Shown: positions 1 through 50,624 of the stretch, piece after piece | Layout: each line of letters opens with the position of its first letter | How positions within the stretch are numbered: position 1 is the first letter of the stretch | Virus record (IMG/VR): IMGVR_UViG_3300009011_000019 | Coordinates: 1-50,624 of that record | Length of the DNA: 50,624 nt | Reading direction: 5' to 3' (one strand) | Source: a virus | Notes under the pieces: generated by a model | Seen by the model: the letters and a program-made list of their open reading frames with translations, nothing else | Told to the model about the DNA's origin: nothing | Databases searched by the model: none | Position numbers and translations under genes: made by a program

Positions 1-402
1 TTAATAGGGATTATTGCCCAAGGTGTTTCTGGTAAATGCACATTTGTTGTTAATAGAAAAAATCAAAAAACAAGTTTATTCGTATCTGTAGCACTTCTTC
101 CACCTGTGCTTAAAAATGATGCCAAAATTTATCCAAAAGCATCAATTCAATTACTAAAAAAAGGCAAGCCATTGGGGCCTATAAAACCTATGTCTGTAGG
201 AAAAGGATTTTGGAATACTGAAAAAGATATGCAGCCCGTGGGCAGTATTGAACTTACATTACCTCCACCTGATCTTGAGCCAGTAACTGTTAAATTACGA
301 CTTTCATATACTGGATGGATAGACGGTGGGCAAGTTGTACCAAATCCATCCTATACCAATCATGAATTTACAATCACATCTGCGGCAAGACGTAAAGTAT
401 GA
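1..402 (+). CDS. Partial protein of unknown function (5' end outside window)
   Basis: The frame is open from base 1 without a stop, so the gene starts upstream and only its C-terminal 133 residues are visible. They carry alternating hydrophobic and polar stretches ending in a Tyr/Pro-rich segment, which suggests a small beta-rich domain. I recognise no family. The stop overlaps the start of the following lipoprotein gene as ATGA, so the two are probably co-transcribed and translationally coupled. Both run opposite to the prophage late genes. They could be host genes flanking the prophage or a plus-strand moron pair; the sequence does not decide. Confidence 0.6.
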   Translation, partial: LIGIIAQGVSGKCTFVVNRKNQKTSLFVSVALLPPVLKNDAKIYPKASIQLLKKGKPLGPIKPMSVGKGFWNTEKDMQPVGSIELTLPPPDLEPVTVKLRLSYTGWIDGGQVVPNPSYTNHEFTITSAARRKV

Positions 403-1040
403 AAAACTATTTAGCACTATTTATTATTGGTTCAGCACTTCTAAGCGGCTGCAGCAATGCCTCTGACGGCACCAAACAAACAGAAGTAAAAACTGAGAAG
501 CCAGCACCCAAAGCATTGTCTGTAGAAGATCAGAAGATTATTGATAAGCATAATGAGTACGTTCAAAAATACTCTATGGAAGATAAAGAAATCTTTCAGA
601 AGCACATGCGCGAGATACTTCCTGATGTAGACAAGATCACGGACAAACGTAAACGTGAACTACTTCAAATGAATATTTATATGATTTTGAATGACTATGA
701 GAAAGCACACGCATTGAATGATAAGCAACTTGCGGAGAAACCAAATGACACAGCAAGACTTACATTTAGATGTCAGCTACTAACTTTACAAAAGAAAGAA
801 AGTACTTTGATTAATAAGTGCTATGACAATGTGGCAGATGTTCTAAAAGTGGAGCTAGACAAGCCAGAAAACAAGAGCGACCCTGATTATAAAATAGGCG
901 AGTTCTCATACTTGTATGCAAAATATAAAGCTGGACACCCTGAGTATAAAGAGAAAATGCAAGATTATATTGCAGATACTAAAGATGAAAAATTAAAGGC
1001 ATCTTTAACATCACTTTATAATGTCGAATTTGAAAATTAG
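399..1040 (+). CDS. Putative lipoprotein, helical
   Basis: The 213-residue product begins with a short charged n-region, a hydrophobic stretch and a lipobox (LLSGC, Cys at about residue 18). This predicts a lipid-anchored envelope protein. The mature part is rich in Lys and Glu and largely helical. Residues 95-150 resemble a tetratricopeptide-like helical hairpin (MNIYMILNDYEKAHALNDKQL), though that is only an impression. The gene overlaps the upstream partial gene by 4 bp and ends just before a strong bidirectional terminator. No function can be assigned. Confidence 0.75.
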   Translation: MKNYLALFIIGSALLSGCSNASDGTKQTEVKTEKPAPKALSVEDQKIIDKHNEYVQKYSMEDKEIFQKHMREILPDVDKITDKRKRELLQMNIYMILNDYEKAHALNDKQLAEKPNDTARLTFRCQLLTLQKKESTLINKCYDNVADVLKVELDKPENKSDPDYKIGEFSYLYAKYKAGHPEYKEKMQDYIADTKDEKLKASLTSLYNVEFEN

Positions 1041-1042
1041 AT

Positions 1043-1073
1043 AAAAAAGCCCTGAATGTTCAGGGCTTTTTTT
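1043..1073. terminator. Bidirectional rho-independent terminator
   Basis: An 8-bp stem (GCCCTGAA / TTCAGGGC) has six A on its left and seven T on its right, so it can end both the plus-strand lipoprotein transcript and the minus-strand lysis transcript. Confidence 0.85.
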
Positions 1074-1170
1074 ATAGTGCTCTAACGCAAATTGAGACAT
1101 TCACATTGCTATTAATCGTATGAGCTGTGCATCCTGATAACAGAAAACACGTCAATAAAATCCTAAACAT
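1072..1170 (-). CDS. Very small lipoprotein, possibly an Rz1-like spanin part
   Basis: A 32-residue reading frame starts MFRILLTCFLLSGCTAHT and has a clear lipobox (LLSGC) at about residues 10-14, followed by a short mature peptide of about 18 residues. Its ATG overlaps the TAG of the preceding DUF6527-like gene by 8 bp, as expected for coupling. It lies at the end of the lysis region, where Rz1-type outer-membrane spanin lipoproteins occur. No Rz-like partner is visible and the mature part has no Pro-rich character, so the spanin role is only a guess. The frame runs into the bidirectional terminator. Confidence 0.5.
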   Translation of the reverse strand: MFRILLTCFLLSGCTAHTINSNVNVSICVRAL

Positions 1171-1480
1171 CGATTGGTACCATGTCGACAGTTTGTCCTG
1201 CGAACTCATGATGACAAACTGATAAGAATTGAATCTTTCTATCAGTCAAAAACAGATGGCATCGGCTTGCTGAGTAATGGTCATTAACAAGTAAAGATGG
1301 TGTAAATGTTGGCTTATTTATATCTCAGTTGAAATCCCAAGTACTCCCATTGTGGTGTGCACCCTCTTTTACATGATACGGATGTAAATACTTACATCCT
1401 GGGCACTTAAACATATAGATGCCACTGCTCCAATATTCCAAATATGGCGTGAGCTCAGTTACTATTTCTAATCGAGTCAT
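1163..1480 (-). pseudogene. DUF6527-like phage protein with an in-frame TGA
   Basis: Reading from the ATG at 1480, a 105-codon frame is interrupted only by TGA at codon 52 (1327-1325). The first half holds a CPGC motif followed by KYLHPYHV and a Trp-Asp-Phe-Asn segment. The second half (DINKPTFTPSLL, then CHLF, then CHHEFAGQTVDMV) continues the same domain. The combined pattern of zinc-type Cys/His pairs, PTFTPSL and a terminal CHHxFAGQ fits my memory of the DUF6527 family found near phage lysozymes. The ATG lies just after the lysozyme stop (ATGTAAATG arrangement). It is either a recent nonsense mutation (a GGA to TGA change would fit the family) or a translated 51-residue short form. Confidence 0.6.
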
Positions 1481-2026
1481 TTACATCACCACTCGATTAT
1501 TGATCCAGCCATAGAAAAATTGTTCTTGCGAGGGATTACGTTCACAGATTTCAATGTAACGTTGGCCTTGCATAATATTAAGTACTCGAAGTAAAACTTT
1601 CTCCCCATCTTTTCCACGTTTGGCCAAATAGGTTTTAAGTGCATTTAATGTCGCTGGACCATAGACGCCATCAATGGTCAAATCTGGCCAACCGGCTTTA
1701 CCTTGGTTATTCAATAGGTTTAATGCACGTTGTAAAAGTGGTTTTGCAAATCCGGTACCACAGTTCACTCCTGTATCTAAAAGCTCTTCAGCTACAGCAG
1801 AAGAAATAGAATTCACTTGGTCAAATCGTGGAGCTGTCCAATAATTCTTTCGGTAAATTCCTTTGGCCATATCTAAAGGTAAATCGCGCATATTGCCTTT
1901 AAAACCGTTTACTCGAGCAACCGCTTCAGTAATTCCATATTTTGTTGCACCACCTCGGTCAGTAGGGTTGTTGACATAACCCCCTTCGCGTTTAATAAGT
2001 TCTTCAAGATATTGTTCAATGTTCAT
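1481..2026 (-). CDS. Phage endolysin, glycoside hydrolase family 108
   Basis: This 181-residue N-acetylmuramidase would cut the glycan backbone of peptidoglycan at the end of infection. The N-terminus has the GH108 catalytic block EGGYVNNPTDRGGATKYGIT, with the presumed catalytic Glu at residue 14. A C-terminal part (DLTIDGVYGPATLNALKTYL) matches the peptidoglycan-binding region usual in the family. The start is the ATG at 2026, preceded by AAAGGAAACTGA; an earlier in-frame codon at 2056 falls in the upstream terminator. There is no signal peptide, so release should depend on the holin upstream. Confidence 0.93.
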   Translation of the reverse strand: MNIEQYLEELIKREGGYVNNPTDRGGATKYGITEAVARVNGFKGNMRDLPLDMAKGIYRKNYWTAPRFDQVNSISSAVAEELLDTGVNCGTGFAKPLLQRALNLLNNQGKAGWPDLTIDGVYGPATLNALKTYLAKRGKDGEKVLLRVLNIMQGQRYIEICERNPSQEQFFYGWINNRVVM

Positions 2027-2045
2027 TTCAGTTTCCTTTAGATGT

Positions 2046-2068
2046 AAAAAAACCACCCGAAGGTGGTT
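2046..2068 (-). terminator. Intergenic hairpin (CCACC/GGTGG class)
   Basis: A 7-bp stem AACCACC / GGTGGTT with a TTCG loop on the minus strand is followed by a T run. It separates the secreted-protein gene from the lysozyme gene. Confidence 0.75.
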
Positions 2069-2100
2069 ATTGAGAAAAATTAGTTAATTCAATTCGCTTT

Positions 2101-2973
2101 TCACAAAGCTACCCCGCAAATATCCTTTGCTCCAGTGGGATAAGTAAACTGCATTTTTGACTTATCAGTAACCAATTGAAGTCCAACCGTTTTACCTGTC
2201 AAGGCAGAGTTAGCGAAGTGGTCTTGATTGATTACTCCCGTATAGCTCATATATTTTAATTTATTTTCCATAATGAGGTTCGTATAACCATAGTTCATTC
2301 CATTAATGATATAACCAACTTGTTTAGTATTCTGGTTTACATAAAGACCCACTCTTACTTTTCCATCAGCCGGAACTTGTATTGGGTTAGAGTTTCGAGC
2401 GGCACTTAAAAAGGTTAAATAACCATTACCGTCAGATTTATAGGTTGTGCCAAATGAAGTAATTGAATCACCATTTACAATACCCGAATAGTTATTACTC
2501 TTCGTAAACATCAAATTTATGGTTAACTCTACTTTATTTTGAGAAGAGCCTGTAATTAAGAAACCGTATTCATAAAACTGCGAATTAGCACCAAGATTAA
2601 TTTTTATATTATTCACATCAAAAATGAATTCCTGAACAAATATATCTGAGGTAGCAATAGGTTTATCTACCAAAACAACATTATTAGGAGTATCAAAAAC
2701 ATACTGTGTTTTAAACTGGCTGTATTTTTTTGAAGCTAAATATAAATCAACATCTTTATTGGAATAGTAGCTTATTAGGTCATAACCTGATTGATTAGTA
2801 CTATTTATATTAGCAACTTTCTCTATATAACGATGATTTGTTGCATTTGCGGCTTTCGCGGCCTCTAAAGCTTTTAAGTCCTGTAGGGTTGCATCAAAGC
2901 TATATGTACATTCTGCAAAAGCACTACTTAGTCCACTGAAGCCCATTACTGTTGCTAAAATTATCTTTTTCAC
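2101..2973 (-). CDS. Secreted protein, DUF4882-like
   Basis: The 290-residue product has a typical signal peptide (MKKIILATVMGFSGLSSAFA, cleavage before ECTYS) and a mature domain of about 270 residues. That domain is rich in Asn, Ser, Tyr and beta-prone stretches, with Cys near both ends (ECTYS and DICGVAL) that could form a disulfide. I recall similar proteins in Acinetobacter prophages labelled DUF4882, but cannot confirm it. It sits between the holin and lysozyme genes. An envelope or surface role is more likely than a lysis enzyme, as no catalytic motif is seen. Confidence 0.75.
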   Translation of the reverse strand: MKKIILATVMGFSGLSSAFAECTYSFDATLQDLKALEAAKAANATNHRYIEKVANINSTNQSGYDLISYYSNKDVDLYLASKKYSQFKTQYVFDTPNNVVLVDKPIATSDIFVQEFIFDVNNIKINLGANSQFYEYGFLITGSSQNKVELTINLMFTKSNNYSGIVNGDSITSFGTTYKSDGNGYLTFLSAARNSNPIQVPADGKVRVGLYVNQNTKQVGYIINGMNYGYTNLIMENKLKYMSYTGVINQDHFANSALTGKTVGLQLVTDKSKMQFTYPTGAKDICGVAL

Positions 2974-3091
2974 GGCGTTATCCTGTTTTTATTTTGAACA
3001 TTTAGTATAAACAAGTCTCTAAATCATTTGATTAATTCCGACAGATGACAGAAATATAAGTGAGCTATTTAATCATACCGCCTGAAAGCGG

Positions 3092-3481
3092 TTAACTATT
3101 TTGGATATCATCTTTGGCTTTTTTAACTTCTTTGATTACTTCAACAATCGTCTTACCTTCCTGTTTATCAATAAAGTTAAAGATCCAACGCACTAAAGCC
3201 CAACCAGGAATACCACAAATAAAGAAGAATCCACCTAGGGCTATCATCCCCCATACATCAGTAACCCATTCATGTAGCCCCCATTTCACAATAATGAATG
3301 AGCCACCGGCAAGACTTGATACAACCGTACAGATCAGGCCCACTGCCCATTCTTGTGGTGAACGTGGCATACGTGTCATCAAAACAACTGCTGCAACTAA
3401 AGCAACTGCTAATGTCACCATGATTGCCGCACCGTAAAACTTTAAAAGTGCTGTTAAACCGCTAGTGGAAACTGGTTCCAT
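3092..3481 (-). CDS. Putative holin
   Basis: The 129-residue protein has about three to four hydrophobic segments, around residues 12-35, 42-63, 72-95 and 97-110. It ends in a charged tail rich in Lys and Glu. This layout and its position between the tail-tip gene and the lysozyme fit a holin that opens the inner membrane for the endolysin. The start is the ATG at 3481, which has GGAG 8 bp upstream; an earlier ATG at 3544 would place a terminator hairpin inside the gene. The exact holin class is not determined. Confidence 0.72.
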   Translation of the reverse strand: MEPVSTSGLTALLKFYGAAIMVTLAVALVAAVVLMTRMPRSPQEWAVGLICTVVSSLAGGSFIIVKWGLHEWVTDVWGMIALGGFFFICGIPGWALVRWIFNFIDKQEGKTIVEVIKEVKKAKDDIQNS

Positions 3482-3497
3482 TAATATCTCCAGAAAT

Positions 3498-3520
3498 AAA
3501 AAAACCGCTAGTAAGCGGTA
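3498..3520 (-). terminator. Terminator-like hairpin before the holin gene
   Basis: A 6-bp stem ACCGCT / AGCGGT is followed on the minus strand by seven T. It lies directly upstream of the holin ribosome binding site. Confidence 0.7.
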
Positions 3521-3554
3521 GTTGTTCGTTGTCCAATCCATCATAGGAGCGACA

Positions 3555-3578
3555 GAAAAAGCACCCGAAATGGGTACT
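3555..3578 (-). terminator. Terminator-like hairpin after the tail-tip gene
   Basis: On the minus strand AGTACCC pairs with GGGTGCT (one G-T pair) and is followed by TTTTT, just downstream of the stop of the host-specificity gene. Confidence 0.6.
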
Positions 3579-3595
3579 CTAAGTTTTTCAAAGTA

Positions 3596-6500
3596 TTAAA
3601 GGGTTTGTAAGATTTTCCCTCCATTAATCAATGTAGTTGTCAGTGGGGCTAACCCGACAATTGCAGCCCCACCTGGTCCCGGTTGACCTTCAGTGGTTCC
3701 ATGGTAATTCCAGTTCCATGTGCCATCATTGGTGGACTTGGTACCACGTTGGCCCCATCCACCGCCATCTCCAGATAAAGGCGATCCATAACGATCATTC
3801 TGAGTTCGGTAACCTTTACCAGGCATTACGGCCTCCGCATCAGTGACTTTTACAACCATTAAATACCCGCCATTCAAATACCAGCGCCAGTCCTGAGTAT
3901 CATTGTAAATTGGCTGACCCGTCATAACTCTTCCAAACGGTGCACCAGCTCCTCCAGGAATACCTTGTACGCCATAACCAAGTTCAGTGTAGATACCACT
4001 CGGTGTAGCACCACCACCTGAACCTCCTCGAGCCAACGTACCTCCGTCAATAATCAGGTTTAATTTACCGTGCCGGTTCATTAGCCCTGGTGCACCTTGA
4101 AACCCATCACGGCGTGTTCTGGTAAAGTTATAATTTGGATCACTGGTCCATGCACCAAATGCCACATGTGGCAAACCACCATCACCACCACGACCAACAA
4201 CAGCCCCCTTAATCGTAAGATTTACGACAAGACCAGAAGGAAATTCCCCTGTATCAATCGCGGGTATTTCTGAAGCAGCAGGAACGATAAACTCTTTAGT
4301 TTCTGAGTTGTTTGTATGCTTATAAACCATTCTGGTTTCAGGTCTAAGTGAACTCGAACTCGAAACCAATGCACCGGCTTCAACCACAAAATTAATTACT
4401 CCAGATGTTGGTAAATCACCTCTTTGCATCTGATATAGACGTGCAAGATTAATATCTAGCTGGTCATAACGGATGTAAATCGGAGAATCATCGACTGGTA
4501 CATCAATAAAGTCTTTGTCGTTGAGGTAATAACGCACATCGTAATTAACAGCAGTAATTGTATTTGAGAATTTATCAACCGGATCCTTCTTTGCTACCAG
4601 ATAAGGCATTGAGCTCTTTGTATCGTCATTAACGACTGTATAAATCGTGTTAACGAAATCATCAGGACTTAACTTTAAAGCCCCGTTTGGCAACCGCCCT
4701 AAAACTACTTTGTTCTTAGCAGATCCAGCAGTAACAGGAATCAGGTCCACGCTACCATCACCTAATTGCAGATAAATCACGTAGCTCTTGCCTGCTACAA
4801 AATCAACATCATGGCTCAAGGTAAGAATTAGACCCTCTTGTTTCACTACACCACCACTTTGGTGAATGCCATTTCTATAATCAGCTACAGCAATTCGGTC
4901 ACGTAAAACCAAAAGTTCGGATTCTGGTGCAGCATCAAATGTGATGGATTTGCGCTGGAATCGGAGCTTATTCCAAAGCCGGTATGCATTAAAGTGAGCT
5001 TGCCACTTGTTACGCACACCTACAGATTTCACCTCTTTGGGTTTTTTGGCTCCTTTATCCGGAAGATAAATATTGATACGACTATCATCGGTCGGATCCG
5101 TGTATTCATAGATCAGACCATCATAGTCATCAATTACCCCGAAGGTAAGATCATGCTTATAACTATCCGGGATGATATTCCTGAAATTAAACAGCAAAAC
5201 TGAATTATCTGTTGGTCGTTCAAAGTAGATCTTTAGTTTATTGTTCTGTCGATATGCTGTACAAAACACGGCATCACAAAGGTTGGTGACTAGCTCTTCA
5301 AATGAAAGATTAGTGTCATCAATGGTTGTACAGAACTCAGCCGCTAAAGGTGTACCGAAATAATCGACAATATCGTTATAAGTACGATAGATGTTTTCAA
5401 TATCAATCTCGTCGACCGTACGGCGGCCAATCTTGTCATCGAGCGCCATTGAAACCAGTGCATCTGCAAAGCTTGAAGTTGGAAATAACTCTGTCGTCAT
5501 TGCTCCATTTTTATATGTCGGCAACATCCGCTGAAGATCGAAATTGATCTTGCGCGACTTAACAGATAAAGCACCAGTCGTTGCATATGTACGTGCACGG
5601 AAAACCGTTTCATGTTCATACATTGTGCTTTGCAATGGAAATGCGCCGTATAACGCTTGCCACTTCACCTCATCAACTACAGTTGTCACTGCTGGGGTTG
5701 GCGTCAATCGACGTGCACGAACACTACAACGACCCTGAAAGGTAACCATATCTAGCGTTGCACCAACTGTCTGACGTGACTTAGCAGAACCCTTAAGAAT
5801 GATTTGCTTTAGCATTGGATTGCCAATGGCCGCACCTGATTCATTTACAGGCGTAACTTCAACTTCAATGGTGACATTTACAGCCGCTTGGTTTCCTCCT
5901 GATGAAACTGTATAAAGTCCATTGGTGGCTACAAAGTTAAAAATCACGCGACTACGTTCAATGTTGTCCAGAATGAATGGACCAATCCATTTTTCACCGA
6001 TAGATGAAAGCTTTGGAGATAGAGCTGCTGTTTGTTGGTTAGATAGTTCTTTTATCTTTAACCAGTTTGGATTAACTGCTGCTGGGTTAGATAAAGTCAT
6101 CCGATCATCACCAACAGACAAAACGCTATAAGTCCCGTTTAAATCAAAAGTTTGTCCGTTGTAAGTAAAAGATGCATTAGTGATTTCAATACGGTCATTG
6201 CTGACAAATTTGGTGGTTAAATCTGTATTGTTAGCGGCTGCACGAAGGATCTCATTTGGATAAGCAAATTGAAGATAGTTTGTGCCTTCTAAGCTTTGAG
6301 TGTCAGCAGGCCTTAAGATTTGACCATTTACTGAGTTTTGATGCTGAACGGTTAATGGCGGCGTAGTAATCTCAGTACCAAGCGAAAAATATGGCTGACC
6401 AGTAACAATATCGACACCTGGTCGAAATACTTCTACCGACGCACCAGCAATATCGACAATGTTGGTTTCACCGTCATAAGCCCCCTTGATGTGATAATGG

Positions 6501-7030
6501 CCACGACCAATACAACCTACCAAATGCTCAACTTCAACATTGTTTTCATAGACTTTGTACGGAACAGCAACCAAGTCTGGCGTATCCCAAGCTGCCCCAT
6601 AAAGATCTGCAATGCGACCATTCACTCGCATTTTGTTTTCACGGTTTGAAAGTTCGTTGTTTGCCGATGAAGACTGGTTATTATTCTGATTGGTTTGAGT
6701 AATTGAAGGTGCAGGCATCAAAAATGCAATCGCAACACTAAGAACGATTGAAACAATGGCTGCGACAAGTGCAGGAATACCTTTAGGGTTTTCAATTACA
6801 ATGAAAGTACCAGGTAAGAAATCAAGCTGCTTTAAGTCATAAGCATTCTTTGGTGTAACTTCATTTGCAAATGAAATTTCCGCATGATCCATATTGCTTG
6901 ATGTATAAAAAATACGGACATGCTCAGGTAAATATTCATATTTTGAAGTAAGCCATTGCCCAATAGTTTCAGCATGTTCAATTGTCTTTTCTTCAGACAA
7001 AGGATCCTGTTTATAAATAATCTTAATCAT
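3596..7030 (-). CDS. J: Tail tip / host specificity protein (gpJ-like)
   Basis: This 1144-residue protein should form the central tail tip that contacts the host receptor. Features in order: an N-terminal domain (1-80); a hydrophobic segment (about 83-106, IPALVAAIVSIVLSVAIAF) typical of gpJ-like proteins; an Asn/Ser/Gln linker; long beta-rich tip and fibronectin-like regions; and a Gly-rich C-terminus from about residue 945 (GRGGDGG, RGGSGGG, GDGGGWGQRG). The last part looks like a fibre tip and is a likely receptor-binding, variable region. The gene overlaps the upstream NlpC/P60-like gene by 8 bp, matching the lambda order K-(I)-J. Confidence 0.92.
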   Translation of the reverse strand: MIKIIYKQDPLSEEKTIEHAETIGQWLTSKYEYLPEHVRIFYTSSNMDHAEISFANEVTPKNAYDLKQLDFLPGTFIVIENPKGIPALVAAIVSIVLSVAIAFLMPAPSITQTNQNNNQSSSANNELSNRENKMRVNGRIADLYGAAWDTPDLVAVPYKVYENNVEVEHLVGCIGRGHYHIKGAYDGETNIVDIAGASVEVFRPGVDIVTGQPYFSLGTEITTPPLTVQHQNSVNGQILRPADTQSLEGTNYLQFAYPNEILRAAANNTDLTTKFVSNDRIEITNASFTYNGQTFDLNGTYSVLSVGDDRMTLSNPAAVNPNWLKIKELSNQQTAALSPKLSSIGEKWIGPFILDNIERSRVIFNFVATNGLYTVSSGGNQAAVNVTIEVEVTPVNESGAAIGNPMLKQIILKGSAKSRQTVGATLDMVTFQGRCSVRARRLTPTPAVTTVVDEVKWQALYGAFPLQSTMYEHETVFRARTYATTGALSVKSRKINFDLQRMLPTYKNGAMTTELFPTSSFADALVSMALDDKIGRRTVDEIDIENIYRTYNDIVDYFGTPLAAEFCTTIDDTNLSFEELVTNLCDAVFCTAYRQNNKLKIYFERPTDNSVLLFNFRNIIPDSYKHDLTFGVIDDYDGLIYEYTDPTDDSRINIYLPDKGAKKPKEVKSVGVRNKWQAHFNAYRLWNKLRFQRKSITFDAAPESELLVLRDRIAVADYRNGIHQSGGVVKQEGLILTLSHDVDFVAGKSYVIYLQLGDGSVDLIPVTAGSAKNKVVLGRLPNGALKLSPDDFVNTIYTVVNDDTKSSMPYLVAKKDPVDKFSNTITAVNYDVRYYLNDKDFIDVPVDDSPIYIRYDQLDINLARLYQMQRGDLPTSGVINFVVEAGALVSSSSSLRPETRMVYKHTNNSETKEFIVPAASEIPAIDTGEFPSGLVVNLTIKGAVVGRGGDGGLPHVAFGAWTSDPNYNFTRTRRDGFQGAPGLMNRHGKLNLIIDGGTLARGGSGGGATPSGIYTELGYGVQGIPGGAGAPFGRVMTGQPIYNDTQDWRWYLNGGYLMVVKVTDAEAVMPGKGYRTQNDRYGSPLSGDGGGWGQRGTKSTNDGTWNWNYHGTTEGQPGPGGAAIVGLAPLTTTLINGGKILQTL

Positions 7031-7385
7031 AGTAACTGACCCGACTAAACCCCATTGCCTTAATGACGTCTTCAGCTAAATAAGTGGCCCCGCCCTCCAT
7101 GAGATGCAAAACCTTCCCTAAACGAAAAAGCCCCACATGTGGGGGCTTGTTTCTTTGTCTAGGGTGGAAGGCGACAATGCATCCTTCCTTGGGTATGGAC
7201 AGCGGATTTAAAAGTTTTAATCGTGAGACTTTAAACTCGATATGGCCTTTGGGTTGCATGAACAAATCCAAAGCTTCACTACGGTCTATTCCATATAGAT
7301 CTAAAGCAGCTTGATGGGCAAAGTGAACGCAATTGTAATGCTCTTCATCGTATTGCTTATCAAGCAAATGATCGTGACTTTTCAT
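7023..7385 (-). CDS. NlpC/P60-like tail peptidase
   Basis: The 120-residue product resembles the small cysteine peptidases at the tail tip (lambda gpK C-terminal type). These hydrolyse cell-wall peptide bonds during DNA entry or assemble the tip. The candidate nucleophile is Cys19 in HYNCVHFAHQA, and the candidate general base is the His in KPPHVGLF. It overlaps the DUF1833 gene upstream by 4 bp and the gpJ-like gene downstream by 8 bp. A perfect GC-rich hairpin lies inside the coding region at 7125-7148. Confidence 0.8.
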   Translation of the reverse strand: MKSHDHLLDKQYDEEHYNCVHFAHQAALDLYGIDRSEALDLFMQPKGHIEFKVSRLKLLNPLSIPKEGCIVAFHPRQRNKPPHVGLFRLGKVLHLMEGGATYLAEDVIKAMGFSRVSYYD

Positions 7386-7888
7386 ACAGCCCCCTTTAAA
7401 CCACTGAATCGATCTAATGCAAAAATATCTCCCGTTTTGGTGGTGTTGAGCCGTGGTGATTCAGCTTTAAATGTCACGGATTTATTGTCCATTGAAACAC
7501 CAGCAAGTTGTAGACCTAGCAAGTAGTGGATGGGTGAATTCAGATTATCTGAGCTATAAATTCGATAATTTACGTTGGGTTTAACATCTGTAAATTGCCC
7601 CTCCATTATTCGCTCAAACTCATCCGGCAATACATCACCAAGTCCTGAAACAGAGACCGTCAGAGTCTGGTCCAGATCACCCAACATTCCGGATCTTTGG
7701 ATTGATACAGGCAGATACTCATAAAAGAACTGACCACCACCTTCTTTGTGTTGCACATAGACACCACGATCATCATTTCGCACAATCCGATATGTGTTCA
7801 GAAAAGATGGGTGTGAAAGCTCAATACACTCCAGTTGATAAATATCAACTTTACGATTGAGAAAGAACTTCGCATATTCATTATCCAT
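7382..7888 (-). CDS. DUF1833 tail protein
   Basis: The 168-residue protein matches my memory of the DUF1833 family, small tail-tip-associated proteins encoded just before the NlpC/P60 gene in siphoviruses (lambda gpL/gpM area). The start is the ATG at 7888, which overlaps the previous stop as TAATG and has GGGAGG 5 bp upstream. It probably joins the distal tail to the tip. No catalytic motif is seen. Confidence 0.78.
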   Translation of the reverse strand: MDNEYAKFFLNRKVDIYQLECIELSHPSFLNTYRIVRNDDRGVYVQHKEGGGQFFYEYLPVSIQRSGMLGDLDQTLTVSVSGLGDVLPDEFERIMEGQFTDVKPNVNYRIYSSDNLNSPIHYLLGLQLAGVSMDNKSVTFKAESPRLNTTKTGDIFALDRFSGLKGAV

Positions 7889-8286
7889 TAGACCTCCCAA
7901 TCTTTTATAAGCGCCTCATCAGCTGTAAGGTTTGGCTGATTTTGAATAACTTCGAGTTGAGCTGTTACTCGGTAAAGGTTGCCATTCACCTCATTGGTCT
8001 TGAATGAGTTGGGTATAAAATTGCATTGGTATTGCTGGCGCGTTCCCTCGTCAATCACTAGATCTGCATAAAATGAAGCTGGTTTATTCTGGTAGACGCG
8101 CCAGAAAGCCATCATTTTATTGAAATCTGTTTTACTTAAATTCCAGTTCACATCAACAATGTGGCTATTACGTTTTACATCGATGTAATAGCGTCCACGC
8201 CCTCCATCCATTTGTTGGCGCTTTACATCATCACCCGGTGTTACGCCATAGCCATTTGTTTGAGGATTTAGCTTTAACTTGTACAT
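7888..8286 (-). CDS. Minor tail protein, unknown family
   Basis: The 132-residue protein lies between the tape measure and the DUF1833 gene, the position of lambda gpM-like distal tail proteins. Its sequence (VDVNWNLSKTDFNKMMAFWRVYQ, then YQCNFIPNSFKTNE) is beta-rich and has no signal peptide. The stop is shared with the next start (TAATG), so it is translationally coupled. The tail role comes from position; no family was named with certainty. Confidence 0.72.
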   Translation of the reverse strand: MYKLKLNPQTNGYGVTPGDDVKRQQMDGGRGRYYIDVKRNSHIVDVNWNLSKTDFNKMMAFWRVYQNKPASFYADLVIDEGTRQQYQCNFIPNSFKTNEVNGNLYRVTAQLEVIQNQPNLTADEALIKDWEV

Positions 8287-8303
8287 AACTTTCCTTCAGG
8301 TAA

Positions 8304-8330
8304 TAAAAAACCACCTCGAAAGGTGGTTTT
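8304..8330 (-). terminator. Intergenic hairpin (CCACC/GGTGG class)
   Basis: AACCACCT / AGGTGGTT is an 8-bp stem with a four-base loop, flanked by T runs on both strands, between the tape-measure gene and the next tail gene. Confidence 0.75.
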
Positions 8331-8335
8331 GTTGA

Positions 8336-11300
8336 TTAACGATTTCGTCTTGCAGTTGTATTCTCAGTCAACGAGCGGCTAATTAAAGAGTTCGGATTTT
8401 TAATATCCTCACTTACTAATTTTGGTACCGCTTTTGGAAGTTGTTTATCCAGCTCTTCCTTGACGATGATCCGGACTGTTTTATCATCCAGTTGCTCTGC
8501 TTCAACCGTTGCCCCGCTCACCTGGTTCACAACCTCAATTTTGAAATTGATAGTCGGAGTTGATGGCCCAATTGAAGACATAATCTCAGCCTGAGGACGA
8601 CCTGACCGACCTAAGGTAAAGTCCTGCACATCTTCAAGATTTGAACGATCCTGAACTAAACCATTTGAAGAGAAGTAGACTTTTCCGTCATGGAATAAAT
8701 CTAAATTTGCCGAACTAGTAGGTTTAGCAGCACTAGCATTACCTTTATAAATAATCTGGCCATCTTTACCTGAGTTACTAAAGATGTTCGATTTGTTTTG
8801 ACTTTCTAAAAAGGCATTAGAGCTCATCATTGCTCGTCGCATGACATTATCAATTGAAGCATTGTTGTTGAGGAATGCTTCAGGACCTGAGCTCTTACGC
8901 ATATTCTCAACCAATCCAACACCGCCCCAACGTCTAATATCTTCTTGGGACCAAACCACCTCTCCTTTATGCACAGCACCGGCAACTTGGTATTTTCCAC
9001 CTGCTCCAGTGTAACCACCGTCCGCAAAGCCTTGATCCTTAATTGCCCGGATGTTGGCAATAATACTGGCACCTTGTGCAACGGCCCCAGCAATCAAAGG
9101 CAAGTTGTAAGGGAAACCAACTTTTGAAGCTGCTGCGATATTTTGCTGAATAGCAATACCTGCGGCTCCAATTGCATAAGCTTTATCTGCAGCAAACATG
9201 AGCTTGTAGGCTTTGGATTGTTCACCAAACATAGAGCCAAACATAGATGTGACTGAACCCATCATTTGTCCACCAAGAGCAATCTGAGCATTCAGTCGGT
9301 CTTGTTGATACTTGTCCTCAATGTCCTTAGTGTTCTGGGCATAGTCAGCGTAAATTTGTTCTCGCTGAGCTTGAGCCTCTTGAATAATGGCTGTCTTCTT
9401 ATTTTCAAAGTCCTGTTGCTGAATTAATCCAGCTTCCATCTGAGCATTCAAGCCATCCAAACCGTTTTGTTCATTTAAATCAGCTGCCGCATATTGGCTA
9501 TCAGCCAAATCATTTGCTGCACCCAAGCGGCTAAACCGTTCTTGATCCTGTCTATAGAACTCACTAGTACCATTCATATCTGCCTGGATACCGCCCCAGT
9601 TTTGAACAGCGCTATTAACTTTGTCGCGTGTCTCTTTGTCCTGTGTGGCTTTAGATAGTGCGATTAGCTTTTGCCGCTCTTCAATGGAAAGCTTTGTATT
9701 CTTAAGAATCTCCTCTCTTTCAAGTCTATATCGTTCCTGCATGGCCTGAGTTTCGGAAAGCAGAGATAAACGTGCTTGAAATGCGCGTTGTTCTTGGGCC
9801 AACTTCATAAGCGCGTTTTCTTGCTGATATTGCTGTTCCAGCAATTCCACTGCCTGTTTCTGTTCAGACTTACTTAATTCAATATCATGAGCCGCATTAA
9901 ACTTTCTGCGATCAAAATTTTCTTTAAGTAATTCAGCCTCGGTTTTCTGGAATTCCTTATAGTCCTCAAGCTTGCTTCTGATCGCTTGTTTAGCAATAGC
10001 AATTTCATTATCTGCACGGTGATTTAATTCGGCCTTGATTTCGGCTGTACGTTCAGGTGTAAAGCCTGCTTTGTCGACCTCCTCTAACCTTGTCTTTCTG
10101 TTATTGTTAATTCGCTCTACTTCGGTGGCCACTTCATTTTCTAGTGACCGCTGAAGGTCCTGCTGACGATCAAGTTGCGATTGAATATCACCTGAAGCTT
10201 TATCACTTCCTTTACTTGCCCCACCTTTAACCTTGCTTTGCATACTTGGTGACTGGTGAAGAAGTTTTAGCGATACGCCATCCTCAAATATCACCTCACT
10301 GACATAACCACCACCTTTACTATCGTAATGGGTCTTAATATCTTTCACCGCAACATTAGTCGTGATTGGTGTGCCTTCAGGCATTGAGAAATCAATACCC
10401 TTATGAAATGAAGAAGCCCCTTTGGTAGGGGCTTTTCGTGGACCATAATTGGAACTGATCTTGTAATTGGATAGAGGTTTGCCACCTGCCTGCAATCTGG
10501 CCAGATGTTCATTAGATACTTTCTGGCCAGACATTGAACCGCCATATCGAACATCAAGATGAGGGCCTGTACCAATACCTGATTGGCCAGAAACACCGAC
10601 TAGGCGTTTCGAAAGTTTTTGCTGTTTAGATAGCTCATTCGTAGTTTCCTTTAATGCCTTATTTTTGGCATCAATTACTTGCTTGTTCTGTTCCTCAATA
10701 TCTAGCACCTGCAAGCCTTTTTGGGCTATTTGATAGGTGTATTCAACGCCCTCCTTTCTCGCCCAATTTGCACTTTTAAGTAGCTCCTCTGCTTGTTTTT
10801 CAGTAAAGCCCTTTGCAAGAGCAAATTTCATAAAATATGCATCATATTCACGATCATAAAGAGAATCAGCATATTTCTTTTGTGCATTTTTTGCAGCTAA
10901 TGCAGCCCTCTCATTCTCATTCAAGGACTTAGTGTTTTTATCAACTCCGACAATAGCATTTTCAGCTTTATTTCCTGCAAGTGTTACTTCTACACCAAAT
11001 AAGCTATATGTTTGTTTTGTCTTGGCAGCAGTTTCAGCTGCTTCATCATAGGCATTCACTTGTTTAAGCAATGCATCCCTCAAATCGGATGGAATCTTTT
11101 GATTCTTTAATTGCTCAATCGCTTCAGTGTAAGAAATGGTACCAAGCCGTGCTTTATTTGAAATTTCAGCAACTTTAGCATTACCCACCGCATAGTTCTG
11201 AATGTCGATCAATGCTGAACCGACCGCTAATTCTTGCCGTTCTAACGCCTTGTTTTGATCTTCAATTGTCGCTGCTAAGTCACCTAATTTTTCTTTGCGC

Positions 11301-12823
11301 TGTTCATCATTAAGGGCTTTAATTTCTTCCTTAGTTAACTTTGCAGCTTCAGCTTGCTCTTTTAACTTGGCTGTAGCTTCTGCAGATTTACTAGAGAAAT
11401 ACATATAAGTAGCTGCCAATGCAGTCACCCCTAAAGTGATTGCTCCGATTGGACCACCAATCAATCCCCATGCCCCGCTCACTAATCCCGCCATTGAAGC
11501 ACTTTTGCCTTGCGCTGACGTAACGGCTTTCGTTGCGTTCTCAACACTATTGGCTGCAAGTACATATCTGGCACTAGCTGCACTTGCTCCAAATCTGGCT
11601 TGGGTTTCGGCATTGGTTGCTCGTACATTAACTAAATGCGCTTCCGCTTCAGCCAGTGCTGCTTTTGCGCTTTCGATCGCCTTTTGCTTTTGTAATTGTG
11701 ATGCAGCATTGTCAGCAACTAAGGAACCTACCTTGGTATTTAAAGCTGATACTTGTGTTGCGATTGCTTTGGTAAGTAGTGCCGTACCGCCCAAAATAGC
11801 GACATAAGAAATTGATTCTAAATTTTCAGCTAAAACCTTAATTGAACCAGATAAAACGTTAGCCGCACCACTTCCTTGACTAGCCTCACCTACAAATTTA
11901 GTAATCTCATTACTTAGAAGAGTTAATGATTGACTGATAGTAATATCTGTTTTACCAAATAATGCATCTACATCAGACTCTACATTTCTAAGCGCTTTCA
12001 CGATTTCCTGTGAAGTAATTTTTCCTTCAGCTGCTACTGAACGCAACTCTCCTACTGTAATTCCCATGCCCTGAGCAATAGCTTTTGCTAAAGCCGGAGT
12101 TTGTTCCATAACAGAATTAAGCTCTTCACCACGTAAGGTACCACTTGCTAAGGCTTGCCCGAATTGAACTAAAGCAGCATCTGCTGCAGCTGTAGTAGCT
12201 CCACTAATCGCCACAGCTTTTGTAACTGTTTCGGTTAAACGTGCAGTATCTTCCATTGTTAGATTTAAAGTTTTAGCATTATCACTAAATCGTTGATAAA
12301 CCTGTAAAACGGAATCCCATGCTGAATAGCTATTTTGAGCAATCCTGAAAGTATCTTCAGTCGCTTTATTCAGCTCTGTCTGATCTTTAGTAACTAGCTT
12401 TAAACGGTTTTGTAGTCCTGTATAAGCATCTATTTGACCAATTGCAGCATTGACCGTAGCCAAGCCTGCCATATATCCAGCCAAAGCTTTAATTGAGGTA
12501 CCGAAAGAATTAGCCGCTTTTTCCTGTTTATCCAGCTCATTGGTTGTAGCTTTAATTTCTTGAGCAAATTTATGATTTTGTTGAGTTGCTTGCTTAGTAA
12601 CTTCAATTGTTTTTTGAACTGAAGTATTGGAATTGTTAACTGTGGTATTAAAGTTTTGAATAATGTTATTGGTAACAGAAAGCTGTTTCCCCATATCTTG
12701 TGAGGTTTTAGATGCTGAATCACCTCGATTAGTAAATTTTGACAATTCTTCAGCCAAGGCTTTAATATTACGTTCAGCATTCTGTGAATCAATAACAATG
12801 ACAAGACGAGATTCTTGAGCCAT
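8336..12823 (-). CDS. Tail tape measure protein with an M23-like peptidase domain
   Basis: At 1495 residues this is the longest gene and fits a tape measure that sets tail length and is ejected into the host. The N-terminal part (40-330) has the tape-measure core (long helices, ETVTKAVAISGATTAAADAAL). A hydrophobic Gly-rich stretch (about 444-474) may cross the membrane. An M23-like domain (about 785-870) shows SSNYGPR, the zinc-binding HKGID and a later LLHQS; the usual HxH is reduced to LLH. A Gln/Glu/Arg coiled-coil region and a membrane-active segment (YNLPLIAGAVAQGASI) follow. The ATG at 12823 has GGAGAAAAG upstream and is preferred over 12883, which lies in a terminator. Confidence 0.93.
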   Translation of the reverse strand: MAQESRLVIVIDSQNAERNIKALAEELSKFTNRGDSASKTSQDMGKQLSVTNNIIQNFNTTVNNSNTSVQKTIEVTKQATQQNHKFAQEIKATTNELDKQEKAANSFGTSIKALAGYMAGLATVNAAIGQIDAYTGLQNRLKLVTKDQTELNKATEDTFRIAQNSYSAWDSVLQVYQRFSDNAKTLNLTMEDTARLTETVTKAVAISGATTAAADAALVQFGQALASGTLRGEELNSVMEQTPALAKAIAQGMGITVGELRSVAAEGKITSQEIVKALRNVESDVDALFGKTDITISQSLTLLSNEITKFVGEASQGSGAANVLSGSIKVLAENLESISYVAILGGTALLTKAIATQVSALNTKVGSLVADNAASQLQKQKAIESAKAALAEAEAHLVNVRATNAETQARFGASAASARYVLAANSVENATKAVTSAQGKSASMAGLVSGAWGLIGGPIGAITLGVTALAATYMYFSSKSAEATAKLKEQAEAAKLTKEEIKALNDEQRKEKLGDLAATIEDQNKALERQELAVGSALIDIQNYAVGNAKVAEISNKARLGTISYTEAIEQLKNQKIPSDLRDALLKQVNAYDEAAETAAKTKQTYSLFGVEVTLAGNKAENAIVGVDKNTKSLNENERAALAAKNAQKKYADSLYDREYDAYFMKFALAKGFTEKQAEELLKSANWARKEGVEYTYQIAQKGLQVLDIEEQNKQVIDAKNKALKETTNELSKQQKLSKRLVGVSGQSGIGTGPHLDVRYGGSMSGQKVSNEHLARLQAGGKPLSNYKISSNYGPRKAPTKGASSFHKGIDFSMPEGTPITTNVAVKDIKTHYDSKGGGYVSEVIFEDGVSLKLLHQSPSMQSKVKGGASKGSDKASGDIQSQLDRQQDLQRSLENEVATEVERINNNRKTRLEEVDKAGFTPERTAEIKAELNHRADNEIAIAKQAIRSKLEDYKEFQKTEAELLKENFDRRKFNAAHDIELSKSEQKQAVELLEQQYQQENALMKLAQEQRAFQARLSLLSETQAMQERYRLEREEILKNTKLSIEERQKLIALSKATQDKETRDKVNSAVQNWGGIQADMNGTSEFYRQDQERFSRLGAANDLADSQYAAADLNEQNGLDGLNAQMEAGLIQQQDFENKKTAIIQEAQAQREQIYADYAQNTKDIEDKYQQDRLNAQIALGGQMMGSVTSMFGSMFGEQSKAYKLMFAADKAYAIGAAGIAIQQNIAAASKVGFPYNLPLIAGAVAQGASIIANIRAIKDQGFADGGYTGAGGKYQVAGAVHKGEVVWSQEDIRRWGGVGLVENMRKSSGPEAFLNNNASIDNVMRRAMMSSNAFLESQNKSNIFSNSGKDGQIIYKGNASAAKPTSSANLDLFHDGKVYFSSNGLVQDRSNLEDVQDFTLGRSGRPQAEIMSSIGPSTPTINFKIEVVNQVSGATVEAEQLDDKTVRIIVKEELDKQLPKAVPKLVSEDIKNPNSLISRSLTENTTARRNR

Positions 12824-12844
12824 TTTTACTTTTCTCCAGGCAAT

Positions 12845-12867
12845 AAAAAACCCCGCGCTGCGGGGCT
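12845..12867 (-). terminator. Rho-independent terminator before the tape measure gene
   Basis: CCCCGC / GCGGGG is a compact GC-rich stem followed on the minus strand by six T. Confidence 0.8.
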
Positions 12868-12883
12868 TGTTGTTTAAAATCAC

Positions 12884-13210
12884 TTAATCTTTAAATGTGT
12901 CAAGACATACCATTAAGGCCTCATTAGCAAATTCAGTTTCTGCTTCTAGCTTTTTTTCCTCACTATTCCATAATGGCTGTCTATAAGCATCCTTTATAAT
13001 AGCTATATAAAATCCTTTAATTTGATGGTCTTTTAAGCTCTTCTCAATTCTATTAATTGGATCAATAGCTTGTTCACCATGTTGTCTATTATGCATAATG
13101 ATTTTTGCATATCTCGAAACAGATTCGCAGAATTTAAACTTTTGCTTACTATCATCTGCTAAAGCTATACTAGAGAAGCTCAATAACAAGCTAAAAATTA
13201 TCTTTTTCAT
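12884..13210 (-). CDS. Small secreted protein, first of a related pair
   Basis: The 108-residue product has a signal peptide (MKKIIFSLLLSFSSIALA, cleavage before DDSKQK). The helical mature part of about 90 residues has two Cys (FCESVSRYAKIIMHNRQHG and MVCLDTF) that could form one disulfide. It resembles the product of 16719-17048: both have Cys, then an IM or MM hydrophobic turn, then RQxG, a middle segment ending in Tyr-x-x-Pro or Val-x-x-Pro, and a late Cys. It is encoded inside the tail operon but is unlikely to be structural. It is best seen as a moron with a periplasmic role. Confidence 0.75.
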   Translation of the reverse strand: MKKIIFSLLLSFSSIALADDSKQKFKFCESVSRYAKIIMHNRQHGEQAIDPINRIEKSLKDHQIKGFYIAIIKDAYRQPLWNSEEKKLEAETEFANEALMVCLDTFKD

Positions 13211-13257
13211 GAAATTACCTATTTTAATACTGTGTAAAATTTAAGAGTTAGCATAAT

Positions 13258-13278
13258 AAAAAACCACCCGAAGGTGGC
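13258..13278 (-). terminator. Intergenic hairpin (CCACC/GGTGG class)
   Basis: CCACC / GGTGG with a TTCG loop on the minus strand is followed by six T, nearly identical to the hairpin at 2046-2068. Confidence 0.7.
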
Positions 13279-13301
13279 TTAATTACCTTTAATTCATAAA
13301 C

Positions 13302-13415
13302 TTAAATAGGGTTAATATAGTAGAAATATATAATAAGGCTGGCTAACAATAAGCTTGCAAGAATTAAATATGTATCTACTGTATTAAAGCTTTTAAGAAA
13401 TTTCAAAATATCCAT
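13302..13415 (-). CDS. 37-residue single-span membrane protein
   Basis: A short frame begins with ATG at 13415, preceded by AGGAG at 10 bp. It encodes a charged N-terminus (MDILKFLKSFNTVDTY) followed by one strongly hydrophobic segment (about residues 17-34) and ends NPI. The good ribosome binding site and clean single-span design argue for a real gene, although it is below usual length cut-offs. It lies between the tail chaperone and the secreted-protein gene. Similar tiny phage membrane proteins can be antiholins or exclusion factors; neither role can be shown here. Confidence 0.5.
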   Translation of the reverse strand: MDILKFLKSFNTVDTYLILASLLLASLIIYFYYINPI

Positions 13416-13519
13416 AAGTTATAAACTCCTTAAATACACACTAAAATTATTACACATATTTACATTAAGCTACATAACTTGTAATTTAACTGCATAAATA
13501 TTCATCAACAAATAGATTT

Positions 13520-14289
13520 TTACTTTTGAGGCTTAGACGAGATCTTCTTATGAGCCTCTTCAATAAATAAATTATCTAAAGCAAAAATACAGTCATTAAA
13601 GATATGAGCATCAACAGGCAAATCATTATGCTCAGCATATACATTGATAGCTTGCTGATCTAAGGATAAAGGAATGCCCTGCTCATATCGTCTGGATCTG
13701 ATAATCGTACTAAAGGCTGCAAGAATTGAGTCAGCCGCATAGGAATATTCTGGAGGATCCGGAATATGTCCACCTAAGAACTTGATTTGTTCGATTTCGT
13801 GCGGCGTTTTCGAGGCATATGTTTTTTGGTATTTGTAGATCTCAATGACTTTCCCAGTATTATCGCCTTATCCTGGTCTGCTTCTTCTTGAATCTTCTGT
13901 GCCTTCTCTTTAATGAATAACCATATTGAAATACCAATATCACCAAGATTTAGAAGTTTGGAGGCGTTCTCAGGTGTATAAGGCATTTCAGTTTCAACTG
14001 TCTTTCCATCGACTGCTTGAGCAAATACAACACCTTTCCAGTCTTCAACTAAGTGAGCGGCACACGCATCCATTAAAAGTTCATGGTAAGGCTTAGCAGA
14101 TGGATCGTTTACCATCACATCATAACCTTTTGATGATATTTGATTGCCTGCTCGCTCAATCGCTACCTGGAATGGCTTATATGCGATACCACGAACTTTA
14201 AACTCTGCCTGTACTTGTCCAGCTGCATCTTTAAACTCACACCATTTAGACACTTCTGAGCTTTGAATAATTCCGACTTTTAAAGCCAT
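13520..14289 (-). CDS. Tail assembly chaperone, frameshifted long form (gpGT-like)
   Basis: A -1 slip at GGGAAAG (13855-13849) joins the first 147 codons of the chaperone gene to a second frame that continues to TAA at 13520. The predicted fusion is about 256 residues. The extension (GKVIEIYKYQKTYASKTPHE..., then AADSILAAFSTIIRSRRYEQG) has no start of its own, and its frame is closed by TAA shortly upstream of the slip site, so it is accessible only by frameshift. In lambda the G-T protein binds the tape measure and recruits tail-tube subunits. Placement between tube and tape-measure genes supports the same role. Confidence 0.88.
13774..14289 (-). CDS. Tail assembly chaperone, short form (gpG-like)
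   Basis: This is the unshifted 171-residue product. It starts at ATG 14289 with GAGGTAG upstream. Residues 1-140 form the conserved chaperone domain. After the slippery site the zero-frame tail is a short basic, Lys/Ser-rich end (MPRKRRTKSNKSSS), a typical non-conserved extension. It should be made in excess over the frameshifted form and bind the tape measure before tube polymerisation. Confidence 0.88.
   Translation of the reverse strand: MALKVGIIQSSEVSKWCEFKDAAGQVQAEFKVRGIAYKPFQVAIERAGNQISSKGYDVMVNDPSAKPYHELLMDACAAHLVEDWKGVVFAQAVDGKTVETEMPYTPENASKLLNLGDIGISIWLFIKEKAQKIQEEADQDKAIILGKSLRSTNTKKHMPRKRRTKSNKSSS
13849..13855 (-). other. Programmed -1 frameshift site GGGAAAG
   Basis: On the minus strand the zero frame reads CTG GGA AAG, so the heptamer G GGA AAG allows tandem slippage to GGG AAA. 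This is the same heptamer as in lambda G/T. The GGA codon is exactly 145 codons after the ATG, and the shifted frame is open for 109 codons afterwards. Confidence 0.87.
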
Positions 14290-14315
14290 AGCTACCTCTT
14301 AAATTTAGAAAATAA

Positions 14316-14341
14316 AGAAGCCCATGGGTTACATGGGCTTT
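14316..14341 (-). terminator. Intergenic hairpin after the tail tube gene
   Basis: AAGCCCATG / CATGGGCTT forms a 9-bp stem followed on the minus strand by a broken T run (CTTTATTTTC). Confidence 0.65.
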
Positions 14342-14358
14342 AAGATTAATTTTTTGAA

Positions 14359-15276
14359 TTAAACAAGTGAACGAATGATCATTGGGCTTGTACGTACCTG
14401 AGCAAAGTTAATATCAATTGTTATGATGTCGTCACCACCGCCATCTGGGTGATTAGCCTCCTTGACTTCAAGTTGAGGGAAGTTCAATGAATAATTACTT
14501 CCTTTACTATCTTTAATATCGAATGTCAGTGTGAAGATATCTCGTGTTTTAATTGCATCAATCCAAGCCGCAGATGTTGCCGAGAACATGAAATTGGCAT
14601 TTACGCCAATATCTATCATTTTCTCTAAATAAAACTCTGGTGTGTACGAGCCTGAGCCAATACAACGAATAGCTTCAAGATTATTATTAAAGTTAAAGGT
14701 GAGTGTCTGCAGACAAGCTTTGCCTTGAATCGACTGACCATTGATCAGTAATTTTTCAACATTCGGCATGCTGACAAGTGGGCGAGTTGATGCTGGAATA
14801 GGATTGATGACGGGATTTACTTGCTGTCGTGTAAATGAACTACCAACTAGACCGAGGTTACCAGTGATCTTTCCAGTGGTCTGAATAGTGATTTCACCCG
14901 TATTAACCTGAATACCACGATAAATAAAAACCTGTCCGATATCTTCATACACTTTAACAAGAGTCAAAGATTTTCGAATTCCACCTCCAAAACTTAAAGC
15001 ATTTGCAGCCCAGTTATTGAAAGCCAGTACACTCAAGAATAGATCAAAGGTGCCTAGCGACAACTCAAACTCTAACTGACCAGTTACTTCAGCTTCCGTT
15101 ACAACACTACCTTGGCGAAAACGTGAGTCAACTACTTCACTACTATCTTCAGTAGAGACATTTTCAGATAAACTGTCTGTTACACGGCGAACCGTGTACC
15201 AGATTGGATTAGCAGGAGTTGTTCCCAGTACAGCTTCTTCACAAGCATATAATCGAATTTTTGCGCCTGAACTCAT
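14359..15276 (-). CDS. Major tail tube protein
   Basis: The 305-residue product fits a siphovirus tail tube subunit. It has an N-terminal tube domain (LYACEEAVLGTTPANPIWYTVRRVTDSL, then SSEVVDSRFRQGSVVTEAEVTGQLEFEL) and a C-terminal part with repeated tube-like beta strands. It should polymerise into stacked rings through which DNA passes. It precedes the chaperone genes in the canonical order. The start at 15276 has GGAGAAC upstream. Confidence 0.88.
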   Translation of the reverse strand: MSSGAKIRLYACEEAVLGTTPANPIWYTVRRVTDSLSENVSTEDSSEVVDSRFRQGSVVTEAEVTGQLEFELSLGTFDLFLSVLAFNNWAANALSFGGGIRKSLTLVKVYEDIGQVFIYRGIQVNTGEITIQTTGKITGNLGLVGSSFTRQQVNPVINPIPASTRPLVSMPNVEKLLINGQSIQGKACLQTLTFNFNNNLEAIRCIGSGSYTPEFYLEKMIDIGVNANFMFSATSAAWIDAIKTRDIFTLTFDIKDSKGSNYSLNFPQLEVKEANHPDGGGDDIITIDINFAQVRTSPMIIRSLV

Positions 15277-15302
15277 TTATAGTTCTCCAAAATTTAGGCA
15301 TT

Positions 15303-15325
15303 AAAAAACCCGCTTTCGCAGGTTG
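15303..15325 (-). terminator. Intergenic hairpin before the tail tube gene
   Basis: On the minus strand AACCTGC pairs with GCGGGTT (one mismatch), followed by TTTTT. Confidence 0.55.
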
Positions 15326-15334
15326 TTAAAGTTT

Positions 15335-16270
15335 TTAATCTATGTCCGAGGCTTCTGGCGGTTCTAGCCCTTCCAATGCAGCGGACACTGCCTGTGATAA
15401 ATTGGTGGGCTGAAAATTTACAGGTGTATTAGAAATAACCTCAGGTTCTTCATGTAAGCGAATGTCAATCCAACGGCCATCGGGAATATCAACAGGATTC
15501 TCATGATCAGCAACAATAGCTGCGAGTTCAAAATCAAACTTACGTTTGTATGTTTTAATTGAGAGATCACCGTTTTCTAAAATTCTATACTCAACAGCTA
15601 CTACGTTATTTCCATTTGCATCCTTTGGAACTTCGATATACCAGCCTTCTTGTGCAAGGCCTAAAGAACCTTTTAGTAAGTAATCACCAATACCTAATTT
15701 TTCAAATTCAAGTGGTTGCTTGGCTGCGTCATCATTCAGCTCCACTTTATAAGCATATAACTTCGCGATTGGAGAAGCAGCTTTAATGAAACCATTTGCG
15801 TCAATAGTTGTATTTGCGGAGTTTAAAATTCGTACAGCATTTGACCAGACCCCACCATTCATTATTCGTGCTTTGAGGTCATACATTGTGGAATCACCCA
15901 TAGCAATTCCAATTTGCCATCTATATAAGTCTGGGGTATACGCATGACATGATTGGATAACTGCTCTATATTGCCATCCAGAATCTGCAGCACCTGACGA
16001 ATCGTGAAAGAACCCTGAGTTAATATTATTAAGATTACTATCTTGTGTTCGCCCCAAACCAAAGGCTCCAACTTCCACTACATCTCCCAAAGCAGTGCCA
16101 ATTGATCTTGAAGCGGGGTTTGAAACAGGAATATCGTGAATTTGCGAAAAAGCTGGGCTTAAGTTTGGAATACCCGAAGCGAAAGGCAACATGAATTGCT
16201 GCTTTCCTTGTGCTGAGTTCATTGGATAAGGTCCATGATTCCATCTGTATTTAAAAACCAGATTAGCCAT
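15335..16270 (-). CDS. Hypothetical phage protein near the tail tube gene
   Basis: I do not recognise this 311-residue protein. It starts MANLVFKYRWNHGPYPMN. It is rich in Asn, Gly and aromatic residues, has no signal peptide or membrane segment, and ends in a Pro/Glu/Asp-rich tail (LEGLEPPEASDID). The internal stretch GWYIEVPKDANGNNVVAVEYRILENGDLSIKTYKR looks beta-rich. Its start overlaps the upstream stop as TAATG, so it is coupled to the 116-residue gene before it. Both could be virion decoration or tail-surface proteins, based only on position and composition. Confidence 0.65.
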   Translation of the reverse strand: MANLVFKYRWNHGPYPMNSAQGKQQFMLPFASGIPNLSPAFSQIHDIPVSNPASRSIGTALGDVVEVGAFGLGRTQDSNLNNINSGFFHDSSGAADSGWQYRAVIQSCHAYTPDLYRWQIGIAMGDSTMYDLKARIMNGGVWSNAVRILNSANTTIDANGFIKAASPIAKLYAYKVELNDDAAKQPLEFEKLGIGDYLLKGSLGLAQEGWYIEVPKDANGNNVVAVEYRILENGDLSIKTYKRKFDFELAAIVADHENPVDIPDGRWIDIRLHEEPEVISNTPVNFQPTNLSQAVSAALEGLEPPEASDID

Positions 16271-16620
16271 TATGAAGTTACCCCATCAATTACCTGAAAA
16301 GTCAAGGTTTCAGTGTGTTGAGTTACCCCACCCACTGTCCCTTTAATATCCATTTGAACTAGCCCCAAAGCCCAAGTTGCAGTGCTACCGTTTGAAGCCA
16401 CATTTAACCAACCTTTTTGGGTACCTTGATTCAAAGGGGAGCATGTCAAAATTGCTACAGCTGCACCATCTAAAGTTTTAACCTGGGATGTAAAGGTATA
16501 ACCCGTTAAATCGATTGCACGGCGAACATCATCAGGTGGATATTGCAGACCTTCATCCATATCAACCAACTGTAGGTTTAAGTTGAAAGTGTCACCACGC
16601 TTAAAGACAAAATTGCTCAT
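16270..16620 (-). CDS. Small beta-rich phage protein
   Basis: The 116-residue product begins MSNFVFKRGDTFNLNLQLVD, then has a Ser/Thr/Gly-rich middle and ends in repeated beta-strand-like segments (HTETLTFQVIDG). The RGDTF opening resembles the N-terminal domain of some phage baseplate or fibre proteins, a weak resemblance. The ATG at 16620 with AGGA upstream is chosen because the earlier in-frame codon at 16650 lies in a hairpin. It is coupled to the next gene by TAATG. Confidence 0.65.
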   Translation of the reverse strand: MSNFVFKRGDTFNLNLQLVDMDEGLQYPPDDVRRAIDLTGYTFTSQVKTLDGAAVAILTCSPLNQGTQKGWLNVASNGSTATWALGLVQMDIKGTVGGVTQHTETLTFQVIDGVTS

Positions 16621-16639
16621 AAGTGATTCCTGTAAAAAT

Positions 16640-16662
16640 AAAAAAACCACCGATGAGGTGGT
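16640..16662 (-). terminator. Intergenic hairpin (CCACC/GGTGG class)
   Basis: CCACC / GGTGG with a five-base loop, flanked on the minus strand by seven T. Confidence 0.7.
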
Positions 16663-16675
16663 AGTGATTAAAACT

Positions 16676-16697
16676 AAAAAACCGCCCTGAGGCGGTT
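16676..16697 (-). terminator. Second terminator-like hairpin in tandem
   Basis: ACCGCC / GGCGGT with a four-base loop is followed on the minus strand by a T run. It lies about 15 bp from the previous hairpin, directly after the stop of the secreted-protein gene. Confidence 0.7.
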
Positions 16698-16718
16698 TAA
16701 ATTAAATAAAGTTTGAGT

Positions 16719-17048
16719 TTAAATTTTCTCTTGGATGAGTTTTTTGCAACGCTCTCTTTCTATTTTTGAAAACTTATCTAAAGATTCATAACTATTAAAT
16801 TCTTCCTTTACTGGTACTTTGTATACATTTTCAACTAAATCACGTGCTACTTTCTTCTCACTCTTTGTCAGATTCTCAAAAGGAATGTCTTTATTTACTT
16901 CTTCTTTTGAAAGTCCTGATTGTCGTTGAGTCATCATGATGAAGGCCATATCACCAATAATATTGCAATTATCCTCTCGGTCAACTTCAGCGTTTGCATC
17001 TAAAGCAAAAAATAGAAAGGCCACTGGAATTACTTTTAAGTATTTCAT
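16719..17048 (-). CDS. Small secreted protein, second of a related pair
   Basis: The 109-residue product has a signal peptide (MKYLKVIPVAFLFFALDANA, cleavage before EVDRED). Its helical mature domain carries CNIIGDMAFIMMTQRQSGLS and a late RERCKKLI. The spacing of the two Cys and the MMxxRQxG motif match the product of 12884-13210. It is flanked by two hairpins downstream and the tail-terminator gene upstream. As an exported protein in a structural operon it is probably a moron. Possible roles are envelope modification or superinfection exclusion; none is demonstrated. Confidence 0.75.
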   Translation of the reverse strand: MKYLKVIPVAFLFFALDANAEVDREDNCNIIGDMAFIMMTQRQSGLSKEEVNKDIPFENLTKSEKKVARDLVENVYKVPVKEEFNSYESLDKFSKIERERCKKLIQEKI

Positions 17049-17055
17049 GTATATA

Positions 17056-17454
17056 TTAATTCACCTTATAACCAATAAAGACATTATATTGCACAAAGTC
17101 AGCATCTTTCCCGGCATCGATCGATTCGCCCTTCAAGCATTCTAAATCTTCAAATGAGAAATACTCAAAATGCGCCAGTAATGCATCACTTAGTACTGTT
17201 AGAGCTTTCTCTCCAGTATGTAGCCGATCGAAGCATTGGATCATGATATTACCTGTTCGACGGGTACAAGGTTTATCTGCAACGCCCGAAGTAAAGCTGG
17301 GACCACCTGCAATTTTTAATCTGCACCATAAACCTTCCTTTGGTACTGTAAAGCCTGGAGCATTTGGATACTGAATTCTGTTCTGGGATATACCTGTAAA
17401 GTTTTCCATACGATCGATAATAGCTAGCCTTGTCTGCTCTAATGTCATTGCCAT
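17056..17454 (-). CDS. Tail terminator protein (gpU-like)
   Basis: The 132-residue protein has the features of tail terminators that cap the growing tail: an N-terminal helix (TRLAIIDRMENF), the conserved Pro-rich turn (NAPGFTVPKEGLWCRLKI), a Thr/Arg-rich strand (CTRRTGNIMIQCFDRLHTGEKAL) and a last strand VQYNVFIGYKVN. The ATG at 17454 directly follows the stop of the neck gene, with GGTGG as binding site; the longer frame to 17532 would overlap that gene heavily. Position supports the call. Confidence 0.78.
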   Translation of the reverse strand: MAMTLEQTRLAIIDRMENFTGISQNRIQYPNAPGFTVPKEGLWCRLKIAGGPSFTSGVADKPCTRRTGNIMIQCFDRLHTGEKALTVLSDALLAHFEYFSFEDLECLKGESIDAGKDADFVQYNVFIGYKVN

Positions 17455-17455
17455 C

Positions 17456-17827
17456 TTAACCACCGTACTTTTGAGTAATATAAGTAAAAGTAGTGCTGTA
17501 GATACCCTGCGGTGCTTGATCTGACCAGCCATTTTCTAAGCGTTCAGCATATGGCTTATTGTTTTGTATGTAGACCAAATTACCCAACTTAAACTTAACG
17601 GCTTGAATAGCTGCATCTTGCACGGCGTTTGTTTCAGGTTCACGCACAGCGTAGTCACCAGATCCAATCGAAACAATATGAGAAGCACGATAAGCACCCG
17701 TATCAACTGGACTTGATACAACTAAAGACTGAACAGCATCCATAGTAATTTTCTTTACCTTGTCCTCTGCTGATTTAGCCACATCAAAACTAAAATCAGT
17801 TGGCTTTTTCCCCTTCCACCCCATCAT
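17456..17827 (-). CDS. HK97 gp10-like neck / head-tail joining protein
   Basis: The 123-residue product carries the gp10 family signature SSPVDTGAYRASH followed by NNKPYAERLENGWSDQAPQGI. It probably lies at the tail-proximal neck between head-closure and tail-terminator proteins. It overlaps the upstream HExxH gene by 32 bp. Two adjacent ATG codons (17827 and 17824) follow GAGG; the second has the better spacing, so the start is uncertain by one codon. Confidence 0.82.
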   Translation of the reverse strand: MMGWKGKKPTDFSFDVAKSAEDKVKKITMDAVQSLVVSSPVDTGAYRASHIVSIGSGDYAVREPETNAVQDAAIQAVKFKLGNLVYIQNNKPYAERLENGWSDQAPQGIYSTTFTYITQKYGG

Positions 17828-18203
17828 TTACCTCGCTTTCTTCATACATTTTAAAAAGGTCTTGAGCGATCGCTTGAATTGAATATGCTTCAAATTCTGA
17901 ACTAGGCTCTTTTCCTCCCATGAGCTTTTTAACTTTCTGCCAAACATGCACCGCTTCATGCAAAAGCAATCCATAGATCTCAATCAATTTTCTTTCTGAA
18001 GTATCACCAAGCTGGACAACGGCGTAAGCGCCATCGGAATAGAAATCAACTTGAGCGGCCGCTCCTTCTATGGAAAGGAACTGATCTACATGATTCATAT
18101 CCTCAAAAAGTAAATCCATGTGAAGCTGATTTCTAGCAAGCGTATATTGGACATGTTGGAAGGGTGAGATGTGCCATAAGGGAACGTAATCTGTACTTAT
18201 CAT
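17796..18203 (-). CDS. HExxH-motif protein in the neck gene cluster
   Basis: The 135-residue protein has HEAVHVWQ (His at about residue 82) preceded by a hydrophobic helix (IEIYGLLL), and a downstream acidic SSEFEAYSIQ that could supply the third zinc ligand. This is the layout of small zincin-type metallopeptidases. It starts MISTDYVPLWHISPFQHVQYTLARN, with no signal peptide. The gene overlaps the gp10-like gene. Prohead maturation or a host target are both possible. It could also be a structural protein that has kept the fold. Confidence 0.68.
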   Translation of the reverse strand: MISTDYVPLWHISPFQHVQYTLARNQLHMDLLFEDMNHVDQFLSIEGAAAQVDFYSDGAYAVVQLGDTSERKLIEIYGLLLHEAVHVWQKVKKLMGGKEPSSEFEAYSIQAIAQDLFKMYEESEVNDGVEGEKAN

Positions 18204-18226
18204 CTAAACTCCTAAATTGCGCCCAT

Positions 18227-18256
18227 AAAAAAACCGCCAAATGTTGCATGGCGGCT
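18227..18256 (-). terminator. Terminator-like hairpin
   Basis: CCGCC / GGCGG with an 11-base loop, followed by seven T on the minus strand, lies between the zinc-motif moron and the HExxH gene. Confidence 0.65.
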
Positions 18257-18276
18257 ACGCATAAATAATATGTTTA

Positions 18277-18933
18277 TTAAACTTTAATCATTGAGAAATA
18301 TTCAGGTTCTAAATCCTCATAGATCTCATTTGGAATTGGGATAATTTCTATAATTTCACCTTTCTCTTTATCAACTTTCCATGCATTTATTGTCTTTTGA
18401 GGATTAATCCAAAGTTCACCATATGATTTAACATTTGGTTGGAATATCAATCGATAAGCAATAAATTCTTTGTCTTCAGGAGAATAGCAACTGAGCTGAT
18501 CAGAAAAAGTTAAAAGTATAAATGGTACATAATTAAAGGTAAGGCCTTCATAGTCCCAGACTCCTTTTCCACTCGCTTCCTGAACCAATTTTTTAAAATG
18601 ACTAAAAGGAATAGACATATTTGTTATTTTTAAACAAGCTAGATAAATTTTGAAAATGTTTTCTCTTATCTTTTTACGCATAATTGCACCAGCCTGCTTA
18701 TCAACCACCCCATCCCTTAAACCTTGATATGGAATGCCATTCTTACCAATCGTTCTGCAATTAGTATTTTGATTGCTATGCCAAAAGAACTTTGGTCTCC
18801 TTGGATTACTACTATTTTTTATAGTCATTTCTGTTTCACAATAGCCACATAAACCTTTCTCTTTACCGTTAAGTAGAAACCATTCAACAGTTTGTGAACG
18901 CCCAGTTTCAATATCAATAGCTCTGTAAGGCAT
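18277..18933 (-). CDS. Zinc-motif protein, CoiA-like N-terminus (moron)
   Basis: The 218-residue protein opens with MPYRAIDIETGRSQTVEWFLLNG and then CGYCETEM, followed by FFWHSNQNTNC. This CxxC...H...C pattern recalls the N-terminal zinc domain of competence CoiA-like proteins. The C-terminal 120 residues are unfamiliar, with aromatic and acidic residues. It interrupts the connector genes, is more AT-rich than they are, and has a 100-bp AT-rich upstream gap and a hairpin downstream, all moron traits. A role in DNA handling or defence is a guess from the zinc motif. Confidence 0.68.
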   Translation of the reverse strand: MPYRAIDIETGRSQTVEWFLLNGKEKGLCGYCETEMTIKNSSNPRRPKFFWHSNQNTNCRTIGKNGIPYQGLRDGVVDKQAGAIMRKKIRENIFKIYLACLKITNMSIPFSHFKKLVQEASGKGVWDYEGLTFNYVPFILLTFSDQLSCYSPEDKEFIAYRLIFQPNVKSYGELWINPQKTINAWKVDKEKGEIIEIIPIPNEIYEDLEPEYFSMIKV

Positions 18934-19033
18934 TTTTTCCCAAATTATAATCTTAAAATAAGATGTATAACTTAAATGAGAATTTTACTGAATGATAAAA
19001 TATATCAATTAATAGATTACTTTATCTTTACCC

Positions 19034-19402
19034 TTAAACCTTCCTCAACTGACATTTCCAAATAGTAGAGGCTGGATCCTGTTGAATATGAATTACCCGG
19101 AATGATCCTAAGGCGGTAACCCACTCATCATCAATTTTTGATGCCATGGTAACTTCATTTTGAAGCACGGTCGCCTTTTTATCTGTAGCCAATACTCCAA
19201 GCGTTTGTATTTCATATTGACTGTATGAGCCGAATAGAACGCCTCGGCCTGAGTAATTTTCTTTAAACTCAATATAGGTTTCTGTCTTAGGATCCCAATT
19301 TGATTTAGTGACTCGTTCACACGTAAATGTATGAACGGCGTCTGCTAAATCTTCATTAAATGCTTCAGCAATTTCTGCCTGAATTTCGTCACGTAAGCCC
19401 AT
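19034..19402 (-). CDS. Probable head closure protein
   Basis: The 122-residue product has an N-terminal helical segment (DEIQAEIAEAFNEDLADAV) and then beta strands with YSGRGVLFGSYSQYEIQTLGV, ending GSFRVIHIQQDPASTIWKCQLRKV. This fits small head-closure or stopper proteins (SPP1 gp16-like role). It lies between the adaptor and the gp10-like gene and is coupled to the adaptor gene by TAATG. The assignment is mainly from gene order. Confidence 0.68.
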   Translation of the reverse strand: MGLRDEIQAEIAEAFNEDLADAVHTFTCERVTKSNWDPKTETYIEFKENYSGRGVLFGSYSQYEIQTLGVLATDKKATVLQNEVTMASKIDDEWVTALGSFRVIHIQQDPASTIWKCQLRKV

Positions 19403-19782
19403 TAGATTTTCCTGACAAAAAATACGGATTTTCTTTTGCTATACGGCTTGATCAAATCGAGAATGAATTGCTCGATCGCACTAAGTTTTACCGATCCGTC
19501 TTGATATTCTTTTTCAGTTTCAACCGTATCTGCCTTAACTTTCTTACGTTTTAAAGCCTGTTCCTGACCTTGATAAATCTCACCCTTCATAATGCCTTTT
19601 ATAATTTGATAAGAGGCAGTTTTGAGGGGTTGAGGTACTGTAGCGACATCTTCATAAGGCTTAACATTACGTGCTAATAGATAAGCCTCAGACATCTGTA
19701 GATAATCAGCCTTATCACTGTCAGATAAAGCATCAAAGCCTACTACATGTTCAATCGCTTCTTGTTCAGTGATAAAGCTCAT
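19402..19782 (-). CDS. Head-tail adaptor (gp6-like)
   Basis: The 126-residue, mostly helical protein starts MSFITEQEAIEHVVGFDALSDSDKADYLQMSEAYLLARNV, a pattern of adaptor proteins that attach below the portal (some databases call the family DnaT-like). The C-terminal FILDLIKPYSKRKS probably docks on the portal. It is in the expected place after the capsid gene and has AAGGAATAAC as binding site. Confidence 0.75.
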   Translation of the reverse strand: MSFITEQEAIEHVVGFDALSDSDKADYLQMSEAYLLARNVKPYEDVATVPQPLKTASYQIIKGIMKGEIYQGQEQALKRKKVKADTVETEKEYQDGSVKLSAIEQFILDLIKPYSKRKSVFFVRKI

Positions 19783-19785
19783 GGG

Positions 19786-20157
19786 TTATTCCTTTGGAAG
19801 AAGTGCTAACAACTCGTCTTTTTTAGCACCTGATTCAAATGCAATGCCCTTTTCGGTTAATACAGCACGAAGCTCATCAACTTTAAGTCCGGCATACTTA
19901 ATTGGTTGTACCTGGTCATCTCCAGCGTGTTGGCTGCCTTCAGAGTTTTGATTGCTTTGAGCTTGCTGATTGTCTCCATCTGGTGTTTGTTTTCCTTCTC
20001 CCAATTCAAGCTCGGCAATACGTGCTTTCATTGCTTCAGGATCATTCTGAAAAGCAATAAATTCGCCTTTCAGTGTCGCAAGCTGCTCTTCCAGCTCATT
20101 AATTCTGTCTTGTGTCATTTGACGTTCTCTCATGCGGTTAAATGCGGATAGGCCCAT
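19786..20157 (-). CDS. Coiled-coil protein with C-terminal HeH/SAP-like domain
   Basis: The 123-residue protein has an N-terminal coiled coil (residues 14-50, INELEEQLATLKGEF), a low-complexity Gln/Asp/Ser linker (55-85), and a C-terminal helix-extended-helix motif (LKVDELRAVLTEKGIAFESGAKKDELLALL). Such HeH ends occur in phage head proteins near the capsid gene and may touch nucleic acid. It could be an accessory head protein or connector helper. It lies 45 bp after the capsid gene, separated by a hairpin. Confidence 0.68.
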   Translation of the reverse strand: MGLSAFNRMRERQMTQDRINELEEQLATLKGEFIAFQNDPEAMKARIAELELGEGKQTPDGDNQQAQSNQNSEGSQHAGDDQVQPIKYAGLKVDELRAVLTEKGIAFESGAKKDELLALLPKE

Positions 20158-20170
20158 TGATTTATCTCCA

Positions 20171-20194
20171 AAAGAAAAGGCGGATAAATCCGCC
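20171..20194 (-). terminator. Hairpin after the major capsid gene
   Basis: The self-complementary GGCGGATAAATCCGCC gives a 6-bp stem, followed by TTTTCTTTT on the minus strand. Confidence 0.7.
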
Positions 20195-20201
20195 CATGTC
20201 T

Positions 20202-21152
20202 TTATTTAATTTTGTGCTTAAACGCCACAATACGAATTTGTTTAGGATCGTATATACGCTCCCAGTTAGTGCCAGTTGCAAGCCCAGAGTTTTTAGGTGC
20301 AATACCTGTTGATCCTGCCCATTTAATACCACGTGGATGTAGTACAAAGTGACGGCGGTTAATCAAGATATCTACACCAGCAAGACTATCGCGATCAGTT
20401 TCAACCGCATTTGGTGCACCAATATCTTGGAAGCCAACAGCACCTTGACCAAATAGGAAAGAAGTAAATACATCACCATCAACAGGCATGCCATCATCAA
20501 CAATCACACGGCGATCCATAAAGGTTTTATAGAGTAAAACGCCATCAGCATCACGCACGGTTTCAATCAAACCCTGTTTAGATAAAGCTGACATAGTGAA
20601 TGAATGCATTGAAATCGCTGTTAATTTATCGACCGCATCGCCAAGCTTATATGACGCATCGACAAAAGAATGACCATCAATAACCGCTGTGGCCCCTACG
20701 CCAGCTGAAATATCATGTACGTTACTTGCCATACTTGCAGCACCGAAAACACCTTTAAGGGTATTTACGGTAAAGCCCTGAAACTCACGCGCCCAATAAT
20801 CTGCTACCAGATCACCAACCGCGCCGAGTGGATCGTCACCAGATAAGGCCTTTGCTAGATCATTAGCACCCCATGCCTTACCACGAGCATGGAGAATTGC
20901 AATATCTTGACCTGATGTAATGTTATTTACAGTTAAAGGGGTTTGATCAGAGAGAACTTCCGATTCACCACTTAAATCGTTCCAAAAAGGAATATTTACA
21001 GTAGTACCACCCTTCGTTCCAAAAGCTACATCTTCTTCAAGATCCCCCACAATGCCAGACTGCCATAAGGCAGATTTCTCAGCGGTTTTATTTAAAACAT
21101 ATGGAGTGAATAATTCAGGTACGATTACATCAGCAATTTTGGTATCAGCCAT
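20202..21152 (-). CDS. Major capsid protein
   Basis: The 316-residue product fits a HK97-fold coat protein. It has an N-terminal arm (ADVIVPELFTPYVLNKTAEKSALWQSGI), a Gly/Thr-rich loop (FGTKGGTTVNIPFWND), a spine helix region, and a C-terminal axial domain (TDRDSLAGVDILINRRHFVLHPRGIKW). It follows a scaffold gene, and the AAGGAG binding site is strong, as expected for the most abundant protein. Confidence 0.9.
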   Translation of the reverse strand: MADTKIADVIVPELFTPYVLNKTAEKSALWQSGIVGDLEEDVAFGTKGGTTVNIPFWNDLSGESEVLSDQTPLTVNNITSGQDIAILHARGKAWGANDLAKALSGDDPLGAVGDLVADYWAREFQGFTVNTLKGVFGAASMASNVHDISAGVGATAVIDGHSFVDASYKLGDAVDKLTAISMHSFTMSALSKQGLIETVRDADGVLLYKTFMDRRVIVDDGMPVDGDVFTSFLFGQGAVGFQDIGAPNAVETDRDSLAGVDILINRRHFVLHPRGIKWAGSTGIAPKNSGLATGTNWERIYDPKQIRIVAFKHKIK

Positions 21153-21165
21153 TTGGCTTTACTCC

Positions 21166-21957
21166 TTAAAGTTTAATATTGTGTTTTGCTGCTAGCTCTT
21201 TAGCTAACTGCGGATTTTCATTTCGTAATTGCGCCAATTTGGTTAAGTTCACTGAACCATCTGGTTTGAGAATGTCGACCTGACCTTTTGTATTGGCACT
21301 ACCTGGTGCCCCCATACCATTTGGTTTAGGCCAGTAGTACGGTTTTAGCTCCCGTAGAGATTCAACCCATTCTTTTGGGGTCTGCGGTGTCTGACCGTCT
21401 TTACCAATGACCACTTCACCGTTTTCATCTACAGCTACCGCTTTGCCGTTTTCATCTAATGCAAACTTGGATTTAGCTAAAAAAGCGATGTCACCTGTTG
21501 CTTCAGCTAATGCTTCAAGCTCTACAGCTGCTTGCACGATTTGCCCTTGAATTACTGATTCCTTAAACTTATTTGCATAAGCTTCGGCTTTGTCAGCACG
21601 GTCTTTTTCAGCTTTAAGTACCTTTTCATGTTCTTCACGCATCTTCTCGGTACGCTTCTGAATCACTTCGGTAATCTTGCCTTCAGCGATTAACTTTGCT
21701 TCTTCATCTTGATCAAGTTGAGCAAAGACTCTTTTGACGATTTCAGGGTCAATTCCTTCGAACTGATTTTGAAGTTCCTGAAGTTTTCGTTTTGCATCCT
21801 TAGCGGCATCACGCTCACTTTGAAGTGCAGATTTCAAACCTTTAGGATCTTCATAGCCGTCTAAGTCAAGGCGAAACTTCCCGTTTTCCTCAACATATAA
21901 AGCGCGGTGCTCTTCTTTGATTGCATCAAGTGAATCAACAATAAATGGTAATGGCAT
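21166..21957 (-). CDS. Capsid scaffolding protein
   Basis: The 263-residue product is highly charged and mostly helical. A long coiled coil at about residues 48-130 (LQSERDAAKDAKRKLQELQN...) is followed by acidic Gly/Asp turns and a basic C-terminal end (NENPQLAKELAAKHNIKL) that should bind the capsid. This design and its place directly before the capsid gene support a scaffold removed during maturation. The ATG at 21957 with GAGG upstream is preferred to the TTG two codons earlier. Confidence 0.85.
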   Translation of the reverse strand: MPLPFIVDSLDAIKEEHRALYVEENGKFRLDLDGYEDPKGLKSALQSERDAAKDAKRKLQELQNQFEGIDPEIVKRVFAQLDQDEEAKLIAEGKITEVIQKRTEKMREEHEKVLKAEKDRADKAEAYANKFKESVIQGQIVQAAVELEALAEATGDIAFLAKSKFALDENGKAVAVDENGEVVIGKDGQTPQTPKEWVESLRELKPYYWPKPNGMGAPGSANTKGQVDILKPDGSVNLTKLAQLRNENPQLAKELAAKHNIKL

Positions 21958-22003
21958 TTTCAAACCTCTCGTTTGATTAAGTTAAGCCTTATCTCAAGGC
22001 ATT

Positions 22004-22026
22004 AAAAAAGCAGCCATTTGGCTGCT
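22004..22026 (-). terminator. Terminator after the membrane-protein moron
   Basis: GCAGCC / GGCTGC with a short AT loop, followed by six T on the minus strand. Confidence 0.75.
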
Positions 22027-22053
22027 CATCTCTTTAATAAAAATAGAAGATAA

Positions 22054-22986
22054 TTAATTTTTGTTTATTTTTTCCCTATCATCACTTTTATACTTCTCTT
22101 CAAAATCTCTCACCATTTCTTTCATATAATTCATAGCTTCAGGGCTACTATCAGATAAAATATCTTCAAATTCTTTGATCATATCTCCCCCTCTCAAATC
22201 CTTTCGAATTAGGACATTTAATTTGTTAATTTCAACAATAGCATCTGAAATTCCATTTATAAAAATTTCATTTAATTTATGTACTTCCAAATTTGAATCT
22301 TCTAATAATTTTAAATGTTCATCTTCTAAATCTCTTCTTCTTTTCTCATTATTATTGTATTCATTCCACAATTTCTTATTTAAATCATGATCAAAGTGTT
22401 TAGAAAATTCATTTTCTTTAATCAAAGCAAGAGCATTATTTCTTTCATTTTCATAAACTTTTATAACCGGTTTAATTGCAATCAATTCAGCAGTTAAGTC
22501 TATTAAATCCTTCCTCTCTTTAAGCATTAAGAAATACAATTTAGAACATACTTTCGTTACTAGTATTGTTTGCTTTGTCGTTTCAACATTGGCAATTAAC
22601 TGCAGGCGATTCATTGAATAACAAAACTTTAAAAATTGTTCATTTGATTTTTTAAAATCAAATTCTAAATTAGGAACTTGACCTATCAATGAATGAATTC
22701 CAATCAAATCATCAACCGCATTTAAATATATATCTTTTTTTAGATTAAAAGATCTTTCAGTTTCTTTTTGATTTGATTCAAATTCAAAACGTTCTTTTTG
22801 ATTTTGATTATTGAAATAGTTTGTTATCCAAACACCACCTAACCCCGAGAATATACTCATCAATCCAACAATAACAGGTATAAACTTCTCATTGTTTTCG
22901 ATAGTAAGACCTAAAGCAACGCAAAGCATAAAAAAAATTAAACCAAGGAAAATAACTTTAATGAATCCTAAAATTTTTCTTTTCAT
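22054..22986 (-). CDS. Membrane-anchored helical protein (moron)
   Basis: The 310-residue product has two membrane spans (about residues 8-28 and 36-56), then a charged coiled linker (NYFNNQNQKERFEFESNQKETERS) and a cytoplasmic helical domain to the end. It breaks the conserved scaffold/MuF gene order, is clearly more AT-rich than its neighbours, and has its own terminator. Segments FLKFCYSMNRLQLIANVET and KKDIYLNAVDDL align with YIEFVACINKVNLITTSEI and KRDQYIALTDSY of the 28647-29204 product. The two genes are therefore probably homologous. Superinfection exclusion or abortive infection is a reasonable hypothesis only. Confidence 0.75.
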   Translation of the reverse strand: MKRKILGFIKVIFLGLIFFMLCVALGLTIENNEKFIPVIVGLMSIFSGLGGVWITNYFNNQNQKERFEFESNQKETERSFNLKKDIYLNAVDDLIGIHSLIGQVPNLEFDFKKSNEQFLKFCYSMNRLQLIANVETTKQTILVTKVCSKLYFLMLKERKDLIDLTAELIAIKPVIKVYENERNNALALIKENEFSKHFDHDLNKKLWNEYNNNEKRRRDLEDEHLKLLEDSNLEVHKLNEIFINGISDAIVEINKLNVLIRKDLRGGDMIKEFEDILSDSSPEAMNYMKEMVRDFEEKYKSDDREKINKN

Positions 22987-23035
22987 TTAATTAAATTTCT
23001 CCTATTAAAAGTATGTCGATGTTATCAAGTATCTT

Positions 23036-24142
23036 TTAAACACCCAATTCATTAAAGGCTTTTTCATCCAATTTTCTTAACTCATCCAAAGTGTATAAAC
23101 GCCCTTCAGGATCAAAGAACTTTTCAAAATCAAATTTCCCTTCTTTATAAAGTTTATAGCGCTTTGGTCCCAACCATTCTTTTTGAAAGAAATCGTCAGT
23201 CTTGCCGAAGAACTCTTTGAATGTGGTGTTAGCATCCAATTGCCCTATTAATTGGTTGCGCTCATCTTTCGGGATGTCCTTTACTTTGCGCTCATCCATG
23301 ACAAACGGACGTTCTCCTACCAGAAGACCATCTTTCTCAACTGGTACCAGAATGCTGCGGCAATTAGGATGCAACGGAGGGACACGTTTTGCTGGATCGT
23401 TAATCTCCCATACAGTGCCATCTAAAGATGCACATAGTTTCGATGTTCTACCATCTAACGTTGCAACCAGTTTTACGTACTCAAAACCAAGCTGATTAAA
23501 AGTATCTAAATACGTTTGATTGGCAACATGGCTTCGAACGGTTCTTACAGTACGATCAATATCACTTTTAGTACTTGTTAATAAGCCATCTTCGAAGTTA
23601 AGGCGCTTGGTACCACGGATATGTTGGACAATTTGCTGATTAGTTTTGCCTGAGCTAATACCATCACGAATCGCATATTCAACTTTTTGGCGAGCAGTAT
23701 CGGCAATCTTCGATAGAAGATCATCAACTAGCGCACCGCCAACTAAAGGAACTTTTTTAGCTGCTGAATAAAGCTTTTGGCCATTCGGCTTTTTATTCTT
23801 GCCGCCGTATAGCTTAGCTGTGTAATTTGCCTCGTATACAGCCATTGCAGTTGCTGAAACGGCGAATACTTCAGGTAATGCAGTATTTATTGCCACAAAC
23901 CATAGAGAAATAAGATCACGAATCTCTTTGAGGTTTGTTGTTGTGTACTGGCCACCAGCAAGCGCTAATTTTTCCGAATCATTTAACTCATCTAACAAAT
24001 CCCTAAGCTTTGTCAGCATTAATGCTGACTCATCATTAAAGACTGTTAATAATTCATTAACTGATTGAGAAGAGGCTCTATATAAATATGCCTGGTGTTG
24101 AGTGAGAACTTCAATCAGTGATTTTTCAATATCTGAAGCCAT
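23036..24142 (-). CDS. MuF-like minor head protein
   Basis: The 368-residue product has a helical N-terminal half and the SPP1 gp7 / Mu gpF C-terminal domain. The latter shows TVRTVRSHVANQTYLDTF, YVKLVATLDGRTSKLCASLDG and the signature PPLHPNCRSILVPV. These proteins bind the portal inside the head and some are ejected with the DNA. It directly follows the portal gene. Confidence 0.9.
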   Translation of the reverse strand: MASDIEKSLIEVLTQHQAYLYRASSQSVNELLTVFNDESALMLTKLRDLLDELNDSEKLALAGGQYTTTNLKEIRDLISLWFVAINTALPEVFAVSATAMAVYEANYTAKLYGGKNKKPNGQKLYSAAKKVPLVGGALVDDLLSKIADTARQKVEYAIRDGISSGKTNQQIVQHIRGTKRLNFEDGLLTSTKSDIDRTVRTVRSHVANQTYLDTFNQLGFEYVKLVATLDGRTSKLCASLDGTVWEINDPAKRVPPLHPNCRSILVPVEKDGLLVGERPFVMDERKVKDIPKDERNQLIGQLDANTTFKEFFGKTDDFFQKEWLGPKRYKLYKEGKFDFEKFFDPEGRLYTLDELRKLDEKAFNELGV

Positions 24143-24151
24143 TTAATACCT

Positions 24152-25498
24152 CTAAAGCGGCATGCTATCTCGCTCACCTTCAACCCGTTTCAACTCTTCC
24201 TTAAAATCATGAGCTGGTAACTTTCCAGTAGCGATATATTCCCAATACGTCTGGAACGAATTCTTTCCAGCAATAGCACCTTCATAAAGTTGTTTAGCTA
24301 AATTGATGTCGTATTGCTGAACGATAAATTCAGGTTCTACAGTGAATGCATATTTAGATGAATCTAGCTTTAACCACTGGGCTGCATATTTAATGGACTG
24401 CTCAATAGCAGCAGCTGCACACATCACAATGCTATGTAAACTTGCATGCTGATCATCCTGACGTGCACGGCGTGCCTCACCTGATTCTTGTGTATTCGTA
24501 TCAACGACTTTTGCACCTGCTTCTAATGCTGCATTTTTCTGGGCATCCATTTCACTCTTGGTAAGTTCAATACCATTACCTGAAATTTCTAAGTAACCGC
24601 ATTGAGAATCACCAGGTAGGCTCCAGACTGCCATCACACCTGTAACGCTAATATCTGGTTCATCATCATTGTCGATACCATTAATCCAAGGCTGAGGATG
24701 AGCTGTGTGATGGAGTGACTGAAAGTAATCCGCACTGAGCTGGTAACTCTTAAGAGCTGCTTTCGCCATAGTCAAAAGTGGAATAGTTCCAACATTAGGT
24801 GAATTATCCGTGGCCCCACAAAATACGAATGGTGTGAATGAAAGCTGATTACCGCCAAGATCAGGAGTTTTATCTTCCTCACTAGAACCATCAAACAAAC
24901 GGACAGTTAAAGCACCTTCCTGCATAGCTAAAACACGGTGGACGGTCTTTGTATTATGTCCAAACTCATCTTCGCTATTATCAAATTGCTCCTCGAGCAC
25001 TAACAGCTTTAGATCCTTACGACCACCGATGCTGTTTTCTTTCCAGTTTATGATAGATAGAGCATCGTAAAGGGCGAAGTAAGGCACTCCATTAGCATCT
25101 ACATCGACCAACAATCCGCAGCGCCCATCAACTAAAAGCGCAAAACAAATACGGATAAAGAGTTGTTTAAGGCCAAATCCGTCATTAGTAGCATTATCAA
25201 TCAGTCCTTTGAGCAAAGAGCTTTCAATCACAATGTTTGGTTCAAGCTTTGAAACTAAACCAATCATCGTGCGAAGTGAGTCTTGAACCCATAAAGGATA
25301 CTGAGCGCGGCTTAGATAAGCTTTATAAATCTCACCAGTCTTATCGCCCTGTTTTTCGGCCTCAATCATGCCAGCAGATTTAGCAAGATACTTGGTTTGT
25401 TCCTGTTTAATCTGCTCTTCGCCGGCTACGGCGTCACGCATAACCAACCAGCTTTTTTGTGCAGCACTATACTGCGGATGTTTATCCGTAACTGCCAT
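24152..25498 (-). CDS. Portal protein, DUF4055 family
   Basis: The 448-residue protein matches the DUF4055 type of portal. Motifs include SRAQYPLWVQDSLRTMIGLVSKLEP, a Gly-rich FALLVDGRCGLLVDVDANGVPYFALYDALSIINW strand-turn block and ESGEARRARQDDQHASLHSI. It should form the dodecamer at the capsid vertex through which terminase pumps DNA. It lies between the terminase and MuF genes. Confidence 0.88.
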   Translation of the reverse strand: MAVTDKHPQYSAAQKSWLVMRDAVAGEEQIKQEQTKYLAKSAGMIEAEKQGDKTGEIYKAYLSRAQYPLWVQDSLRTMIGLVSKLEPNIVIESSLLKGLIDNATNDGFGLKQLFIRICFALLVDGRCGLLVDVDANGVPYFALYDALSIINWKENSIGGRKDLKLLVLEEQFDNSEDEFGHNTKTVHRVLAMQEGALTVRLFDGSSEEDKTPDLGGNQLSFTPFVFCGATDNSPNVGTIPLLTMAKAALKSYQLSADYFQSLHHTAHPQPWINGIDNDDEPDISVTGVMAVWSLPGDSQCGYLEISGNGIELTKSEMDAQKNAALEAGAKVVDTNTQESGEARRARQDDQHASLHSIVMCAAAAIEQSIKYAAQWLKLDSSKYAFTVEPEFIVQQYDINLAKQLYEGAIAGKNSFQTYWEYIATGKLPAHDFKEELKRVEGERDSMPL

Positions 25499-25510
25499 AA
25501 AAACACCAAT

Positions 25511-25533
25511 AAAAAAGCACCGATAAAGGTGCG
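25511..25533 (-). terminator. Hairpin between terminase and portal genes
   Basis: GCACC / GGTGC with a short loop, followed by six T on the minus strand, lies between the terminase stop and the portal start. Confidence 0.7.
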
Positions 25534-25537
25534 TTAT

Positions 25538-26824
25538 TTAAGCCATACCCCGAATCCGCCTGACCTGAACAATCCGTTTAATAATCGGGAACCGTTTCGC
25601 TAGTGGGTAGCCACCTGCATCACCGACATGGTCCAATCCTGATTTCTTGTCAGGCATTCCAAAGTCATCATAAATCTGCTGTTCCAGTGTCTCGGTAAAC
25701 CGTGGGCACTTATAAGTATTAACCTTTAACGTCCGTTCTCCATCACCATTCAGGATCAAAGCATTCACGGCATTTAAACTGTCTTTAATGGTCGGGTTAG
25801 TGTTATTCACCTCTACCCGTAAACCATGCTGCCTTAAAATGGCATGGTCCGACTCACTGCTATTTTTTGATGAAGTAGACTGTCCGGCAGCATCAGGAAT
25901 AATCGTAATTTCATGACTAGGGAAACGTTCAATAATCAGTTTGGCCATAGTTGGTGTATCACGAACTCCTACCAGTTCATCTAGTGCCAGAGGTTTACCG
26001 TCACGGATTACATACACCACGGCGGCCATTTTCAGAACGTTAAAGTCCATACCGATAATTAACGGCTCATTCGGCTTAATTTCTTCATCAGTATGGTTGA
26101 GCCTACGGTCAAAATCAGGATAAACAGCACCGCTGGTTAAGTTAACGAACTGCCCACGTAAATATGCCTCAATGAGCTGAGGTGGATAGGATTCCCGTAA
26201 AGATGCAATATAGTCATCTGGTAGATTGGCCTCATTGTCATAGGTTGAAGCCTGAATCATTCCATAGAGCTTCCGCTTGGCCTCTGATTTATTCGCCTCT
26301 TTTACGAATTGCTCGTACGTAAATTTAAAACCTTCCGGTGTAGTCGCTACATCAATACCATTCAGCAAACCTGCCTGTTTAAAGCGCATACGTGCGATGA
26401 TCTTACGCCACGCTTGCTGAGCCTTGTGGGTAGCCATAACATCGAGCTCATCAATCAGTGCATGACCAATCTTAAAACCGACAATTGTTGCCGGCTTCTC
26501 CATAGACCGGCAGATGATCGTACTTCGATACTGACGACCATAATAAAGATCGACCTCTTTATTCGATTCATAGATTTTGGTCTTTAACCCCCAGTCAAAA
26601 GCAACCTCATCGACTGTCGGATAAAAAATATCCCGAATCTGAGGATATGTCGGTGCAAAGTAGCCCAGCCTAACTTTGGGGAATTCCCAAGCCTTATGGC
26701 ATAAAGAACCACAACCCACCCAAGTTTTTCCGCCACCAAATCCGGATATAAATGCCCTGAATTTGTTTTCCATTTGAAGAAATCTAGCCTGAGGCACATT
26801 CAGTGTCGGATTGATGTTCGGCAT
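25538..26824 (-). CDS. terL: Terminase large subunit
   Basis: The 428-residue motor and nuclease drives packaging. The Walker A-like motif is SGFGGGKTWVG (about residue 30) and Walker B is IGHALIDELDVM. The C-terminal RNase H-type nuclease carries Asp in LIIGMDFNVLKMA, IIPDAAG and LDHVGDAGGYPL. The start MPNINPTLN at 26824 overlaps the small subunit gene by 41 bp; an alternative start is five codons earlier. Neither has a strong binding site, which fits coupling to the small subunit. Confidence 0.93.
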   Translation of the reverse strand: MPNINPTLNVPQARFLQMENKFRAFISGFGGGKTWVGCGSLCHKAWEFPKVRLGYFAPTYPQIRDIFYPTVDEVAFDWGLKTKIYESNKEVDLYYGRQYRSTIICRSMEKPATIVGFKIGHALIDELDVMATHKAQQAWRKIIARMRFKQAGLLNGIDVATTPEGFKFTYEQFVKEANKSEAKRKLYGMIQASTYDNEANLPDDYIASLRESYPPQLIEAYLRGQFVNLTSGAVYPDFDRRLNHTDEEIKPNEPLIIGMDFNVLKMAAVVYVIRDGKPLALDELVGVRDTPTMAKLIIERFPSHEITIIPDAAGQSTSSKNSSESDHAILRQHGLRVEVNNTNPTIKDSLNAVNALILNGDGERTLKVNTYKCPRFTETLEQQIYDDFGMPDKKSGLDHVGDAGGYPLAKRFPIIKRIVQVRRIRGMA

Positions 26825-27305
26825 CTTTTTTACTCGCATCTACAACTTGAATGGTTACCTTGACCGGTGTTGGATCATCTGCACCCTCACCATCACCTGT
26901 CCTGATCTTTTCAATCTCAAGCTGCTTTAACTCAATATTCAGGAGTGTTAAGTCATGACCATGCATTTCTTCCCGAACCTGCTTAATCACACCTTGCTTC
27001 ATCAGCCGGTTGTTCTTCCAGCCTTCATAAATCTTCTGAAGTTCTTTAATGCGATAGGATTTATTAGCAAGTGGAATGTCATAAACATTCTTTTGGAAAT
27101 CTGCTCTGGTTTTATTAAACAAATTAACCAGTTTCTTGCTTAGGTTTTTCCCCGTTGCTTTTGTTGGGTCATATAAAGCGACCTGCTGACGTTCAATTTC
27201 GATGTTAAATTCTTGCTTTACAGCATCTGCCACCTGTTGAGGGGTTTCAAAGCAGGCAAGAGACTGAACTATAAAGATTTTTACAGGCTCTCTTAATGTT
27301 GCCAT
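26784..27305 (-). CDS. terS: Terminase small subunit, DUF2280 family
   Basis: The 173-residue protein fits the DUF2280 type. It has an N-terminal HTH-like region (FETPQQVADAVKQEFNIEIERQQVALYDPTKATGKNLSKKLVNLF), a helical oligomerisation part, and an acidic end that would contact the large subunit. Its role is to recognise the packaging start on phage DNA. A terminator and about 58 bp separate it from the metallopeptidase gene upstream, and its 3' end overlaps the large subunit. Confidence 0.88.
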   Translation of the reverse strand: MATLREPVKIFIVQSLACFETPQQVADAVKQEFNIEIERQQVALYDPTKATGKNLSKKLVNLFNKTRADFQKNVYDIPLANKSYRIKELQKIYEGWKNNRLMKQGVIKQVREEMHGHDLTLLNIELKQLEIEKIRTGDGEGADDPTPVKVTIQVVDASKKDAEHQSDTECASG

Positions 27306-27343
27306 ACTTGCCCCTTCGTAAAGCTACGTAAAGCAAAACAGGC

Positions 27344-27365
27344 AAAAAAAAGAGCCTTATGGCTC
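27344..27365 (-). terminator. Terminator upstream of the terminase genes
   Basis: GAGCC / GGCTC with a TATAAGGCTC-type short loop is followed on the minus strand by eight T, at the end of the metallopeptidase gene. If active it would stop late transcription unless an antitermination factor acts. Confidence 0.8.
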
Positions 27366-28005
27366 AATTGATTACGCAGTTTCCGCAGCATTTTGAAATA
27401 TCTAGATTTGAAACAAACGGCGGATTCTTCGCAACCTCAACAAGACGTTTAACGCTCTTACTTGCTCCCCACCGTTTAGTTACACCAATGAATTCTTCGA
27501 CATCATGCCCAGCTAAATAATGCTTAGGTAATCCAGTAGAACTGCTAAAGAGCATTTCACCATCTTCGTCACGTTCTACACCTATATGGTAAAGCTCGTG
27601 CTCAAGCAAAGCGCAGAATTCACTATCATTAGCTTTATCGCAAAATGTGGCATCGATCGTAATCAGATAAGTTGGTACAAATCCGAACCATTCTCGCATC
27701 TGTTGCTCCTGTCTAGCTTTACGCCAGCCACCTACATTAAACATAACCTTTTCACACTGCCCAAGAACCATTGCCTGTTTACTTTTAAATGCTGACGAAG
27801 CCCACGCAAAAGCTAAGAATTCTTCATTATCATGAAGCAGCTCAGCAATATGGTCATGATCTGGATTGTGAAGTGGACCACCTAAAGTTAGAAAGTTTGC
27901 TATAACCCATTCCTTTAATTCTGGTGCAGGTTTTAAACGAATTGCTTCCTCTTGTTCAGCTTGGTCAATAAAGTCTGTTGGCGGGAATGGTCTAATCTGA
28001 TCCAT
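27364..28005 (-). CDS. Putative phage metallopeptidase
   Basis: The 213-residue product contains CALLEHELYHIG (HExxH at about residue 137) and a downstream GHDVEEFIGV that could give the third metal ligand. This fits my memory of the putative phage metallopeptidase family found beside terminase genes. The N-terminal part has LTLGGPLHNPDHDHIAELL and KVMFNVGGWRKARQEQQ. It is the first gene of the late minus-strand run after the cargo block. The natural substrate is unknown. Confidence 0.82.
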   Translation of the reverse strand: MDQIRPFPPTDFIDQAEQEEAIRLKPAPELKEWVIANFLTLGGPLHNPDHDHIAELLHDNEEFLAFAWASSAFKSKQAMVLGQCEKVMFNVGGWRKARQEQQMREWFGFVPTYLITIDATFCDKANDSEFCALLEHELYHIGVERDEDGEMLFSSSTGLPKHYLAGHDVEEFIGVTKRWGASKSVKRLVEVAKNPPFVSNLDISKCCGNCVIN

Positions 28006-28073
28006 AACTTACTCTATTTACAAATTAATTAGATTCTGTTTAATTCGTTATCAATATTCTTGGAGTTGCAATT

Positions 28074-28373
28074 ATGTCAACTAATCCCAGCCTACCAACT
28101 CAAGAAGAAGTTGATGTTTTTTACGAACACTTTATTGAACATGGTTTTTTTCACGGAGATCAATCACGTATACATGAAAAGCAATTCATAAAACTCTCAG
28201 CTTTTTTTAATAATGCTTTTCGCATGAAAGGTTATCGAGGTGGGGATTTAGAACTGGGTTCTACTTATGATCATGATTGGGGAACAGTTGTTTGGTACTC
28301 CAACCCAGATTATGATTATGATGAGATTTCCCAAAAAATTGATATTTACATTCAAGAAATGATTAATAAATAA
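28074..28373 (+). CDS. Orphan plus-strand protein, unknown
   Basis: The 99-residue product starts MSTNPSLPTQEEVDVFYEHFIEHGFFHGDQ and has many aromatic and acidic residues, ending in a helical tail. It has GGAG 10 bp upstream and reads opposite to both neighbours, with a 68-bp gap to the divergent metallopeptidase gene. I recognise no family and see no signal or membrane segment. Its position at the border between late genes and defence cargo, with its own likely promoter, makes it a moron candidate. Confidence 0.6.
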   Translation: MSTNPSLPTQEEVDVFYEHFIEHGFFHGDQSRIHEKQFIKLSAFFNNAFRMKGYRGGDLELGSTYDHDWGTVVWYSNPDYDYDEISQKIDIYIQEMINK

Positions 28374-28646
28374 CTTGATCTCGTTTTGAATAGTGTTAAT
28401 TCTTTTATTCAGAATTTAATTGTTGCTGTTATACCCATATCAAACAATTCTGTAATGTTACAATCCTAAAACCTCTTTAATATCTGAGTGGATACCTATT
28501 ATACTATTGTTGTTTCATAACTCTGGATCCTTGGAATTTGAATATAAAACAAAATAATATTTGTGGTGCGTATTAGTATCTCCCCTATAAAAACTCTGAT
28601 TTTAATTATTTAAAAATCTGTATTAAGCAATGCTCAATCAAAAAAA

Positions 28647-29204
28647 TTATTTCGTTCTCATCTGTAAAAGGTCATTTTCAAGCTTGAAATCACTGTGAAC
28701 CCCCAAATCATCACGCAATAGTTTGGCAAATTCAAAGACTTTGTCTTGTAAAATATCACTACTGTCTACAGGGTGGCGATTGAAATAAAAATTTGCAATT
28801 GATGTTTGATAGGAAGTCAATTCACGTTGGAGTTTGTACAACTCTATCCTTATTTCTGAAGTTGTGATCAAGTTAACCTTATTAATACAAGCAACAAACT
28901 CAATATATTTTGAAAGATGCTTTTGCCATATTTCTTCTGCTTCTACACCTGCCAAGCCAGAATCATTTTTGATAGTTGGCCTAATAGTTAAAGATGAAAC
29001 TAGAAACTGAGTATAAGAATCAGTTAAAGCGATATATTGGTCTCTTTTCGATTCCGCCACTTTTTCCAATTTTATTTCATTTATTGTATTTTTAGCAGCA
29101 ACCCTAATGGAAAATATCAAGGCTAACGCTCCAATTAATGCACCAACGAACGTGAAGACACCTTGTATATATGCTGCATCTATCGTAGCTCTAATAGCAT
29201 CCAT
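28647..29204 (-). CDS. Single-span membrane-anchored helical protein
   Basis: The 185-residue product has one strong membrane span (about residues 13-33, VFTFVGALIGALALIFSI), a basic linker (AAKNTINEIKLEKVAESKRD) and a helical cytoplasmic domain. Two segments align with the moron at 22054-22986, so the two probably share a fold and function. It lies downstream of the PD-(D/E)XK nuclease gene on the same strand. It could be the membrane effector of a two- or three-gene defence unit. Confidence 0.68.
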   Translation of the reverse strand: MDAIRATIDAAYIQGVFTFVGALIGALALIFSIRVAAKNTINEIKLEKVAESKRDQYIALTDSYTQFLVSSLTIRPTIKNDSGLAGVEAEEIWQKHLSKYIEFVACINKVNLITTSEIRIELYKLQRELTSYQTSIANFYFNRHPVDSSDILQDKVFEFAKLLRDDLGVHSDFKLENDLLQMRTK

Positions 29205-29226
29205 TTACTAAATACCCTAAAACTAA

Positions 29227-29248
29227 TAAACCCCGCATTGCGAGGTTT
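29227..29248 (-). terminator. Terminator-like hairpin downstream of the nuclease gene
   Basis: AAACCTCGC / GCGGGGTTT (one G-T pair) with a short loop, followed by TATTAG on the minus strand, so the run of T is poor. Confidence 0.55.
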
Positions 29249-29363
29249 ATCCAACAGTTTACTTATACTTCTACCACTATAACGCAAAAATAGCATTTAC
29301 CCTGTACAGGGTCAAGTTTTGTATTTAATGCATCCAGTTTTATTTAGGTGAAATTTGATAGAT

Positions 29364-30596
29364 CTACGAGTTAGTACCTAATTGATCAATCAAGTCTTTA
29401 CCAAGTTGCCTTGTGTTCTTTTTACCACCTTTACTATTTAAATGGCTTATTCCCTTAGAGGATGCCAAGTCCAGCAAAGCCCCATAAGCCGATACTTTCT
29501 CACCATTTTTATATACTAGAATAGTGGTGTCTTCCAGCTGCTCTATCAAATAATCACCATATTCAACTGAACGTTTCAACTGATCCTTTGAAGTGTTAAT
29601 AATTTCATAGTTAAAGTTGGCTGCGATTTCTATTAACTCATAAATATTGCCTTGCCCCCACTGATTGGAAACAACATATATATCGCCATTATTCATCTGT
29701 AACTGATGTTCTTTATCTATGAAGTACCGGTTATATCTTTGCTCATCCAGTTGGTTAATTTTAACCAGCAATCTATCCAGATTCGGATATGCACTAAACT
29801 CTGCCCTAAGATATTCGATATTCTTATTTTCAATTTCATTAAAGCGGCTTTTAATAATTTCAAGCGCAAGATAACGCTTGTTCAGAGTTTTACCATTAAA
29901 CATGAAATTTGAGTAATCTCTTGCATTCGTAAGCTTGGCTTCTCGTCTTTCTTCTGATTTTTTCTGTGCTTTAATCTGATAATCCTTTGCTTCCGGCAAA
30001 GGTATAATTTGTTGAATATCAACTAGAATCTGAGAATTGTGAGTATATGGCTGCATTCTTATACAAGTAATATCCAGATCTCGCTCATTAAGCCAGATCA
30101 CTGAGGTGGTCAGTTCTTTAGAGAAATTTGATGAGACCAGAATGATTCTCACATCATCTGCAAAATTACTTTCATCCAGCTTATCAATTTCCACAAAGTT
30201 TGAAATTTCTTCACGTGCATTGTTGTGATCAAAAGATGGATAGCCATTATTTATTTTATATCGACGATAGATATCTATCGCTATATCGAAAGTCATGGTA
30301 GAAACCATTGATGCATAACGGAGAGCCTGAAGCTCCATATGATCACCAGTGTCTGTACGCTTCAGCTCTATAATTACAAGATTTGCATTTTTATCGATTG
30401 CCAGTAAATCAATTCTTCTCTTTGACCCATCCCATTCAGCATACTCTTCAGCAATAATGAGACAGTCCTCAGCGATTACCCCAATATTTTTCTTGAGTGC
30501 CTGCTGAAGATGTAATCTTTCCAGAATCGCTTCTTCCTTGAAAGAAGTAGTCTCAACTGCATTTAGTTCATTATTATTTAAAGTAAATATTGGCAT
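29364..30596 (-). CDS. PD-(D/E)XK nuclease-domain protein (NucS/DUF91-like)
   Basis: The 410-residue product has an N-terminal nuclease fold. SFKEEAILERLHLQQAL is followed by the catalytic block RRIDLLAIDKNANLVIIELKRT, with Asp and the ExK pair spaced as in NucS/DUF91-type nucleases. A later region (RIILVSSNFSKELTTSVIWLNERDLDITCIRM) continues that domain. The C-terminal 150 residues are unassigned. It should cut DNA, possibly phage DNA. The ATG at 30596 is chosen over a TTG at 30614. Flanking membrane proteins suggest a defence cassette, but the genes are separated by hairpins and gaps of about 160 bp. Confidence 0.75.
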   Translation of the reverse strand: MPIFTLNNNELNAVETTSFKEEAILERLHLQQALKKNIGVIAEDCLIIAEEYAEWDGSKRRIDLLAIDKNANLVIIELKRTDTGDHMELQALRYASMVSTMTFDIAIDIYRRYKINNGYPSFDHNNAREEISNFVEIDKLDESNFADDVRIILVSSNFSKELTTSVIWLNERDLDITCIRMQPYTHNSQILVDIQQIIPLPEAKDYQIKAQKKSEERREAKLTNARDYSNFMFNGKTLNKRYLALEIIKSRFNEIENKNIEYLRAEFSAYPNLDRLLVKINQLDEQRYNRYFIDKEHQLQMNNGDIYVVSNQWGQGNIYELIEIAANFNYEIINTSKDQLKRSVEYGDYLIEQLEDTTILVYKNGEKVSAYGALLDLASSKGISHLNSKGGKKNTRQLGKDLIDQLGTNS

Positions 30597-30655
30597 GGAA
30601 TTAAATCTCTGCAAAAGATTTTGCCTTTATACAGCATATGCCAATCAACTCATAG

Positions 30656-30693
30656 AAAAAAAGTCCCACCAATAATCTATATTTAGTGGGGCT
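30656..30693 (-). terminator. Terminator-like hairpin
   Basis: AGCCCCAC / GTGGGACT (one mismatch) with a 15-base AT loop, followed by seven T on the minus strand, after the 184-residue membrane protein gene. Confidence 0.6.
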
Positions 30694-30756
30694 TCTATTC
30701 CGGAATTAATCTATCCGCTACCTATGATATTAGCGTTTAAAAAATTGCAATAAAAA

Positions 30757-31311
30757 TTATAAACTAGCTCTCATATTTATTATGACAGTCATAATTTGAT
30801 TTATCATTTGTCTCATAAACTCTAATTCAATACTGCATTTTTCTTCTATAATTTCTATTGATTCAATTTTATCCACTTCATTTTTGAAGTAATCAAACCG
30901 CTTACGTAAAGAAGGAAACTTAATTGCCTCCAGATGTATACGGTCAATCTGATAACCAGAAATATGTTTAAATGCAAAAGTTGAGATCAATAGATGATTA
31001 ATATCATACTTAGAATTATTAGCCTTTAATGTATTATAACTTAACTCAAAATTTTTTCTGGCTTGTTCGATTTTTAGACCATTTTCCGCAGATAGCTCAT
31101 TTTTCCGCAAACCAAGGTAATCATCCATTGTGACGATAATAGAAAGTAATAAATTTGCCAGACACTGTTCCTGTTCTGAAAGTTTATCTCTGATAAATGG
31201 ATAGTTTTGTTGCTTTTTCCAATTTATCCATACAGTAAAGGCAATAACCAGTCCTAAAATTGTTGCAATATTTGCAATAAGAGAAACCCATTGTTGAAAA
31301 TCATTAGGCAT
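30757..31311 (-). CDS. Single-span membrane-anchored helical protein
   Basis: The 184-residue product has an N-terminal membrane span (residues 8-29, VSLIANIATILGLVIAFTVWI), a basic WKKQQNYPF junction and a helical cytoplasmic domain ending in another amphipathic stretch (QMINQIMTVIINMRASL). The layout is like the 28647-29204 product, but I see no clear residue alignment. It lies upstream of the nuclease gene. It may be part of the same defence unit or an independent exclusion gene. Confidence 0.65.
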   Translation of the reverse strand: MPNDFQQWVSLIANIATILGLVIAFTVWINWKKQQNYPFIRDKLSEQEQCLANLLLSIIVTMDDYLGLRKNELSAENGLKIEQARKNFELSYNTLKANNSKYDINHLLISTFAFKHISGYQIDRIHLEAIKFPSLRKRFDYFKNEVDKIESIEIIEEKCSIELEFMRQMINQIMTVIINMRASL

Positions 31312-31515
31312 TTTATTTGATATAAAAGAAATTAAAAAAATATTATATATAAATCCTGATTAAGATAATACGAAAAGCTATACCTCACTATCAGCAACTA
31401 AATACAACTACTTACTTTATTTACAATACCATCACTATAACGAAAAATAGTGCTCAACCTTTATATAGAGTGGTGCTGATAAACTGACAGTTAGTGATAA
31501 AAAGGATAAATACTA

Positions 31516-32040
31516 ATGGTAGATATCGTCGATAGCGCAACTCGTAGCCGTATGATGTCAAATATTAAAGGACGGAATACAAAACCAGAATTGCTCATCC
31601 GTAGCCTTCTTCATGCGCAGGGCTTCCGCTTCCGTATCCACCGCAAAGACCTGCCAGGTAAACCTGATATCGTATTACCAAAATACAAGGCTATCATTTT
31701 TATACATGGCTGTTTCTGGCATGGACACCAGAATTGCCGGTTGTTCAAGTTACCGGCAAGCCGTACGGAATTCTGGGAAGCAAAAATCTCCAAGAATCAG
31801 GAAAATGATCTGAAAGCAAAAGAGCTTCTTTTAAATAGCGGCTGGAGAATATGTACCATATGGGAGTGTGCAGTACGTCGTTCTAAAAAAGATCCGGTAG
31901 CACTTATGGATATTCTTACAACATGGTTATCAGGTTCTGAACAATTGCTTGAGATAGATGAACCAATGATTAACAAAAAAAGGGAGATAACTCTCCCTTC
32001 TTCCTGTGAAACCGGACTTTCTTCTACAGATAGCAACTAA
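31516..32040 (+). CDS. vsr: Very short patch repair endonuclease
   Basis: The 174-residue protein nicks next to T:G mismatches that arise when 5-methylcytosine deaminates. Motifs: VDSATRSRMMSNIKGRNTKPE at the start; GKPDIVLPKYKAIIFIHGCFWHGH with the catalytic Asp and the zinc/DNA-binding His residues; and FWEAKISKNQENDLKAKELL. It is about 25 residues longer than the E. coli protein, through a C-terminal tail of low conservation. It ends one base before the convergent 5mC methylase stop, so it repairs lesions caused by that enzyme. Confidence 0.93.
   Translation: MVDIVDSATRSRMMSNIKGRNTKPELLIRSLLHAQGFRFRIHRKDLPGKPDIVLPKYKAIIFIHGCFWHGHQNCRLFKLPASRTEFWEAKISKNQENDLKAKELLLNSGWRICTIWECAVRRSKKDPVALMDILTTWLSGSEQLLEIDEPMINKKREITLPSSCETGLSSTDSN
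31975..31998 (-). terminator. Terminator of the methylase transcript, inside the vsr coding end
   Basis: AGGGAG / CTCCCT with a six-base loop, followed on the minus strand by seven T, lies 43-66 bp downstream of the methylase stop and within the last codons of vsr. Confidence 0.78.
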
Positions 32041-33333
32041 CTAGAATAATTTCAGCTGCTTCTCTGCGACAATTTTTTCAGCCTTATCAAGACAGCTCAC
32101 CATTTGTCCTGCTACAGCTTCAATAACCTTTACACACACAGAATTACCGAACTGCTTATAGATCTGGCCATGTGAAACAGCATCAACTATATAGTTCTCA
32201 GGAAATCCCTGTAAACGTGCACACTCGCGTGGAGTCAGTTTACGCGGATTCTTGCCATGCTCGGCCTGTGAAATAAGAATCTCCGAGCCATCCTTGTAAT
32301 AACGGGCACTTAAGGTATTGGAATATGGACTATCACCGGTGTAAAGCGTATAGCCAAATCCGTTACCCTTGACTCCGTGTTCTTCCTTACGGCGCTGGTG
32401 TCCTTCCCATAGACGGTCGGAAATCGTGTAGACATCTTCACTCTTTTTGAATTTAGATACGTCTTCAAGAATATCACCGAGTCGTGTCTGTGTTTTAGGA
32501 GGCACTGGCCAGCTGAAGAGTTCATCAAAGTTACACTCTTCACCAAAGTAATTCTTATCGAAACCTACAAGGAAAATACGCTCACGGTTCTGTGGTACAC
32601 CAAAATCTGCAGCGCGAAGTACCTTCACATCAACCCAGTAATTCAGTTTTTCTGAAAGTGCCTTTTTGGTTTCATCCGAAAGCTCAACTTCAAGATCAAG
32701 TTCTTCATTAAACTCGCCACGCAGAATCTCAAGAATGGTTTTGAGCGTACGGCCTTTGTCATGCCCCTGCAGCTGCTTCACGTTTTCGAGCAAAAATGCT
32801 TTTGGACGTTTCTCGAAGAGAATTCGCTGTATCTCGAAGAACATGGTACCGCGAGTATCCTGAAAGCCCTGACGCTTACCTGCCTGTGAAAAGGCCTGAC
32901 AAGGGAAACCACCGAGAAGAATGTCATGATCAGGAATATCAACTGCCCTGATCTGTGTGATATCACCTGAAGGTAGTTCACCAAAATTCGCAGCATAGGT
33001 CTTCTGTGCAAACTTGTCCCATTCGGAACTGAATACGCACTTCCCTTTTAATTGCTGGAAAGGTAAACGGATTCCGCCAATACCGGCGAAAAGGTCAATA
33101 AACGTGAATTTATGCTTCTGGTCTGGACGTTCCCTGTATGGAGCTTTATCTGGCAACGCAATAATCTGCTCCCATTTTGCTTTTGTAGGAACATGCTCGC
33201 CACTTTCCCAGCCTCTGACTGTTCTTTCACCATTCTCTTTCATATCAAGCAGCAAAGCGAACTCTTTGAGGGATAACCCCATGTTATTTCTTTTTTGTCT
33301 GATATAAGATGAATCAAGATCAACGTACTTCAC
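32041..33333 (-). CDS. DNA (cytosine-5) methyltransferase with N-terminal HTH
   Basis: The 430-residue enzyme methylates cytosine and should protect host DNA against the neighbouring LlaJI-type nuclease. Residues 8-60 form an XRE-like HTH (IRQKRNNMGLSLKEFALLLDMKENGERTVRGWESGEHVP). The methylase follows with FIDLFAGIGG (motif I, about residue 80), GGFPCQAFSQAGKRQGF (motif IV, catalytic Cys at about 147), FLLENVKQLQGHD (VI), VPQNRERIFLVGF (VIII) and QFGNSVCVKVIEAVA (X). The HTH may repress its own promoter or the divergent restriction operon. Confidence 0.92.
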   Translation of the reverse strand: MKYVDLDSSYIRQKRNNMGLSLKEFALLLDMKENGERTVRGWESGEHVPTKAKWEQIIALPDKAPYRERPDQKHKFTFIDLFAGIGGIRLPFQQLKGKCVFSSEWDKFAQKTYAANFGELPSGDITQIRAVDIPDHDILLGGFPCQAFSQAGKRQGFQDTRGTMFFEIQRILFEKRPKAFLLENVKQLQGHDKGRTLKTILEILRGEFNEELDLEVELSDETKKALSEKLNYWVDVKVLRAADFGVPQNRERIFLVGFDKNYFGEECNFDELFSWPVPPKTQTRLGDILEDVSKFKKSEDVYTISDRLWEGHQRRKEEHGVKGNGFGYTLYTGDSPYSNTLSARYYKDGSEILISQAEHGKNPRKLTPRECARLQGFPENYIVDAVSHGQIYKQFGNSVCVKVIEAVAGQMVSCLDKAEKIVAEKQLKLF

Positions 33334-33348
33334 AATAACTTATCCGCT

Positions 33349-33381
33349 TTTTGACCCGGTTAAATATATCATATGTCAAAA
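33349..33381. promoter_or_regulatory. Candidate operator between methylase and restriction genes
   Basis: Inverted arms TTTTGAC (33349-33355) and GTCAAAA (33375-33381) are separated by 19 bp in the 73-bp divergent gap. The HTH of the methylase is a plausible ligand, but this is inferred from symmetry alone. Confidence 0.4.
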
Positions 33382-33406
33382 GGATGTTCCATATATAGGG
33401 GCTTAT

Positions 33407-35023
33407 ATGTCTAATTTTATTTTAGAGGATTTAGACCAGTTAACTAAGCAATGTAGAATTGATTATAAAAATTTACCAACTAAAATTGATATTCCTATCA
33501 CACCCGAACTGAAAAACCTATTAATTAAAAAATTAGGTAACGGTGTGGAGATTTCAGAATATTCTATTGAATACACAAATGATAAAAATCAGTATGGAAT
33601 ATTTCCTTCTAAATGGTTTTGGGTAGCTTCCGTTTTTTACAAACTGGCGCAGGCTTATGAGCCATATAGTGAGATTCTTGCATACCTAAAAAAAATACCA
33701 GAATTTAATAATGAAGATTTTCTGAAACAATATCCTTTTGAACATGAACCCTCATCTAAAACTCAAGAGCAATTAGATTTTGAAAAAGAAGCTCTTTCAT
33801 TTATAACTTCTAAAGACCCATCAACTGCTAATCAAAATTTTGATTTTTTTAAAAAATTCATTTATGAGCGGTCTTGGTGGAATAAAGGTGAAGTGTCAAC
33901 AAAAAAAGACAAGTCTTCTGGAAAAAATTTCAGTCGATCAAATGGAGACTTATTTAAAAGTACTTTATTAACAGCAACTCAATTTATTGTTGCAACTTCA
34001 GAAAGACTAACCACAATTATTTATGCCGTTGCAGAAGAGCCATTAATTCTTAATAAATTACAGAATATTATTAGTAATATTAATGCATCAAACCAAGTTA
34101 CAGCCAACTCTGGAAAACCAGCAGAAAATATCATTTTCTACGGTGCTCCTGGCACAGGGAAAAGCTTTGCAATTGAAGAAAAAGTCAAAGGGCATATTTC
34201 AATACGTACCGTTTTTCATCCTGAAACTCAGTATAGTGATTTTGTAGGATGCCTAAGACCTTCTATGGATGACAATGGTATTGAGTACAGCTTCAAAAAA
34301 GGTCCTTTTATTGAAGCACTTCTTAAAGCTCTAAAAGACACTGAACATCACTATTATCTAATTATTGAGGAAATCAACCGTGCACCTGCGGCAGCCGTTT
34401 TCGGAGAGCTGTTTCAGTTACTTGATAGAGATAAGACTGGGGAAAGTGAATACCGGATCGATATTAATGACAAGGATCTTCTGAATTTATTAAATAAAGA
34501 ACATCCGGGAGGTTTCCCTGATAATAAACTTTATATCCCAAATAACCTTAGTCTCTACGCGACCATGAACAGTAGTGATCAGGCTGTTATGCCACTTGAT
34601 ACAGCATTTAAACGACGCTGGAAGTTTGAATACATGCCACTTGATTTCTCTACTTCTCCTTCTGGTGTCTTTGATATCATCACAGAAGATGGCTTGCAAA
34701 CTGTAAGCTGGCTAGTATTTGCAAAAACTGTAAACTCAATACTTTCTTTACAGTCAATTCCAGAAGACAGACATCTAGGCCCATGGTTTGTAAATGACAA
34801 TGAGATTAATAGTCCTGAAAATGCGAAAAAGACACTATTAGGAAAGGTTCTTATGTATCTCTGGGATGATGTGCTTCGACATAGCGAGAGATCATCCCTT
34901 TTCCAAGCAGATATTAAAACATTTGGATCACTCGTTACGCAGTTTAATAATGGGCAGATTATTTTTTCAGGAAACTTTAAAGATGAATTAAAAGATCAAA
35001 TTGCCAAAACAAAAAAAGTATAG
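33407..35023 (+). CDS. McrB-like AAA+ NTPase of a LlaJI-type restriction system
   Basis: The 538-residue protein has an unassigned N-terminal domain (1-230) that may read DNA, then an AAA+ domain. The latter shows Walker A GAPGTGKS (about residue 247), the McrB-type FHPETQYSDFVGCLRP, Walker B YYLIIEEINRAPAAAVFGELFQLLDRD, and the sensor/arginine region ATMNSSDQAVMPLDTAFKRRWKF. In LlaJI-type systems such a subunit drives translocation and works with the nuclease encoded next, here 9 bp downstream. It is divergent from the methylase. Confidence 0.88.
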   Translation: MSNFILEDLDQLTKQCRIDYKNLPTKIDIPITPELKNLLIKKLGNGVEISEYSIEYTNDKNQYGIFPSKWFWVASVFYKLAQAYEPYSEILAYLKKIPEFNNEDFLKQYPFEHEPSSKTQEQLDFEKEALSFITSKDPSTANQNFDFFKKFIYERSWWNKGEVSTKKDKSSGKNFSRSNGDLFKSTLLTATQFIVATSERLTTIIYAVAEEPLILNKLQNIISNINASNQVTANSGKPAENIIFYGAPGTGKSFAIEEKVKGHISIRTVFHPETQYSDFVGCLRPSMDDNGIEYSFKKGPFIEALLKALKDTEHHYYLIIEEINRAPAAAVFGELFQLLDRDKTGESEYRIDINDKDLLNLLNKEHPGGFPDNKLYIPNNLSLYATMNSSDQAVMPLDTAFKRRWKFEYMPLDFSTSPSGVFDIITEDGLQTVSWLVFAKTVNSILSLQSIPEDRHLGPWFVNDNEINSPENAKKTLLGKVLMYLWDDVLRHSERSSLFQADIKTFGSLVTQFNNGQIIFSGNFKDELKDQIAKTKKV

Positions 35024-35032
35024 AGAGTAATA

Positions 35033-36289
35033 GTGGAAACTATTTTTAAAAATAATCATTTTTTTCTGGATAGAAGCCCCATCAATGGTTTACCTGCTTC
35101 CGTTGCAGACTTTATTCTGGGACAAGGACTATTGAGCTCCATCAATGGTCTAAGAGTCTCATTTTGCGGTCTTGTCTCCTATCAGGGAGAGAATTACTTC
35201 TTCTTTCCTCGGCAGTCAGATATAGAAAAGATCAAACTTGATTCTGAACAATATACAGCTCTTCTGATGCAGGCACTTTTTAAATTTGCCCAAGATTCAA
35301 AAACACAGGTCACCAGCCCTGAAGATGGAGCGGACGAAACCGGCTTTGAAAAACTCGAGATGTTCAAATACCTGATTAATGATTTCCAGCAACATGGCAT
35401 TTTCAAGAATGAAGAAGTTCTTTTACGGAAGAATTCCGGAAAAACAGACTGGAAAAGAACCATTAACCGGTCGGTTTCTTTCCCAGACAGTTCTGGCCGT
35501 CCTGTTTATCTAGATGTGTACGGGAAACAGAGAACCTCTACCAATTCGGAAATTACACGTATTCATGCCGGAATCCTTAAACAGATATATAAAAACTACG
35601 GGTTTATTTTTACAGGCAAGAACAAGGTCCCTTACTCATTAAAACAGTATGGTGAAACTTCCCTGTCTACTGACGCCCAGATTTCGGTTTTAAAGAATGA
35701 AATCAGGAATCACTTTGCCGATCGCCAGACTCTTCTTCTAAAAACGCTTATTGAGCATCTTGAAGCCTACAAGGGTAATGAGCAGAAGAACCAAATTATT
35801 GGTGTTACACGCTTTCATGTTGCTTGGGAACACATGCTTTCCAAATGCCTTGATAATGTCATTGATATTAATAGCCGGTTACCTAAACCGGTATTTATAA
35901 AGCCGGATGGAACAGCAATACCGGCGAAAAAATCAGGTATGCGAACTGATATCGTGATTGAAGATAAGGCAGCTAATAAACTGACTATTCTGGATGCCAA
36001 ATATTATGAAGCAACCAGTATAGAGAATGCTCCGGGCTGGGCAGATCTCGTCAAACAGTTCTTCTATGAAAAAGCACTTTCAATAATGCCGGAATTCGCA
36101 GGCTATAAATTTGAAAATGCCCTGATCTTTCCAGGGCAAAAAAATGCATTTGATAAGATTCATATGCAAGATCTGAAAAGTGGTCATTATCTGGATACAG
36201 TCTTCCCTGTCATCAAGTGTATTTATCTTGATCCAATGATGATTATTGAAAACTATCATCATAGAAGAAAAATAAAACTATTCATTTAA
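35033..36289 (+). CDS. LlaJI-family restriction endonuclease subunit
   Basis: The 418-residue product resembles the LlaJI nuclease partner (McrC-like). It has an N-terminal beta-rich domain (GLRVSFCGLVSYQGENYFFFPRQSD), a middle helical part, and a C-terminal PD-(D/E)XK block: KKSGMRTDIVIEDKAANKLTILDAKYYEA, with Asp and DAK in nuclease order. It starts at GTG 35033, 9 bp after the NTPase gene, so the two are an operon. It should cleave unmethylated target DNA when activated by the McrB-like motor. Confidence 0.85.
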   Translation: METIFKNNHFFLDRSPINGLPASVADFILGQGLLSSINGLRVSFCGLVSYQGENYFFFPRQSDIEKIKLDSEQYTALLMQALFKFAQDSKTQVTSPEDGADETGFEKLEMFKYLINDFQQHGIFKNEEVLLRKNSGKTDWKRTINRSVSFPDSSGRPVYLDVYGKQRTSTNSEITRIHAGILKQIYKNYGFIFTGKNKVPYSLKQYGETSLSTDAQISVLKNEIRNHFADRQTLLLKTLIEHLEAYKGNEQKNQIIGVTRFHVAWEHMLSKCLDNVIDINSRLPKPVFIKPDGTAIPAKKSGMRTDIVIEDKAANKLTILDAKYYEATSIENAPGWADLVKQFFYEKALSIMPEFAGYKFENALIFPGQKNAFDKIHMQDLKSGHYLDTVFPVIKCIYLDPMMIIENYHHRRKIKLFI

Positions 36290-36293
36290 GTAA

Positions 36294-37190
36294 TTAAACT
36301 CCAATTTTTTTTCCAATATATTTTACTTCTACCGTATTACCTATAAGCTTGTAATGAATTCTCCCAGCAATACCTGTAAAGAAGAAATGTGCTTCATACC
36401 CTTTTAAACCGGCATCATCTAAAGCTTGCTTTCTTTTTTGGTGTTCACCTGCGGCACTCTTTAATGAAAAGGTAATTTCAGATTGTTGATCCCATTTTAA
36501 CAAATCACTATTAACTGTAGCTAAGGTATTATAAATAGAAGTATAGAAACTCCTTAATTCTCTAATATTATCTTTAGCTTCAGCTAGTAGCTTTATTTGG
36601 CTAAGAAAATTATTAGGTGCTTCTAGGAAGTCTTCAAGTAATGGTGGATTTTCAAATGTTGAAAACCAGCCATGATATGTTTCTACATGATGGGGATTAC
36701 AAGCATGACGTATTTCAATATTTTCCTCACCCACATCTTCGTCCTCTATATTGAGTAATAGAGCTTTAATAGTTTCAGTATTCCAATTCAATATTTTTTT
36801 ATCAAATGAAATAACTAGGGAATCAAGCAAATACGACCATATTAATGAGTCATAAGGATGCTGATTATATAAAACCTGCATGCCCCAATAGCTCTCCAAT
36901 TTACTATCACTCCCTAATGAGTAGGGATTTTTTTGTAAATTTACTTTAAAACTTAAAAGTTCTTCTTTTACAGTATTTTTGAGCTGTTTAGAAATGTTCT
37001 GTAAAATTACGGTTTCTGAAATCTTTAATTCAAAAAACTTAGTATTCATATGTATTTGAATATCTGGTCTTATTTTTTTTATAGCCAAAAATGTCTCACT
37101 TAGCTTGCTAATATTACTCGCAAAATGATCTACAATTTCTTCATCACGTAATGATGGGGTATCGTCTAAAAATATAATGTTAGAGTTCAT
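36294..37190 (-). CDS. Third gene of the DUF262/ATPase triad, unknown
   Basis: I do not recognise this 298-residue protein. It is helical in the first 200 residues and contains IEIRHACNPHHVETYHGWF, a Cys/His-rich patch that might bind metal. It ends in a small beta-rich domain (GYEAHFFFTGIAGRIHYKLIGNTVEVKYIGKKIGV). It starts 9 bp after the DUF3696 ATPase and is AT-rich like its partners, so the three probably form an operon. Its place at the end suggests an effector or accessory factor. It is convergent with the LlaJI gene, 4 bp apart. Confidence 0.72.
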   Translation of the reverse strand: MNSNIIFLDDTPSLRDEEIVDHFASNISKLSETFLAIKKIRPDIQIHMNTKFFELKISETVILQNISKQLKNTVKEELLSFKVNLQKNPYSLGSDSKLESYWGMQVLYNQHPYDSLIWSYLLDSLVISFDKKILNWNTETIKALLLNIEDEDVGEENIEIRHACNPHHVETYHGWFSTFENPPLLEDFLEAPNNFLSQIKLLAEAKDNIRELRSFYTSIYNTLATVNSDLLKWDQQSEITFSLKSAAGEHQKRKQALDDAGLKGYEAHFFFTGIAGRIHYKLIGNTVEVKYIGKKIGV

Positions 37191-37199
37191 AATAAAAAT

Positions 37200-38351
37200 T
37201 TAGCTTAATAATTCATCTAAAGCTTTTTCCCACTCATCAAAGAACCCTTCTGGCCAATTCAAAAATCTGCCATTTTCTTGAAGTTGCGGATATATTACTT
37301 GTGTTATCCCTGTTTCATAATCCCGATCAAAATAAAAAACTTCAACATTTTCAGAACTTATTATATTTTTTTTAGTCGCCAACCTAATACCATTTAATAA
37401 ATGATCACTATGAGTTTCTACAAAAATTTGTACTCCATCTTGAGCACACAACGCTAAAAGAATACCCAATTTAAGCTGCCCCCTAGGATGCAAATGAGCT
37501 TCGGGATTTTCTAATAAAAGAATTGACCCTTCTTTAGCAGTCAAACAGCTTGTAATTATAGGTAGAGAATAAGTTAAACCATATCCTACATTAATAGGTC
37601 TTCTATCAGAACTTGTAACTTGTGATTTGGTTTTGTACTTAAAAGCTAATGTAGTTGCATCAATATGATCAATCTTTTCTGCTTTCAACTGGGCGCCTGG
37701 GCTAATTTCTTGTAACCAAGCTGAAATTTGATCTGTTAATTTTAAAGTAGGAGCAATGGTCGTTAGAAAATCCTCAGGAATAGAGGAGTATTCTTTTTTC
37801 ATACAACGCTTTTCAGAAACAATCACATCTTCATTTTGCTGAATATAGTCAATAGTATATTCTCCATTTATCCCTAACCAACCAGTTGCTCTATTAAAAG
37901 TACTTGCTTGTGGGTATGAATTTCTAGGAGAAATTCTATCTGCTTGTATATATTGAAAGTTACTTATATTTTTTTTTAAAACATTGCTATCACCCGAAAC
38001 ATTTCCTTGGATAATATCATTATTTTCAGAATCATTAATATTATAATTTAAAACTATATTACTAGTCTCTTCACTGGTGCTGTAACAACTGGAAATATCA
38101 ATCTTAATATTATTACTTGAAGCTAATTCATACAATATATCATTTGATTTACCTAAAGAAATTAAATTCCCAACTAAAAATAATGTCTTACCGCTTTCAT
38201 TAATATCTAAAGATTGCTTTAAGAGTGCCAAAATTTGTAATACGGAACTCTTACCAGATCCGTTCAATCCTGTTAAAACATTTAACATTTTAAAATTAAA
38301 ATCTTGTTTAACTATAGATTTAAAATTTTCAATTTTTAATTTTTTTATCAT
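37200..38351 (-). CDS. AAA15/DUF3696-type ATPase of the triad
   Basis: The 383-residue protein has an ABC/SMC-like head with Walker A GLNGSGKSS (about residue 25) and a late Walker B SILLLENPEAHLHPRGQ, then VETHSDHLLNGIRLA. The C-terminal FLNWPEGFFDEWEKALDELL is the DUF3696 hallmark. No TOPRIM nuclease domain is attached, unlike OLD proteins, so the effector must be another subunit. The ATG at 38351 lies 5 bp after the DUF262 stop, with GAGTAG as binding site. Likely a sensor ATPase in a defence system. Confidence 0.85.
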   Translation of the reverse strand: MIKKLKIENFKSIVKQDFNFKMLNVLTGLNGSGKSSVLQILALLKQSLDINESGKTLFLVGNLISLGKSNDILYELASSNNIKIDISSCYSTSEETSNIVLNYNINDSENNDIIQGNVSGDSNVLKKNISNFQYIQADRISPRNSYPQASTFNRATGWLGINGEYTIDYIQQNEDVIVSEKRCMKKEYSSIPEDFLTTIAPTLKLTDQISAWLQEISPGAQLKAEKIDHIDATTLAFKYKTKSQVTSSDRRPINVGYGLTYSLPIITSCLTAKEGSILLLENPEAHLHPRGQLKLGILLALCAQDGVQIFVETHSDHLLNGIRLATKKNIISSENVEVFYFDRDYETGITQVIYPQLQENGRFLNWPEGFFDEWEKALDELLS

Positions 38352-38355
38352 AGTA

Positions 38356-39588
38356 CTACTCAGAATATTTTGTAAAAATATTTTCAAATACAGTTTTTCT
38401 TGTAGAATAAGAGCTGTCTGAACCGGTATTGCTACTAAGCGCATCCATGAAACTTCTATTATTTTTCATTTCATTCTCTGTATACTCAATCACAGCCTCT
38501 TTATTAGAAATAAGTTTATTGATTTTTTCATCATTATAAACCCCACTTCCCAATAAATATACTTGAATTTCAAATATTGTTTTATTTATTGGCAATTTTG
38601 ATGATTTACTGCTATCTAATTTTCGAAATGCGTTTTTTCCATAAATAGCTTTGGCATTTTTCATACCTTTAATAAATTTTATTTCTTCCTCTTCCCACCT
38701 CTCACTGGACCATTTTAATATATATTCAACCAATGTGTGGTTCAGAAAGTCATCTAAAATATTTTTATCAAATCGCTTTCCATCTGTAGCAAATAAAGCA
38801 AAAACACGAAGAACCATTTGATGATCCATAAGTCTCTTTTTAGAAACTTTATTTTCTGTATATTCTAAAAATTTATCACTATTGGCGATTTTCGAGACAT
38901 GACCTCGCCAAATACCAGGGTAAATTGCATTACGAATTTCCTGACCATTGACTGGTAATCCACCTTGATTCAAACGTGCAAAAATATTAAACCGTACCAA
39001 ATCTGGCGTACTAGGTCTAATAATTGTAGATGTTATTTCAAGCTCATTGATAGCTCTTTTATAATGTCTTGGTATCTCATTATAGGTTTTACCGTTTAAA
39101 TCTGTTAAGTATTGCATATCAGTTAGTTTTAGATCATCAACTCTAAGATTCAGTGATCTTGAAAGTTCTTTACTATTAATAAACTGAAAAATTGCACTTA
39201 GTCTTTGTAATCCGTCTACTACCGAATAATTTCCTTTATCATCTTCATTAAAATAGAAAGAAGGTAAAGGAATTTTTAATATTACTGATTCAATTAATCT
39301 AGATCTTCTTTTGTTATCCCAGAGGTTACTCGCTCGTTGAAAATCAGGATCTAATTGCAATTCATCATTTTCAAGCCTATCTAATAATTTGGATATCGTC
39401 ATAGGTTTAACAATAATATCGATCTTCGCAGTATCATAAGGTGTTAATCTAGTATTTGACGAAAATTCAGCTATTGTTTTCACAGATTCTTTTTCTTCTT
39501 GCTCAAATTCTTTTTCTTCTTGCAAGGTTTCATCCTCTTGACCATCAGAGCAAAAGAGTTCACTTTGTTCAACCATTGAAGAGACCAC
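38356..39588 (-). CDS. DUF262 (GmrSD N-terminal-like) protein of the triad
   Basis: The 410-residue product opens with an acidic Glu-rich region (residues 10-45). The DUF262 domain follows with LDPDFQRASNLWDNKRRSRLIESVILKIPLP and VVDGLQRLSAIFQFI, matching the PxFQR and DGxQR motifs of this NTP-binding family. The GmrSD C-terminal HNH nuclease domain is absent; instead it ends in helices. DUF262 proteins are frequent in phage defence and sense or cut modified DNA. It is the first gene of the triad. Confidence 0.88.
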   Translation of the reverse strand: MVSSMVEQSELFCSDGQEDETLQEEKEFEQEEKESVKTIAEFSSNTRLTPYDTAKIDIIVKPMTISKLLDRLENDELQLDPDFQRASNLWDNKRRSRLIESVILKIPLPSFYFNEDDKGNYSVVDGLQRLSAIFQFINSKELSRSLNLRVDDLKLTDMQYLTDLNGKTYNEIPRHYKRAINELEITSTIIRPSTPDLVRFNIFARLNQGGLPVNGQEIRNAIYPGIWRGHVSKIANSDKFLEYTENKVSKKRLMDHQMVLRVFALFATDGKRFDKNILDDFLNHTLVEYILKWSSERWEEEEIKFIKGMKNAKAIYGKNAFRKLDSSKSSKLPINKTIFEIQVYLLGSGVYNDEKINKLISNKEAVIEYTENEMKNNRSFMDALSSNTGSDSSYSTRKTVFENIFTKYSE

Positions 39589-39730
39589 CTAAATTTTAAT
39601 CAAAAAATTACGCAATTAATGTAAAGTACAATATTAAGCAATTTTAATAAGATAACGTAATTGTTATCTTCAAATTAATATACATACTTACTTTCGGCAT
39701 TGTAAATTATATACCAAGAGATGAGCATAG

Positions 39731-40234
39731 CTACAGAACTAATTTTATAAACCCATATCGACAATGCAACACCGCTAACCCACACTTAACATCGCTACGT
39801 GCATCTGATTGCGAGCGATCTTCTCTAACCATCTCAGGCCATGACTGCCCACGAAAGTAGCGGTCAATAATCGCATCCATCCATTCGTCCATGACTTCGC
39901 TCTGCCCCATTAAGTCTAAAATCAAGCGTTGTACTGCACGTGCTTCATTGTCATCAATCTGACACTGGGTTTTAGATTTGGTTTTACGGAATGGATCTGA
40001 TTCACTCACGAAGTAATTGGCAATAATCTCTCGTTGTTTCTTCTTACCCAACCGTTTTAAACGGCGTTGCTCTTCAACCTGTACCATTGCTGAAGCAACT
40101 GGATTGCTATATGCGCCAGAAGGAATACCGGTAAAACTCTTTTGATCTAGCCATGCACCGAACTGATATAACCAGCCTTCCAGATCGAACCTAGACCAGT
40201 CCACTGAGTGCATAACATGCTTCTTATCGATCAT
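39731..40234 (-). CDS. Q-like late gene regulator (tentative)
   Basis: The 167-residue, basic and mostly helical protein occupies the end of the early leftward operon, where lambdoid Q antiterminators lie. It contains YLYQFGAWLDQKSF-like segments (EGWLYQFGAWLDQ) near the start and a C-terminal HTH-like part (DAIIDRYFRGQSWPEMVREDRSQSDARSDVKCGLAVLH). The ATG at 40234 has GGGGGAAA upstream. The many hairpins between late genes fit an antitermination factor. The family assignment is from position and general resemblance. Confidence 0.6.
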   Translation of the reverse strand: MIDKKHVMHSVDWSRFDLEGWLYQFGAWLDQKSFTGIPSGAYSNPVASAMVQVEEQRRLKRLGKKKQREIIANYFVSESDPFRKTKSKTQCQIDDNEARAVQRLILDLMGQSEVMDEWMDAIIDRYFRGQSWPEMVREDRSQSDARSDVKCGLAVLHCRYGFIKLVL

Positions 40235-40637
40235 TAGTACGATTTCCCCCAACCATTTTCTCTATCTGCTGAACCGCTAAACCTGACTTCACTTGCTCTG
40301 TACTGAACCGTAAAACTGTAAAACCCATCATTGCCGCTGAGGTATATTTCTCCATATCCCCGATGTAACCTTTGCCTCTTGTGTGACGTCCTCCGCTCCA
40401 GATACCACCCTCAACCTCTACCAGAATCTTTGTTCCCGCAATCAGAAAATCAGCTCTCCATTTGCGTTTCGGATGGAATTTATATTCCTGTTCAAAACCG
40501 ATCTTGCATGCTCTTAAGTGTGTTGCCAGTACAGTCTCGCCTTCACTTGGCTGTCTGGTACCTTGCTTTGCTGAACGGCATTTCTTTGTCTTCACTGGAA
40601 ATAATTCACGGTATTCAGCAAGGCTCATTGATGTCAT
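40224..40637 (-). CDS. PD-(D/E)XK-type nuclease (recombination gene)
   Basis: The 137-residue protein shows the core RKWRADFLIAGTKILVEVEGGIWSGGRHTRGKGY, with Asp and ExE in place of the usual ExK, then a conserved VLRFSTEQV strand-helix. It resembles DUF559/VRR-type or resolvase-like small nucleases common in phage early operons, where they process branched replication DNA. Its ATG overlaps the replication gene stop as ATGA, with GGGG 5 bp upstream. Confidence 0.72.
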   Translation of the reverse strand: MTSMSLAEYRELFPVKTKKCRSAKQGTRQPSEGETVLATHLRACKIGFEQEYKFHPKRKWRADFLIAGTKILVEVEGGIWSGGRHTRGKGYIGDMEKYTSAAMMGFTVLRFSTEQVKSGLAVQQIEKMVGGNRTNDR

Positions 40638-41575
40638 GCTGCCCCCTGCAATGAGCCTTTGAACCCGACTTGCTTGAGATACGGTTCCCATTGTTTGGCG
40701 TGAGCTGGATCACTGAGTTTTACAGCGATACGTGCTGCGAGTTGATCGTAGCTTTCCCCTGCAGCTGCAAACAGGCTTGCGAACTCAGGATGTTGCGAGA
40801 GTTTTTGAGCGAAGGTGTGAATCTGTTTGTCGCTGAGTTTTTCTTGAGCGCTCGGCGCGCCTCGTACTGACGACCCTGAATTCCGGAAAGATGCCTGTTC
40901 ACGTGCTTGGTATTTGCCACATGCGTTGATTAACCAATCTGCAAAATGGTAATGCATGAGTTCATCACAAAGATTCTTATCAGCGTTGTAGAGTTCAAAT
41001 GCTCGTAACTCACGATCGAACCAAGTTGCGTTTTTGATCTGCTCGTAAGTTTCCTCATCAGTTGCCAAACGAATTTCTTCACCAAGTTTTTTCAAACTCA
41101 ACCATGTTTTTTTATTTTTAGATTCTTCTGATAGATTCCCTGATAGGTTCTGTGTTCCAATATTGGGACTGGTCTCGGTACCGTTTTTGGGACTGGTTGC
41201 GGTCCCACTATTGGGACTAGTATCGTTTTTGGAACCAGTACCGAAATTGGAACTAGTTCCGTTATTGGTACTAGTCCCCTTTTTGGGACTGGTTAAATCA
41301 GCTTCTTCACGGCCCATCACACCAATTAACTGGTACACCTTCACACCATTCCCTGTGATTTCACCTGTAAATCTAATTAAAGAAATTGCTTCAAGTTCAT
41401 CTAATACTTTGATCACTGTTTTACGGTTAAGGACAGTGTCTTTAACCATTCGCTTAATACTTGGGTAACACTTGTGAGATTCTCCCGCTCTATCAGCCAA
41501 GGCCAATAAAACGAGTCTTTGACTTGAGGTTTTCACCTCTGCTTTGAAAGCCCAAATGGTTGCGTCTAAGCTCAT
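40634..41575 (-). CDS. HTH replication protein (O-like)
   Basis: The 313-residue protein has an N-terminal winged-helix domain (residues 1-85, SSQRLVLLALADRAGESHKCYPSIKRMVKDTVLNRKTVIKVLDELEAISLIRF). A low-complexity Thr/Ser/Gly/Asn linker (about 94-141) follows, then a C-terminal helical domain. Phage initiators of lambda O type have the same layout, binding the origin with the first domain and helicase loaders with the second. The linker is encoded by the iteron-like repeat at 41162-41294. The ATG at 41575 overlaps the Dam stop as ATGA. Confidence 0.78.
   Translation of the reverse strand: MSLDATIWAFKAEVKTSSQRLVLLALADRAGESHKCYPSIKRMVKDTVLNRKTVIKVLDELEAISLIRFTGEITGNGVKVYQLIGVMGREEADLTSPKKGTSTNNGTSSNFGTGSKNDTSPNSGTATSPKNGTETSPNIGTQNLSGNLSEESKNKKTWLSLKKLGEEIRLATDEETYEQIKNATWFDRELRAFELYNADKNLCDELMHYHFADWLINACGKYQAREQASFRNSGSSVRGAPSAQEKLSDKQIHTFAQKLSQHPEFASLFAAAGESYDQLAARIAVKLSDPAHAKQWEPYLKQVGFKGSLQGAA
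41162..41294 (-). repeat. Iteron-like array, candidate phage replication origin
   Basis: Seven units of pattern WTTGGGACTRGTNCCGWT are spaced 24, 24, 18, 18, 18 and 18 bp (starts at 41162, 41186, 41210, 41228, 41246, 41264, 41282). The core GGGACTAGTCCC is palindromic in its best copies. The array lies inside the initiator gene, as the lambda iterons lie inside O. Confidence 0.7.
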
Positions 41576-42414
41576 AGGCCAGCTCCAAATAAATCTGTGT
41601 GCTGAGCATTTGGAGAGATCCAAAGGCATTCTGTGCGGACATCTGTGCCTCGTCCTGAAGAAATACGTGAACTAGTATCAACACGCTTCCACTTTGCTAA
41701 GTAGTCTTTATAAATTTCACTCGGGTAACCAGAAACAATCACTTTTCCTTCTAGCTCGAGTAAAACCTTTAAAAGTTCTTCATGGTCTTGATTAGACATT
41801 TCATGACGATAAACACGACCAGTCTTTGCGCCTGAATAACGTGTGTCATGTACATAAGGTGGATCTACATAATGAAGTGTTTCTGAATCATCGTGATCTT
41901 GAAGAACCTGAATGGCTGGGTGATTCTCAATAAGAACTCCAGACAATCTCTGGCCAACGATTGCTAAATGATTTGGATAAGTCACCCACAAAGATTGAGC
42001 TGTGCCATAAGCTCTTTTAGTATCAATCCTGAACCCTGTAATTCCTTTAGAAGCACCTGCAGAACCAAAACCCATTTGTGCACGAATAATTAAACGGCGT
42101 GCTTTTTCAATTGAATCGTCGCAAGGCTCCCATGCTTCTTGAAAGTCATCTCTTGAATAAGGAGTGAAAACAAGTTGTTCGATTAATTTATTTCGATCGA
42201 CTTCATCTCTAAGTACACGAAATAGATTTACAATTTCACTATCTAGATCGTTATAGACTTCTGCGTAAGCACGTGGTTTTTGAAGTAAAACTCCAGCTGC
42301 TCCCCCAAATGCTTCGGTATAACAAGTATGATTTGGGAAATGGCTAATAACCCAACTAGCTAACCGGAACTTTCCACCGTGATAACGAATAAGCGGATGT
42401 TTTAAGCTGCTCAT
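41572..42414 (-). CDS. DNA adenine methyltransferase (Dam/D12 class)
   Basis: The 280-residue enzyme shows the D12-class order. The AdoMet motif is PLIRYHGGKFRLASWVISHFP with TEAFGGAAGVLL, then YNDLDSEIVNLFRVLRD, and the catalytic motif YVDPPYV (about residue 184). It transfers methyl to N6 of adenine, perhaps in GATC or a related site. Targets could be phage DNA for protection from host enzymes or for timing of replication and packaging. It overlaps both neighbours by 4 bp, so it is translated in the early operon. Confidence 0.9.
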   Translation of the reverse strand: MSSLKHPLIRYHGGKFRLASWVISHFPNHTCYTEAFGGAAGVLLQKPRAYAEVYNDLDSEIVNLFRVLRDEVDRNKLIEQLVFTPYSRDDFQEAWEPCDDSIEKARRLIIRAQMGFGSAGASKGITGFRIDTKRAYGTAQSLWVTYPNHLAIVGQRLSGVLIENHPAIQVLQDHDDSETLHYVDPPYVHDTRYSGAKTGRVYRHEMSNQDHEELLKVLLELEGKVIVSGYPSEIYKDYLAKWKRVDTSSRISSGRGTDVRTECLWISPNAQHTDLFGAGL

Positions 42415-42686
42415 GACACCTCCGCTCGTGCTAATTCTTCTGCACTCAATCGGCGTTTTGCTTCTAACTCAGCAATTGATGCTGATCTAAAAAATTGAAC
42501 TGGTAAAGCTAACTGCTTCCCGCACGCTGACTTAACAAAAAGTCGTTTAGGTGTGCTGTAATAAAACCCAAACACTTCAAAAATTTCGTTATGATCCAGT
42601 TCATTAACAACCACCATGTCACCTACTACAAATTCCTGTGAGTTGAGTTCGGTTGGTTGTTCTGATAAATTAGTTTGCATATTCAT
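42411..42686 (-). CDS. Small acidic protein, unknown
   Basis: The 91-residue product starts MNMQTNLSEQPTELNSQEFVVGDMVVVNE and has a central beta-rich piece that looks like a small SH3-like or tudor-like barrel (VVVNELDHNEIFEVFGFYYSTPKRLFVKS). A helical end (ASIAELEAKRRLSAEELARAEVS) follows. No family was identified. It is coupled to the methylase gene by ATGA overlap. A regulatory or accessory role in early functions is likely. Confidence 0.6.
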   Translation of the reverse strand: MNMQTNLSEQPTELNSQEFVVGDMVVVNELDHNEIFEVFGFYYSTPKRLFVKSACGKQLALPVQFFRSASIAELEAKRRLSAEELARAEVS

Positions 42687-42708
42687 GGGTTCCTAGATTT
42701 GTGAATTG

Positions 42709-42742
42709 AAACCACTCCTGTTACAGCAGGAAGTGGTTTTTT
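42709..42742. terminator. Hairpin in the early operon
   Basis: ACCACTCCTG / GCAGGAAGTGGT with one unpaired base has T runs on the plus side and a shorter one on the minus side. It could terminate or slow transcription in either direction. Confidence 0.5.
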
Positions 42743-43025
42743 AATGTCCTAAATTTGACTCTGGATTCTCATGGCATCCTCTGGCATCTCTTGTTTCCTT
42801 AGGATGCCCCCATACCTTTCGCATACGATTGAACTTGCGTCTCTCTACCAAGAGTTTTTCTATGCAAGCTTCTCGTATCCAGTCTGCTTTCGTCATGTCG
42901 CTGGCATTAGCCACACCTTCGATGGATTCATCAGTCAAGTCGTTAAATTTGACCGTTATAGGGTTATCGAGCTTTCCACCTAAAAAGCCCAACTCTCTTG
43001 CTTCATTCATTTCATCGGTTCTCAT
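42741..43025 (-). CDS. Ribbon-helix-helix-like small regulator
   Basis: The 94-residue product has a strand-helix-helix pattern (PITVKFNDLTDESIEGVANASDMTKADWIREACIEKLLVERR) typical of Arc/MetJ-type RHH DNA-binding proteins. A basic, less ordered C-terminus (KFNRMRKVWGHPKETRDARG) follows. It lies second in the leftward early operon and may control early genes or the switch. The start is the ATG at 43025; another ATG five codons later is possible. Confidence 0.62.
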   Translation of the reverse strand: MRTDEMNEARELGFLGGKLDNPITVKFNDLTDESIEGVANASDMTKADWIREACIEKLLVERRKFNRMRKVWGHPKETRDARGCHENPESNLGH

Positions 43026-43054
43026 GAAAAGAGCAGCTCCCTTGCCTTTAAAAT

Positions 43055-43309
43055 TTAAGTTCGAGCTACTTCATTACCATTTTGGTTTAATAGATTTGAG
43101 GTGGGATACAACCCGAAATGTTGTAATACTTCTTGCTCTGAAACTTTCCCACCACTGTGTTCTGCTAAAGCTTTACGTAAGTTCTTACGGGGTTCTTTAT
43201 AGCCATACAAAAGATGTGTCTTTAGATAACCACTTGTTGTACCAGTAGCTTTTGCATATTGCTTTAATTCATCTGGAGTCATATTCAGGATGAAATCGCG
43301 AAACTTCAT
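43055..43309 (-). CDS. Cro-like HTH regulator
   Basis: The 84-residue product has MKFRDFILNMTPDELKQYAKATGTTSGYLKTHLLYGYKEPRKNLRKALAEHSGG, a YdaS/Cro-type HTH where residues 18-40 would read DNA. It is the first gene of the leftward early operon, divergent from the CI-like repressor, which is the usual place of Cro. The ATG at 43309 has GAGGATC upstream. Confidence 0.75.
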   Translation of the reverse strand: MKFRDFILNMTPDELKQYAKATGTTSGYLKTHLLYGYKEPRKNLRKALAEHSGGKVSEQEVLQHFGLYPTSNLLNQNGNEVART

Positions 43310-43335
43310 AGATTGATCCTCATTAACCAATCCAA

Positions 43336-43364
43336 ATATTACCTTTTAGGTAATGTAAATACAA
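43336..43364 (-). promoter_or_regulatory. Leftward early promoter with overlapping operator
   Basis: On the minus strand TTGTAT (43364-43359), a 17-bp spacer and TAATAT (43341-43336) make a good sigma70 promoter for the Cro-like operon. The perfect palindrome ATTACCTTTTAGGTAAT (43338-43354) covers the spacer and -10 box, as expected for a repressor operator. Confidence 0.75.
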
Positions 43365-43376
43365 CCTTTTTTCTTG

Positions 43377-43393
43377 TTTACCTTAAAGGTGAT
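43377..43393 (+). promoter_or_regulatory. Second operator, in the repressor promoter region
   Basis: TTTACCTTAAAGGTGAT matches the operator pattern TTACC-N5-GGTRA with small changes. It lies 38 bp from the first operator and inside a weak plus-strand promoter (TTGTTT 43374-43379, 17-bp spacer, GATAAA). It may mediate autoregulation of the repressor. Confidence 0.6.
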
Positions 43394-43412
43394 AAAGATA
43401 AAATATGTACTT

Positions 43413-43428
43413 AAGTAAGTACTTACTT
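43413..43428. promoter_or_regulatory. Perfect 16-bp palindrome upstream of the repressor
   Basis: AAGTAAGTACTTACTT is fully self-complementary and differs from the ATTACC operator, so it may bind another regulator such as the Cro-like or RHH protein. Confidence 0.5.
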
Positions 43429-43479
43429 ATTAAGACGTATTTATTATTTCTATTAATTTAAGTAGAAACATAAGCTTAA

Positions 43480-43501
43480 ATGATCAGTTAAAACTGATCA
43501 T
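43480..43501. promoter_or_regulatory. Perfect 22-bp palindrome just before the repressor start
   Basis: Arms ATGATCAGTT and AACTGATCAT are separated by two A, ending 14 bp before the repressor ATG. In RNA it would form a 10-bp stem close to the ribosome binding site; in DNA it may be an operator. Confidence 0.55.
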
Positions 43502-43515
43502 ATTTTGAGAATTTT

Positions 43516-44184
43516 ATGGACAGTAAAAGTATTCGCTATCTAAATACACGAATTCTTGTAGAAGAAGTAGGTGGTGTATCTAATTTTGCTGAAAAGATTA
43601 ATAAAGGTCAGTCTCAAACTAGCCAATTTGCTGGTACTAATCCAATTAAAGGTATTGGAAACAAAGTAGCTAGAGAAATTGAAGAGGCATTCAATAAACC
43701 CCATGGCTGGTTAGATCAGGTACATGAAAAAATTGAATCAAGCGACTTTGAAAATAATATTACTTCTCCGTTTCCTATAGCTGGACGTTTAGTTCCTGTT
43801 ATTTCTTGGGTCCAAGCAGGAACATGGACGACTGCAGAGTCCATTCCAATGGGAACACAATTTAAGGAATGGTTACCACCAAATCCTAAATGTGGCAAAA
43901 ATGGTTATGGCTTGATTGTAGTTGGAGAATCTATGTCTCCAGACTTTAGACCTAGTGACAAAATATATGTAAATCCTGACTTTCAAATAAGTGATTTAAA
44001 AACAGGTGATTTGGTTATCGTTGCATGCGACGGGGAAACTGAAGCAACTTTCAAGAAATTGATAGTAGAAAGCAACGGTATGTATTTAGAACCCTTAAAC
44101 CCTAAATGGCATGAAAAAATCATACCACTCCGTGAAGGATGTAAATTAGTTGGAAAGGTCGTTGGGTTATATAGAGATGTATAG
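43516..44184 (+). CDS. CI-like repressor with S24 self-cleaving peptidase
   Basis: The 222-residue protein keeps the prophage silent. Residues 1-70 form an HTH domain; 90-222 form the LexA/CI-type peptidase. The cleavage site is Ala101-Gly102 in SWVQAGTW, the nucleophile Ser139 in VVGESMSPDF, and the general base Lys180 in TEATFKKL. RecA-stimulated cleavage should lead to induction after DNA damage. It is divergent from the Cro-like gene. The long leader (about 108 nt) holds two perfect palindromes. The GHKL ATPase gene starts 26 bp after its stop. Confidence 0.9.
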   Translation: MDSKSIRYLNTRILVEEVGGVSNFAEKINKGQSQTSQFAGTNPIKGIGNKVAREIEEAFNKPHGWLDQVHEKIESSDFENNITSPFPIAGRLVPVISWVQAGTWTTAESIPMGTQFKEWLPPNPKCGKNGYGLIVVGESMSPDFRPSDKIYVNPDFQISDLKTGDLVIVACDGETEATFKKLIVESNGMYLEPLNPKWHEKIIPLREGCKLVGKVVGLYRDV

Positions 44185-44210
44185 TAATTTTATTTTGATG
44201 TGGAAATATA

Positions 44211-46106
44211 ATGACTGATAAAAATTTAGCTGATACTAGGCCTGCCAAAGAGTATTTAGTTAATGGCATGACAAAAGATGTCACGATAGAAGAATGTATA
44301 TTTGACTTAATTGATAATTCTATTGATGCTTACCCACATCATACAGATGAAATAGTTTCTGATTATAAACAATATGCTATCAATCTAAAAATACAGAAAA
44401 ATTTATTTTCTATTAATGATATAGGAAAAGGAATTTGTCTTGAATTATTAAAAACTGATACTTTAAGATTCGGTACAAAGACTAATCATCATACTACTAG
44501 TATTGGTTACTATGGCATAGGATTAAATCGCGCTATTTTCAAACTAGGAAGAAAAATTAATCTTGTTACAGAAACTGAAATTGATAGATCTTCTCTTCAC
44601 TTAGATGTGTCAAAATTTCTAAAAGATAATGACACTTGGTTACTACCTATAAAAACTCAAGCATTGACTAAAAATACCGGAACATTTATCGAAATTAAAA
44701 ATTTAAATAAAGAAGTAAATGATTGTTTTGCAGATAGTGACTGGATATCGGACTTTAAGAATGATATTTCTTTAAGGTATTCAGAATTTATTAATAAAAA
44801 CCTTATAATTACCTTTAATGATGAACCTATAGCTAAAGTAAATACCACGATAAAAACAGTTAGTGATTTCAAACACATCAAAGATGTGTATTATTACAAT
44901 AATATTAAAATCATTATTGAGGCTGGACAAAGCTCTCAACATTCTTTTACTTATGAGAAAAGCTATGATAAAGACAAAAATGCTACTTTGAAAGAATCTG
45001 GGTGGTTTGTGTATTGTAATGACCGAGCTGTTAAGTTATTTGATAAATCTTCAGATACTGGCTGGGATGCAAAACAGCATACGCAACATGCTGGTTTTAT
45101 TGGTAAAGTTTTTTTTATCGGCAATGCTGGAATTTTACCTTGGAATACAAGTAAAACAGATATCGATTTGAATAATGAAATTTATAAAAATGCTTTAGAA
45201 AAGATGCGAACTTTCTTTAAATCTTGGACAAAACATACTTCTAAAGTTAGAAAAAAAGACAAATCTATCACTGAAGAAAATCCATTAGTAAATAACCAAC
45301 AGCAGCTTGATTTAAGTGATCATCAACAGCAATTAGATCAGAATGATCAACAGCAATTAGATCAGAATGATCAGCAGCAATTAGATCAGAATGATCAGCA
45401 GCAATTAGATCAGAATGATCAACAGCAATTAGATCAGAATGATCAACAGCAATTGGTTCAGAATGATCAACAGCAATTGGTTCAGAATGATCAACAGCAA
45501 TTGGTTCAGAATGATCAACAGCAATTGGTTCAGAATGATCAAGAAGAAACTGAAGCTGCATTACCTTCTCACGAGGAATTACTTTATGATATTCCTGAAC
45601 ACGCATTAAATCAAAATCAATTATTTGCTAATGGGCAACACCCTTTTAACATTCCTTCAGATGAGAAAAAATTATGCTCGATAATCAATGAAATGTCTAA
45701 ATTAAAATTAGATCCGAAGAGTGGATCACCTTATGCTGTTCTTTTTCTAATTAGGGCATTTATTGAGTTAAGCTGTAAGCATTATGCTGTTAAACATAGA
45801 GTGAAATTTCAGCTAAATGAAAATAGAATTAATCAGTCTAATGAGAAAACACAAAAATCCTTAGCTGAGCAAGTAAATTTATGCTTGTCTCATATGATTG
45901 CTAACAATGCATTTGATGCTTGTGAAGATACAAGAGATATTGACTCAATAAAAGCTTTATGCAATGAAAATCCAGCACAAAAAACTGTCCGAAGTATACA
46001 ATTTCTACAGAATACTTTACATCATCCAAAAAACATTTGGGATAAAGATAATATTAATGCTTTCTGGCATTCTATATCTCCGTTCCTCATTAAATGTTAT
46101 CAATAA
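44211..46106 (+). CDS. MORC/MutL-like GHKL ATPase linked to a cytosine methylase
   Basis: The 631-residue protein has an N-terminal GHKL ATPase: ECIFDLIDNSIDAYP (N box), INDIGKGI (G1), and TKTNHHTTSIGYYGIGLNRAIFKLG (G2-like). A transducer-like middle domain (180-350) follows. Next comes a low-complexity spacer with nine copies of the octapeptide QQQL(D/V)QND (about 372-443). The C-terminal helical domain contains FLIRAFIELSCKHY and FLQNTLHHPKNIW. MORC-like ATPases are known partners of methylases in bacterial restriction-modification systems; the convergent methylase fits that. No nuclease motif is visible, so the restriction step is unclear. Confidence 0.82.
   Translation: MTDKNLADTRPAKEYLVNGMTKDVTIEECIFDLIDNSIDAYPHHTDEIVSDYKQYAINLKIQKNLFSINDIGKGICLELLKTDTLRFGTKTNHHTTSIGYYGIGLNRAIFKLGRKINLVTETEIDRSSLHLDVSKFLKDNDTWLLPIKTQALTKNTGTFIEIKNLNKEVNDCFADSDWISDFKNDISLRYSEFINKNLIITFNDEPIAKVNTTIKTVSDFKHIKDVYYYNNIKIIIEAGQSSQHSFTYEKSYDKDKNATLKESGWFVYCNDRAVKLFDKSSDTGWDAKQHTQHAGFIGKVFFIGNAGILPWNTSKTDIDLNNEIYKNALEKMRTFFKSWTKHTSKVRKKDKSITEENPLVNNQQQLDLSDHQQQLDQNDQQQLDQNDQQQLDQNDQQQLDQNDQQQLDQNDQQQLVQNDQQQLVQNDQQQLVQNDQQQLVQNDQEETEAALPSHEELLYDIPEHALNQNQLFANGQHPFNIPSDEKKLCSIINEMSKLKLDPKSGSPYAVLFLIRAFIELSCKHYAVKHRVKFQLNENRINQSNEKTQKSLAEQVNLCLSHMIANNAFDACEDTRDIDSIKALCNENPAQKTVRSIQFLQNTLHHPKNIWDKDNINAFWHSISPFLIKCYQ
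45324..45539 (+). repeat. Nine 24-bp tandem repeats in the GHKL ATPase gene
   Basis: Nine uninterrupted 24-bp units encode QQQLDQND (units 1-5) and QQQLVQND (units 6-9). One degenerate unit precedes them. Each unit keeps the reading frame, so copy-number change would alter linker length without breaking the gene. Confidence 0.95.
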
Positions 46107-46107
46107 G

Positions 46108-47229
46108 CTATTTTAAGCTATTAAAAATTGGTATCAAAATAGCTTCAGCCACAATTGGGCTAACACTATTACCTATTTGGCGGAAGCTATGCCATTTTGT
46201 TTCATGAAAAACAAACCAATCTGGGAATCCTTGTAATCGTGCCGCTTCTCTTGGAGTAATTACCCTTGGCTCTAAATAATGAATTGGTCTTACAGCTTGA
46301 TAACTTCCTTTATCACTTCCAGTTCCAGCTCGTAATGTTGGGCAATAACCGTAGGGTTTTAATTTAACTGATTTAGATATTTTATCCTGCTCACCAAATT
46401 CTAATTCTTTATATCGTTTTTCAACTTCAGGTGAATGTCTTGTTCCATGACATCCTGACACTAGGTTTTGTTCCAAATATCTTCCTAAACTCACTGGATC
46501 TCCGACACCCACTGGAATTTGGCCCGCAACTTTTTGAAAGAATTCAGCTATACCGAATTTTTCTTTATCAATTGACTGCCAAGAATCAGATTCTTTTAAC
46601 CATGTTGGTTTAATATCTTGAGGTAAACCCTTAAGCGCTTCTTCTACTGTCACCGCTTTAACTGCTTGTTGATAAAAGTCTTGCTCTTGTAATGGGTTCT
46701 TAATTTTATTTCGATGAAAACCAATGAAAAAAATACGCGTTCTGATTGTTGGTGCGCCATAATCAGAAGCTTTAATTTTCAAAGGTGGGAGTAAATCATA
46801 TTTTTCACTAACAAGTGAAAAAGCAGATTCTCTTATTTCGGCATATTTTTCGTTTAAAATGCCTGTAACATTTTCTGCAACAAAAAAATCAGGTTCTAGT
46901 TCTTTTACAATACGAAAAAAATCATTAAATAAGTTATTCCGAGGGTCTTCTAATTCACGTTTACCCATAGTACTAAAGCCCTGACAAGGAGGGCCACCAA
47001 TAATACCTCTTAAATCCTTTTTTGATATTTTTAATTCTTTTAGAATTTCAACTCCGCTAAGCTCAGAAATATTTTTTTGAATGTGAGATGTCAACGGAAA
47101 ATTTTTAATATGAGTTGAAACGGCATGCTGATCCAACTCAATAGCACCTGCCACATCAAAACCTGCACGAACAGCTCCTAAACTTAAACCACCAGCTCCA
47201 GCAAATAAGTCAATAATTTTTTTTGTCAT
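46108..47229 (-). CDS. DNA (cytosine-5) methyltransferase, second one in the window
   Basis: The 373-residue enzyme has IIDLFAGAGGLSLGAVRAGFDV (motif I), IGGPPCQGFSTMGKRE (motif IV with catalytic Cys), FFVAENVTGIL (VI), APTIRTRIFFIGFHR (VIII), a target-recognition region with RAGTGSDKGSYQAVRP, and QIGNSVSPIVAEAIL (X). Its stop faces the ATPase stop with only one base between, so transcripts collide. It differs clearly from the first methylase and has no HTH. The ATG at 47229 has AGGGGA upstream. Confidence 0.92.
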   Translation of the reverse strand: MTKKIIDLFAGAGGLSLGAVRAGFDVAGAIELDQHAVSTHIKNFPLTSHIQKNISELSGVEILKELKISKKDLRGIIGGPPCQGFSTMGKRELEDPRNNLFNDFFRIVKELEPDFFVAENVTGILNEKYAEIRESAFSLVSEKYDLLPPLKIKASDYGAPTIRTRIFFIGFHRNKIKNPLQEQDFYQQAVKAVTVEEALKGLPQDIKPTWLKESDSWQSIDKEKFGIAEFFQKVAGQIPVGVGDPVSLGRYLEQNLVSGCHGTRHSPEVEKRYKELEFGEQDKISKSVKLKPYGYCPTLRAGTGSDKGSYQAVRPIHYLEPRVITPREAARLQGFPDWFVFHETKWHSFRQIGNSVSPIVAEAILIPIFNSLK

Positions 47230-47334
47230 GTTCTTCCCCTCAAACATATGCATCATACATTTTTTTTCCTTGAATTACGACCGCTCTTTATGTCAACCGT
47301 TTTTTATTTACTCAAAATAAAGGTAATATTAAAC

Positions 47335-47362
47335 TTGCAATAAATTACCTTTTTGGTAATAT
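47335..47362 (+). promoter_or_regulatory. Rightward promoter with overlapping repressor operator
   Basis: TTGCAA (47335-47340), 16 bp, TAATAT (47357-47362) should drive the int operon. ATTACCTTTTTGGTAAT (47344-47360) covers the spacer and -10 box, with the same sequence pattern and geometry as the leftward early promoter. A half site GGTAAT lies at 47322-47327. Confidence 0.75.
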
Positions 47363-47380
47363 TTATCTCGTAGACAACAA

Positions 47381-47414
47381 AAAGCCCCGAAACTTTGGAC
47401 GGAGACGGGGCTTT
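47381..47414 (+). terminator. Leader hairpin just after the rightward promoter
   Basis: Perfect 9-bp arms AAAGCCCCG (47381-47389) and CGGGGCTTT (47406-47414) lie about 12 nt after the expected transcription start. The T run is only three long, so it may be a weak terminator, an attenuator or an antitermination signal. Confidence 0.5.
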
Positions 47415-47433
47415 GCATAACTGCGAGGTAAGT

Positions 47434-47622
47434 ATGAAACAAAACCCTATTCCTAGTCAAACCACATCACGCTTATATCAACACCCTACTATTGAAGAAC
47501 AGCGCCCTTCTCGTTTCGCCACCATTAAAGCGAACGTCATCGACTTCCTAATATTCATTGCCCTTTCATTCGTTCTTTGGGTAATTGCTGTAGCTGCAGC
47601 ATCTTGGATGATGGGAGGCTAA
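47434..47622 (+). CDS. Small single-span membrane protein
   Basis: The 62-residue product has a polar N-terminus (MKQNPIPSQTTSRLYQHPTIEEQRP) and one strong C-terminal membrane span (about 37-58, FLIFIALSFVLWVIAVAAASW). The ATG at 47434 has GAGGTAAGT upstream; the longer frame would start in the leader hairpin. It is the first gene of the rightward operon. Function unknown; early phage membrane peptides often affect host envelope or exclusion. Confidence 0.68.
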   Translation: MKQNPIPSQTTSRLYQHPTIEEQRPSRFATIKANVIDFLIFIALSFVLWVIAVAAASWMMGG

Positions 47623-47624
47623 TC

Positions 47625-47951
47625 ATGAATGCTCAATTCAAACCACATCCAGATGGCATAAAAGCCTATATCGGCCATGATCGCTTAACTGGTCTCTACT
47701 CTGTACGTATCGGCTGGACTATCTATGCAGCTAATGCAAACGGCAGTGTGCTGTACACAGTAAAAGGTGAAGTGAAGACTCCTTTAAATGTTGAAGAGTT
47801 TAAGACGAAGCGCCCTAAGGTGTATGCAACCTTAATGAGTGTGATTAACTTCCAGCGGAAAAAAGCATTAGCAACTGCCCTACAACTTAGCAACATCCCT
47901 TCATATGACCGCAAAGCTTATAAGAAGCGCGGCTTTACTGGTTCAAGATAA
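47625..47951 (+). CDS. Small basic protein, unknown
   Basis: The 108-residue product begins MNAQFKPHPDGIKAYIGHDRLTGLYSVRIGWTIYAANANGSVLYTV, a beta-rich start, and ends in a basic helical part (NFQRKKALATALQLSNIPSYDRKAYKKRGFTG). The charge suggests nucleic-acid binding. It follows the membrane-protein stop by 2 bp with GGGAGG upstream and lies 11 bp before the annealing-protein gene, so it may help recombination. No family identified. Confidence 0.62.
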   Translation: MNAQFKPHPDGIKAYIGHDRLTGLYSVRIGWTIYAANANGSVLYTVKGEVKTPLNVEEFKTKRPKVYATLMSVINFQRKKALATALQLSNIPSYDRKAYKKRGFTGSR

Positions 47952-47962
47952 GGATAAGAAAA

Positions 47963-48592
47963 ATGAATGCAGCAATTAATCCAGAAGTTTTAAATAATGA
48001 AAGTACTAACCACTTTGAACAGTTAGCAGCGATAAGCGTATCTGGACATATCGAAAAGAAAAACAACATGTCATATCTGTCTTGGGCTTGGGCCGTGGAC
48101 AAACTCATGCGCATAGATCCACAAGCAAACTGGGCTTTTCGTGATCCAATGACTTTTCCGGATGGATCTATGATGGTTCATTGTGATGTCACCGTATTTG
48201 GTAAAACCATGTACATGTTCCTACCTGTAATGGACTATCGCAATAAAGCGATTACCAAGCCAAATGCATTTGATATCAATAAGGCCATGATGCGTTGTCT
48301 GGTTAAAGGAATTGCCGTACATGGTTTAGGTTTATATATCTATGCTGGTGAAGACTTACCTGAGGAGGAAAAGACTCAGCAAACGGCAGCTCAACCTCAA
48401 CAGCAGCAGCAACAGCCGAATGCAGCCCAACAACTTACGGCTGAATTCCAGCAAGCACTGCAAGCGATTCAACATACACAGAATGAGACAGATCTGGCCA
48501 CAATCTATAAATGCTTCAAAGGCACCAGCTTTGAAAGCCAAATTGTGAAAGCATGCAAAGCAAAAAAGGACATGGAGGGATGGAGCGCTTAA
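47963..48592 (+). CDS. Single-strand annealing protein, DUF1071/Sak type
   Basis: The 209-residue product carries the DUF1071 signature near its start (NMSYLSWAWAVDKLMRIDPQANW), then DVTVFGKTMYMFLPVMDYRNKAI and FDINKAMMRCLVKGIAVHGLGLYIYAGEDLPEEE. A Gln-rich linker and a short helical end follow. Such Rad52-like proteins anneal complementary strands during phage recombination. It is expressed with the excisionase-like and integrase genes. Confidence 0.85.
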   Translation: MNAAINPEVLNNESTNHFEQLAAISVSGHIEKKNNMSYLSWAWAVDKLMRIDPQANWAFRDPMTFPDGSMMVHCDVTVFGKTMYMFLPVMDYRNKAITKPNAFDINKAMMRCLVKGIAVHGLGLYIYAGEDLPEEEKTQQTAAQPQQQQQQPNAAQQLTAEFQQALQAIQHTQNETDLATIYKCFKGTSFESQIVKACKAKKDMEGWSA

Positions 48593-48792
48593 GTACCTAT
48601 ATCTTTAGGTATGTTGCCAAACTACATGGCAACGGCACTCTAAGAGGTCGTATTGAAGCGACCTCTGCCCTCCACGCCAAACAACGTGTCATGCAGAACA
48701 ATGAGCTGATTAAAGATGCTCATATCTCTTTACTCAAGAATCAAGCTTCAGCCCGTAAACAGGCTTTTGAAGCTATGGAGCAATTTATATGA
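48580..48792 (+). CDS. Small helical protein, unknown
   Basis: The 70-residue product begins MERLSTYIFRYVAKLHGNGTLRGRIEATSALHAKQRVMQ and is basic and helical. It overlaps the annealing-protein gene by 13 bp and the next gene by 4 bp. No family recognised. Confidence 0.6.
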   Translation: MERLSTYIFRYVAKLHGNGTLRGRIEATSALHAKQRVMQNNELIKDAHISLLKNQASARKQAFEAMEQFI

Positions 48793-48932
48793 GCTTCCGT
48801 TATTCATCCTCAGCCCGAACTCTGATTGTGTTCGGCAACCTAATGAATCATTACTACGACAATGTGAACCCGTCTCAAATCGACAACTTAGTTGATGAGG
48901 CGAAATTTAAAGAAGCAACTTGGAGAAAGTAA
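48789..48932 (+). CDS. 47-residue protein, unknown
   Basis: The frame starts at the ATG overlapping the previous TGA (ATGA) and encodes MSFRYSSSARTLIVFGNLMNHYYDNVNPSQIDNLVDEAKFKEATWRK. It is a coupled small gene in a compact operon, 9 bp before the excisionase-like gene. Confidence 0.6.
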   Translation: MSFRYSSSARTLIVFGNLMNHYYDNVNPSQIDNLVDEAKFKEATWRK

Positions 48933-48941
48933 GGAAGACCT

Positions 48942-49148
48942 ATGGCTTGTCTAATCAAAGTATCTGAGTTTATTAAACGGGTTTATGGTGGCAAGGATGC
49001 AACCCCTCCAGCCCCGCAAACCATTACCCGTAGTTGCCGACGCGGTGAACTACCGGCTGAACAAATCGGCAGGATCTGGTATATAGACTGGGAAATTTAC
49101 CGAAAGCGTACTGGTAATGAACTTGTTGACCGTGTTTTAAGAGGTTGA
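48942..49148 (+). CDS. Excisionase-like DNA-binding protein
   Basis: The 68-residue protein has a winged-helix pattern (IKVSEFIKRVYGGK, then TITRSCRRGELPAEQIGRIWYIDWEIYRKRTG) typical of phage Xis and MerR-like recombination directionality factors. It lies 1 bp before the integrase gene and should bend DNA at the attachment site to favour excision. Confidence 0.8.
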   Translation: MACLIKVSEFIKRVYGGKDATPPAPQTITRSCRRGELPAEQIGRIWYIDWEIYRKRTGNELVDRVLRG

Positions 49149-49149
49149 A

Positions 49150-50280
49150 ATGGCAAGGCCTCGTAATACAAAGAACAAAGACTTACCAGCCAACCTTTAC
49201 CGTGGTGAAGGTAGTGCATGGCGCTACCGCCACCCAGTAACAGGTAAGTTTCATGCGATGGGTTCAGATAAATCAAAAGCGATTACAGCAGCTCGAAAAC
49301 TCAATGAATTACTCATCCCGTCAGATGACCTGATTGGTAAAGTCATGGGTGGAGTGTTTTTTGGTGAATTTGCAGATGAGTACTTAGCGAATAAACGACG
49401 TAAAGATGGTAAGCCAGTAGCCGCGACAACAATTGAAAGTTATAGGTCTTACCTTGAGCGCTGTAAATTGAAATGGGGTAATTTACGAATAGACCAGATC
49501 ACTCTTTTTATGGCCAATCAACTTCTAGATGATATGACAGCCTCATCAAGCAATGGATGCCGTGGAGTTTTAATTGATTTGTTTAATGTGGCTGTCAGTA
49601 AAGGATTATGTCCAGATAATCCTATTGAAGCCACGATGCCTAAACATTCGAAGCGCCAAAGAAGAAGACATACTTTAGAAGGATTGGAACTTGTTCGTAA
49701 GCACTCTCCTGCATGGCTTCAAAATGCGATTGATTTGGCCTTATTAACAACACAGAGACGCGTCGATATCCTGAAAATGAAGTGGACAGATATTCAGGAT
49801 GGCTACTTGCATGTTGCTCAGGAGAAAACCACTGATAACCCTGAAGATGAGTTTGAGATTTCTGAAGGTGCCGGTTATGTGAGGATTAAAATTGATAATG
49901 AACTGCAGCAAGTTTTAAACCGTTGTAAAGATAATATTGTGAGTCCTTTCATTATTCATCGTGTGCCGATTAAACAAGGCAAAAAGAGAAAATATGAGAA
50001 AGAACACTGGACCCAAATTGATAATCAGTATTTATCTTCAAACTTTTTAAAAGCAGTTAAGAAGTCAAATGCATATCCAAACTTAACAGGAAGACAATTA
50101 CCCACCTTCCATGAAATTAGAGCTCTTGCTATTTTCTTGCATAAGAAATCGGGGAAATCTGCTCAGGCATTAGCTGGACATACTAGTAAGAAAATGACTG
50201 AACATTATGAAGCTGGTCATGAAATTATATGGAATGATGTGGATGTAGGTATTAAATTACCATTTGCCGAAATGACATAA
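49150..50280 (+). CDS. int: Tyrosine integrase
   Basis: The 376-residue recombinase has an N-terminal arm-binding region (residues 1-60, NLYRGEGSAWRYRHPVTGKFHAMGS). A core-binding SAM-like domain follows (about 70-165), then a catalytic domain. Active-site residues include Arg in TTQRRVDILKMKW (about 203), HEIR (about 320), His in AGHTSKKM and the Tyr in TEHYEAG (about 350). It integrates and excises the prophage. As the last gene in its operon it is probably adjacent to the right attachment site. Confidence 0.93.
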   Translation: MARPRNTKNKDLPANLYRGEGSAWRYRHPVTGKFHAMGSDKSKAITAARKLNELLIPSDDLIGKVMGGVFFGEFADEYLANKRRKDGKPVAATTIESYRSYLERCKLKWGNLRIDQITLFMANQLLDDMTASSSNGCRGVLIDLFNVAVSKGLCPDNPIEATMPKHSKRQRRRHTLEGLELVRKHSPAWLQNAIDLALLTTQRRVDILKMKWTDIQDGYLHVAQEKTTDNPEDEFEISEGAGYVRIKIDNELQQVLNRCKDNIVSPFIIHRVPIKQGKKRKYEKEHWTQIDNQYLSSNFLKAVKKSNAYPNLTGRQLPTFHEIRALAIFLHKKSGKSAQALAGHTSKKMTEHYEAGHEIIWNDVDVGIKLPFAEMT

Positions 50281-50523
50281 GATTGGGCTGCAAAACCCTT
50301 TCTTAAGTTATTGTTTTCTAATAATTCTAAATGTTCGAAAAGTTCTATAATAATTAAAATAAAAAATATAATAAAATGCATTAAAATCAATGACTTTAAA
50401 ATAAATGCTAGATATAATTTTAAAATAAAGAATTAATAATTCCCATATCTATTTAATTGATCTTATGTTTATTATCGTGTCCTGCAAAATAGAGGGCTTT
50501 TAAAAAAGAATTTAATAATAATT
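50281..50523. other. AT-rich gap after the integrase, possible attachment region
   Basis: These 243 bp have no convincing gene and are very AT-rich. An attachment site is expected near here. I found no tRNA, and no direct repeat longer than about 9 bp shared with the left 1.5 kb of the window. Confidence 0.4.
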
Positions 50524-50624
50524 TTAAGATTGAGGTAACTTATCAAGAATGCAAAAATCCTTAATAAGGCTATCAAAGGAAATTTTAGTTTCACCTTCTA
50601 TCAATATACTATGACCATTAAAAA
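50524..50624 (-). CDS. C-terminal fragment of a gene continuing beyond the window
   Basis: On the minus strand the frame is open from the window edge to TAA at 50524 and reads GHSILIEGETKISFDSLIKDFCILDKLPQS. It has normal amino-acid composition and may be the first host gene after the prophage, or another phage gene. Too short to identify. Confidence 0.4.
   Translation of the reverse strand, partial: FNGHSILIEGETKISFDSLIKDFCILDKLPQS

What the first reader, a model, noticed from the sequence alone, without database searches (positions are those of the whole stretch)
44211..47229. MORC-like ATPase and cytosine methylase inside the prophage immunity region
The ATPase starts 26 bp after the CI-like repressor and may share its transcript, so it would be on in the lysogen. 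The convergent methylase lies between the two repressor-controlled promoters. MORC/MutL-like ATPases in restriction-modification systems are known (Iyer, Abhiman and Aravind 2008), but no nuclease is seen here. Coupling defence to immunity control would make the lysogen resistant only while the prophage is silent.
Basis: partly seen in the sequence, partly recalled or inferred. Interest (0 to 1): 0.8.

Follow-up and report, generated by a model that had tools for sequence, protein, structure and literature searches.

The report
Defence gene pair in prophage repressor operon
A prophage, probably from Acinetobacter, carries a MORC-like ATPase and a DNA cytosine methylase directly behind its repressor gene, at a spot where related prophages keep many different anti-phage systems, so resistance to other viruses is probably switched on together with dormancy.

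Summary
A 631-aa ATPase (44211-46106, +) starts 26 bp after an S24/CI-like repressor. A C5 methylase (46108-47229, -) converges on it with one base between the stop codons. Its N-terminal fold is closest to human MORC4/3/2 and it has the MORC motif. A disordered tandem-repeat linker leads to an all-helical C-terminal domain shared with PD-lambda-5_A. It is not PD-lambda-5: that has a ParB-like N-terminus and a D12 methylase. The best operator matches in the window (ATTACCTTTTNGGTAAT) flank the block.

The same layout occurs in A. cumulans with a different operator. The main addition: the place is a cargo slot. In 24 Acinetobacter prophages with a related CI, 20 carry PADLOC-recognised or MORC/C5 genes between cI and the rightward operon (Lamassu, PD-lambda-1, PD-lambda-5, others). 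Eleven share this operator pair around different cargo.

So it is most likely an R-M-like or abortive cassette transcribed with cI, comparable to lambda rexAB, BstA and Tha; the methylase probably has its own promoter. No expression or defence was shown.

The parts
43055..43330 (-). Cro-like leftward early regulator
   Evidence: phrog_35 transcriptional repressor 6e-8; homologues in the same place in most of L102-L112
43338..43354 (.). OL-like operator ATTACCTTTTAGGTAAT, inside the spacer of a leftward promoter-like pair (TTGTAT 43364-43359, TAATAT 43341-43336, - strand, read by hand)
   Evidence: only 0-2 mismatch sites in the window are this and 47344; conserved in 11 related prophages and L052
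43377..43393 (.). second, weaker OL-like operator 39 bp away
   Evidence: the same spacing in L102-L112
43516..44184 (+). CI-like repressor with S24 peptidase domain (VQAG cleavage-type site, GESM serine and TFKK lysine in the translation)
44185..44210 (+). 26-bp cI-ATPase junction without promoter- or terminator-like site
44211..46106 (+). MORC-like GHKL-S5 ATPase with linker and C-terminal domain (631 aa)
44211..45260 (+). GHKL + S5 ATPase module (residues 1-350)
   Evidence: AlphaFold model and Foldseek to MORC4/3/2; MORC motif GWFVYCNDRAV
45322..45542 (+). in-frame 24-bp tandem repeat, 9.2 copies (linker)
   Evidence: different repeat units in L007 (33 bp) and L052 (24 bp)
45651..46103 (+). 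all-helical C-terminal domain (residues 481-631), shared with PADLOC PD-Lambda-5_A; weak HEPN-like fold hits
46105..46145 (.). 10-bp AT-rich inverted repeat over the convergent gene ends, possibly a weak bidirectional terminator
46108..47229 (-). C5 cytosine DNA methylase; start 47229 by alignment
47252..47257 (-). -10-like element TATGAT of the methylase, within AAAATGTATGAT shared with A. cumulans L007
47344..47360 (.). OR-like operator ATTACCTTTTTGGTAAT inside the rightward promoter-like pair (TTGCAA 47335, TAATAT 47357, read by hand)
47395..47951 (+). first genes of the rightward early operon (phrog_29933, phrog_1824), conserved right edge of the slot

Best explanation
The pair is a compact restriction-modification-like (possibly abortive) anti-phage cassette sitting in the cargo slot of a lambda-like immunity region, between the OL-like and OR-like operators. 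The ATPase, the presumed attacking arm, is transcribed with cI and so is made in the lysogen. The methylase marks resident DNA from its own promoter in the opposite direction. The ATPase is proposed to act as an ATP-gated MORC/MutL-type DNA clamp that tells unmarked from marked DNA and then works through its tethered C-terminal domain or a recruited nuclease. When CI is cleaved on induction, the supply of ATPase stops while methylase can still be made, so the excising phage is not attacked. Shown: gene order, operators, domains, conservation, cargo swapping. Inferred: transcription, DNA sensing, effector action, switching.
For: ATPase 26 bp behind cI with no terminator between; same short junction in L007 and L052. 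Perfect operators flank the block; L007 keeps the layout with a different repressor DNA-binding region and a different operator, CTACTTAAAGTAG, on both sides. Slot test: 20 of 24 related CI loci carry PADLOC-recognised or MORC/C5 genes between cI and the rightward operon; at E<=1e-4, 21 of 30 cargo proteins hit PADLOC against 1 of 10 conserved flanking genes, that one borderline (Fisher p=0.002); 23 of 24 first cargo genes run with cI, median gap 34 bp. The pair travels as a unit outside this slot too (L003/L006, L004, L008-L013) and, as a three-gene form, sits in an E. coli EDL933 prophage and in the P2-type slot between replication endonuclease and portal. MORC fold. Precedents: Iyer 2008 PMC2292703, BstA PMC8585504, Tha PMC11087260.
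Against: No transcript, methylome or infection data. No catalytic nuclease or RNase motif was found in the C-terminal domain; HEPN hits are not significant (E 0.9-8.5) and the model is weak (pLDDT 60). The N-box catalytic Glu is Asp in the window protein and its compact relatives. The pair is intact without a neighbouring repressor in L003/L006, so coupling is not needed for function. The promoter of the methylase is only a shared pattern in two phages.
Confidence: 0.62

Rival explanations
1. The ATPase works as the partner of a nuclease encoded elsewhere in the same prophage, the Vsr-like protein at 31516-32040, as MutL works with Vsr or MutH.
For: A Vsr gene sits next to the pair or its three-gene form in L004, L011, L021, L042 and L045; Iyer 2008 reports MORC/C5-methylase/Vsr neighbourhoods; the window encodes a Vsr-like protein.
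Against: That Vsr abuts its own C5 methylase and a LlaJI-type system, which explains it without the ATPase; most compact relatives have no neighbouring Vsr.
Confidence: 0.15
2. Nuclease-free restriction: the MORC-like clamp entraps and compacts unmethylated incoming DNA and silences it, as eukaryotic MORCs do to chromatin.
For: Nearest folds are MORC ATPases, including DNA-bound MORC2; no nuclease domain found in either gene.
Against: The C-terminal domain is shared with PD-lambda-5_A, which has a different N-terminal part, so it may be an effector; no DNA-binding data.
Confidence: 0.2
3. The methylase is an orphan regulatory or anti-restriction methylase and the ATPase a separate gene; their adjacency is only cargo stacking.
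For: Phages often carry C5 methylases (562 phage records match); the two genes are on opposite strands.
Against: The ATPase-methylase pairing recurs across several bacterial classes and in several genetic layouts.
Confidence: 0.1
4. The pair mainly protects the prophage itself (addiction or resistance to loss), like selfish R-M modules, rather than excluding other phages.
For: A methylase plus a methyl-sensing killer would act so, by general knowledge of R-M systems.
Against: Other cargo of the slot includes relatives of tested anti-phage systems.
Confidence: 0.15

Closest known systems
MORC/paraMORC-containing R-M loci (Iyer, Abhiman and Aravind 2008)
   Same: GHKL-S5 ATPase with the MORC motif beside a C5 methylase, sometimes Vsr, on mobile DNA
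   Different: no helicase and no nuclease gene beside it; C-terminal domain shared with PD-lambda-5_A; sits in a repressor operon
PD-lambda-5 (Vassallo 2022; tested defence system of E. coli)
   Same: methylase plus a protein with the same C-terminal domain; prophage-borne; called a compacted R-M+Abi system
   Different: its A protein has a ParB-like N-terminus and its B protein is a D12 adenine methylase; here a MORC ATPase and a C5 methylase
Lambda rexAB, BstA of BTP1, RexABpp of P. putida
   Same: defence genes behind the repressor gene, inside the immunity region, probably on the repressor transcript
   Different: unrelated proteins; no methylase; BstA has a DNA self-immunity element, here methylation could play that part
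Tha/Ith of S. aureus phage 80alpha (Rostol 2024)
   Same: defence gene on the cI transcript with a gene on the opposite strand; off in the lytic cycle
   Different: the antisense gene there is an inhibitor; here it is a methylase and the reading frames do not overlap
Three-gene GHKL + Methyltransf_35 + C5 methylase modules (E. coli EDL933, EC77; PfAC20)
   Same: related MORC-motif ATPase and methylase; convergent layout in both E. coli loci
   Different: a separate O-methyltransferase-like protein (PF20553) instead of the fused C-terminal domain; not directly behind a repressor
P2/P4 defence hotspots (Rousset 2022)
   Same: a fixed prophage position with swapped defence cargo
   Different: P2 slots lie elsewhere in the phage genome; here the slot is in the repressor operon between operators

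Membership tests
MORC family (sensu Iyer 2008) | GHKL plus S5 fold | tested here: met
   AlphaFold/Foldseek: MORC4, Morc3, MORC2 top hits; HATPase_c_3
MORC family (sensu Iyer 2008) | GhXhhpXXRhl motif in S5 | tested here: met
   GWFVYCNDRAV at residue 264; one scan seed overlapped this motif, so recovery of relatives is biased, but not the window itself
MORC family (sensu Iyer 2008) | intact GHKL catalytic motifs (N-box Glu, G boxes, S5 Lys) | tested here: inconclusive
   N-box is DLIDNSID (Asp for Glu), S5 LPWNTSK present
PD-lambda-5 | A protein with the PD-Lambda-5_A C-terminal domain | tested here: met
   PDLC04014 1.7e-9 over residues 485-630; relatives to 1.5e-14
PD-lambda-5 | ParB-like N-terminal part of A | tested here: not met
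   window N-terminus is GHKL and unmatched by the profile; the PD-lambda-5_A homologue L067 is ParB_N-like, itself a weak Pfam match of 0.028
PD-lambda-5 | D12-type methylase B | tested here: not met
   window methylase is C5; L067 partner is MethyltransfD12
C5 cytosine DNA methylase | PPCQ, ENV, RxR, REAARLQGFP, GNS motifs | tested here: met
   present in the window and in all four aligned relatives
Type II R-M system | cognate restriction endonuclease | tested here: not met
   no nuclease family in either gene; Vsr and LlaJI R2 lie 8-13 kb away beside another C5 methylase
paraMORC3/Shedu with GHKL | C-terminal PD-(D/E)xK nuclease domain | tested here: not met
   C-terminal domain all-helical, no Pfam nuclease match
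rexAB-type lysogeny-operon defence | directly behind cI, between OL and OR | tested here: met
rexAB-type lysogeny-operon defence | expression with cI in the lysogen | not testable with these tools
   needs RNA-seq
rexAB-type lysogeny-operon defence | homology to RexA/RexB | tested here: not met
   only GHKL and C5-methylase families found
DISARM | drmA/drmB helicase genes in the locus | tested here: not met
   absent between the operators; related GHKL genes do sit in DISARM-like operons elsewhere

The most novel reading that the evidence does not exclude
A nuclease-free restriction system: a MORC clamp that silences unmethylated DNA by entrapment, placed under the repressor so that methylation-based immunity is a function of lysogeny, and housed in a repressor-operon slot that Acinetobacter phages use as an exchangeable defence dock.
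Probability: 0.17. Interest if true: 0.85.

Novelty: new variant of a known kind. Interest (0 to 1): 0.6.

Why it matters
If right, one defined DNA interval, from cI to the right operator, is a docking site for defence in a family of Acinetobacter prophages. New systems can then be found by reading what lies there: four loci hold genes that PADLOC does not know. It also offers a tractable test of what bacterial MORC ATPases do, an open question since 2008, because the predicted controls (methylase on/off, lysogen on/off) are built into the locus.

Tried and rejected
PD-lambda-5 membership, suggested by PADLOC, was rejected after reading a PD-lambda-5 pair in L067. A single-sequence search of viral contigs with the ATPase and of the PDB found nothing; profiles of A3 and A4 against the PDB gave nothing useful. 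Direct control of the methylase by CI was considered and judged unlikely because its -10-like element lies clear of the operator. HEPN identity of the C-terminal domain was left open. McrC (PF10117) was tested for 35033-36289 and not found; RE_LlaJI fits instead. The sigma-70 scan finds no more promoters than shuffles (17 against 19.6), so it is used only for the empty 26-bp junction. The Acinetobacter hotspot paper PMC11723918 was not held, so whether it already describes this slot could not be checked. Two paper searches returned nothing.

Full report
What is there. The window is an IMG/VR virus record. Its repressor and ATPase have their nearest relatives in Acinetobacter prophages, so the host is probably Acinetobacter, by inference. 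The right-hand early region reads: Cro-like gene 43055-43330 (-), S24/CI-like repressor 43516-44184 (+), ATPase 44211-46106 (+), C5 methylase 46108-47229 (-), rightward operon from 47395 (+) with a Sak-type annealing protein, then an excisionase-like gene and integrase. The coordinates of the finding are right to the base.

The ATPase. Pfam sees HATPase_c_3. An AlphaFold model built on 12 relatives gives a mostly confident GHKL+S5 module (residues 1-350), a disordered linker and an all-helical C-terminal domain. The best PDB folds are human MORC4, mouse Morc3 and human MORC2 with DNA. The family motif of Iyer et al. (PMC2292703) reads GWFVYCNDRAV. The N-box residue usually Glu is Asp in the window protein and the compact relatives. 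The linker is a 24-bp tandem repeat of 9.2 copies. Two close relatives have tandem repeats of different sequence in the same place, 33 bp x 5.1 in L007 and 24 bp x 11 in L052, where the contig ends inside the array, so the tether seems to vary in length while staying in frame. The C-terminal domain matches PADLOC PD-Lambda-5_A (1.5e-14 for relative L003). Its fold search brings up several HEPN or HEPN-like proteins (1jog, 1o3u, 8xeh, 4nqf), but with no significant E-value. R515, E519 and H604 are invariant in 12 relatives.

Not PD-lambda-5. In a PD-lambda-5_A homologue found in an Acinetobacter genome (L067) the N-terminal part is ParB-like and the partner is a D12 adenine methylase. The window has a MORC module and a C5 methylase instead. 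The C-terminal domain is the shared, movable piece.

Relatives of the pair. Scans of genome and viral contigs show three settings: (1) a compact form, C5 methylase plus a 560-630-aa ATPase with C-terminal domain, mostly in proteobacteria; a Vsr nuclease lies beside it in L004 and L011. (2) A split form, a ~470-aa ATPase, a ~330-aa Methyltransf_35 protein and a C5 methylase, sometimes with Vsr. This form is in E. coli EDL933 and in the P2 slot between replication endonuclease and portal of E. coli EC77, both times with the methylase convergent, and in filamentous phage PfAC20. (3) ATPase plus Methyltransf_35 gene inside operons that I read as DISARM-like from their sequences. Iyer et al. already described MORC ATPases with C5 methylases and Vsr, so the pairing itself is known.

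The immunity region. ATTACCTTTT[A/T]GGTAAT occurs with 0-2 mismatches only at 43338 and 47344 in the whole window. Both lie between hexamers that I read as the leftward and rightward early promoters. In A. cumulans (L007) the repressor's DNA-binding region and the operator differ (CTACTTAAAGTAG, two sites, at 6210 and 10269; 0.03 matches expected), yet cI, ATPase and methylase stand in the same order with the same short junction. No terminator- or promoter-like site lies in the 26 bp between cI and the ATPase. Upstream of the methylase, AAAATGTATGAT is shared by the window and L007. It gives a short leader with a GAGGGG ribosome site and lies about 85 bp from the operator, so I infer that the methylase has its own promoter, free of direct CI control.

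The slot. I collected 40 CI-centred regions from Acinetobacter genomes. In the 24 with the closest repressors (L102-L125), the genes between cI and the conserved rightward operon differ from prophage to prophage: Lamassu in L102, L106 and L125, with LmuB-like genes in L104, L105 and L108; PD-lambda-1 in L109 and L117; PD-lambda-5 in L119; an AAA ATPase plus D12/PD-lambda-5_B-type methylase in L116 and L118; an OLD/HEC-04-like ATPase with a convergent C5 methylase in L107; a ParB-like gene with a convergent C5 methylase in L113 and L120; a type II methylase in L114; Hp1-Hp2-Hp3 genes in L115 and L122; an RmrA-like gene in L124; PDC-M68B in L111; and a second, co-directional MORC+C5 pair in L123. 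L103, L110, L112 and L121 have no PADLOC match among the proteins searched. That makes 20 of 24; some were assigned through homology to a searched member, and L123 through my own MORC and C5 profiles. Of 30 cargo proteins searched, 21 hit PADLOC at 1e-4 against 1 of 10 conserved neighbours, borderline (Fisher p=0.002). The sample was chosen by me and several AAA hits are generic, so the p value is indicative only. The first cargo gene runs with cI in 23 of 24, median gap 34 bp. In the 11 loci with the window's repressor type (L102-L112), the operator stands on both sides of cI plus cargo. A tree of the ATPase domain puts L123 apart from the window/L007/L052 clade, with well-supported branches forcing at least two label changes for the slot; L123 is a long branch, so its exact place is unsure.

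How it most likely works. The best analogy is lambda cI-rexA-rexB and BstA, defence genes behind the repressor (PMC8585504), and Tha of 80alpha, which is on with cI and off in the lytic cycle (PMC11087260). Here self/non-self would be told by methylation: the methylase marks resident DNA and the ATPase senses unmarked DNA. What it does then is not known. I rate an effector in the C-terminal domain, entrapment as by eukaryotic MORCs, and recruitment of a nuclease as open alternatives in that order.

The rest of the prophage. A second defence block lies at 31516-36289: a Vsr-like protein, a C5 methylase with an N-terminal regulatory-looking stretch, an McrB-like GTPase (PDB McrB 3e-15, AAA_5 7e-13) and an RE_LlaJI nuclease (2e-41). 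LlaJI-type systems restrict unmethylated DNA (PMC1459862). So 'no nuclease' is true of the pair only.

Limits. No expression, methylation or infection data exist here. PADLOC and Pfam call families, not activities. The Commun Biol 2025 survey of Acinetobacter defence hotspots was not held, so novelty of the slot is provisional; the BstA paper already notes that the cI-n interval of lambdoid phages is a hotspot of mosaic diversity.

Noticed in passing
window 31516-36289: A second restriction block: Vsr-like nuclease (31516-32040), C5 methylase with N-terminal HTH-like stretch (32041-33333, -), McrB-like GTPase (33407-35023) and RE_LlaJI nuclease (35033-36289), a LlaJI-type system.
   Followed up: partly
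window 36294-38444 and 29364-30614: An ABC/AAA-type ATPase (37200-38444, -) with a neighbour (36294-37190, -), and a 416-aa protein with a nuclease-like VIIELKR stretch (29364-30614, -): possible further defence genes, judged by eye from the translation.
   Followed up: no
window 41572-42414: A Dam-like (D12-type) adenine methylase by eye, so the prophage probably has three DNA methylases.
   Followed up: no
L103:5921-7679 and L109 (first two cargo genes): A homologous pair of unknown genes (297/288 and 299/298 aa) in the cI slot of two prophages, no PADLOC or Pfam match: candidate new defence system.
   Followed up: partly
L110:2381-4826, L112:2333-4478, L121:2354-3121: Further unknown cargo of the slot: an NA37-like gene plus a 421-aa gene; three unknown genes; a DUF3800 gene.
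   Followed up: partly
L017-L050: DISARM-like operons often carry a MORC-motif ATPase plus a Methyltransf_35-type gene between their large genes.
   Followed up: partly
L059:5785-9294: A C5 methylase, O-methyltransferase-like and MORC-like ATPase module in the P2 slot between replication endonuclease and portal of E. coli EC77; the main text of Rousset 2022 does not use these terms.
   Followed up: partly
window 45322-45542; L007 8140-8308; L052 8111-8373: The same linker holds different in-frame minisatellites in three related ATPases.
   Followed up: partly
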